35,044 nucleotides of DNA, taken from positions 1-35,044 of the forward strand of contig NZ_QWEK01000038.1 of NCBI RefSeq assembly GCF_009935845.1, in the 5' to 3' direction. Numbering within the stretch: position 1 is the stretch's first letter; every line of letters starts with the position of its first letter. The notes under the pieces were generated by a model. It had not been told where the DNA came from, made no database searches, and worked only from the letters and a program-made list of their open reading frames with translations. Position numbers and translations under genes: made by a program. Positions 1 through 35,044 of the stretch are shown here, piece by piece. The stretch is from Pseudoflavonifractor sp. 524-17 (lineage in GTDB: Bacteria; Bacillota; Clostridia; Oscillospirales; Oscillospiraceae).

Positions 1-78
1 ACGCAAGGTCACTTTTTTCTATGGCGTAGGCTAAGTGTTATTGCCCTTTACAGGATAAATCACATTGCCCTACGACAT
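1..78. repeat. Left transposon-end-like repeat with two tandem sites
   Basis: Positions 50-78 are the exact reverse complement of 34968-34996. On the reverse strand the block starts TGTCG at 77 and contains GGGCAAT; a second GGGCAAT-type copy starts 24 bp further out (TTGCCC at 65-70 and at 41-46 on the plus strand), with matching A, TTA and CCT positions downstream. TGT termini followed by tandem transposase-binding sites are typical of Tn7-family and Mu-family ends. The TGT faces the interior of the window. Confidence 0.75.
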
Positions 79-258
79 AGTATCCTTGACCTTGCCTCTT
101 TATTATAGCTGGCATTACTCTACATTGCAAGCCTAAATATCCTTCTGACATCCTAATTTAAGCTGATTCCCTGACTCGATTCCGCCCGGCTTTTTAACTC
201 CATACAGTTGAGGAATTTTTGTTACGTCAACTATAGACTCCTTTCTTAGATAGGGCAT

Positions 259-2301
259 TTAAGTAGTTCCCTTTGCATCCGGTATATGAATCACTTCACC
301 TGGCTTAGTAGAAAAGAGTTTATCGAATAGGATTTGATTCCTCTTCTTGGCATCCGCAAGGAGTTTGGAATAGGAGATGACCTCAATATATTCATGCCGG
401 AATTGATTAAAACCGGTATATCCAAGATTATCCGCTGTGGGTAGCAAACTGCTGTTCAAACAATGGGTGCGCATCTTATCTGTCAAGTCGCATATGACAT
501 AACATCTAAAAAGGGTGCCATCCGTAATGGTAAATGCTTGGCCATTCGCTTTTACTTTTTTCCCTGACCGAATAAGATCAACATACTCACCGACCTGATT
601 GATAGGGTTTTTGCTGTCGTTATCCGGTTTCTTGAACTCTACAATTGTTACAGTTGTAAACGGCTCATCGCTATCGGAATAGGCAAATGCTCGATCAAAA
701 ATTGCAATATCTGGCTCTTTTCTGCTACTGCTGTCGATTATTGGCATTGACTTCAAAGTTTTATCTGAAGCTAAGTACCTGTGGTAAGCAAGCCTTTCGT
801 CAACAATCCAAAGATTCATTTCTTCAAATGTTATATCATCAGATGTATGCCGCATTGGACAAATCAAAGAGTGAATAACATCCTCTTTTTTGAAACTACC
901 ATCATTCTGTACCGTAAGCGCATTATCGAGCAAATTTAAAAGGGTTTTCCGCCTTGTCACATACTCAGCCAGAGCGGTTTTGCTAATTTCAGTAACAGAA
1001 GCCCAATACTTTTCATATAAGGCTTGATAAGTTGTATCTTTCTCTGAGGCCGCCTCCTTTGCTGCTTTCTCTAATCGTATTGCTTGTTTTTTGATTTCCA
1101 TTTCCCATATTTGAACCCCTTTGTGGAGTTCAAGTTCCAATGCATCAGGCTTTAGACCGGCTGGAATATTGTCATAGACCTCCGGCCTCATTTGCAGCAA
1201 ATAGCGATAAGTAGGGCGATCTTGCTGTACAAAATCGTTTATTTGTTGCCGCTTTTCCTTCCTTATGTCAGATAAATAGTCCGCCAAATATCCTTTAATG
1301 TACTCCATCGCCGCAGTTAGAATAGATTCCTCTCCAGTTCCAAAAAAAGAAATCTGGTCGTAGTTTTCATCAAAATTAAATTCTGTCCTCGTTGAATTAA
1401 CTCTGGAATCTAAATAGTCACTAACAATATATCCTACATAGAAGAAACCGCTCGAACCATCTTTTGGAACGATTTTCTTTTGTAAATCTGGGATATATTT
1501 TTTTAACTCGACAGAACGAACCTCCTGCATATTTGCACACAAATGCAACTCGTGCCCAGAAAAGCCTTCTGGTAAACGCAAATGATATATGGTAAATTTT
1601 GTGTCTTTGATTAAAAAATGATCTTGGTGCAGAGAATCTTTTACATTTTCTTCGTAGTATTGATTTAGATTTATTGGGATAGATTCATCATCCAAAAGAA
1701 TGATTTTAGGACACTTACCAGAAATAAAGAACGGAAGACAATGCTCAATGATTCGTTTTGCAACCACTTCTAATTCGACTGGTGCGGTATTTTGATAGTT
1801 AGTATGGAAATTGTTTAATCGAATAGTAGTAGCAAGTTCTTGCGTAGATGTTTCAAATTGATTATTTTCCGGCGAGATACCATCTGAAGTAAAGAGAAAT
1901 TCTCTGCAAAAAAAGGACTCACCTTCTGCAAAAACACTTTTGATTTCAACAGAATCAAATGCCTTCAACCAAAGAAATCTTCCTATACCCTTGCAACCTT
2001 TCTGTACCTTTAATGTAGAATATGCAGTATTAAAGGACTTATAATTCTCGTCATTTAACCCCACACCATTGTCCGTAACAGAAAAAGACTCAAAACGTTC
2101 AAGGGGTTCTTTTTGTTCCAATCCACATTGAGTAGATGGTTTTCTATATGCTCGAATAACTATCTTGCCACAATTTTGATTAGGTGAATCTTCAATCGAC
2201 TGAATAGAATTAACAACTGCTTCAAATAGTGGCCAAAGGGCTTTTGAATCTGCAAGATGCATTGTATTTAGCTGGCCCTTGATGTCAAACAAAAAAGCCA
2301 T
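259..2301 (-). CDS. GHKL-type ATPase with C-terminal PD-(D/E)XK-like nuclease domain
   Basis: A 680-residue protein. The N-terminus has a GHKL/HATPase_c fold signature: N-box helix with E28 and N31, DNGVGL near 77-82 and GCKGIGR near 102-108, as in Hsp90/MutL/MORC-type ATPases. Near 530-570 there is an EPDIAIF strand followed by IVEFKKP and NQVGEYV, fitting the D...E-x-K core of PD-(D/E)XK nucleases. The start at 2301 is chosen because GGGAGGA lies about 6 bases upstream and MAFLFDIKGQ is a natural N-terminus; an upstream in-frame start has no such site. It stands alone, on the opposite strand from the main cargo, next to the left repeat. GHKL-plus-nuclease proteins are often found among phage-defence genes, so a defence role is plausible but inferred. 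It looks more AT-rich than the 10-20 kb genes. Confidence 0.72.
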   Translation of the reverse strand: MAFLFDIKGQLNTMHLADSKALWPLFEAVVNSIQSIEDSPNQNCGKIVIRAYRKPSTQCGLEQKEPLERFESFSVTDNGVGLNDENYKSFNTAYSTLKVQKGCKGIGRFLWLKAFDSVEIKSVFAEGESFFCREFLFTSDGISPENNQFETSTQELATTIRLNNFHTNYQNTAPVELEVVAKRIIEHCLPFFISGKCPKIILLDDESIPINLNQYYEENVKDSLHQDHFLIKDTKFTIYHLRLPEGFSGHELHLCANMQEVRSVELKKYIPDLQKKIVPKDGSSGFFYVGYIVSDYLDSRVNSTRTEFNFDENYDQISFFGTGEESILTAAMEYIKGYLADYLSDIRKEKRQQINDFVQQDRPTYRYLLQMRPEVYDNIPAGLKPDALELELHKGVQIWEMEIKKQAIRLEKAAKEAASEKDTTYQALYEKYWASVTEISKTALAEYVTRRKTLLNLLDNALTVQNDGSFKKEDVIHSLICPMRHTSDDITFEEMNLWIVDERLAYHRYLASDKTLKSMPIIDSSSRKEPDIAIFDRAFAYSDSDEPFTTVTIVEFKKPDNDSKNPINQVGEYVDLIRSGKKVKANGQAFTITDGTLFRCYVICDLTDKMRTHCLNSSLLPTADNLGYTGFNQFRHEYIEVISYSKLLADAKKRNQILFDKLFSTKPGEVIHIPDAKGTT

Positions 2302-2423
2302 GATTATCCTCCCATAATACCGAATCGAAGAATATAGCATATATAATTGGCGAGCAGAGGTCAAAAATCAAGTGTTCAGTTACATTTTCCGTCGTAATAT
2401 GAGTCAAGACAAAGCTGAAATGG

Positions 2424-2744
2424 CTAAATCGTCTCAATCAAGCAGTCGAGGATAGCTTCGATCTTGCGTTGCTTCTCCAAGTCCAGCCCTCCCAGCTTCT
2501 CCGCCAGAGGTGTCCATCGAATGGGAGTGTCTGTTGCAATGTACGCTGCCAGAATGGAGTCAGCACCAGTCCCAAGGGCATTGCAAATGTCGATCAAGGT
2601 GGGCAGGGCAGGCATCAGCAACCCACGCTCGATCCGTGAGATCGAGTTGGAGGCAACGTTCGTTATCTCGGCAAGCTGCTCCTGGGTCATGCCTCGCTCC
2701 TTGCGTATGCGCTGTATTGCCTGTCCACCCTGCTTGAAATCCAC
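2424..2744 (-). CDS. XRE-family transcriptional regulator
   Basis: A 106-residue cytoplasmic DNA-binding protein. Residues about 8-65 form a classic XRE/Cro-C1 helix-turn-helix (GMTQEQLAEI, then SNSISRIERG); the C-terminal tail, about 35 residues, is charged and helical. The start codon is GTG at 2744, supported by GGAGGG about 6 bases upstream. It is divergent from the SLOG gene at 2875, so the 130-bp gap probably holds its operator and it may control that gene, itself, or both. The target is not visible from sequence. Confidence 0.85.
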   Translation of the reverse strand: MDFKQGGQAIQRIRKERGMTQEQLAEITNVASNSISRIERGLLMPALPTLIDICNALGTGADSILAAYIATDTPIRWTPLAEKLGGLDLEKQRKIEAILDCLIETI

Positions 2745-2811
2745 TGCTATCCCTCCTGCGTCGATGTTTCATTTGTATTATGAGCGAATTAGACGTGTTA
2801 AATCCAGAACG

Positions 2812-2843
2812 CTATGGACAAAACTCGACGTATAGAGTATAAT
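2812..2843 (+). promoter_or_regulatory. Possible promoter for the SLOG gene
   Basis: A perfect TATAAT lies at 2838-2843, about 32 bases before the start codon of the gene at 2875. The best upstream -35 match is TGGACA at 2812-2817, but its 20-bp spacer is longer than the preferred 17. The -10 is credible, the -35 weak. Confidence 0.4.
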
Positions 2844-2874
2844 TGAGCGAAACTCTTTGTGGAGGTGAACCTCT

Positions 2875-3396
2875 ATGCTGGATGACTGTTGCGCCTTCAC
2901 CGGCCATCGTCCGCACAAGCTCCCGTGGCGGTACAACGAATACGATAGTCGATGTGTAGCATTGAAAGTCGCACTGACAGAGCAGATTACAAAGCTGACT
3001 GAGGCCGGGATAACAGACTTCTACAGTGGCGGCGCAGATGGGGTAGACTGCTGGGCGGCCTTGATTGTCCTGAAACTGAGGGAAAAGAATCCTGCGCTGA
3101 AGCTCCATCTGATCTTACCCCATGAAGGACAAGCTGACAGGTGGGGTGATTCAGCACAGGAGCGGTATCGCTCGATTTTGAGGCAGGCCGATTCTGTGGA
3201 GTATGTAAGCCAGGAGTATTATGAGGGATGTATGCTTGATCGGAATCATCGGCTGGTGGAAGCTGCTGGGGTGTTGCTGGCTGTCTACAACGGAGAGCGG
3301 AGGGGAGGGACTGCGGCAACGGTGCGATACGCTCAAAAGCTGGGGAAAAAGATTATAATTCTCGACCCAGTTTCGCTGAAAATCGAAGATAAATAG
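2875..3396 (+). CDS. SLOG-family protein (DUF1273/YpsA-like)
   Basis: A 173-residue protein starting with an FTGHRPHKL motif, followed by YSGGADGVDCWAA near residues 51-63 and, toward the end, RNHRLVEAAGVLLAVYNG and RRGGTAATVRYA. These match DUF1273 (YpsA) proteins of the SLOG Rossmann-like superfamily, which bind nucleotides or nucleotide derivatives; many mobile-element homologues have no known substrate. A GGAGG site sits about 8 bases before ATG. It is divergent from an XRE gene and followed by a strong terminator, so it is probably a single-gene unit. SLOG proteins sometimes act as sensors in defence systems; nothing here proves that. Confidence 0.85.
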   Translation: MLDDCCAFTGHRPHKLPWRYNEYDSRCVALKVALTEQITKLTEAGITDFYSGGADGVDCWAALIVLKLREKNPALKLHLILPHEGQADRWGDSAQERYRSILRQADSVEYVSQEYYEGCMLDRNHRLVEAAGVLLAVYNGERRGGTAATVRYAQKLGKKIIILDPVSLKIEDK

Positions 3397-3442
3397 GACG
3401 TATGAGTGATGGCGGTAGATATATATTCTTCTCATAATAAAG

Positions 3443-3488
3443 CAAACCTCCCTATGCTGCTCATGTGCAGCACAGGAAGGTTTGTTTT
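3443..3488 (+). terminator. Rho-independent terminator after the SLOG gene
   Basis: Arms AAACCTCCCTATGCTGC and GCAGCACAGGAAGGTTT pair at 15 of 17 positions around a 6-base TCATGT loop, followed by GTTTTCG. It closes the SLOG transcript before the convergent XRE gene. Confidence 0.8.
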
Positions 3489-3547
3489 CGTTGATGATGA
3501 AAAGAGGTGACTACAAATGCCTATACCGTCCAGTCCAGTAAAATCGG

Positions 3548-3982
3548 TTATTTATCCAGAGCGAGTAAAGTTGGAAAACCATTGTTGTGCAGCAGACTAT
3601 CGGTTTCCCAAATGTCCTTTTCATGGCTGACAGCAAACAGAATGACAGCATCCCGCGCTACCCGTGCGTACAGTTCGCTGTAACCGCCCAGCTTCAGCGT
3701 CCTTTGGGTTTCCTCAACCGGAAGATGGAGGCCAAACGTAATAGCGATCAGCTTGTCTCTGGAGGGCTTTTTCTCTCCGTTGAAAATCTGGTAGACGTAT
3801 GCTTTTTCAAGGCCGGAATCACGAACTACATCAGAACGCCGGAGGTTCCTTTGTTTGAGCAGAGCCATTAAATACTCCGAAAGGGTCATATAGAGCATAT
3901 TATTCTGATTCGTTGCCAGAAAACTCGCAATACTCTCTGCACCCAAAAGATTTCGATTGGATTTGTACGACGTTTCTCCCAT
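3548..3982 (-). CDS. XRE-like helix-turn-helix protein
   Basis: A 144-residue protein. A helix-turn-helix lies at about residues 45-85 (RRSDVVRDSGLEKAYVYQIF followed by NGEKKPSRDKL), as in short Firmicutes regulators that recognise operators through an XRE-like fold. The flanks are helical with no other domain. ATG at 3982 is preferred because GGAGGGG lies 5 bases upstream; a GTG two codons earlier would be too close to that site. It is divergent from the metallophosphoesterase at 4162, with about 180 bp between them, so it may regulate that gene. The target is unknown. Confidence 0.75.
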   Translation of the reverse strand: MGETSYKSNRNLLGAESIASFLATNQNNMLYMTLSEYLMALLKQRNLRRSDVVRDSGLEKAYVYQIFNGEKKPSRDKLIAITFGLHLPVEETQRTLKLGGYSELYARVARDAVILFAVSHEKDIWETDSLLHNNGFPTLLALDK

Positions 3983-4076
3983 ACACACCCCTCCATAGAT
4001 TGGATATTGAAATTATACCAGATACCACGGAGCAAAGAAAGGGGGAAGATAAAAATTTGCAAAAGTCTACTGGCGG

Positions 4077-4108
4077 TTGACTACAGAAGAAGGATAGCCT
4101 GCTATAAT
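4077..4108 (+). promoter_or_regulatory. Possible promoter for the metallophosphoesterase unit
   Basis: TTGACT at 4077-4082 and TATAAT at 4103-4108 lie upstream of the gene at 4162. Both hexamers are good but the 20-bp spacer is unusually long, so activity may be weak or assisted. Confidence 0.4.
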
Positions 4109-4161
4109 GAGAACCAACAGACGGGAGCCAATATTTTGAATAACCAGAAGGGAGAAACGCA

Positions 4162-4875
4162 ATGACCTATGTTATTTCAGATATTCATGGCTGTTATGAC
4201 AAGTACCGGCAACTGCTGAGCGTTATTCGCTTTTGCCCCGAAGATACGCTGTACGTCCTGGGCGATGTCATTGACCGTGGCCCGGATGGATTCAAGATTT
4301 TGCTGGATATGGCTCAGCGGCCCAATGTGGTAGGATTGATGGGAAACCACGAGACAATGGCGATCCAAGCACTCCCCGGTATCATGCGTAACGTCCGGCA
4401 AATCAGGAAAACAGCTTTGACTAAGGATGAAACGGAGGCTCTGAAACTGTGGTTCCGTAATGGTGGAGAGCTGTCTTTAGCAGACTTTCTCTGGCTGAAC
4501 GATGAACCATCACAAATTGTTTGGGAGTATATGAGGAAAATGCCGCTCTACCGGGAAGTAGAGATTGGAGGGCGGTGCTTCGTTCTCGTACATGGAGGAT
4601 TGGACAACTTTTCTCCCTCTCGGCCCTTATCTGACTATGAGCCGAATGAGATTCTTTGGTGCCGTCCTGAGCCGGATACCGTTTACTACCCAGATAAGTA
4701 CGTTGTTGTTGGACACACACCTGTTCAGCTCCTTGCGGTGGAAGATGACAAGGAAGATACTCCGGCAAAGATCTATCATAACGGAAATTTGATCGACATC
4801 GACTGTGGCTGTGCATTTCAAGGCGGCTGGTTAGGATGCCTGTGCTTAGACACGATGGAGGAATTTTATGTTTGA
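4162..4875 (+). CDS. Calcineurin-like metallophosphoesterase (Ser/Thr phosphatase type)
   Basis: A 237-residue hydrolase with the full metallophosphoesterase motif set: DIHG at residues 7-10, GDVIDRGP at 34-41, GNHE at 61-64, VHGG in the middle and GHTP near residue 186. The GDVIDRG and GNHE blocks are characteristic of PPP-family and diadenosine-tetraphosphatase-like bacterial enzymes using two metal ions, so the likely substrate is a phosphoprotein or small phosphoester; which one cannot be read from sequence. AGAAGGGAG precedes ATG. It overlaps the next gene by 8 bases, suggesting translational coupling, and is divergent from an XRE gene. Confidence 0.9.
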   Translation: MTYVISDIHGCYDKYRQLLSVIRFCPEDTLYVLGDVIDRGPDGFKILLDMAQRPNVVGLMGNHETMAIQALPGIMRNVRQIRKTALTKDETEALKLWFRNGGELSLADFLWLNDEPSQIVWEYMRKMPLYREVEIGGRCFVLVHGGLDNFSPSRPLSDYEPNEILWCRPEPDTVYYPDKYVVVGHTPVQLLAVEDDKEDTPAKIYHNGNLIDIDCGCAFQGGWLGCLCLDTMEEFYV

Positions 4876-5053
4876 GAGAGAAACCTTTACTGTCCAACTC
4901 ACCGACCCATTGCTGTATGACAGGCTGCGGACGCTTTCTGCCGAGTACAATTTGTCCGTCGAGTACCTTGTCAATATGGCTGTGCGGCGGTTGATGGATG
5001 ATGTTGACTTTGTAAGAAGTCTCCGCATTGGAAAAGAAACGGAAGGGGGGTAG
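4868..5053 (+). CDS. Small ribbon-helix-helix-like protein
   Basis: A 61-residue protein with a short strand (FTVQL) followed by two helices (LYDRLRTLSAEYN and SVEYLVNMAVRRLMDD), the order expected of an Arc/CopG-type ribbon-helix-helix DNA-binding domain. GGAGG lies 7 bases upstream of ATG inside the 3' end of the metallophosphoesterase gene, which it overlaps by 8 bases. Such proteins are usually autoregulators or antitoxins. The phosphoesterase partner would be an unusual toxin, so a toxin-antitoxin pair is only a possibility. Confidence 0.6.
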   Translation: MFERETFTVQLTDPLLYDRLRTLSAEYNLSVEYLVNMAVRRLMDDVDFVRSLRIGKETEGG

Positions 5054-5057
5054 TCCG

Positions 5058-5393
5058 CTACACCCCCTCCCCGTCAAAATATGTGAAGATTGTTCGCAGT
5101 ACATTGATTGCCATCTGCTTGCGCTCCAAGGGCTGCTGATCCATGATCTGCTTGAACTGCTCCATGATGTTGGCATCGCTGTCGGACACGGAATCAGATA
5201 ACAGGTAGTCCACAGTCACGCCAAGACGGTTGACGAGCCGCACCAGAGTATCCAGCGTAAGGCTCCGCTCTCCTCGCTCAATTGCGCCCATGTAGGTATC
5301 TGATATATCAATAGCCTCTGCAAGCTGGGCTTGGGTGAGGTTTAGCCGTAAGCGTTCTTCTCTGATCCGCTCTCCTAACCTCTTATAGTCCAT
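5058..5393 (-). CDS. XRE-family transcriptional regulator
   Basis: A 111-residue protein with an N-terminal Cro/C1 helix-turn-helix at about residues 7-62 (LNLTQAQLAEAIDISDTYM, then GAIERGERSLTLDTL), close to the SinR/Xre type, plus a helical C-terminus that may mediate dimerisation. GGGGGTG precedes ATG. It converges with the gene ending at 5053 and is divergent from the gene at 5582. The shared 188-bp region contains a consensus promoter and a repeated AAAAGGGG element, making the downstream two-gene unit its most likely target (inference). Confidence 0.88.
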   Translation of the reverse strand: MDYKRLGERIREERLRLNLTQAQLAEAIDISDTYMGAIERGERSLTLDTLVRLVNRLGVTVDYLLSDSVSDSDANIMEQFKQIMDQQPLERKQMAINVLRTIFTYFDGEGV

Positions 5394-5437
5394 ACGATCA
5401 CCCCCTAATTATTTTACCTGCATAGATATACAGGAAG

Positions 5438-5490
5438 AAATATCGAAAAGGGGTATTTATATTGACTAAAAGGGGCGATTGGGATATAAT
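5438..5490 (+). promoter_or_regulatory. Sigma-A promoter with AAAAGGGG direct repeats
   Basis: TTGACT at 5462-5467 and TATAAT at 5485-5490 are separated by exactly 17 bp, an excellent vegetative promoter. The octamer AAAAGGGG occurs just upstream of the -35 (about 5438) and again inside the spacer (5468-5475), about 30 bp apart, a plausible operator for the divergent XRE protein. The leader to the start codon at 5582 is about 85 bases. Confidence 0.75.
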
Positions 5491-5581
5491 AAAAAGAAAG
5501 ATGAGGGACGCAGGACGAACATCAGCAGGAAAATCTATTACAGACAACTTTATTATCTGAACTGATAGAAGGAGTTTTTCC

Positions 5582-6271
5582 ATGATTGAAGATTTTGTGA
5601 AAATACTTGCTCTTGGGTACTTTGGCTTAGAGGTAGAAAAAAAGCTGGGAGAAAAACGCAAGAGGCAAGAAAAGGAGTGGAAGGAAGTCTTACAAAAACT
5701 AAAAAGCATTGTCTTTATTGTATATGATGGTAAGGCCCCATATGACGCAGCCCAAAATATATCAAAATACATATATGCTTCAGAGCCCAGTTATCAGATT
5801 GCCGTTATGGACTCCGAGGAATTTTGCAGAGAATATCTTGAACCTATGAAAAAATTAGGGAAAAACTTTCCCAGGACAATAATTGTTGGGCATCACGAAT
5901 TTGCGAAAAGACAAACGGAGCGCGTTGATCTGATATACGATAGTCATGGGCTGAAAATCGGAAGGAAAGATGGCCTGTATGTGCTGAGAGCCTGCCGTTC
6001 AGACTTGGGATATGGGCGAAAAGGCCGCGAAGCATTTGCTGCGTATTATGACAGCGAAATCTCCAAGTTCGATAAAGAAGTGCTTGAAAAGTATGGAGTT
6101 CCCATGACTTTTGGCCTACGGGATGAAACCCGCAAATCACAATATGATCTGCTATGGCTCGAATTTATTCCCTATTTACACGGAATGTTCTTATCGGATA
6201 AAATTGAGGTTGTGGGCACAACTCCGGAAGGAGAGCTGCGGATGCGCGTGAGAAATCCTTCACACAAGTAA
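5582..6271 (+). CDS. Unrecognised protein, first gene of an XRE-flanked unit
   Basis: A 229-residue protein not matched to a known family. The N-terminus is mildly hydrophobic then strongly charged (residues 20-40, rich in K, E and R, probably helical). A central alpha/beta pattern follows, with strands SIVFIVYDG, YQIAVMDSEEF and RTIIVGHHEF and a later SDLGYGRKGREAF segment, suggesting a Rossmann-like or nucleotide-handling fold; this is inferred only from hydrophobicity. AAGGAG lies 8 bases before ATG. It is expressed from the promoter at 5462-5490 and is followed 71 bases later by another unknown gene; together with the divergent XRE regulator this looks like a self-contained regulated module. 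Confidence 0.75.
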   Translation: MIEDFVKILALGYFGLEVEKKLGEKRKRQEKEWKEVLQKLKSIVFIVYDGKAPYDAAQNISKYIYASEPSYQIAVMDSEEFCREYLEPMKKLGKNFPRTIIVGHHEFAKRQTERVDLIYDSHGLKIGRKDGLYVLRACRSDLGYGRKGREAFAAYYDSEISKFDKEVLEKYGVPMTFGLRDETRKSQYDLLWLEFIPYLHGMFLSDKIEVVGTTPEGELRMRVRNPSHK

Positions 6272-6342
6272 ATTCAAGGATATATCAAATAAGGCCTTGA
6301 AGCATAAATGTGAAACAAATTTAAGCAAAGGAGTTTTTTAAC

Positions 6343-6987
6343 ATGGGCGAAGGCAAGGATGCAAATGTTCAATTAGAGTTGGCAGAGAAGGGGATTCAAG
6401 TTGCAAAGCAGGTAGAGATGATTGATGCGGTTGATAGAAATGCCGCGAAAATTGTAGATGCAGCAGGGGATCTTGTGGCAGGGAAAATGCAGCCTAAAAA
6501 AACCAAAGGGGAGATTATTGCTGAAAGATTTCCCGATGTGGTGGATGCCGCTGATGCAGGCACAGCAAACATTGTAACTGCGATAAGCGACATCATTGTA
6601 AAGTACATAGGTGATTTACCGGAAATAATTAAAGCGGAGTTGAAAAAAGACCATGGAAGCAAGGTGAAAGTAGGGCGTTTCCATGATTGTAGTATTGTTT
6701 TTGCCGGAACGAAGTCCTGCATTGTGGTAGATGCAGAGCAGCATGAGCTCGTCTACTTAACCCCTGAATGTGTGTTGCGCAGCAGGTATGTGGAAAAGAA
6801 GTTTAGGCCGACCCGGGCGAAAACCTACTATTATTATGAGCTTGTATTCAAAGATGGCACAGAAAGCTACGTGCGGGTAAGTGAAAAGCACCGTCAGAAT
6901 TTGGAGAGTTGCGGGCTGCAAAATACGACGAAAACTATTTTCAAAATGCTTCCATCCGGCGAAGAATGTGGGATTGATGGGGAATAA
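6343..6987 (+). CDS. Unrecognised protein, second gene of the XRE-flanked unit
   Basis: A 214-residue protein. Residues 1-100 are helical and rich in A, D, K and V with heptad-like spacing (two similar stretches, DAVDRNAAKIVDAAGDLV and DAADAGTANIVTAISDII, look like an internal repeat). Residues 105-200 are predicted strand-rich (CSIVFAGTKSCIVVD, TYYYYELVF). No catalytic motif is recognisable. AAAGGAG precedes ATG. The helical repeat half plus a compact beta half suggest an oligomerising or scaffold protein, which is speculative. Confidence 0.72.
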   Translation: MGEGKDANVQLELAEKGIQVAKQVEMIDAVDRNAAKIVDAAGDLVAGKMQPKKTKGEIIAERFPDVVDAADAGTANIVTAISDIIVKYIGDLPEIIKAELKKDHGSKVKVGRFHDCSIVFAGTKSCIVVDAEQHELVYLTPECVLRSRYVEKKFRPTRAKTYYYYELVFKDGTESYVRVSEKHRQNLESCGLQNTTKTIFKMLPSGEECGIDGE

Positions 6988-7023
6988 ATCCGGTATAAAA
7001 GCCGCTGAACGGAGTACATACGC

Positions 7024-7347
7024 ATGTTTGGAAAAGCAAAAAAGCTGAAAAAGATTCCCTCTGATCTGGTGTCCTACATTCAGATTGAAACGGAGGCCAT
7101 TAAGGATGCCAACGACAAGATGATGATCTCCTCTTATTGCCTTGGCAAACTGGAGATGGTCAACTGGTATCTTGAACTGCTGGAAGTCGGATCCAAGAAG
7201 TACATCGTCCCGCAGAGTAAGGCGCATTTGGAAATGGTCAGAGATCAGCTCATGGCCTGTCACAAAGCTATCATGGCCGTGAAGATCACCAATCCCAATG
7301 ACCGTCCACTGCTGGATATCAAATACCCCAAAGGGTACGAGGGATGA
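7024..7347 (+). CDS. Unrecognised small helical protein
   Basis: A 107-residue protein, mostly helical, with a lysine-rich start (FGKAKKLKKIPSDL) and a central segment of alternating hydrophobic and charged residues. No signal peptide, membrane segment or known motif is visible. GGAG lies upstream of ATG at a usable distance, and a strong terminator begins 14 bases after the stop, so it is the last gene of the transcript that probably starts near 5497. Confidence 0.65.
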   Translation: MFGKAKKLKKIPSDLVSYIQIETEAIKDANDKMMISSYCLGKLEMVNWYLELLEVGSKKYIVPQSKAHLEMVRDQLMACHKAIMAVKITNPNDRPLLDIKYPKGYEG

Positions 7348-7360
7348 TCTGCTGATTTAA

Positions 7361-7395
7361 GGAGGGCGGCTGTGGCCGTCCTCCTGTTTTCGTTT
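7361..7395 (+). terminator. Rho-independent terminator
   Basis: GGAGGGCGGC (7361-7370) pairs with GCCGTCCTCC (7375-7384) at 9 of 10 positions around a TGTG loop, followed by TGTTTTCGTTT. It ends the 5582-7347 unit. The next gene's true start must therefore lie downstream, at 7420. Confidence 0.82.
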
Positions 7396-7419
7396 CTGAG
7401 AGAAGGGAGCGTGTTTGTA

Positions 7420-8010
7420 ATGAATATAAAAAATGAAGATCGTGTTACAATTCGGGAACACTGGAAACGAACGGTTGTGTTTACCGACGCGCTGCACATA
7501 GCGGCGTGGGAGTGGAGCGAAATCGGAAAGAAAGTACCAGAAGGCGAACTGCTGCCTGGGGAGTTGTCCGCAGTGACCTTTCCGGCAGGCTGTTATACCG
7601 TTCGCAGTGCCCAGCGCGTCTACAGGATTTATGGATCTGGCTACTTTCCAGAGAAGGAAACTCCTGCCAGTCGGGAGGAGACGGAACGTGTCAGGAAAGA
7701 TGTAACACCGATGGGAACAATAGGTCCGCTGTTTTCTGCGTGGTGTGATGAACTGCGTGTCACCCATGAAATATCCGCAAGGCACAACGATGCCCCGGAA
7801 GGGAAGTTTACTTATATCTGCCGCGCCGCCGAAGCTCAAAATGGACGGTGGAAGGAGCATATCAGCGCAATCTATTCCGTCAAAGAATCCGAGTTTATTC
7901 CCGATGAGTACGCTTCCCTGATGGTATGCCTTGCGTTTGCAGGAGACTCGCACGGCTCCGATACTTGGTATAAATTTGACCCAACAGGGAAAATCACAAC
8001 ATTGCTTTGA
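7420..8010 (+). CDS. Unrecognised protein (196 aa)
   Basis: A 196-residue cytoplasmic protein of mixed alpha/beta composition. There is no signal peptide, no metal-binding cluster and no motif I recognise. ATG at 7420 is chosen because AAGGGAG lies upstream, while an earlier in-frame start at 7372 falls within the terminator hairpin. It overlaps the next unit tightly: its stop shares bases with an in-frame ATG at 8010. No function is assigned. Confidence 0.65.
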   Translation: MNIKNEDRVTIREHWKRTVVFTDALHIAAWEWSEIGKKVPEGELLPGELSAVTFPAGCYTVRSAQRVYRIYGSGYFPEKETPASREETERVRKDVTPMGTIGPLFSAWCDELRVTHEISARHNDAPEGKFTYICRAAEAQNGRWKEHISAIYSVKESEFIPDEYASLMVCLAFAGDSHGSDTWYKFDPTGKITTLL

Positions 8011-8033
8011 TGAAACGGGAGGAGATACAGACC

Positions 8034-8207
8034 ATGAAATTGAAAAAGCTGATTCATCAGGTAAAACCGCCTTGTTCCAGGTGTCCCTACAGGTTGGGCT
8101 TGGTACATACAACAGTCAATCCCTGCCCCCAATGCAAAGAGAACGGCTACCAGACATTTGAGCGATTCCAGAAGGAGGCGATTGCTGATGAACGGGGGCG
8201 CAGATAA
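8034..8207 (+). CDS. Small zinc-ribbon-like protein
   Basis: A 57-residue basic protein with two CxxC pairs, CSRC and CPQC, about 20 residues apart, the spacing of a zinc ribbon. The start at 8034 is preferred over an ATG at 8010 because GGGAGGAG lies about 9 bases upstream. The stop overlaps the next start as TAATG, so translation is probably coupled. Possible nucleic-acid or protein-binding adaptor; the partner is unknown. Confidence 0.62.
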   Translation: MKLKKLIHQVKPPCSRCPYRLGLVHTTVNPCPQCKENGYQTFERFQKEAIADERGRR

Positions 8208-9187
8208 TGGAAGTGCAATCATATCTTGAAGAATCCCTGTCTTTTATAGAATCCAAGGAGATGCGTGATTATCTTCGGGTGGAACTGCCTAAATTCAAAT
8301 CTATCTCGACGTTCTGTGCTGATATTGTCGCATATGCCCCAGCACCTATTGAACGAAAGCTGCCTGTGCTGGAGCGGATTGTTCAGGAGGCCGAGCCGTT
8401 ATTGGCTTATAATGGGAAACCAATTTATGCTTCCCGCTTCGCCCAGTCCTGCTGTACTGCCTTAGCGGAACGGTACAGCGGCCCGGATGGAACTGTATTC
8501 TGGCTGAAAGCATCCAGCTATGATGACAATGGAAGCTGTTTGTTTGATAATGCCTTTTTCACGAAGTTTGACGCCGCTATCCGCTATCTTGAGCAACAGG
8601 CAAAAGAGAATCCTAATGACTGTGCATTTGAGGGATTGAGCTATACCATCACAAAATACATACCAGATGGAAGGGATGGGCTGCGAGAATACTGTACCTG
8701 GTATCTGAATAACACACAGGAACTTTGGTATTTCAAGTATGAATGTTCCAGGCGTGAACTTCCGAAGGACTGGTTGGATTTGCTTGATTATCTCGGTGAT
8801 TATCCCAATCTTCCAGTACCCTTTCAGCCAGGAGACATTGTAGTGGCTGATTGTCTGCCCTATGCCGCACCCTGCCGGGTACTCATTTTGGGTATAGGAG
8901 ATAATCGGGACTGCTGCTGCATATCGGTTCTGTCCATTGGCAAGGACGGTCTTTTGTGCACAGGGGCGTTTAAGCATAACCATTTCCTCAGTCATAGGGG
9001 GGATAGTTCCAGGGTTTCATGTCTGTACCGCGCTGCCAGATGGACGGGGGAGCTGACCGACGAAGAGGAGCCTTTCGCTGTGTTGTCCCCACTGATTCGC
9101 GCAAAGCCGGAATTGGGGATGGAGATATACGACTATGTTAGAATGGAAGGCAGCGCTTGGCCGGAAGTGAAAAATATTTTTCTATAG
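8207..9187 (+). CDS. Conserved mobile-element protein of unknown function, paralogue A
   Basis: A 326-residue protein. It shares architecture with the following gene: a helical N-terminal 90 residues, a FxxxDAAIxY segment (FTKFDAAIRYLE here) and, after about residue 200, a PFxxGDIV segment (VPFQPGDIVVADCLPYAAP) that looks like the first strand of a small beta-barrel. Several Cys residues (DCCCISV) follow but not in a standard zinc spacing. The paired family is familiar from clostridial integrative elements but has no known function. The start overlaps the previous stop. Confidence 0.7.
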   Translation: MEVQSYLEESLSFIESKEMRDYLRVELPKFKSISTFCADIVAYAPAPIERKLPVLERIVQEAEPLLAYNGKPIYASRFAQSCCTALAERYSGPDGTVFWLKASSYDDNGSCLFDNAFFTKFDAAIRYLEQQAKENPNDCAFEGLSYTITKYIPDGRDGLREYCTWYLNNTQELWYFKYECSRRELPKDWLDLLDYLGDYPNLPVPFQPGDIVVADCLPYAAPCRVLILGIGDNRDCCCISVLSIGKDGLLCTGAFKHNHFLSHRGDSSRVSCLYRAARWTGELTDEEEPFAVLSPLIRAKPELGMEIYDYVRMEGSAWPEVKNIFL

Positions 9188-9201
9188 AAGGAATTAACGA
9201 C

Positions 9202-10109
9202 ATGATAGAATTACCGATGTCCACTTTCATGCGGAACTACTACAGAGAGCAGGGGATCACATTTACAGATTCCCAACAGGCCACCATCATTTGGAACTCT
9301 GATCTGCCAATGCCGGAAATATTAGATGCCCTTCGTGAAATTGCCAGTACAACTACGGATGAAATGCTGAAAGAGCAAATCCGGGAACGGCTTGCCGCAG
9401 AAGCAGAAAATGAACGGATTTTTCTTGAAAATGATGGCAGTTATTTCTTCATCTTTATCCCGGATGACGAGGACGAGTGGGGAAGCCGTTACTTCTCTAC
9501 TTTAGATGCCGCAATCGCCTACGGCAAAGACCATTCCAAGGAAACCTTCCAGATACGAAAAGAATCCTTTACGGACAAGTTTGACGGCAGTGCTGCGAAC
9601 AACGATTCTGACAAAATGTATGTAGGCGGTCAGGCCCAGTATACGAAGGGCGGTGTGCTCCTCGAATGTGCGTGCTATACCGAGGAAACCAGTATTAATT
9701 TCAGTCATCCGTACCAATCCCGTTTTGAAGATGCGTATATCCCCCTGCAAAACCCGTTTGAGCTTGGGGACATTGTGAAGATAGCCGGGGATTCCCGTCC
9801 CGCCATTGTTGAGGTCAGTCAAGAGGACTGGAAAAGTGCCTTAGAGCGGAATACCAACGGTTCTCGGGAAATCCCCCCAGCTACGACAACATCAGCCTCA
9901 CAGTTGAATTTCTTGACGGCGGGGAAATGTATCATGGGCATCCACCTATTCTGTGGCTGGAAAAAATCGACCAGTGGGATGACAAGTTGGAATGGGATGT
10001 GCTTCAGGAGGCAAGCCGACTTATGAAGGGAACCGGGTCGCTGGAAAACTTTCTCTACTATTATCATCAGAATTTAGACCGCAAAAAAGGGGAAATGGCG
10101 CAGAAATAA
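9202..10109 (+). pseudogene. Paralogue B of the preceding gene, frameshifted at a poly-C run
   Basis: Translation from ATG at 9202 (AGAAGGA upstream) gives IELPMSTFMRNYYREQ, then FSTLDAAIAYGK and NPFELGDIVKI, matching the architecture of the previous gene. After the six-C run at 9873-9878 the frame becomes implausible and stops at 10026, while the -1 frame continues smoothly (SYDNISLTVEFLDGG, then ILWLEKIDQWDDKLEWDVL) to a stop at 10109. Restoring one base, or slipping -1 on the C CCC CCA heptamer, would give about 302 residues. It may be a true pseudogene, a homopolymer error in the assembly, or programmed frameshifting; sequence alone cannot decide. Confidence 0.7.
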
Positions 10110-10131
10110 AGGGCAGTAAACCATCGCATCT

Positions 10132-10182
10132 CACTCCATTGCAGCGATATATTCTAATTGCAGCACAATAAGAAATGGAGTG
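10132..10182 (+). promoter_or_regulatory. Stem that can sequester the ribosome site of the small membrane peptide
   Basis: CACTCCATT at 10132-10140 is perfectly complementary to AATGGAGTG at 10174-10182, which contains the GGAGTG ribosome site for the TTG start at 10190. The 33-base loop holds two direct copies of ATTGCAGC. The geometry would block initiation when folded. Confidence 0.5.
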
Positions 10183-10189
10183 ATTTATA

Positions 10190-10318
10190 TTGTCCAAGAA
10201 AAAGATTCTCAAAGCAATTCTGCTGGCCCTTTCTGTGCTGCTGACAGCGGTGCAAAACTCTGATGAAAAGGAGGAACCTACGAAGTTCTACGACAACCCT
10301 GATACGCACCTGGAATAG
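10190..10318 (+). CDS. Small membrane or secreted peptide (42 aa)
   Basis: A 42-residue product with a lysine-rich start (MSKKKILKA), a single hydrophobic helix (ILLALSVLLTAV, residues 9-20) and an acidic soluble tail. This resembles an uncleaved signal anchor or a small secreted peptide. The start is TTG at 10190 with GGAGTG 7-8 bases upstream, and that site lies in a stem. The stop codon lies within the next hairpin. There is no homology I recognise; small size and non-ATG start keep confidence moderate. Confidence 0.5.
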   Translation: MSKKKILKAILLALSVLLTAVQNSDEKEEPTKFYDNPDTHLE

Positions 10319-10346
10319 AGGGCTTCCCATGTGGGAGGCCCTCTAT
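10315..10346 (+). terminator. Strong hairpin, possible terminator
   Basis: ATAGAGGGC (10315-10323) pairs perfectly with GCCCTCTAT (10338-10346), with an inner TCCC/GGGA stem and an ATGT loop. It covers the stop codon of the small peptide gene. No U-run follows, so it may act on RNA stability rather than as an intrinsic terminator. Confidence 0.45.
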
Positions 10347-10409
10347 GTCTATGTCCGTCATGGGTTGAGTGCAATCCACCAAACCAAATCTATCTTAGGA
10401 GGAATGATT

Positions 10410-11345
10410 ATGCCCGCAAATGTTGAAACCATGTTCTATGTCCGTGAAAAGCCCTGGCATGGCCTGGGGACTGAGGTGCAGGAGGCTCCCACCTCCGCCG
10501 ACGCCCTGATCTGCGCCGGCCTTGACTGGACGGTGGAGCAGAAGAACGTCTACGCCGAGGATGGTTCCCTGATCCCTGGGTACAAGGTCAACACCCGCAG
10601 TACCGACAACGCCGCCCTGGGCATCGTGTCCGACAGATACAAAGTGGTACAGAACGAGGACGCTTTCCAGTTCACCGATGACCTGCTGGGGGCTGGCGTG
10701 ACCTACGAGACTGCCGGGGCCTTGCAGGGTGGCCGTAAGGTCTGGATGCTGGCCCGTATGCCCCACCGCTACATCATCGCCGGGGATGAGATCGCCCCCT
10801 ATCTGGTGGTGATGAACTCCCATGACGGCAGCTCTGGCATCAAGGTCGCCATGACTCCCATCCGGGTTGTCTGCCAGAACACCCTCAACTTGGCTCTGGA
10901 TCGTGCCAAGCGTGTCTGGACCACCAAGCACACCGAGAATGTCATGCTCCGTGTCCATGAGGCCGAGGAAACCTTGGGACTGGCCGAGAAGTACATGGGC
11001 GAGCTGGGCCGTGGCATTGATGCTCTGTCCCGGATCAAGCTCACCGATAAGAAAGTCATGGAGTTCATGAACGAGTTCTTCCCTGTCACCCTTGATCTGC
11101 CGGATGTCCAGCGCAAGAACAATCTGCGTATGTTGGACAACATGAAGGCCCGGTATTGGGAGGCTCCTGACCTCTCCAACGTGGGGAAGAACGGCTACCG
11201 ATTCGTCAATGCCATCAGCGACTTCGCCACCCACGCCGATCCTATCCGCAAGACCAAGAACTACAACGAGAACCTGTTCCTGCGGACTGTTGAGGGCAAT
11301 CCCATGATCGACAAGGCGTATAGGATGGCTCTGGCAGCAGCGTAA
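10410..11345 (+). CDS. DUF932 phage/plasmid-like protein
   Basis: A 311-residue protein with the DUF932 (TIGR03299-type) signature: MFYVREKPWHGLGTEV at the start, then DWTVEQKNVY, a central GRKVWMLARMP and late RVVCQNTLNLAL. The family is common on phages, plasmids and integrative elements, next to recombination genes; its biochemical role is not established. ATG at 10410 follows AGGAGG by 7 bases. The next gene starts 14 bases after its stop, a YqaJ exonuclease, the usual neighbourhood. Codon use here is visibly GC-richer than in the left and right thirds of the window. Confidence 0.92.
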   Translation: MPANVETMFYVREKPWHGLGTEVQEAPTSADALICAGLDWTVEQKNVYAEDGSLIPGYKVNTRSTDNAALGIVSDRYKVVQNEDAFQFTDDLLGAGVTYETAGALQGGRKVWMLARMPHRYIIAGDEIAPYLVVMNSHDGSSGIKVAMTPIRVVCQNTLNLALDRAKRVWTTKHTENVMLRVHEAEETLGLAEKYMGELGRGIDALSRIKLTDKKVMEFMNEFFPVTLDLPDVQRKNNLRMLDNMKARYWEAPDLSNVGKNGYRFVNAISDFATHADPIRKTKNYNENLFLRTVEGNPMIDKAYRMALAAA

Positions 11346-11358
11346 AGGAGGTTATCAT

Positions 11359-12303
11359 ATGCCTGCAAAAATCTTAGTGTCCACCGAGAATATGCCCTAT
11401 GCGGACTGGTTGGAGTATCGGAAACAGGGTATCGGCGGTTCGGACGCATCCGTGGTCTGCGGCATCAACCGCTACAAGTCTCCTGTGGAACTGTGGATGG
11501 AAAAAACTAACCAGCTCCAAGCGCAGGAGGCCGGGGAAGCTGCCTACTGGGGGACGCAGCTTGAACCCTTCGTTCGGGCCGAGTTCACCAAGCGTACCGG
11601 GATTGAGGTTTGCCATAAGAGTGAACTTCTTCAGAGCGAGGAACACCCCTTCATGCTGGCGAACCTGGACGGCATCTGCGAAGTCCCTGACGTTGGCACC
11701 TGTATCTTCGAGGCCAAGACCGCCTCCGCTTACAAGGCTGGCGAGTGGGAAGATACCATCCCGGACGAGTACATGCTCCAAGTGCAGCACTACATGGCTG
11801 TCACTGGGTATGCCGGAACCTACATTGCCGTCCTCATTGGCGGCAACAATTTCAAGTGGAAGTTCGTGGAGCGTGACGAGGAATTGATTTCTATGCTCAT
11901 TGAGCTGGAGTCGGCCTTCTGGAACCATGTGCAGGACTGTACTCCCCCGCCGCTGGATGGCTCCAATGCTTCTGCCAAGTTCCTCGCTAATCGGTTCCGT
12001 GACAGCATCCCTCAGTCCCACATCACCCTGCCGGACACCGCCGCTGATCTGCTGGCCCAATATGATGAGGCCTGTGAAGAACTGGAAGCTGTTACCGAGC
12101 GGAAACAGAAGGCCGAGAATCTTCTGAAGGAGATGATGGGCGAGAACGAGGTCGGGACTGCTGGTGATCGCATCGTCACCTGGAAGAGCGTGTTTCAGGA
12201 ACGGCTCGACAGCAAGACCTTGAAGGTTGAGCATCCTGCCCTCTGCAAGAAGTACACCAATAAAACATCCTACCGCCGCTTTACCATCAAGGCGGCAAGC
12301 TGA
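11359..12303 (+). CDS. YqaJ-family viral recombinase (exonuclease)
   Basis: A 314-residue lambda-Exo-like nuclease. Motifs: GIGGSDASVVCGINRY near residue 25, GTQLEPFVRAEF near 65-76, ANLDGI (catalytic D) near 104, FEAKTAS (E-x-K) near 119 and YMLQVQHYM near 137. Known role of the family: 5'-3' resection of dsDNA ends to make ssDNA for annealing-type recombination. A helical segment near 235-265 (EACEELEAVTERKQKAENLL) precedes the C-terminal tail. AAAGGAGG lies upstream of ATG. The next gene, starting 14 bases later, is the likely recombination partner. Confidence 0.93.
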   Translation: MPAKILVSTENMPYADWLEYRKQGIGGSDASVVCGINRYKSPVELWMEKTNQLQAQEAGEAAYWGTQLEPFVRAEFTKRTGIEVCHKSELLQSEEHPFMLANLDGICEVPDVGTCIFEAKTASAYKAGEWEDTIPDEYMLQVQHYMAVTGYAGTYIAVLIGGNNFKWKFVERDEELISMLIELESAFWNHVQDCTPPPLDGSNASAKFLANRFRDSIPQSHITLPDTAADLLAQYDEACEELEAVTERKQKAENLLKEMMGENEVGTAGDRIVTWKSVFQERLDSKTLKVEHPALCKKYTNKTSYRRFTIKAAS

Positions 12304-12316
12304 ATGGAGGTTCATC

Positions 12317-13105
12317 ATGGACAATACGAAACTGAAAGGCCGTATGAGCGGTAAAGTACAGGAGTTGCAGCAGCCGGCAGGAGATCAGAATATCACCGTC
12401 GCTTCTGCCGCCGCTGCTTCGCTGGCCCCAGTGGAATCAAGCTATCTGGCCTTGAATAACAACGCCCTCGACATCATCCGGGCGAATCTGAAAAGCCAGC
12501 CCTTGACCCTCGACCTGTTCGACATCGTGAAGTCTCCGTCTGGCGGTTCCACGATCTTTGAGGTTCCGGGGTTGACTGGAAACGAGGCGGCAACGGAGCT
12601 GTCGGGCATTGTGCTGGACTACACCACGCCCCGGGCCTACTGGGATACGCCCGATCCGGTAGAGGGAACGCCGCCCGTCTGCATGAGCCAGAACAGCATT
12701 ATCTCCCACGATGGGAAGTCCTGCGCTCTGTGTCCGTACAATGACTTCGGTTCCAAGGACGGCGACAGCAACGCCAAAGCGTGTAAGGAATCTGTGCTGC
12801 TGTTCCTGCTGCGGCCCAATAGCATCATTCCCCTGCTGGTTCGCGTTCCCGTGACCAGCAAGCCCCGTTTCCTGAAATACTCCACCCGTCTGCTGAGTAC
12901 CCTGACGCCGATCAGCAGCGTGGTCACGAAGATCACCTTGGAGAAGGCCACCAGCAAGCAGGGAAAACCCTACGCCCTGTTTAACTTCCAGACGGTCGGT
13001 ACTCTCAGCCCGGAAGAAGCGGCCCAAGCGAGGACGTTCGGGCAGCAGTTCATGGAGATCGTGAACGCCGCCCAGATGATGCCGGAGTTGGCCGAGGCCA
13101 GCTAA
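12317..13105 (+). CDS. Cys-containing mobile-element protein, probable recombination or ssDNA-binding partner
   Basis: A 262-residue protein. The first 40 residues are flexible and Q/A-rich. A Cys cluster (DGKSCALCPYNDFGS, with a further Cys in KACKESV) near residues 133-160 could bind zinc. The region after it (PRFLKYSTRLL, SVVTKITLEKAT, KPYALFNFQ) is predicted strand-rich, like an OB-type or annealing-type core. I recognise the CxxCPxN...KAC pattern from uncharacterised phage and element proteins found beside YqaJ nucleases. The role as an SSB or annealing protein is inferred from position. GGAGG precedes ATG at 12317. A strong terminator follows. Confidence 0.65.
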   Translation: MDNTKLKGRMSGKVQELQQPAGDQNITVASAAAASLAPVESSYLALNNNALDIIRANLKSQPLTLDLFDIVKSPSGGSTIFEVPGLTGNEAATELSGIVLDYTTPRAYWDTPDPVEGTPPVCMSQNSIISHDGKSCALCPYNDFGSKDGDSNAKACKESVLLFLLRPNSIIPLLVRVPVTSKPRFLKYSTRLLSTLTPISSVVTKITLEKATSKQGKPYALFNFQTVGTLSPEEAAQARTFGQQFMEIVNAAQMMPELAEAS

Positions 13106-13121
13106 GATAAAATACGCTATG

Positions 13122-13172
13122 ATGGCCCGGTGCCCCTGCCTTACGGTGGGGATGCCGGGCCATTTGCTTTTT
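13122..13172 (+). terminator. Rho-independent terminator after the recombination genes
   Basis: ATGGCCCGG (13122-13130) pairs with CCGGGCCAT (13155-13163), and inner CCCC pairs with GGGG, followed by TTGCTTTTT. It separates the DUF932-YqaJ-partner trio from the small genes downstream. Confidence 0.88.
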
Positions 13173-13190
13173 CAGAAAGGGGAAATAGAG

Positions 13191-13427
13191 TTGTTTGAAA
13201 CCGTAAAAATGTCTGCGGTAGCTCTCCAGCGCATGATGAACGAAACCTTTGATTACGATAAATTTGAGCAGGGACGGCGGGAGGCCAGAGAGTTCTTCCA
13301 TAACCACTCGGAGCAGCGGGAAGAAAAGCTGGCGGAGATCAAGCGGCGGATCGAGAACTGCGACTTCAATCACACGCCCGGAGCCTCCTACTGGATCGGC
13401 TGCCTGAGTGAAGCGGACTTTTCGTGA
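13191..13427 (+). CDS. Small charged helical protein
   Basis: A 78-residue protein, strongly charged (FEQGRREAREFFHNH, then EQREEKLAEIKRRIEN), probably coiled-coil in its centre. The TTG start at 13191 is chosen because AAAGGGG lies just upstream and the earlier in-frame ATG codons fall within the terminator hairpin. It lies in a set of small proteins between the recombination genes and the ligase. Function unknown. Confidence 0.6.
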   Translation: MFETVKMSAVALQRMMNETFDYDKFEQGRREAREFFHNHSEQREEKLAEIKRRIENCDFNHTPGASYWIGCLSEADFS

Positions 13428-13443
13428 GGAATGAGTAAAACCC

Positions 13444-13590
13444 ATGAAAGAACTTGAAATCTATTTCCGGGATCTGACACCGGAAACACAGGAAGCTGTT
13501 CTTGCGCTGTATGGGATTGAATCCCCTGCGGACGCAAACTGGGACAGCTTTCCTATCTTTACTTTAGAAGTGGTGGAAACGGATGAGTAG
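13444..13590 (+). CDS. Small conserved element protein (48 aa)
   Basis: A 48-residue acidic protein beginning KELEIYFRDLTPETQEAVL and containing ANWDSFPIFTLEV. I recognise the pattern (EIYFxDLTPE, a helix, then NWDxxPI) from small uncharacterised proteins of clostridial elements. It overlaps the next gene by 8 bases, supporting coupled translation. The upstream AGGA is farther away than ideal. Function unknown. Confidence 0.6.
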   Translation: MKELEIYFRDLTPETQEAVLALYGIESPADANWDSFPIFTLEVVETDE

Positions 13591-13813
13591 GATCAGGATT
13601 CACCGGGTCAACCAAAAGCGACTGCTGAACGTAATAGATTCCCGTACCCCGCTGGGGCTGTTTCTGACGAAGGAAGGGCGTACATGGGTGGCGGTGGACA
13701 ATACCACTGGGGATGCCTGGACAGAAGAGTTTTCTCGGAAACGTCAAGCTGTCCGCTGGCTGCGTGGGAAATTTGAGGTGGGAGAGTGCTGCTATGCGTG
13801 TCTTAGTAGTTGA
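13583..13813 (+). CDS. Small basic protein of unknown function
   Basis: A 76-residue basic protein (SRIRIHRVNQKRLLNV at the start, SRKRQAVRWLRGKFEVGE later), predicted beta-rich then helical, with a possible nucleic-acid-binding surface judging by charge only. The start overlaps the preceding gene by 8 bases with GGTGG upstream, and the stop overlaps the following DUF3846 gene by 20 bases. The tight packing supports a real operon member. Confidence 0.6.
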   Translation: MSRIRIHRVNQKRLLNVIDSRTPLGLFLTKEGRTWVAVDNTTGDAWTEEFSRKRQAVRWLRGKFEVGECCYACLSS

Positions 13814-14165
13814 ACCGGAGCGCAGGCCGGAAGTACGGGAGATCGACGATTCCTTGAAGGCCATGCAGGAGATTGTAGGCGGCTATATTCAGCCCATCTA
13901 CCTCGATAATTCTGTTGCTCTGGTCTGCAATGACGAGGGCAAGCTGATGAACCTGCCGGCGAACCGTGGTCTTCGGAATAAATCCGGACAGATGTATGAC
14001 ATCGTGTTCGGGACCTTCTTCCTGTGCGGTACTCCCGCCGACAGTGACCACTTCACCAGCCTGACCATGGAGCAGATCGAGCAGTATCGAAAATTGTTCT
14101 ACACCCCTGAAATGTTCTGGGGCATGGGCGGTCACATCGTCTGCCTGCCGTTGGAGGTCGATTGA
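13794..14165 (+). CDS. DUF3846 domain protein
   Basis: A 123-residue protein with the DUF3846 pattern: MRVLVVEPERRPEVREI, then AMQEIVGGYIQPIYL, NDEGKLMNLPANRGL and YDIVFGTFFLCG. The family is abundant on Firmicutes plasmids and integrative elements and related to ArdA-neighbourhood proteins; its function is unknown. ATG at 13794 is chosen as the family-typical N-terminus with GGGAG upstream. It overlaps both neighbours. Confidence 0.88.
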   Translation: MRVLVVEPERRPEVREIDDSLKAMQEIVGGYIQPIYLDNSVALVCNDEGKLMNLPANRGLRNKSGQMYDIVFGTFFLCGTPADSDHFTSLTMEQIEQYRKLFYTPEMFWGMGGHIVCLPLEVD

Positions 14166-14176
14166 GGGGTGAGCGC

Positions 14177-14417
14177 ATGAATCCTGATAACCCTTTCATC
14201 GGGAAGTCCATAGCTGTCACTGGCAAGCTAGAGCTCTTCACCCGTGATGGCACCAAAGCCCGGTTATTGGAGTTGGGGGCCAAACCTGTATCCAAGGTGA
14301 GCAGGAGGACGGGCTATCTGATTCTGGAAGCGAGGCCCGGCAGTAAGCTGGTCAAGGCTCTGGCACTGGGAATCACGGGTCCTGTCTGAGCAGGAATTTG
14401 AACGTATGAATAGTTAG
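14177..14417 (+). pseudogene. Stand-alone BRCT domain protein, frameshifted near its end
   Basis: From ATG at 14177 (GGGGTGA upstream) the product reads IGKSIAVTGKLELFTRDG, then LLELGAKPVSKVSRRTGYLI and RPGSKLVKALALGI, closely parallel to the C-terminal BRCT of the ligase in this window (VATGKLEHFTRDG ... KPGSKLTKAQELGI). After GGG at 14377-14379 the frame stops at 14389; reading one base later gives TVLSEQEFERMNS and a stop at 14417, matching the ligase VLTEQEFLSMI. BRCT domains mediate protein or DNA-end contacts. The in-frame product (70 residues) lacks only the last helix. Mutation, assembly error or +1 frameshifting are all possible. Confidence 0.75.
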
Positions 14418-14420
14418 CGG

Positions 14421-14456
14421 AGCGGCGGGGTGGGTAACTGCCCCGCTGCTTCTTTA
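14421..14456 (+). terminator. Rho-independent terminator
   Basis: AGCGGCGGGG (14421-14430) pairs with CCCCGCTGCT (14441-14450) at 9 of 10 positions around a 10-base loop, followed by TCTTTA. It directly follows the restored stop of the BRCT gene. Confidence 0.72.
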
Positions 14457-14473
14457 TAGGAGGTCAGCCAGAT

Positions 14474-14851
14474 ATGAGGGACATATCTGAGAAACGTACT
14501 GTCGAGCTGAGGTGGTCCGAGGTCGGTGGCATTGTATCGGAAGAAATCAAGGAAGTCCTGGGGCTTCAAGTCCCGTGCAAGGTCAATGTGATAGACGGCT
14601 CATTTTGGGACGTGACCTTTATAAATTGCCGTCTCCCCCTTCCCAAACTCTGCCAGCTCTTACAGGCTACACAGGCCACACCGGAGGACTGGGAGGATGC
14701 CCTGCCTGATGAGGGCGGTGTAGATGTCGGCGGCATTGGAATCGTGCTGGCTGAGAAATTGATCTCCCGGCATCTGAAGCTCACATGGGAACACCATCTG
14801 ATTACTACGGACAGTCTATGGCTGGTCGGGGTGGCAGACATCCCCTGCTGA
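14474..14851 (+). CDS. Unrecognised protein (125 aa)
   Basis: A 125-residue acidic protein, predicted alpha/beta, with TVELRWSEVGGIV near the start and a central helix carrying LCQLLQATQATPEDWEDAL. There is no catalytic motif, signal peptide or membrane helix. AGGAGG lies 10 bases before ATG, directly after a terminator, so it probably begins a new segment of the operon. It ends 47 bases before the sigma-like gene. Confidence 0.65.
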   Translation: MRDISEKRTVELRWSEVGGIVSEEIKEVLGLQVPCKVNVIDGSFWDVTFINCRLPLPKLCQLLQATQATPEDWEDALPDEGGVDVGGIGIVLAEKLISRHLKLTWEHHLITTDSLWLVGVADIPC

Positions 14852-14898
14852 AAGCCATCCCATATATCAATCAAACCATCATGAAGGAGTTGAGAAGA

Positions 14899-15417
14899 AT
14901 GAGGGCTTTGCGTCCTATGACACAGGAGGAACGAGAGTTTGCGGAACAGAATCATGATCTGGTAACTGAGTATATCCGAAAGAAACATCTTGCAATGAAC
15001 GATTACTACGACATTGTTATCTTCGGCTATCTCTCCGCTGTGCAGCAGTATTTCCGCAATCCTCCGGCTGGCGTGAAGTTCAAGGCTATGGCGTTTCGAG
15101 CCATGAAGGATGCCGTTCTCCGGGATGGTGAATACAACGCCCGTGCCAAACGCTGCGGCTACACTGTCAGCCTAGATACTGCGGGACGCCACAGCACCAT
15201 CCCTGACCAAAAGCAGGACGTTGAACGGCAGACTGAGGACAAGGCCCTTCTGGAGCAGGCGGCAAAGATAGCCACGCCAAAGGAAAACAAAATCATTGAA
15301 CTGCTGGTAGACGGCTTTGCGCTCCATGAGGCCGCACGGCTCCTGAAGATGCCCAAGGGTGCTGCTATGAACTGCATGGAGAACTTCTGTTGCCGGGCCA
15401 GGGCCGCTATCGGCTGA
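14899..15417 (+). CDS. Sigma-70-like transcription factor encoded by the element
   Basis: A 172-residue protein. Residues 10-70 resemble sigma region 2 (EFAEQNHDLVTEYIRKKH, DYYDIVIFGYLSAVQQYF, FKAMAFRAMKDAV). The C-terminal 50 residues resemble region 4 (PKENKIIELLVDGFALHEAA, RLLKMPKGAAMNCMENF, a helix-turn-helix). The order and spacing fit ECF-like or phage-type sigma factors, though several conserved positions are missing. It may recruit RNA polymerase to element promoters. ATG at 14899 is chosen because AAGGAG lies 9 bases upstream. Confidence 0.65.
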   Translation: MRALRPMTQEEREFAEQNHDLVTEYIRKKHLAMNDYYDIVIFGYLSAVQQYFRNPPAGVKFKAMAFRAMKDAVLRDGEYNARAKRCGYTVSLDTAGRHSTIPDQKQDVERQTEDKALLEQAAKIATPKENKIIELLVDGFALHEAARLLKMPKGAAMNCMENFCCRARAAIG

Positions 15418-15433
15418 GTTGGGAGAGCTGATG

Positions 15434-15664
15434 ATGAAAGAATTATGGATTCGGATAGGGGCTGTTATCAGAATCACCGATGCCGAGGAGCGGGACATCT
15501 TTGCCGATGATGAGGTGAAGATGAGAGACACACTGCGGCGGGTGATCGCCGAGGGCCGGTTCTGCCCGGACGGAGAAACCTATGTTCCCGGCGAGGCCGT
15601 GCGGGAGTTCAACCGCACTTATAGTACGGCCTATGAAGAAGAAAACTGGTGCTGTGATTTGTAA
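15434..15664 (+). CDS. Small protein of unknown function (76 aa)
   Basis: A 76-residue acidic protein (ELWIRIGAVIRITDAEERDI, then MRDTLRRVIAEGRFCPDGET). The VIRIT followed by a helix and a GETYVPGEAV turn suggest a small alpha/beta fold. GGGAGAG is upstream and ATG at 15434 gives better spacing than the adjacent ATG at 15431. It lies in the chain of small proteins after the sigma-like gene. Function unknown. Confidence 0.62.
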   Translation: MKELWIRIGAVIRITDAEERDIFADDEVKMRDTLRRVIAEGRFCPDGETYVPGEAVREFNRTYSTAYEEENWCCDL

Positions 15665-15671
15665 CGTATGG

Positions 15672-15697
15672 CTGGGGTCGGTATTCATCGGCTCCAG
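15672..15697 (+). terminator. Weak hairpin between small genes
   Basis: CTGGGGTCG and CGGCTCCAG pair at 7 of 9 positions, with G-U pairing possible at the rest in RNA, around an 8-base loop. It is followed by TTCATTACTATTTTA. This could be a weak terminator or attenuator. Confidence 0.3.
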
Positions 15698-15724
15698 TTC
15701 ATTACTATTTTATGGAGGTAGAAC

Positions 15725-15928
15725 ATGAAAGTCAGAGCGTATATCCACAGTCTGAAAGGCCATGAGCATGACCGCCATGTGATGGGCGAGGCTGAAATCA
15801 TTGAGTGCATTGGCGACAACCGCTATTTGGCCGAGGTCAACGGTGTACGGTGTACGGCGATCTTCAACTTCTTCACTGGGGCCTACTATGTGGATGATGT
15901 GTACGGCATCCAGAAAAAGGCGGTCTGA
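15725..15928 (+). CDS. Small protein of unknown function (67 aa)
   Basis: A 67-residue beta-rich protein: KVRAYIHSLKGHEHD, then GEAEIIECIGDNRYLAEVNG and VRCTAIFNFFTGAYYVDDVY. This resembles a small five-strand barrel. GGAGG lies 7 bases before ATG. Its stop is followed by one base and then the ATG of the DUF3560 gene, so the two are co-translated. Function unknown; constant association with DUF3560 in related elements would be worth testing. Confidence 0.65.
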   Translation: MKVRAYIHSLKGHEHDRHVMGEAEIIECIGDNRYLAEVNGVRCTAIFNFFTGAYYVDDVYGIQKKAV

Positions 15929-15929
15929 C

Positions 15930-17213
15930 ATGAAACAGTACATTTTCAATCTGGAAACGACCAAAATTGAACTTCATTTCGAGAAGTCCGAGTACAACGC
16001 CCTGACTGCTGACCAGAAGGCCGATTTGAAAAGTGCGTTCCTGTGGAGCCGTACCGGGGGCTGCTGGGTGAGCAGGGCCAAGGAACCGAATCTTTGGTGG
16101 GCGAAGAAGATCGCTGCCAAACTGGGATTCACTGAGGAACAGCGTCAGGGTGAGCGCCTTTCCTTCTCTGAACAGGTGGAGCGTCAGGCAGATCGGGCCG
16201 AGAGACGAGCCGAGCGTTACGAACAGTACGCCGAGAACGCCGAGCGCCGGGGAGCAGCCTTGCAGCAGCCCCTTAACCGTATGCACGGCGATATTGCGTT
16301 CTTTACCCAGCCGATTATTGCTGGTCATGCTGGAAGTCAGGCATTTACACATCGGCGGGAAAGGATGTTCGCTCAGTACGAAAAAGGCTTTGAAGAATAC
16401 CGCAAGAGCGGATATTTTCAAGACAGAGCAAAGACAGCCAAGGCAACAGCAGATGGGGCTAAATACCGGGATGTCGCTTATCTTGACCGCCGTATCAAGG
16501 AGTGCAAGAAGGAAATCCGGGCCAGGAAAAAGAACATCGTCCACTACGAGGGAATTTTGGCTGCCATGGAGAACGGCGAAAAGAAAAAGCGGTTTGACGG
16601 TACGCCAATCTCTGTAGAGGAGGTTGCTGGCTGGATGGAACACGAATTTGAGTTAATAGAAAAGGCCATAGACAAGCAAGCGTTCCTGGAAGCCTGTGTT
16701 GACCAGTGCGGCGGTATCTAGTTCAGTAAGGACAACATCAAAATTGGCTTTCAGGTCCGATTGAATGATGGATTTGATTCCGAGGTTGAAGTGATTGGAG
16801 CTGGCCCACAGAACATCACCTATCGTATCCTGACCGGGGGTGCAAAGGGCATGGTTTTGACAGCCGCCTATGCGGAGATCGCCGAGATCATCCAGGCTAC
16901 CGAACAGACAGAGACACATCCCTTCACGGTTGGCGAGAGGTTCACAGCGGAGCAGTTTGTCCAAGATGGTACGCACAGGTGGAAATCTGTTCGTGTCACC
17001 TATGAGATTATCAAGGCCACCACTGCAACGATTCAGCTAAAGCCCGTTGATGGGAGCGGAAAGACCATTACCCGTAAGCCGAAAAAGTCTTACAACGGCA
17101 GATGGTGTTTCACTCTGGACGATAATTACCACAATACATTCTACAAGGCAGAAAGTACAACAGCCGAGAAGATCATAAAGGATGGTGAAGAAAATGCGGA
17201 AAAAACAGGCTAA
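15930..17213 (+). pseudogene. DUF3560 protein interrupted by an in-frame amber codon
   Basis: The first open part (15930-16721, 263 residues) carries the DUF3560 hallmarks: an N-terminal segment about trait WVSRAKEPN, a charged coiled-coil with RADRAERR-like repeats (QADRAERRAERYEQYAENAE), a QPIIAGHAGSQA segment and a GYFQDRAK helix. TAG at 16719-16721 stops it, but the same frame continues without a break for 163 more codons, beginning FSKDNIKIGFQVRLNDGF, which fits the usual continuation of this family. No ribosome site precedes the internal ATG at 16761, so separate translation is unlikely. CAG to TAG would be a single change. It overlaps the start of ligA. Function of the family: unknown. 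Confidence 0.72.
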
Positions 17214-19227
17214 CTCTGATACCGCCAGTGTTCAGCGGATCGCTGAGCTGACTGCAACTCTCAACCGCTATCGGCATGAATACTACAACCTCGCAAAGCC
17301 CAGCGTGTCCGATGCGGTCTACGACAGGCTCTTTGACGAGCTGGCAACGTTGGAGCAGAAAACGGGGATCATCCTCAGCAATTCCCCGACACAGACGGTA
17401 GGCTATACTCCCGTGAGTGCGCTACGGAAGGTCAGGCACCCGATCCCGCTCCTGAGCCTGGACAAGACCAAGCAGGTCGACGATCTGGTTTCCATGCTTG
17501 CCGTGGCTCCGGCTCTGCTCATGCTGAAGCTGGACGGCCTGACCGTTAAGCTCTGCTATGAAAACGGCAAGCTGGTCCAGGCATCCACCCGAGGGGATGG
17601 TGAGGTCGGCGAGGATGTCACCCACAACATTCCGGCGTTCTGCAACGTGCCATTGAAGATCCCCCACAAAGGAAAACTCACGATCACGGGAGAGGGCCTG
17701 ATCCATACTGACGATTTCGAGCAGATGAAGGACTCCGAGGGCAAAGACATCAGAAACGCCCGGAATCTGGCTGCTGGTTCTATTCGGCTGCTTGATCCGT
17801 CCATCTGTAAGGATCGCCATATCTACTTCTATGCCTTCAATGTTATTGAGGGCATGGATACCCTTGGCGGCAACGCCGACAGCCGTGGGTGGCTTCTGGA
17901 AGATTTGGAGCCTCTTGGCTTTGAGGTCTGCCCCTTTGTGCGTATGTCAAAAGGCACATCCCAAGCGGAGGTGGAAAGCAAAATCCATCATCTGAGGTCC
18001 ATCGCCAATACTGAAAAGCTGCCCATTGACGGGATCGTGCTGCACTATGACAGCATTTCCTACTCCAAGACGCTGGGGAGGACAGGGCATCACTACAAGG
18101 ACGGCATCGCGTTCAAATTTGAGGACGATGTGATGGAGACAGTCTTCCGTTCTATTGAGTGGGCGCCCAGCCGTTCCGGGGAGATCGCTCCGGTTGCCCT
18201 GTTTGATCCCGTGGAGATCGACGGCTGTACTGTGTCGAGAGCCAGCCTGCATAACCTGTCCTTCATCAAGGAACTGGAACTGCGCCCGGGGTGCCGTATC
18301 CTCGTTTCCAAACGCAACATGATAATTCCCCATATTGAGGATAATCTTGACCGGGGCCATTATGCCCCCAGCCTGATCCCGAAACGGTGTCCCTGCTGTG
18401 GAAAGCCTACGAGAATCTATGCTCGTTCTGGTGTCAAAGGGGGCCAAGTGGCAACACTCCACTGTGATAATCCTGACTGCGGCAATCAAACGCTGCGCAA
18501 GTTCGTCCACTTCGTCGGGAAAAAGGCCATGGACATTTCCGGTATCTCAGAAGCAATACTGGACAAGTTCATTTCTGCGGGATTCCTGATCACATATCAA
18601 GACCTCTACCATCTGAACAGATACCGTCATCAGATTATAGGCATAGAGGGCTTCGGCATCAAGTCTTACACAAAGCTCCAGAGGTCCATCAACGCCAGCA
18701 GAAAGACCACCTTTGCACGTTATCTGGTGGCTATGGACATTCCCATGATTGGAAGGACCGCAAGCCGAGCGTTGGATAACTACTTTGGCGGCAACTTGGA
18801 TATGTTTGAGAAAGCGGCCACAAGCGGTTTTGACTTTACTGCGTTGCCGGACTTTGGCGCAACTCTGAGCGGAAATATCCATCAATGGTTTAGCGTTCCC
18901 GACAATCTGGAGCTGTGGAAAACACTTCAGGGAGAATTTACATTTGAAGATAGAAAGGAAAGTATCACCATGGAAAACAAAAACAGCGTAACCTACAGCC
19001 CCTTCTACGGCTGTACCATCGTCGCAACGGGCAAGCTGGAGCACTTCACCCGCGACGGCATCAACAGCAAGATCGTTAGCCTCGGGGCCACCGCCGGCAG
19101 CTCCGTCACCCGCAAGACCAGCTACCTCATTTGCGGGGAGAAGCCCGGCAGCAAGCTCACCAAGGCCCAGGAGCTGGGCATCCCTGTTCTGACCGAACAG
19201 GAGTTTCTTTCTATGATCCCTGCCTGA
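17194..19227 (+). CDS. ligA: NAD+-dependent DNA ligase
   Basis: Joins nicked DNA using NAD+. A 677-residue protein of normal family length with all domains in order: Ia (PSVSDAVYDRLFDEL near 36-50), adenylation domain (HPIPLLSLDKTK near 82-93, catalytic lysine K112 in LKLDG, STRGDGEVGEDVT), OB fold, four-Cys zinc finger (CPCC ... CDNPDC), helix-hairpin-helix region and a C-terminal BRCT domain (about 600-675). ATG at 17194 has GGTGA upstream; ATG at 17182 is an alternative. It overlaps the DUF3560 frame by 20 bases. A full ligase on an accessory element suggests self-sufficient replication or repair (inference). AAAGGAA precedes an internal ATG at 18970, which could yield a separate BRCT protein. 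Confidence 0.96.
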   Translation: MRKKQANSDTASVQRIAELTATLNRYRHEYYNLAKPSVSDAVYDRLFDELATLEQKTGIILSNSPTQTVGYTPVSALRKVRHPIPLLSLDKTKQVDDLVSMLAVAPALLMLKLDGLTVKLCYENGKLVQASTRGDGEVGEDVTHNIPAFCNVPLKIPHKGKLTITGEGLIHTDDFEQMKDSEGKDIRNARNLAAGSIRLLDPSICKDRHIYFYAFNVIEGMDTLGGNADSRGWLLEDLEPLGFEVCPFVRMSKGTSQAEVESKIHHLRSIANTEKLPIDGIVLHYDSISYSKTLGRTGHHYKDGIAFKFEDDVMETVFRSIEWAPSRSGEIAPVALFDPVEIDGCTVSRASLHNLSFIKELELRPGCRILVSKRNMIIPHIEDNLDRGHYAPSLIPKRCPCCGKPTRIYARSGVKGGQVATLHCDNPDCGNQTLRKFVHFVGKKAMDISGISEAILDKFISAGFLITYQDLYHLNRYRHQIIGIEGFGIKSYTKLQRSINASRKTTFARYLVAMDIPMIGRTASRALDNYFGGNLDMFEKAATSGFDFTALPDFGATLSGNIHQWFSVPDNLELWKTLQGEFTFEDRKESITMENKNSVTYSPFYGCTIVATGKLEHFTRDGINSKIVSLGATAGSSVTRKTSYLICGEKPGSKLTKAQELGIPVLTEQEFLSMIPA

Positions 19228-19236
19228 AAATTGAGC

Positions 19237-19277
19237 ATGGGCATCTCACAACGAAATGTGGGATGCCCATCTTTCTT
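19237..19277 (+). terminator. Rho-independent terminator after ligA
   Basis: ATGGGCATC (19237-19245) pairs with GATGCCCAT (19262-19270), with an inner CACA/TGTG stem, followed by CTTTCTT. The next gene starts 42 bases later. Confidence 0.85.
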
Positions 19278-19318
19278 ATCACAGGCAATAAAATTGATGA
19301 TTGGAAAGAGGCGATAAT

Positions 19319-20389
19319 ATGCAGCGATTCAATATCAACTGGACGGCGAAGGCCCTGGTGAATCAGATGGAGAAGGGCAAGGTCAATTACGATAACGCCG
19401 TGCAGCGCAATCTTGTGTGGGATGCAGACAAAAAGTCTCTCCTGATCCACAGCATGATCTACGGCTATGCGATCCCCGCCATGTACTTTACTCGTGAAGA
19501 GAACGGCGTCTATGACAGCCTGGATGGGAAGCAGCGGTCAAACACCATCAGCGAATTTCTCCATGATGAGTTCGCATTGTCCACCGACACCCCTGCTGTC
19601 GTAGATGACAACGGATGTGTGGAGGATGTCAGCGGATTGTATTTCTCGCAGCTACCGGAATGGGCGCGGGATCGTATCAAAGACTACAACCTCACGATCT
19701 ACTATTATGAGGGGATGACAGAAACGGAGATCAGAGAGTTCTTCCGCAGGCTGAACAACGGCAAGCCTTTAAGCTCCATTGAGCTGACCCGTGCCAACGT
19801 CCCCAGCTTGTCGATCTTCCAGCAGCTTGCCAAGCACAAGGCAATTCAGTTCGTAGTTTCAGATGCTGGCAGGAAGCGGTTCACTGACGAAATGATCGCC
19901 ATGCAGCTTTACCAGCTTATTACAGAGGAATCCCCCGACTTCTCCACTAAGCCCTTCAGGGAGTGGGCCAGCAAGGTAGAGGTTGACAGCGAAGTGCTGG
20001 ACACGATCAGCTCTGGGTTGGATGCCTATTCAGTGTTCGCCAGGAGTCTGATTGATGTCAATAACAAGGTCCTCCGTACCGTCAAGGGCAGGACGCACTT
20101 CATCAGTTGCGTCTATTACTGCTGTCTGGCAGTTGAAAACGACGTGAACCAGGATGAGATCAACCGCACCTTGGCCGAGTTCTTCAGCGGGCATCCCTCT
20201 ACATCGCCGGAGTACAATCACACGGTATCCGCTGGCAGCGCAAAACCTACGTCGGTGCAGACACGGCGGGACGTTATGCGGTCTTTGCTCCCGTCGGCTG
20301 ATGAGATGGATGAACCTGACCTGGAAGACGTTGGCTTTGATAATATGGACGATCCAGAACAATTCGAGGAGGAAGATTATGAGTCATGA
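19319..20389 (+). CDS. DUF262 domain protein (ParB-like/GmrS-type fold)
   Basis: A 356-residue protein with DUF262 signatures: NAVQRNLVWDADKKSLLIHS near residues 26-45, SLDGKQR at 67-73 (the DGQQR-type NTPase/nuclease motif), then a helical region with EIREFFRRLNNGKPLSSIEL near 140-160. Known: DUF262 occurs in type IV restriction enzymes (GmrSD) and related proteins that hydrolyse NTP. The C-terminal DUF1524 HNH nuclease of GmrSD is absent, and the tail is acidic (DEPDLEDVGF, EEEDYES). ATG at 19319 has AAAGAGG upstream. The overlap with the next gene suggests a functional group of three. A defence or DNA-quality role is inferred. Confidence 0.88.
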   Translation: MQRFNINWTAKALVNQMEKGKVNYDNAVQRNLVWDADKKSLLIHSMIYGYAIPAMYFTREENGVYDSLDGKQRSNTISEFLHDEFALSTDTPAVVDDNGCVEDVSGLYFSQLPEWARDRIKDYNLTIYYYEGMTETEIREFFRRLNNGKPLSSIELTRANVPSLSIFQQLAKHKAIQFVVSDAGRKRFTDEMIAMQLYQLITEESPDFSTKPFREWASKVEVDSEVLDTISSGLDAYSVFARSLIDVNNKVLRTVKGRTHFISCVYYCCLAVENDVNQDEINRTLAEFFSGHPSTSPEYNHTVSAGSAKPTSVQTRRDVMRSLLPSADEMDEPDLEDVGFDNMDDPEQFEEEDYES

Positions 20390-21089
20390 GTGGGGAAACC
20401 ACCCGGAGAACTTCACCCCGAAGATGTACTGGGGGGCCAGGGCCATCCTTGAACGACAGAGCGGTCTACCTGGAAAGGTATTGTGCCTTCTGTATGACCG
20501 CCAGAGCTTTGAGCGGCTGGATGGGAGCCAGAGGGAGCAGGATGCGTTCTTTGGCTGGATCAACACAAAGGCCCTGCCCGAGTTGAGACGCCTTGCCAGG
20601 GAAAACCGATTCTACGAGTGGAATGATCTGGTGACGATCCAGTCTGAGGACGGCTCTTTCGTATGCCAGGCCACACCGAAGGGCAGCTACGGGGAGTACC
20701 TTTATATTGGCTGCTGGGAGGTTGAGCAGGAGTCCACGATAACAAAGGCTATACTGAGGTCACAGCTCCAGCAGGGCCATGCGCTCAATGATTTTCTGGC
20801 ATTTGGTCCCGGCCAGGACTGCGAGATCTTCAAGGCCGACAGATTCTATCCTGGGGATGTGGTAATCTATGTTCCTGATGTAGCCTTGAACCATATTCCT
20901 TTTGAACGCCAGGTTACAAACCCGGAAGAATTGGACGAGGTTTTGAGCCGTTGCTACACAGGCCAGGACTTCATCGACGAGTGCGGCGGTGATGCAGAGA
21001 TGGCCGAGTGCCTGTTTCGTTACTGCGACTGGCAGCATCCTTCCTCTGCAATAGACGAGTTAGCCGATGATGAGGAGGAATCACAATGA
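20379..21089 (+). CDS. Unrecognised protein encoded with DUF262
   Basis: A 236-residue acidic protein. Features: an N-terminal helix with EWGNHPENFTPKMYWGARAIL, a possible strand pair near 90-125 and a FYPGDVVIYVPD segment near residue 165 that resembles the GDIV segment of the paralogues at 8207-10109. It ends in an acidic tail (DELADDEEESQ). AGGAGGA precedes ATG at 20379, inside the DUF262 gene (11-base overlap). The stop overlaps the next start as ATGA. It is tightly coupled to both neighbours, so it probably acts with DUF262. Confidence 0.68.
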   Translation: MSHEWGNHPENFTPKMYWGARAILERQSGLPGKVLCLLYDRQSFERLDGSQREQDAFFGWINTKALPELRRLARENRFYEWNDLVTIQSEDGSFVCQATPKGSYGEYLYIGCWEVEQESTITKAILRSQLQQGHALNDFLAFGPGQDCEIFKADRFYPGDVVIYVPDVALNHIPFERQVTNPEELDEVLSRCYTGQDFIDECGGDAEMAECLFRYCDWQHPSSAIDELADDEEESQ

Positions 21090-21571
21090 AATATACGCTT
21101 ATTGAGGAGAACGGGCAGTATGCTCTTATCCTGCGGGGTGAGAGTATGACGCAGTACGCCGTTGTGAGTGGCTTGGATAAGGAAATCGGAAGCTGGGACT
21201 GGACTTGCTGCTACTACGACTTCGGTAAATTCTCCGAGATGACGAGAGCTGAGGCTCTTTTCAAGGCGTTGGATTACTACCTGATGCGGATAAGTAAAAG
21301 ACACATCTCCTGGGCCAGAATGAGTGAGATCGCTACGGTCCTAAAGGATGGGCTGATCGAGGATGGCGAGGAAGAAGCTTACCGCTACATGGCTGATATT
21401 GCCGAACTGTCGGACACCGAGGCTGAATACTTTGGGCTGGATATGGAGCAGTACAAAAATTCCGCAAGTGAAGATGCCGATAATCTTACGGCTCCATCCA
21501 GCACAGGTGGCGATTACAGTCCCGCCCATCCGTGGGATGCCCCCGGAATGAGTGCGTCCGATTTCATATAG
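21086..21571 (+). CDS. Unrecognised protein, third gene of the DUF262 group
   Basis: A 161-residue acidic protein: YTLIEENGQYALILRGES (hairpin of strands), then SWDWTCCYYDFGKF, followed by helices (EALFKALDYYLMRIS, MSEIATVLKDGLIEDGEEEA) and a disordered S/T/P-rich tail. It starts at the ATGA overlap with the preceding stop. The stop codon is TAG just before a 28-bp palindrome. No known family is recognised. Confidence 0.65.
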   Translation: MKYTLIEENGQYALILRGESMTQYAVVSGLDKEIGSWDWTCCYYDFGKFSEMTRAEALFKALDYYLMRISKRHISWARMSEIATVLKDGLIEDGEEEAYRYMADIAELSDTEAEYFGLDMEQYKNSASEDADNLTAPSSTGGDYSPAHPWDAPGMSASDFI

Positions 21572-21572
21572 C

Positions 21573-21600
21573 GTTCCGTTAGGGTTTACCCTAACGGAAC
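21573..21600. repeat. Near-perfect 28-bp palindrome
   Basis: GTTCCGTTAGGGT (21573-21585) is perfectly complementary to ACCCTAACGGAAC (21588-21600) with only TT between. No T-run follows, so it is not a typical terminator. It lies just upstream of the serine recombinase gene and is a candidate crossover or operator site. Confidence 0.7.
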
Positions 21601-21611
21601 TATGAAAAAGC

Positions 21612-21685
21612 GTCCCATTAGAGTTGGTTTTCGAGTTCTGGTACGTTCCAGACTGGAAACCGGCCCTAATGGGACTTTTACTTTT
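21612..21685 (+). terminator. Long bulged hairpin ending in a U-rich tract
   Basis: GTCCCATTAG (21612-21621) pairs perfectly with CTAATGGGAC (21666-21675). Inside, GGTTTTCGAGTTCTGG pairs imperfectly with CCAGACTGGAAACC around TACGTT. TTTTACTTTT follows, consistent with a terminator for the DUF262 group. The flanking A-run on the left would let it work in both directions. It may also be part of a res-like site for the adjacent recombinase. Confidence 0.6.
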
Positions 21686-21702
21686 ATATGAGGGGGATGG
21701 AT

Positions 21703-22260
21703 ATGAAGATCGGCTATATCAGGGTCAGCACACAGGAGCAGAATACCATCCGGCAGGAAGTCTTGATGGAATCCTTGGGTGTGGATGAGGTCTACATCGA
21801 CCGTATGAGCGGCAAGAATACCAACCGTCCAGAGCTGCAACGGATGATGGAGTATGTTCGTCGTGGGGACACCGTGATCGTGGAGAGCATCAGTCGTTTT
21901 GCCAGGAACACCCGCGACCTGCTGGAGCTGGTGGAGCGGTTGACTGCCAAAGGTGTTGAGTTCGTCAGTAAGAAGGAGGCCATCGACACCACTACTCCAA
22001 CAGGGAAATTCATGCTGACCATCTTCGGGGCCGTGGCAGAGCTGGAACGAGAGTACATCCTGCAACGTCAGCGGGAGGGCATCGCCATTGCCAGGGAGCA
22101 AGGGAAGTACACCGGGAGAAAGCCCACGCCAGCACCGGACTTTGATCGTGTGGTTGCACAATGGCGCAACGGAGAGATTACAGCGGTTGAGGCCATGCAG
22201 ACTCTCAAAATGAGTAAGACCACCTTTTACAGGCGGGTGAAGGAGATGTCTGGTTTATAA
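21703..22260 (+). CDS. Serine recombinase (resolvase/invertase family)
   Basis: A 185-residue site-specific recombinase. The N-terminal catalytic domain reads MKIGYIRVSTQEQN with the nucleophilic serine at residue 9, followed by DRMSGKNTNRPELQRMMEYV and ESISRFARNTRDLLELV with the conserved arginines. AELEREYILQRQREGI is the long E helix. The C-terminus has a helix-turn-helix (ITAVEAMQTLKMSKTTFYRR). Length and layout match small resolvases/invertases rather than large integrases. GGGGGAT precedes ATG at 21703. Palindromes immediately upstream may be its recombination site. Likely jobs: resolving dimers or cointegrates, or inverting a segment (inference). Confidence 0.95.
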   Translation: MKIGYIRVSTQEQNTIRQEVLMESLGVDEVYIDRMSGKNTNRPELQRMMEYVRRGDTVIVESISRFARNTRDLLELVERLTAKGVEFVSKKEAIDTTTPTGKFMLTIFGAVAELEREYILQRQREGIAIAREQGKYTGRKPTPAPDFDRVVAQWRNGEITAVEAMQTLKMSKTTFYRRVKEMSGL

Positions 22261-22314
22261 TTGACCGCTTGTTTGATACTGGGATATCAGATTTGATTCT
22301 GGAAGATCGTGGAG

Positions 22315-22364
22315 GGCAGGGGATGTTCAAATATCTATCCCTTGCCTTTCACAATTATTTTTTT
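22315..22364 (+). terminator. Terminator or attenuator in the primase-helicase leader
   Basis: GGCAGGGGAT (22315-22324) pairs with ATCCCTTGCC (22337-22346) at 9 of 10 positions, followed by TTTC and an AT-rich stretch with seven Ts near 22358-22364. It lies just upstream of a ribosome-site hairpin, so it may end the resolvase transcript or attenuate read-through. Confidence 0.6.
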
Positions 22365-22366
22365 CA

Positions 22367-22414
22367 ATCAGCTCCTACAGAAAAGGTAAAAAAATTAGAA
22401 TTTAAGGAGCTGAT
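22367..22414 (+). promoter_or_regulatory. Ribosome-site-sequestering stem before the primase-helicase
   Basis: ATCAGCTCCT (22367-22376) is perfectly complementary to AGGAGCTGAT (22405-22414), which contains the AAGGAG site for the ATG at 22419. The loop is 28 bases and A-rich. Folding would shut off translation, a layout common for tightly controlled replication proteins. Confidence 0.65.
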
Positions 22415-22418
22415 AATC

Positions 22419-25112
22419 ATGTATCCCATTAAGCTATGCCTCGACCAGAATCCTTTCTCAACAAAGCCCAAAGCTGTTGCTATTAAAGGCATCAGTGCAA
22501 GGATTGGCGGTTGTACCACTCAAATTAGCAACCGTGCTGATTTGGAAGATTTCATTAAGAAGGTCAGCACCCAAGGATACACATTCTGCACAGCCACGTT
22601 CTCCAATAGTCATCGGTGTCAGGAGAACTTTGTACAACAGCAACTCATAGCGATGGACTTCGACAATGATAAACAGGGAAAGGCTGTCACATTTGACGAG
22701 ATAAAAAAACGATCCGATTACTACGATCTTCACCCTCTGTTTGCGTATCATTCTCTACGAAGCACACCTGACCATCCCAGATTTCGACTACTGTTCCTCA
22801 ATGATGTTTCCATTTCTGATCCACGAGTAGCCAGGGCAACGCAGCTTGCTGTAGGAGAGATATTCCCTGAAGCCGATTCATCTTGCTATAATGACGTGTC
22901 CAAAATGTACTTTGGCGGCAAGGAACTGATCTACTTTGATGAAACTATTCCCATGATCGACATAGACACGATCTTCCGTAATCTTCATCACTGTATCAAG
23001 AAGAAGTACGGAGAGAGACATTACAAAGAGAAGCTCCAACGATTCTCGAAGAAGACAGGTATCTCACTGACTAAGAAGGGGTTCTTAGATGTATCTAAGT
23101 CAGATGAGCCGGACGAGCCAGCTCATCTGACAGAAGGCACTGGTGCATCAGGCTTTACCAAAAATGGGGGAAATTCGCCAAATACTATTATTATGTATAA
23201 TAAAACAGGTGATGGCGAAAATCCCCCATTTTACATTATTAACTTTAGCGATCGTGGCACCAATAACCCTTCTGTCGGAGTGGGTTCGTCAGAAAGCCAC
23301 TCCGACAATCATAAACAGTACAGATCTTCCACCATCAAGAGTATTCGTCAATGTTGCCTCTTGTACAGAGAGTTCGAGGATGGAGAGAGAGGTCTTCAAC
23401 ATAATGAATCTTTCCATTTGTTATGCAACCTGATTTTCGTTGAGTCTGGTTCCTCGCGGTTCATCAACATCATGTCAAAATACCCAGAGTTGTACGATAA
23501 AGCGTGGAAGTGGGTAATCGATGTAAAACGGACTGAAGAAGCCCAAAAATCACCGACAACGTGTGATAGATACTGTCCGTATTGTAAAAAGTGCAACCAC
23601 GCTAGAACCATCCTGACCACAGCGCACCCCAGCCGTAATTTGATGGAACCGGACCCCAATTACGATGTGAAATACTACTCGCTGGAAGAAGCTCAAAGTG
23701 ATGTTTATGAAGTTATCCACGAGGCTTATATGCAAAACGATAATCGTATCCACATCATCAAAGCCCAAGTTGGGATTGGAAAGTCCCACAGCTACTTGCG
23801 GATCATGGAGGAGAATCCAGGTGAACGATTCCTGATTGCTGCCCCAACGAATCTGCTGAAGAATGAGCTGTACAAAAAGGCGAAGGGTATGGGAAGCAAT
23901 GTGTGTGTGACGCCCTCATTGGAAGAGATCAAGGATGAGATCCCATCAGAGGTATGGGAAAGAATTCAGTGGTTTTATAAGCGAGGACAGCATCGCCCGG
24001 TGGCTCTCTACATCAAGAAAATTCTTGAGACTGAGGGCATTACCTGCTTGAAAGAGTACATGGAGCAGAAGGAACGGGTCAGGAAGTCGAAAGGCTGCCT
24101 CATCACCACGCATCGCTATATGCTTACGATGGACGAGGACCGCCTGAACGAGTTTGACAACATCATTGTTGACGAAGATATTATCTTCAAGAGCATTATC
24201 ACGAATCAAGGTGAGATCACCGTCTCCGCTTTGAAAAAACTGAGACGAAGCACCACGGACTCAAGGCTTAGCAATAAGATCAAAGAGTTGTTGGCTCAGG
24301 CTGAAGTGAAATCTTGCATTAAGTTGGACTCCTTTGAGTATGAGAGCGAGGAAGATGTAGGTGTTGGTAATAATAAAAAATCAGTCCCCCTGGACATAGC
24401 ATCATTCTGCGCTACCAGACATTTCTATATTCGCAGAGCGGTGAATGAGCGGAACTTGAAAGCGGACACCGTTTCTTTCTTAAAGCCCTCGGCTCTAAAG
24501 AACATGAAGCACATTATCGTTTCTGCCACCGTTGATGAGGATATTTGCCGCCAGTTCTTTGGCGAGGATCGAGACGTTGCCTTTTATGAGTGCAAGCAAG
24601 CTCAATATATGGGAAAGATGCTCCAGTATCCAGATAAGTCAATGAGCCGATCCAGTATAGACAACAATAAAGGAATTGTTTCCCGTTTGGTACAACACTT
24701 TGGTCTTGATAAGAGCCATCTTATAACTTTCAAGAAAGAAAAAACTGGGGATCTCCATTTTGGCAATACTGAGGGGAGCAATGCTCTGGAAGGTCAGGAT
24801 ATTCTTGTGGTTGGGACACCATATCATGCTGATTTTCTTTACAAGCTGATTGCTTTTACATTGGGCTACGACTTCGACGAAGATGAAGAGATGACACCTC
24901 AAATCGTCTATCGGAATGGGTATCGAGTGTGGATCAATACTTACCAGAATGAGAATCTCCGAAAAGTCCATCTCTGGATGATGGACAGTGAACTGGATCA
25001 AGCCACAGGGCGAGCCAGGCTCCTGCGGCATGATTGCACAGTTCACTTGTTTTCAAGATATCCGATGAAACAGGCAGAGATAGTCAAGGGATTTGATTAT
25101 GGCAAAGAGTAG
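22419..25112 (+). CDS. Primase-helicase fusion (AEP-like primase, zinc motif, SF2 helicase)
   Basis: An 897-residue replication protein. Residues 60-190 look like an archaeo-eukaryotic primase-type domain: IAMDFDND (acidic D-x-D), SLRSTPDHPRFRLLF, and DVSKMYFGG. A Cys cluster (CDRYCPYCKKCNHAR) near 380-395 is a likely zinc site. The helicase half has Walker A VGIGKS near 452-457, Walker B IIVDEDI near 581, SAT motif III (IIVSATVDED) near 700 and motif VI QATGRARLLR near 862. It would prime and unwind DNA of the element. ATG at 22419 is chosen for its AAGGAG and the family-like start; earlier in-frame codons overlap the leader structures. The linker between the halves (about 222-300) is encoded by four stem-loops. 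The gene is more AT-rich than ligA. Confidence 0.82.
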   Translation: MYPIKLCLDQNPFSTKPKAVAIKGISARIGGCTTQISNRADLEDFIKKVSTQGYTFCTATFSNSHRCQENFVQQQLIAMDFDNDKQGKAVTFDEIKKRSDYYDLHPLFAYHSLRSTPDHPRFRLLFLNDVSISDPRVARATQLAVGEIFPEADSSCYNDVSKMYFGGKELIYFDETIPMIDIDTIFRNLHHCIKKKYGERHYKEKLQRFSKKTGISLTKKGFLDVSKSDEPDEPAHLTEGTGASGFTKNGGNSPNTIIMYNKTGDGENPPFYIINFSDRGTNNPSVGVGSSESHSDNHKQYRSSTIKSIRQCCLLYREFEDGERGLQHNESFHLLCNLIFVESGSSRFINIMSKYPELYDKAWKWVIDVKRTEEAQKSPTTCDRYCPYCKKCNHARTILTTAHPSRNLMEPDPNYDVKYYSLEEAQSDVYEVIHEAYMQNDNRIHIIKAQVGIGKSHSYLRIMEENPGERFLIAAPTNLLKNELYKKAKGMGSNVCVTPSLEEIKDEIPSEVWERIQWFYKRGQHRPVALYIKKILETEGITCLKEYMEQKERVRKSKGCLITTHRYMLTMDEDRLNEFDNIIVDEDIIFKSIITNQGEITVSALKKLRRSTTDSRLSNKIKELLAQAEVKSCIKLDSFEYESEEDVGVGNNKKSVPLDIASFCATRHFYIRRAVNERNLKADTVSFLKPSALKNMKHIIVSATVDEDICRQFFGEDRDVAFYECKQAQYMGKMLQYPDKSMSRSSIDNNKGIVSRLVQHFGLDKSHLITFKKEKTGDLHFGNTEGSNALEGQDILVVGTPYHADFLYKLIAFTLGYDFDEDEEMTPQIVYRNGYRVWINTYQNENLRKVHLWMMDSELDQATGRARLLRHDCTVHLFSRYPMKQAEIVKGFDYGKE
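23084..23307. repeat. Four consecutive stem-loops within the primase-helicase gene
   Basis: Inverted pairs: CTTAGAT/ATCTAAG (23084-23099); GTCAGATGAGC/GCTCATCTGAC (23099-23131, 11 of 11); 20-base arms at 23161-23180 and 23213-23232 (17 of 20) with a nested TTATTA/TAATAA; TGTCGGAGTGG/CCACTCCGACA (23273-23307, 11 of 11). They occupy the low-complexity interdomain linker and so are not explained by protein conservation. Confidence 0.8.
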
Positions 25113-25129
25113 AGGCCTTTGTCTATGAC

Positions 25130-25300
25130 ACCGGCGTAGGCGATTGATTACGCCGGTTCCCATCACTCATCCTATTTCCGACCTGGTTAAGAGAGTGTTT
25201 CACAGTTGACGTATTTGTATCAGTTCGGGCATTAGGCTATAAGACGCACCACTGGCAAACAGTGACGGTGGTATACCGTTCCATACCACTGCATACCGCC
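25130..25300. promoter_or_regulatory. Structured intergenic region with hairpins and 10-bp spaced repeats
   Basis: The 261-bp gap 25113-25373 holds ACCGGCGTA/TACGCCGGT (25130-25157, perfect 9-bp arms), CACTG/CAGTG just upstream of 25265, GTGGTAT/ATACCAC (25268-25289) and three ATACC direct repeats at 25273, 25283 and 25293, exactly 10 bp apart. It lies between two replication-type genes, so it may be an origin or operator. No convincing promoter hexamers are seen. Confidence 0.5.
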
Positions 25301-25373
25301 GTTTATATAGGATAGAAATAGCAATCACACACAACTTATCCGTAAAATATCTTCGTAAAAAAGGCGGGTCATT

Positions 25374-26351
25374 ATGGTTCTAAATCAGACATTGGAGCTG
25401 TCCATGATACTGGACACAGACCACTTTCAAAGGCTCTTTACCAGCAAGAGCGTATACTTGAAAGAGCTTGATGATGAGTATCTCGACACTTCCCTGGCAA
25501 CAAAGGGACTTACCATCATCTACCGAGACAGCCGCTATAAAAAGAAAATTCGAGTTCTCGTTAATGCTGGCATGGTCGTGAATGACCTGTCTAACACTGA
25601 CAAGCTGCTCCATAAACTGGATAAGCGTATTGGTGGATACTTCGATCACAAGTACACGCTGAATAATTTCACTTTGTCCGGTGTGACCTTTACTGTTGAC
25701 ATAGACGTTGGCAGTCATGAAAAGGTATTGGACTACTTAAAAGGCATAAAGAGGGTTGGCAGAGTCAAAGGCTTTTCCCCTGTCAGCTATGATTGTTTTG
25801 ACGAAAAGGCCAGCTTCTGTCTGAGCGGCAACAGCAACGACACGGATTTTCTTTTGTATGATCTGGAGAAGGCCACCATAGATCAACTACGGAATGCAGA
25901 TGCAGGACGGAAGCAGCTACAATCAGTGAGTGAACGGATCAAGGGAATCCTCCGAGCAGAGATACGGCTGACAAAGCCAAAGGCCATCCGGGAGTACGCA
26001 GATGCAACCGATACATCCGGCCAGATCGTTGAGATGATGAAGAACAGCACCGATGCCTTCATGGGCACGTTCACACGGGTGGTTCCCTTCGGGGATTTCT
26101 ACAAGATGGATGCCGCTGTCGAGATCGTCCGTAGCGAGGTCAAGGACAGTATCATGCGGAGAAGAATGTTGCGGCTCCTTGCCCTGATCCCGGAGAAAAA
26201 GTCTCTCCACCTTGCTCAGAAAGAGATGAACTGTCGGGATGTGGATAAAGTGATGGAAGCCTTTGCTCAGATTCACCTGTCGCCCGTCACCATCAGCAAG
26301 CGGCATGAGGTCAAGCACTTGGATAACCTATATTCCTACTTTCTAAAATGA
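25374..26351 (+). CDS. Possible replication initiation protein (gpII/X-like, tentative)
   Basis: A 325-residue protein. The N-terminal half is strand-rich (GLTIIYRDSRYKKKIRVLVN, then FTLSGVTFTVDIDVGS). The middle has YDCFDEKASFCLSG and a helix leading into ILRAEIRLTKPKAIREY, reminiscent of the conserved arginine-rich strand of phage/plasmid gene II/X replication proteins. The C-terminal half is helical (RRRMLRLLALIPEKKSL). Identification is tentative because no catalytic tyrosine motif is obvious. ATG at 25374 is used; ATG at 25404, with GGAG 6 bases upstream, is an equally good start. It overlaps the next small gene as ATGA. It sits between the primase-helicase and the DNA translocase. Confidence 0.5.
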   Translation: MVLNQTLELSMILDTDHFQRLFTSKSVYLKELDDEYLDTSLATKGLTIIYRDSRYKKKIRVLVNAGMVVNDLSNTDKLLHKLDKRIGGYFDHKYTLNNFTLSGVTFTVDIDVGSHEKVLDYLKGIKRVGRVKGFSPVSYDCFDEKASFCLSGNSNDTDFLLYDLEKATIDQLRNADAGRKQLQSVSERIKGILRAEIRLTKPKAIREYADATDTSGQIVEMMKNSTDAFMGTFTRVVPFGDFYKMDAAVEIVRSEVKDSIMRRRMLRLLALIPEKKSLHLAQKEMNCRDVDKVMEAFAQIHLSPVTISKRHEVKHLDNLYSYFLK

Positions 26352-26524
26352 TGATCGCGGCGATTGACGAGAAGATTGCAAAGACGCAGACAGAGGTTGA
26401 ACTTCTGGAAGCTCAGATGCAAAAGCTCCTACATCCCGTCAACATGCAAACAGTGATGGCGGCAGCAAAGGAAGCCGGACTTACACCGGAAGAGATTGGA
26501 GGGAAATTAGGATTGGAAGTCTGA
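26348..26524 (+). CDS. Small coiled-coil protein (58 aa)
   Basis: A 58-residue protein beginning at ATG 26348, overlapping the previous stop as ATGA (a second ATG follows at 26351). Residues 5-28 (DEKIAKTQTEVELLEAQMQK) form a heptad-like helix, and the rest (MQTVMAAAKEAGLTPEEIGG) resembles a short helix-turn-helix tail. Such peptides often act as oligomerising partners or copy-control proteins; that is inferred from position only. A strong terminator begins 4 bases after the stop. Confidence 0.6.
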   Translation: MMIAAIDEKIAKTQTEVELLEAQMQKLLHPVNMQTVMAAAKEAGLTPEEIGGKLGLEV

Positions 26525-26528
26525 GTGT

Positions 26529-26567
26529 GAGGGGCTGCGTGTGGGGCAGCCCCTCGTACTTGTTTTT
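26529..26567 (+). terminator. Rho-independent terminator
   Basis: GAGGGGCTGC (26529-26538) pairs perfectly with GCAGCCCCTC (26546-26555) around GTGTGGG, followed by GTACTTGTTTTT. It closes the replication-type genes and isolates the translocase gene. Confidence 0.92.
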
Positions 26568-26651
26568 AGTCAGAAATTGAGAAAACAGTTACCCCCTCTC
26601 CACTCATAGGGACAGATGATGCCACGAGATGTAGGGGCCGTTTTGACATGC

Positions 26652-26748
26652 TTATCTTATTATCTTATCAAATTATACTTTACATTTCTCAATATACATT
26701 ATATAATTAGATTAAAGTATATTCTAAAAAGATAAGAGAACAAGATAA
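26652..26748 (+). promoter_or_regulatory. Promoter inside nested inverted repeats, upstream of the translocase
   Basis: TTTACA (26679-26684) and TATAAT (26702-26707) are separated by exactly 17 bp, a good sigma-A promoter. ATACTTTA (26675-26682) and TAAAGTAT (26713-26720) frame it, and outside these TTATCTTATTATCTTATC (26652-26669) pairs with GATAAGAGAACAAGATAA (26731-26748) at 16 of 18 positions. The whole AT-rich block is an imperfect palindrome and probably an operator. Confidence 0.7.
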
Positions 26749-26772
26749 CTCAAAGAAAACGGAGGGGTTGCA

Positions 26773-29700
26773 TTGGACGACAGTGAATACCGTATCCTCA
26801 GAACGGACATCATCCACATTGTGTGTGACGAGCTTAATAAATTCCTTGGGTGCCACAGCGATGATGATAAGCACCTATATGAGTTAATGCTGCATATCAA
26901 GGATACAATAGCAAGCGGTTACACCTGGGATATGGAAAAGGTAAAAATCGTGTTGTCGGTGCTTCGGTTAAAGGAGCGAGACACTGTTCAGGAAATACAG
27001 TCTTTTCTTGAACAGTCTGGCTATGGCTGGCAGGGCGATACATATCAATTTTACAACAGGTGTCTTCACTTTGACCAGCGGTGCAGACGCAACCAGCTCA
27101 TAGACAATGATGCAAATGCAACAGCTAAAGTGTTTTCAGATATGGATGACATTTTTCTCCATAAAGAATATGGGGCCGTCACCACCTATCTCTTTGGGTA
27201 CTGTATCACTGCCCTGTTCAGCAGCTTGTTAAAAACTCAGCATAGGGGCATTCCCTATTTCCTTCAAATAGCTTGCAGACACAACTCAAATACATATAGA
27301 CTGGTACATGAAGTAGTTCAGATATGCGATGTGAATGCGGGATTATTCGACAAATGCCAGGAATTTCACTACGCTGAATGTGACCATATTCACGCAACAA
27401 TTTACCCTAAAAGCACATCAGAGAACTCGTTGGATAGCCTATTGTATTATCGAGACATTCCTGTGATTGTGGATGGATATGAAAATGAGAAACTATATAT
27501 AGCCTTGCTCCGTGAGACAGCAAACATCCCTAACAGAACCAAGAGGCTTGACATCAAAGCCAAGTTCAAGGTGCTTCCAATTTTTCTATGTCCAGCGATT
27601 CAATCACAATTCCGCAACGTCCTTAATATGAATCTTACGGAGCTGGAGGTTGATGATGAGTATATCGATCTTATTTCCTCACGCAGACAGCAATTAGGCT
27701 CTTGGACATATGAGCTTGTGAGAGATGCAGAGAAATACTTTGATGCGGATAATTCAACTGCATACTCTTCTCTATCAGCTACACAAAAGATAGCTGAACG
27801 CCACAAATACGGAGGTAAGATTCCTCTATTATACGATCTTGATGACAGTATTGATCGTTTGCGGACAAAGTATGGAGGAAGGACAGAAGTCACTTCAAAA
27901 GACATAACTAACATCAGTTATCTGGCGTACTTCTTTTCACACTTTATGAAGGTTTTCGAGCGTTCTATACGGCTATCTGAGGGAACGGAGTTTGCATATA
28001 GAGCGCAATATCGGAAACACAATCCAAGAGAGTTGGTGAAGAAAATAGCAGATGAGGCTGTTGATGCTCTGTTCAAACTTCATGCTGCATATGCGCCAAC
28101 ACAACTGGAAACCATCAACATTGATACAGGTTTTTCTGATGCAACGGAGAAGAAACGTATTAACCGGAAAGGCACAGCATACGCTAAAGACATCATAAAA
28201 TACTATCAAAGCTATAAGGTTTCCATAGCGATAGCGCCGGAGGCTGAATACAGGGATGGCAGATATGTCTTTTCAGTTAAGTTGCTGCCTGGAACAGACG
28301 GGAAATTGATTAGCCGATTTGCGGAGGAGGTCAGGAGATTATTAGAAGTGGAGATTCTCACTCCTGATGTAACGCCCCATTCAATAAAGCTGATTGTCTC
28401 TGAACAGCCTCTGAAAGAGAATAGCCTGATTAAGATATTGGAAAGTCAGGATTTCAAAGAAAGCCAGATGGAAATACCATATGCCGTTGGCTATGATATG
28501 ATGGGTGAGATGGTTATTGCAGATGTCGCACAATTCCCCCATCTACTGATAGGAGGCACCACGAAGTCTGGTAAATCAAGCGCCTTGTTCAGCTTGATAA
28601 TGAGCATTGTCTATCAACAGCCACCTGATAAGGTAAAGCTGCTGCTATTTGATTTTGGTGCATCTGATCTTAAGATGTTCGATAAAGTTCCACATATGTT
28701 GCAGCCCACTATAAGAGTACATGAGATTGAACGGGGACGCCAATATATATCGTGGCTCCAAAGGGAAATGGAAAACCGCCTAAAGAAGAAAGATTCATTT
28801 GATGAAAGAAAGTTCATTGAAGAGTGCAAACGCTGGCCATCCATCGTCTGTATTATCGATGAATTTCCAGCATTCATCCAGCAATTATCTTATGGGAGAG
28901 GAAATAAGAAGTCATCTGCTGTTATCGAAGACCTGCTGGCACGTGCCAGGAAGGTTAAGATTCATCTGGTATTAACAGCCCAGGACACAACCAAGGCCGG
29001 TACAGGAATTAAAAATACTAATCTGGCTGCGGGCATTGCCTTTAGATGTACTAACTGGCACACCTCAAAGGTGATAATCGGTGAATCTGATGCTGTGAAT
29101 TTATTTGGGAAAGGGGCGATGTACTTTAGATGTGACCAGTATGAGGGCCTTAGAAGATTACAAGGTTCATTTATGCCCACCGAAGAAATCATAGATATGC
29201 TCGATGCCATGGATTTTAGTCAGATCAGTGCTGGGAAGCAGTATGATGAGGTCCAACTAGGAAGCGAAACATTGTTTGAAAACACTCAATTAGGAAGCTC
29301 CCTGATTACTTGCGATACTGAAATAGAAGCCGACCTTGATAAGCAGCGTTTCATCGAGATTGTCATGTGGATGCGTGATGATAAGAAGGAGAAAATTTCT
29401 AATAAACAGCTCAAAGACAAATTTGAGATGGGGTATGATAGGGCAAATAGATTCCTTCAGATGCTAGAAGATGCCGGAATTATATCGGAACAGAAGAAGG
29501 GAACAAAGTTACCTAGGACTGTGAATCAGGATAAGCTAGAGGAATTTTTGAATAGTCATAGGTACACAAGTGATGTTACCGAGGACGCATCAAATCAGGG
29601 GTTGGATTTATTTGATATACCGACCGATACTGAGTCAGCACAAGATCATGACATAGAAGTCCCTGATAGGCCTTCAGATGCCCAAGAGCGACTTCTATCC

Positions 29701-29796
29701 CCTGCTGTGTCTCAATCCAAACAGCCTAAATCAAACTTCAGTAATATAACGAGGATGTCAGACCGTAAAAAGTTCAGAAAAAAGCCTTTCCATTAA
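26773..29796 (+). CDS. FtsK/SpoIIIE-type DNA translocase with gamma-like winged helix
   Basis: A 1007-residue ATP-driven double-strand DNA pump. The first 570 residues are mostly helical, without the transmembrane helices of chromosomal FtsK. The motor domain has Walker A GGTTKSGKSS at about 594-603, FDFGASDLKMF after it, Walker B SIVCIIDEFP at about 690-699, and LVLTAQDTTKAGTG downstream. Residues about 858-920 (FIEIVMWMRDD, ISNKQLKDKFEMGYDRANRF, LQMLEDAGII) match the FtsK gamma domain that reads oriented DNA motifs. The tail is disordered and basic. The start is TTG at 26773 with GGAGGGG upstream. It is monocistronic between two terminators. Chromosome-type segregation, dimer resolution or conjugative dsDNA transfer are possible; no relaxase is seen. 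Confidence 0.9.
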   Translation: MDDSEYRILRTDIIHIVCDELNKFLGCHSDDDKHLYELMLHIKDTIASGYTWDMEKVKIVLSVLRLKERDTVQEIQSFLEQSGYGWQGDTYQFYNRCLHFDQRCRRNQLIDNDANATAKVFSDMDDIFLHKEYGAVTTYLFGYCITALFSSLLKTQHRGIPYFLQIACRHNSNTYRLVHEVVQICDVNAGLFDKCQEFHYAECDHIHATIYPKSTSENSLDSLLYYRDIPVIVDGYENEKLYIALLRETANIPNRTKRLDIKAKFKVLPIFLCPAIQSQFRNVLNMNLTELEVDDEYIDLISSRRQQLGSWTYELVRDAEKYFDADNSTAYSSLSATQKIAERHKYGGKIPLLYDLDDSIDRLRTKYGGRTEVTSKDITNISYLAYFFSHFMKVFERSIRLSEGTEFAYRAQYRKHNPRELVKKIADEAVDALFKLHAAYAPTQLETINIDTGFSDATEKKRINRKGTAYAKDIIKYYQSYKVSIAIAPEAEYRDGRYVFSVKLLPGTDGKLISRFAEEVRRLLEVEILTPDVTPHSIKLIVSEQPLKENSLIKILESQDFKESQMEIPYAVGYDMMGEMVIADVAQFPHLLIGGTTKSGKSSALFSLIMSIVYQQPPDKVKLLLFDFGASDLKMFDKVPHMLQPTIRVHEIERGRQYISWLQREMENRLKKKDSFDERKFIEECKRWPSIVCIIDEFPAFIQQLSYGRGNKKSSAVIEDLLARARKVKIHLVLTAQDTTKAGTGIKNTNLAAGIAFRCTNWHTSKVIIGESDAVNLFGKGAMYFRCDQYEGLRRLQGSFMPTEEIIDMLDAMDFSQISAGKQYDEVQLGSETLFENTQLGSSLITCDTEIEADLDKQRFIEIVMWMRDDKKEKISNKQLKDKFEMGYDRANRFLQMLEDAGIISEQKKGTKLPRTVNQDKLEEFLNSHRYTSDVTEDASNQGLDLFDIPTDTESAQDHDIEVPDRPSDAQERLLSPAVSQSKQPKSNFSNITRMSDRKKFRKKPFH

Positions 29797-29887
29797 GGAC
29801 ATCTTCCAACAGGTCAACGGTATTGGAGGCAAGCGATTCTATTCTATCAAACTCAGCAATTTAATGTAAGGCGACAGTACGATGAAG

Positions 29888-29916
29888 GGGTAGGGATGTG
29901 GTCCCTACCCTTTTTT
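29888..29916 (+). terminator. Terminator between convergent translocase and tniQ
   Basis: GGGTAGGGA (29888-29896) pairs perfectly with TCCCTACCC (29902-29910) around TGTGG and is followed by six Ts. The stop codon of tniQ lies inside the stem, so the two convergent transcripts share this structure. Confidence 0.92.
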
Positions 29917-31386
29917 GCCGCCGTATTTTATAATGGAGCGTAGTTCATCTATTATCACTGAACTGGTAAATATGGAAATATAAGGCAGACATGCTCTACA
30001 ATTCGCTGGCCGCATATTGGTCAGCTCCCGTATCCTCCGCCATACCAACGGGGAGCCAGCAGATATAAGCTGGTTAGCAGCCCACACCACTTCCCTGGCC
30101 CAATACTGTTCCTGTGATTCCTCGTGCCGCCGTATCTCAGCCAAGCATTGTGGCAGATACAGGGAGATTTTCTTACTGGATAGATGTAACATCCGCTCGA
30201 CAGCGAACACCGTAACCCGTCGTGGTCTGGTGGTTCCATCACCCTGTAGTTGCCTGATCGCATCCTTCACCAGAGGGAGAGTATCATTGTCGATCTTCTC
30301 CCAGTCCTGGGGCTTGGCTCCGCTCTTCAAGGGAACTTTCGGTGACTTATGGTACGTCCCATACCGCTGCTCACCTATGGCCTTGACGGTATTATAGGAC
30401 GCATTTAGCTGCCTGGAAATCTCTGGGTACTTCAAGCCTTCATCGTGTAGCCGATAGACCTCTTCATCGAATAGTTGCTGCTGGGACTTCTCCGGCAGCT
30501 TCATATTGACCAGATCAGCGACAGGGACACCCAGGAACATAGCCAGCATACAGACTTCACAGGAGTTTATCCTATCATTGGTCAGCACCTTTTGTATCTG
30601 CCATAGCTTGGTAAACCAGTTGCCCGGTAGTTCCCGATAGAACTCCAAGAAGTCAGAGTGCAACAGCTTGATATTCCTCTGCTCTCCCCGGACAGACCGA
30701 TACTTTGTGTTCGCCATGCGGGAATAAAGGAACTGCCCCACGGCAACATCCGACTGCATATCAACATCAGATTGAACAACCTCGGTCATATAGACAGCTA
30801 GACGGCGTTCGAGCTCAGAGGCCATTACCACCACATCTGATGCAGGGATAACTTCTTCCGCCGATCTCAGCATGGGCGGCATCTTCCCGCTGATAACGAT
30901 ACTGCTGTCAACGAGATAGCATCCATGCACCGGACACGCAGCCAGCCCGATCATCTGGGGGGTACGATGCCAATAGGTTTCTCCGTACTCCTGCCTGTCC
31001 TGTTCAGCACACATGGGACAGTACCGCAAGCACCTATCAGAATTACCTTTCCGGGTAGGAATTGGCAGTAGGTTATGATAGTTCCCCTGCATGGATACCA
31101 GAGCCTGGAAAGCCCGTTGCCTGCGCTCCAAGGGCAGGAACCTCCCGTAGTAGGAGAACATGGTGTGCTTCATCACCACATCCTCCATTGTCGTATCCTT
31201 GTTAATCATCCGCAGAGCATCAGGAGTAAACACGTTGAGGAAGTTCATATCAGGCCGCACCGTCTTTGATACATACAGCTCCTCGGCGGCATAGGTGTAG
31301 GCCATGTATCCAGACTTGGTGTAGTACCTGGCTAACTGGCTGTAGAGCAATTCGTCAGGATACGCCGCAGGAAAGTAGGAGATCAT
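29905..31386 (-). CDS. tniQ: TniQ/TnsD-family target-selection protein
   Basis: A 493-residue DNA-binding protein that would choose the insertion site and recruit TnsC. The N-terminal TniQ domain starts SYFPAAYPDELLYSQLARYY. A zinc site follows: C123-P-M-C126 and C151-P-V-H154 with the TYWHRTPQMIGL linker, the usual TniQ arrangement. The C-terminal half has helix-turn-helix-like segments (YRLHDEGLKYPEISRQLNAS, YNTVKAIGEQRYG), as in TnsD proteins that read a fixed attachment site. Its length is closer to TnsD than to the short CRISPR-linked TniQ. It starts at ATGA, overlapping the tnsC stop by 4 bases. Only one TniQ is present, and no TnsE or CRISPR-Cas genes, so a single targeting route is expected. 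Confidence 0.92.
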   Translation of the reverse strand: MISYFPAAYPDELLYSQLARYYTKSGYMAYTYAAEELYVSKTVRPDMNFLNVFTPDALRMINKDTTMEDVVMKHTMFSYYGRFLPLERRQRAFQALVSMQGNYHNLLPIPTRKGNSDRCLRYCPMCAEQDRQEYGETYWHRTPQMIGLAACPVHGCYLVDSSIVISGKMPPMLRSAEEVIPASDVVVMASELERRLAVYMTEVVQSDVDMQSDVAVGQFLYSRMANTKYRSVRGEQRNIKLLHSDFLEFYRELPGNWFTKLWQIQKVLTNDRINSCEVCMLAMFLGVPVADLVNMKLPEKSQQQLFDEEVYRLHDEGLKYPEISRQLNASYNTVKAIGEQRYGTYHKSPKVPLKSGAKPQDWEKIDNDTLPLVKDAIRQLQGDGTTRPRRVTVFAVERMLHLSSKKISLYLPQCLAEIRRHEESQEQYWAREVVWAANQLISAGSPLVWRRIRELTNMRPANCRACLPYISIFTSSVIIDELRSIIKYGGKKG

Positions 31387-32624
31387 ACCGCTACCTCCAC
31401 CACAGGCAGATGATTCTTCAACAGCTCCACGATGTCAACGCCCTCGGTTTTGGCCTGAGATACCAGACCAGCAATCGTAAACTCTCCACACTCTTCACTA
31501 TCAGGAAGGCTCATACCCACAGTAGACATCTTGCGCTTGGCCTTGGAAGTCTGTTTCTTCTGTTCTGGCTGGATGAACCCGTGGAGCATAGATAATCTTT
31601 GTTGGTAGGCTTCATTCAGCGATTCCAGGTTTAAGACCTCTCTGCTGTTGAGAATGGCGATCTCCTGAGCATCGTGGATAAGGGACACCACCACCGAGAT
31701 ATTTCCCGACGTATGCTCATAGAGCCACGTCATAACCGCATCTGTGATCTCTGTCCTCCACTTCACATACTGGTAGGAATATAGGACTTCACAGAACGTC
31801 TTGAAGTCCTCCCCATACCCCATCACATCATACCGCAGGCCCAATGATCTCCGGGCAAGCTGCATAGCCTGTTCAAAGAACACAGCACTCTCAGGCGTAC
31901 CCACCATACAGGTTGAAATACCGCTATTGTTGATAAGCTGAGTGAGCATCCCCACAAGGCTTTTGCCATGCTTGCTGTTGCACACGTTCTGAATCTCGTC
32001 TACCACCAGCAGGCCGATGTGGTTCAACGCCACCTGACTGACGCTCCCAATTAACATATCCGTTGTAGCCCTGGCTCTCAATGCGTTCTGATAATAGTTG
32101 CTGTCGATAGCCTCGTCAACCTTCCGCAGCACTTCCAGTAGCAAGCCTTTCACAGAAGAATCAAAGGGACACTGGACACAGATGCAGGGGATGATCTTGG
32201 TGTAGGGATTCTCCACCTCAATGATTCGCCCCTCGGTAATCAGGGTAATTGCCCTGCTGATAGCCGAACTCTTACCTATGCCAGAGGCCCCAATGATGGT
32301 GAAACTGTCGGAACCACCCATGATGCCACTGTACTCCTGCTGCATGATGGCTTTGAAATTCTGATTCTGCTGCTGGACTGCCAGCTTCGTACCCTTCTTC
32401 TGCAACGACCGTATCAGCGCCAAGTATAGCTTACTGTAAATTTCCAAAGACATCTGAGAGGGGACATACACCCGGTAGAGGTCAGATAGAGCCATGAGCC
32501 GGACAGGAGTTTCGGCATCACAGATAGCTGCGTCATACTCTGGCAGCACTTCTAAGGCAGACAGCAACTCGCTCCCGGACTTCATCGGTGGCAGGATATG
32601 GATAATGTCTGTAAAATCACTCAC
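31383..32624 (-). CDS. tnsC: TnsC-like AAA+ ATPase, transposition regulator
   Basis: A 413-residue AAA+ protein that links target selection to the transposase. Walker A GASGIGKSS lies at 112-120, Walker B GLLVVDEIQN at 204-213, a sensor-1-type STCMVGTPES near 237-246. The C-terminus is basic (KKQTSKAKRK), likely for transposase contact. The start is GTG at 32624 with GGAGGG upstream; the frame overlaps the end of tnsB by 8 bases and the start of tniQ by 4, showing coupled translation. Confidence 0.93.
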   Translation of the reverse strand: MSDFTDIIHILPPMKSGSELLSALEVLPEYDAAICDAETPVRLMALSDLYRVYVPSQMSLEIYSKLYLALIRSLQKKGTKLAVQQQNQNFKAIMQQEYSGIMGGSDSFTIIGASGIGKSSAISRAITLITEGRIIEVENPYTKIIPCICVQCPFDSSVKGLLLEVLRKVDEAIDSNYYQNALRARATTDMLIGSVSQVALNHIGLLVVDEIQNVCNSKHGKSLVGMLTQLINNSGISTCMVGTPESAVFFEQAMQLARRSLGLRYDVMGYGEDFKTFCEVLYSYQYVKWRTEITDAVMTWLYEHTSGNISVVVSLIHDAQEIAILNSREVLNLESLNEAYQQRLSMLHGFIQPEQKKQTSKAKRKMSTVGMSLPDSEECGEFTIAGLVSQAKTEGVDIVELLKNHLPVVEVAV

Positions 32625-34446
32625 GGCTCGTTCCCTCCTTCATGTAGTCCCGATGGCGTTTAGTCTGTTCCTGCCTCCTGGTGCTGCGGATATTTTTCAT
32701 GTGAACATCACTACGGCCAGCGCCACTACCTACGATGGCTTCTATATGCTGGGCAAGGTTGATTTGAGCCTGTAGGTTATACTTAACTTCACCTCTGGCA
32801 ATGTCCCTCTGGCTGGTCTGTAGTTCCTGTACTGCCGTAAGGTCTTTGCCTTGATAACGAGATTCTATAACGATGAACTCTGTATAGATACCATCTTCAA
32901 GCGCCCATACGGAGGACACGTCTTCTGGATTGTAGGCCACAGTCACATCACCGCCGGATAGGTACTGCTCTGTGTACCCCTCACGGTGATACCGGAGCTT
33001 GTTGACCTTCAATCCTGACCTGCTGAATCTCCCGGTAGTCCTCGGCAGCAATGTCAGCATCAGCTCTCTTTTCCCAATTTCAATGAGATTGGCCCCAATT
33101 TGGGATTTTCCCCAATTCCAGATTTGGGAAGCGTAGGGCTTCACCTGAGCGGCGATCATGTTCTCGGTATAGGGGAAACTCTCGACTATCCGTTGAGAGT
33201 TGTAGTAGATGATACAGTGCAGTACGATCTTCTCAAAGTCAGTCATGGTCAGACAGGCATCTTTCCGGTAGTCGTGCGCTCCTCGCTCCTGATAGTCAGG
33301 CTCAATAACTCCCTTACCCTTCAAGTGCTTCTTGTAACTCTCCTGCATCAGATCGAAGAATTTCTCTATCAGCCCCTTCAACTCTGGCCTGTAAGATGGA
33401 AGATTGACCACCTTGACACCCAGCTCTGCGATTTGCTCAAAGTTCCCTGATGTATACTCACTTCCCATATCGGTGATGAATGTAGCTGGAAGCATATCAC
33501 AGTCCCAGTCCTCACGATGGATGGAGATACCGAACCGATTACACCAATCCACCTTATCAGCCACGATGTTGAGCATCAGTCCCCGGAGACTATACACTCC
33601 GCCTTCCCATGACAACGAGTATCCACAACATAGGCCACTGTAGGCATCGACACAGGCTGTCAAGATAGGTCTACCCACCAGACTTCCAGTGTCATTGACA
33701 AGATAGATGTCGCAGACCGTAGCATCAAACATCCCCACACCAACAGCAGGTGCAAATTCCTGTACCCCGTCACCAGTCAAAGGACGATTGTTCCTCTGGT
33801 AATTCTTCAAACCATCACGGGAGATGTAGAAGTTCTGGAGGTTCCTGGTCTTACGATAGAAGTACCGGAACTGATAGAAGGACGGGTACTCTTCTGCCAG
33901 TACCCCCAGGGCATCACAGTACTTCTCTTTGAGCATCATTGTGTAGGCTGTCATGAGAGATTGTTTCTTCGTGGTGTAGAAGAACTTATTTAACGCCCAG
34001 CGGATGTTCTTCTCGTCCTGGGTCAACGCTCGATCATCCTCCCGATGCTTGGGAGCAAGAGCAGCCACATCCAGGTAGGACAGATACAGACAGAGATAGC
34101 TTCTGACCGTCTGCTTTGATACGCCGTACTCCTCGGACACAGAGCAGATCAACCGAGAACGCATCCAATTATCAGCCACGAAGGACAGGATAGGAGCTAT
34201 CATCGTGTACCGCTCATACATGGTTTTCCTTTGGTCGACATCGAGAGCATCAACATCGGATAGAACAACTCCCGTAGCCTCAGACAGCTCACCACTGGTA
34301 CACTCGGAGTAGGATTCCAGCTCCGCAACATCCACCCAGACAGGCATCGTCCTCTTGATGCAGTCGATCACCAGAGCCCTGTCACCCTGCACTCCCAGCA
34401 CTCGGATGATACTGTCACCAGACCGAAGCAGATCATACTTCTTCAT
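32617..34446 (-). CDS. tnsB: TnsB-like DDE transposase
   Basis: A 609-residue transposase that binds element ends and joins 3' ends to target DNA. Counting from the TTG one codon upstream, the catalytic triad is D242 (MFDATVCDIYLV), D327 (FITDMGSEY) and E362 (PELKGLIEKFF), the D-D-35-E spacing expected for an rve integrase core. A helix-turn-helix (EEYGVSKQTVRSYL) lies near 107-120 and a Mu-type C-terminal barrel (RFSRSGLKVNKLRYHREGY) near 475-495. The basic tail (RSTRRQEQTKRHRD) probably contacts TnsC. ATG at 34446 follows GGGTGG. It overlaps tnsA by 14 bases. Confidence 0.95.
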   Translation of the reverse strand: MKKYDLLRSGDSIIRVLGVQGDRALVIDCIKRTMPVWVDVAELESYSECTSGELSEATGVVLSDVDALDVDQRKTMYERYTMIAPILSFVADNWMRSRLICSVSEEYGVSKQTVRSYLCLYLSYLDVAALAPKHREDDRALTQDEKNIRWALNKFFYTTKKQSLMTAYTMMLKEKYCDALGVLAEEYPSFYQFRYFYRKTRNLQNFYISRDGLKNYQRNNRPLTGDGVQEFAPAVGVGMFDATVCDIYLVNDTGSLVGRPILTACVDAYSGLCCGYSLSWEGGVYSLRGLMLNIVADKVDWCNRFGISIHREDWDCDMLPATFITDMGSEYTSGNFEQIAELGVKVVNLPSYRPELKGLIEKFFDLMQESYKKHLKGKGVIEPDYQERGAHDYRKDACLTMTDFEKIVLHCIIYYNSQRIVESFPYTENMIAAQVKPYASQIWNWGKSQIGANLIEIGKRELMLTLLPRTTGRFSRSGLKVNKLRYHREGYTEQYLSGGDVTVAYNPEDVSSVWALEDGIYTEFIVIESRYQGKDLTAVQELQTSQRDIARGEVKYNLQAQINLAQHIEAIVGSGAGRSDVHMKNIRSTRRQEQTKRHRDYMKEGTSRE

Positions 34447-34780
34447 CAATGACCACCCCCCAGTCTGTGACCCCGTGCCTGAGCCAGTAGTCCCTGGAAG
34501 CGTCCAACAGCTTCACTGTCAGAGGCTTCATCAGGAACTTTCTGAACACACACTCCCGCACCATCAGATCACCGTTGGCTTTGGTGCATACGAAGTCAGA
34601 TGTGTACTCGCCAACCTCCAGCCCATCCAGCAGGACATTACATTTGATCTCCTTGATTTCGTCCGATGCTTGCAGCAGGTCGGCATAGGCATACTGGACA
34701 GCATCATACGTCCTGCACACCTCAGAGCACTTGCCAATCACCCGTTTCTCGCACCGCCCCTTGAAGTTCTTCTTTCTCAT
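34433..34780 (-). CDS. tnsA: Minimal TnsA-like endonuclease subunit
   Basis: A 115-residue protein with the TnsA N-terminal nuclease pattern: EIKEIKCNVLLDG, then YTSDF with candidate catalytic D62, and LMVRECVFRK with E76; the lysine normally in the ExK triplet is replaced by V, with K81 nearby as a possible substitute. Known: TnsA cuts the 5' ends so that insertion is cut-and-paste, and Tn7 TnsA is about 270 residues with a C-terminal TnsC-binding domain. That second domain is absent here. ATG at 34780 follows GGGGAGGA; a GTG 27 bases upstream has no such site. First gene of the tns operon. Confidence 0.82.
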   Translation of the reverse strand: MRKKNFKGRCEKRVIGKCSEVCRTYDAVQYAYADLLQASDEIKEIKCNVLLDGLEVGEYTSDFVCTKANGDLMVRECVFRKFLMKPLTVKLLDASRDYWLRHGVTDWGVVIDEEV

Positions 34781-34815
34781 GCTTGCAGTCCTCCCCTGGG
34801 GGAACACTCTGCCAG

Positions 34816-34949
34816 TTCCCCAAAAGCAATCCCCAAAAACGAAGTCAGCCTACTTTTGGGGAATTGGGGCTTGCGCTTTTGGGATAGCTGGATTGCTCAA
34901 AGCCCCTGACAGCAAGGCTTTCAAGCCTGTTGCCATTTCCCCAAAAACC
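34816..34949. repeat. Cluster of TTTTGGGGAA boxes upstream of tnsA
   Basis: Five copies of a CTTTTGGGGAW-like box in 134 bp: reverse strand at 34816-34826, 34829-34840 and 34935-34949; forward strand at 34853-34869 and a weaker one at 34876-34888. They lie between the right repeat and the tns operon, where TnsB-binding sites or a TnsB autoregulatory operator would be expected. No equivalent cluster was seen beside the left repeat. Confidence 0.6.
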
Positions 34950-34967
34950 TAATCTGGGAATATCACC

Positions 34968-35044
34968 ATGTCGTAGGGCAATGTGATTTATCCTGTTTGG
35001 GGCAAAGTGTTTTATTCTCCCCTCCTAGCGTCGGGGACGCCCCT
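34968..35044. repeat. Right transposon-end-like repeat with two tandem sites
   Basis: 34968-34996 is the exact inverse of 50-78. TGTCG starts at 34969; GGGCAA lies at 34976-34981 and again 24 bp later at 35000-35005, with the following GTGnTTTAT also shared (about 16 of 21 positions). The TGT side faces the window interior and the second copy lies toward the edge. The final 25 bases hold a short GCGTCGGGGACGC-type hairpin sequence. Confidence 0.75.

Follow-up and report, generated by a model that had tools for sequence, protein, structure and literature searches.

Several described mobile systems share features with the locus analyzed here. In IS26-type pseudo-compound transposons a short mobile unit flanks the body as two direct copies, and a circle would carry one of them; actinomycete AICEs combine the FtsK-like TraB with a replication protein and a recombinase. 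Tn7 and Tn7-like transposons have distinct left and right ends, and cointegrates are usually described as avoided or resolved by Tn7-like elements (PMC11406308). Tn5053/Tn402 and type V-K CAST have no TnsA and form cointegrates (PMC8649781, PMC11406308). In TnGBS-type integrative and conjugative elements a Mutator-type DDE transposase replaces the integrase and is coupled to the plasmid-like replication of a circle with abutted ends (PMC3942029).

The window (the whole stretch of 35,044 nucleotides analyzed, from Pseudoflavonifractor sp. 524-17) resembles Tn7-like elements in its TnsA fold, TnsB, TnsC and TniQ, its insertion a constant distance past a conserved gene, to which the tnsA end is the nearer one, its 5-bp duplication in relatives and its several TnsB-type sites per end. 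Unlike them, it has changed TnsA catalytic positions, the same ~249-bp double-ended unit at both ends, a replication module in the body, and guaA or, in relatives, ppdK as target. It shares an expected replicative pathway with Tn5053/Tn402 and type V-K CAST, with a serine recombinase present here, but it keeps a (changed) tnsA, its tns genes lie outside the double-ended unit, and the element seems to reside as the cointegrate itself. Like TnGBS it has a DDE transposase in the place of an integrase, which would be tied to plasmid-like copying of a circle; it differs in using Tn7-type proteins and in the outward-lying unit ends that the proposed circle would have; a conjugation apparatus was not identified among the 30 of 32 window proteins scanned with Pfam. 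The unit is non-coding, the transposase genes lie in the body and insertion is site-specific, unlike in the IS26 type; the FtsK-type ATPase with a replication protein and recombinase recalls AICEs, from which Tns integration and Clostridia hosts set it apart. A literature search covering titles and abstract openings, with most subscription literature outside it, returned no description of guaA- or ppdK-targeted Tn7-like elements or of double-ended units.

An essentially complete Tn7-like element behind guaA

The window is an entire contig and essentially a single complete Tn7-like element. Two copies of a 25-bp end site, inverted relative to each other, lie at the two contig ends (0 expected), and the positions of these sites (53-77 and 34969-34993) place all of the following genes within the element.

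1..77, minus strand: left end; the contig covers the inner portion of the ~249-bp left unit, including TnsB-type site 53-77, and breaks off before the remainder
2424..2744, minus: HTH gene of the conserved left-end region, 92-94% identity adjoining left units in C99, G310 and G306
2875..3396, plus: YpsA/SLOG gene (domain match), likewise of the conserved left-end region
10263..11345, plus: DUF932 protein (domain match)
11359..12303, plus: YqaJ/RecE-like exonuclease (PF09588, 2e-47)
12227..13105, plus: p292, Cys-containing YqaJ partner (phrog_23155); true start probably further in
17182..19227, plus: LigA, full-length NAD-dependent DNA ligase (KLDG)
19301..20389, plus: GmrSD/DUF262-type protein (domain match)
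21688..22260, plus: serine recombinase, resolvase/invertase type (PF00239, 4e-45)
22269..25112, plus: Rep947, helicase-type replication protein
25374..26351, plus: p325, conserved module protein without a family match
26773..29796, plus: FtsK/SpoIIIE-type translocase (PF01580, 1e-28; Walker A); the C-terminal gamma-like winged helix scores below the family cut-off
29905..31386, minus: TniQ, target selector of guaA type (PF06527, 3e-16)
31383..32624, minus: TnsC, AAA+ regulator (AAA_22/TniB; Walker A GASGIGKS)
32617..34449, minus: TnsB, DDE transposase (Mu-transpos_C)
34433..34807, minus: TnsA, Tn7 TnsA fold with changed catalytic positions; conserved start 34780
34968..35044, plus: right end; the contig again covers the inner portion of the ~249-bp unit, including TnsB-type site 34969-34993, and breaks off before the remainder

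TnsB aligns with Tn7 TnsB (7pik; E 3e-37) with the DDE blocks inside the alignment, and its gene is adjoined by those for the TnsC AAA+ protein and a TniQ-family protein. Domain, alignment and fold matches thus bear out the sequence-only reading that TnsA, TnsB, TnsC and TniQ stand together with a serine recombinase, LigA, YqaJ and its partner, and FtsK; that reading had placed the whole set within 21,703-34,780, and LigA and YqaJ lie outside this interval. The primase-helicase it had proposed at 22269-25112 (Rep947) holds as a helicase (DEAD matches only), with the primase-like N-terminal part seen by eye, and the possible Rep protein at 25374-26351 (p325) is a conserved module gene for which searches of Pfam, NCBIfam, PHROGs and PADLOC returned nothing; its model is poor (pLDDT 62), and the best Foldseek hit (a TBP-TFIIB chain, E 3e-3, low TM) was discarded. 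The Pfam scan of 30 of the 32 window proteins found no tyrosine or large serine integrase family, no virion or packaging gene and, among relaxase, coupling and mating-pair genes, FtsK alone. The contig is also an IMG/VR record; a viral reading was rejected as no virion gene was seen in that scan, and in PHROGs searches with 10 window proteins the one match of this kind was a weak cross-hit between YqaJ and a family annotated as virion structural.

The element is a mobile element of gut bacteria with a Tn7-type insertion just behind guaA. Its terminus lies 6 bp past the guaA stop, a spacing repeated in five of six other loci and, judged by flank, also 6 nt in the sixth (L044). Where TniQ is of the window type, guaA is upstream of tnsA in 9/9 loci (non-abutting in L032 and L039), while ppdK adjoins 12 of the 14 loci that have a ~28-31% TniQ and a flank (absent in L022 and L026). 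Perfect 5-bp target duplications enclose the composite in G546 and G547, each on one contig, and are found in G549, G553, G559 and G305, where the duplication itself was used in choosing the pair; the duplication is only 4 bp in the window (TCAG) and G542 (TGGT).

A replicon-like module recurring with tns genes

In a survey of 54 loci, which excluded the window's own viral record and the second locus of the L138 contig, parts of the serine recombinase-Rep947-p325-FtsK set adjoin tns genes in 8 of the 9 close relatives for which enough sequence is available, with full synteny in one. The module was found again in L138, L145, L008, L011 and Sporomusa ovata, whose 47.6-kb element holds the recombinase, a 39% full-length Rep947 relative and p325; the gene at the place corresponding to FtsK is a helicase there. 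A plasmid or phage origin of the module was considered and rejected: p325 had no match among 72,556 plasmid or 50,697 phage records (E 0.01), and Rep947 matched five plasmids over 18-19% of its length and no phage. Being located within the element and found again beside tns in further genomes, the replicon-like genes are a module of the element family, and the recurring gene order goes beyond chance co-location. Chance, which the sequence-only reading had tied to replication genes lying almost always on unrelated tns-free plasmids and to missing circular junctions, keeps some ground in tns-free contigs with distant p325 relatives (44-50%) and in Rep947 relatives in genomes without window-type TnsB, yet p325 is unmatched in plasmid and phage records. 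That a Tn7-like transposon picked up an unrelated integrated plasmid or mobilizable element and now carries it passively would accord with those Rep relatives and with tns-free contigs bearing relatives of p325, YqaJ, p292 and DUF932 (G029, G038, G125), but is very unlikely given the same module order with tns in elements as divergent as those of L138 and S. ovata, the 8/9 close loci, and the lack of integrase families in the scan.

Double-ended units

Each end of the element consists of a ~249-bp unit that has inverted termini of its own and is, formally, a mini-transposon, and in relatives the units flank the body as direct repeats. Complete units number 31 on the right and 12 on the left; a further 13 right and 8 left rows, some of which repeat one place, were excluded because the unit was partial or its outer terminus poor. 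The inner half-sites are conserved at least as well as the outer ones, and this holds beyond the 12 nt on which selection was based (0.778 versus 0.742 for right units, n=29; 0.781 versus 0.709 for left units, n=12); R_L028 and R_L035 were omitted from these means, and including both leaves the result unchanged.

Seven left-right pairs were assigned: G542, G546 and G547 on one contig, G549, G553 and G559 across contigs where genome and duplication agree, and G305 (R_L084/L_L009, 1/249) chosen from the flanks of the G587 solo site, pairing around the L009 element giving 14/249. Two pairs with unlike flanks, G306 (18/249) and G554 (21/251), were left out, as were G000 C99/C79 (23/248) and G310, which has two left units whose own right units are incomplete. 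Differences were 1/249, 0/252, 2/262, 1/249, 17/251, 12/262 and 28/249, i.e., 0-2 in four pairs and 4.6-11.2% in the remaining three; the G546 pair (28/249) is on one contig with a perfect duplication, and the G553 pair (17/251) is doubtful, as the contig of its right end has its own left boundary. In all seven, the partners resemble each other more than they resemble any other right unit, and near-identical units were found 47.6 kb apart. Exactly 77 nt at the two breaks of the window contig recur in C110 and in C78, a pattern like that left when an assembler collapses identical units.

All 31 distinct units in the survey of relatives are element ends; solo units came from a wider search alone. 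Of the two full-length solos, one (G587) sits behind ppdK with ATTTC on both sides, a perfect 5-bp duplication, and the other (G212) behind guaA on one contig; a matching duplication is thus present in 1/2. Both genomes are without window-type TnsB.

A changed TnsA active site

The window TnsA had no family match in profile searches; PF08722 matches 25 of 36 aligned members at E up to 1 (best 2.3e-5), and the AlphaFold model (pLDDT 94) matches Tn7 TnsA with a TM of 0.79 and E of 1.3e-5. We take the catalytic residues of Tn7 TnsA, by number and role, to be E63, D114, Q130 and K132. The E63 position is Q in 35/36 members and M in one, and the K132 position, which hhalign also places at low probability (14%), is V in 35/36 and I in one; the other two positions hold D in 36/36 and, for Q130, E in 36/36. 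Two of the four positions (E63 and K132) are changed, and conserved as changed, in the alignment, which suggests that TnsA is disabled as a cutting enzyme. Canonical TnsA, searched with PF08722, gave five places in 4 of 245 genomes; the one in G031 is a tsf-linked TnsA, and the remaining places were set aside. In a Tn7-like CAST, mutating the TnsA active site yields >95% cointegrates (PMC8188705), which counts for the reading developed below; the mutant described there alters an Asp that is kept here, which counts against it.

Proposed integration of a circle as a lasting cointegrate

The double-ended units in direct repeat, the altered TnsA site and the solo units are consistent with a plasmid-like circle that the Tns proteins integrate as a lasting cointegrate, a reading to which we give a probability of roughly 0.55, and the units and TnsA together may explain why tns genes are coupled with replicon-like ones. 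The transposon in the strict sense would be the non-coding ~249-bp unit, and the element body a plasmid-like replicon. With TnsB-type sites at both unit ends, TnsB could nick both ends of the unit on a circle of body and one unit; TniQ and TnsC would guide the nicked ends to the guaA 3' end, where they would be joined to the target, and the 5' strands would stay uncut because TnsA has lost two catalytic positions. Replication through the unit would then give the resident form, a guaA-unit-body-unit cointegrate with a short duplication of the target. Recombination between the direct units, by host RecA or the serine recombinase, would release the circle, whose unit would then combine both inner halves, and a solo unit would remain behind. 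Copying, resolving and moving the circle would fall to Rep947, p325, the serine recombinase, FtsK and the YqaJ set.

Supporting this reading are the contig-end sites, the direct-repeat units and their likeness within pairs, the inner half-site conservation, the 77-nt overlaps, the TnsA changes, the solo units and the module recurrence. Against it count the absence of solos among the 31 distinct units of the survey of relatives, a matching duplication at just one of the two full-length solos, the three divergent pairs, the short shared flanks of the window and G542, a nearest right unit in the same genome for just 8 of 12 left units, and gene conversion, which could be another source of unit likeness. 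The G546 element, which has units and no replicon genes, counts against it too, as the units do not depend on those genes. A circular junction (left-inner boundary, unit, right-inner boundary) had no exact match in viral_contigs, which also counts against it, and none of the 12 complete left units continues into a right-inner boundary. The replicating circle alternating with Tns insertion that the sequence-only reading had proposed is thus partly supported, by replicon-like genes recurring with tns inside the element.

Ordinary cut-and-paste transposition is rather unlikely. TnsA would be active via an altered site, or another nuclease would assist it; the outer ends would move the whole unit-body-unit, gene conversion would keep the units alike, the inner sites would regulate tns, and the replicon genes would be cargo. 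Duplications around the whole composite, the retained TnsA fold with invariant D and E positions, the divergent pairs and a hairpin adjoining tnsA that could be regulatory all agree with it; the two TnsA positions changed in 36/36, near-identical units 47.6 kb apart, inner sites conserved like outer ones, and solo units in genomes without window-type TnsB do not. Replicative movement of the composite through its outer ends, with resolution by the serine recombinase or RecA, is less probable again. Here solos would arise by later deletion between direct units, like solo LTRs, and a free circle would be unneeded, so that the changed TnsA, the recombinase, the solos and the duplications flanking the composite are accommodated; it leaves the inner half-site conservation and the frequent near-identity of one element's units unexplained, and complete elements exist without a window-type serine recombinase (G546 and element 1 of G542).

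Returning to the integrated circle, we can put it further, at slightly less than even odds: Tns would provide site-specific integration for a replicating circle, nothing but the non-coding 249-bp unit would be a true transposon, a disabled TnsA would make cointegration the purpose rather than an accident, and the cycle would run between one-unit circle and two-unit insertion, with solo units as footprints. Insertion of a whole circle, if true, is an unusual lifestyle for the Tn7 transposon family. With its changed TnsA, its replicon flanked by double-ended units and its solo units, such a family would be a case of cointegration serving as the means of integration and would directly link plasmids to Tn7-like transposons; it also suggests that a tnsA gene, counted as a mark of cut-and-paste, can mislead.

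Gene Content of the Element

Contig C70, one of 149 in a 3.72-Mb genome, makes up the whole window (35,044 bases) and is also present in IMG/VR as UViG_2891278109_000005; despite this entry, no virion or packaging genes were seen in it. A Tn7-type operon starts at the right end with the leftward order TnsA, TnsB, TnsC, TniQ, and its TnsB aligns with Tn7 TnsB (E value 3e-37) across the DDE blocks. To the left of the operon follow, in order, FtsK, p325, Rep947, a serine recombinase (SerRec), two small genes, a GmrSD-type protein and LigA, and beyond LigA further small genes, p292, YqaJ and DUF932, with YpsA and an HTH gene close to the left end. The serine recombinase, FtsK, LigA and YqaJ named in the sequence-only reading are clear family members. 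Its primase-helicase, Rep947, holds as a helicase, to which the family matches are confined, the primase part being a reading by eye; its possible Rep protein, p325, is unclassified.

53-77, minus strand: 25-bp site TGTCGTAGGGCAATGTGATTTATCC
259-2364, minus strand: 701-aa protein adjoining the left unit
21688-22260: serine recombinase
22269-25112: Rep947, helicase-type protein
25374-26351: p325, unclassified protein
34969-34993, plus strand: 25-bp site TGTCGTAGGGCAATGTGATTTATCC

The 701-aa protein resembles, by eye, a GHKL ATPase with a nuclease-like end. It had no match in Pfam or PADLOC and is perhaps defence cargo.

Double-Ended Units at the Element Ends

A search of the window for TGTCGTAGGGCAATGTGATTTATCC, allowing up to 3 mismatches, returned the two sites listed, both exact, with 0 expected. 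In relatives, the site marks the borders of a unit of ~249 bp, one per element end in the same orientation, and all 31 distinct units were right or left element ends, in loci mostly retrieved via TnsB. Right ends, on the tnsA side, read target, unit, TGGTGATATT, and left ends read AAGGTCRAGGATACTA, unit, flank. The two ends of one unit agree at 20-25 of 25 positions, and the interior holds a conserved centre and, by eye, a terminator-like hairpin. At locus L009 (9395-9495), the right unit's inner half together with the tnsA-side boundary forms a long hairpin (z -2.9), which may be a regulatory RNA or a cruciform preceding tnsA.

Left and right units were closer to each other than to any other right unit in 7/7 assigned pairs, differing at 1/249 positions in Sporomusa ovata (G547), 0/252 in genome G549, 2/262 in G542 and 1/249 in G305, with more diverged pairs in G553 (17/251, pairing doubtful), G559 (12/262) and G546 (28/249). 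Without prior pairing, the nearest right unit lay in the same genome for 8 of 12 left units and elsewhere for 4. A perfect 5-bp duplication surrounds the G546 and G547 elements, each on one contig, and also those of G549, G553, G559 and G305, where it helped to select the pair; the flanks share 4 bp in G542 and the window. Two ppdK-linked elements in G305 (C19 72607-72855 and 98655-109075; L107, L009) have flanks that look recombined by inversion through units.

Both contig breaks of the window fall within units, and its first and last 77 nt are identical to the starts of contigs C110 and C78, as collapse of an identical repeat in assembly would give. Two readings of the chromosome fit the assembly equally: guaA-unit-element-unit-C78, or guaA-unit-C78 plus an independent circle. 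Behind ppdK, this genome has another right end with tnsAB and part of tnsC (C79, L005 2939-3186; TnsB 88%) and an additional left end beside a truncated unit (C99, L066 4026-4273).

Target Sites

C110 runs on into guaA, placing the window terminus 6 bp behind the guaA stop, as at five other measurable loci and likewise (6 nt) at L044. Where TniQ is of the window type (64-83% identical), guaA lies upstream of tnsA at all nine loci, without adjoining the unit in L032 and L039. With TniQ of ~28-31% and available flank, 12 of 14 loci have ppdK (L009-L012, L015-L019, L033, L047, L048); L022 adjoins another element and L026 gave no match. L042 and L046 have a TniQ of 33%, yet guaA upstream, so TniQ distance alone does not predict the target.

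TnsA Is Changed at Catalytic Positions

The 36 aligned TnsA sequences have 85% mean column identity, and the TnsA model (pLDDT 94.1) reaches a TM score of 0.79 against Tn7 TnsA. Pfam TnsA_N matches 25/36 members at E ≤1 (best 2.3e-5), the window copy being unmatched. Using an alignment with TnsA from Klebsiella, itself a match to Tn7 TnsA (2e-65), we read off the positions of E63, D114, Q130 and K132, which by number and role we take to be the catalytic residues of Tn7 TnsA. The E63 position is Q in 35/36 and M in one, D114 is D in 36/36, Q130 is E in 36/36, and K132 is V in 35/36 and I in one; hhalign gives the same reading at D114, Q130 and K132, with a probability of 14%. More distant elements lie behind tsf (L007 in G005, 35% TnsB; L117 in G031, known from its TnsA alone), and the short TnsA of both likewise lacks the catalytic lysine. 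The loss may therefore mark a wider clade that takes in the tsf-linked group.

A Tn7-like CAST with a changed TnsA active site is reported to give >95% cointegrates (PMC8188705, in part), although that mutant alters an Asp which window-family TnsA keeps. Elements without TnsA are also described, in parts of two sources, as forming cointegrates (PMC11406308, PMC8649781).

The Replicon Module Recurs with the Element Family

We used tblastn to look for window genes in 54 loci, of which 45 came from genomes and 9 from viral contigs other than the window's own record. FtsK, p325 and/or Rep947 occur in 8 of 9 close relatives (TnsB at least 85%, TniQ present, at least 3 kb past TniQ), namely L008, L010-L014, L138 and L145, partially in L013 and L014; the ninth, L009, has a 111-residue FtsK remnant. 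L138 reads p292-DUF3846-p125-p210-GmrSD-p311-p161-SerRec-Rep-p325-FtsK-TniQ-TnsC-TnsB, its proteins being 51-91% identical to those of the window except TniQ (30%). None of the three genes was found in L049, L143, L144 and L151 (close TnsB, no TniQ match), the other close-TnsB loci being too short.

Loci with 49-80% TnsB lack the three genes in the available stretch, except for L017 (FtsK, 31%), L050 (FtsK fragment, 32%) and L022 (p325 of the adjoining element). Three such elements were read end to end. That of S. ovata (47.6 kb, guaA) has SerRec (75%), full-length Rep (39%) and p325 (50%) in the window order and no FtsK, G542 element 1 (ppdK) has DUF932, YqaJ and p325, and the G546 element has none of the replicon-set genes. 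The S. ovata element (L185-L187, C1 373311-420888) also carries RadC, MoxR/VWA and helicase genes and, by eye, a molybdopterin oxidoreductase-like operon.

Of 299 other genomes in the family, 4 hold a p325 relative, which in three cases (44-50%) sits on a contig lacking tns. At class level, 14 of 390 other genomes have relatives of Rep, many of them partial, and in 12 of these 14 TnsB is unmatched. The module thus occurs apart from tns too, but recurs with this element family. That the replication genes are coupled to tns, as the sequence-only reading proposed, is borne out in the close relatives and tempered by the tns-free occurrences.

Solo Units and a Proposed Mechanism

Unit matches were found in 11 of 400 family genomes, the window's own included. 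In G587, a 248-bp unit lies behind ppdK between two copies of ATTTC, and its flanks are those of element ends in G305. The single-contig genome G212 has a diverged 246-bp unit behind guaA, with no matching duplication in its flanks and no second unit within the 19 kb read behind it. TnsB had no match in G587 (86% complete) or G212. Truncated units lie at guaA or ppdK in G146, G038 and G039, and the other matches comprise right ends, partial units and short hits. Locus L106 (G310, C51) holds 9.1 kb without tns (3086-12221), bounded by a right unit that has decayed and a left unit that is intact; this stretch carries HTH, phosphoesterase and YpsA genes and adjoins the left end of another element.

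We favour, at a probability of roughly 0.55, a circle that replicates and is integrated to give a lasting cointegrate. Recombination between the two units would release the circle, the inner unit halves would join as its new unit, and the ends of that unit would serve as the next active ends. Inner half-sites are conserved at least as well as outer ones, including positions 13-25, which were not used for selection, and a conventional transposon would not need them. A cut-and-paste element with gene conversion is an unlikely alternative, and replicative movement of the whole composite is somewhat less likely still. Mere nesting is improbable. For the favoured circle, the junction gave 0 exact matches in viral_contigs and none among the 12 complete left units.

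Target selection of the Tn7-like type, cointegrates formed in the absence of TnsA activity and circle-replicating DDE-transposase elements are already known one by one, the last from TnGBS (PMC3942029, in part). A literature search of titles and abstract starts found no element that joins a conserved changed TnsA with double-ended units in direct repeat, solo units and a replication module. We class the element as a variant of the Tn7-like kind, new in its combination of features.
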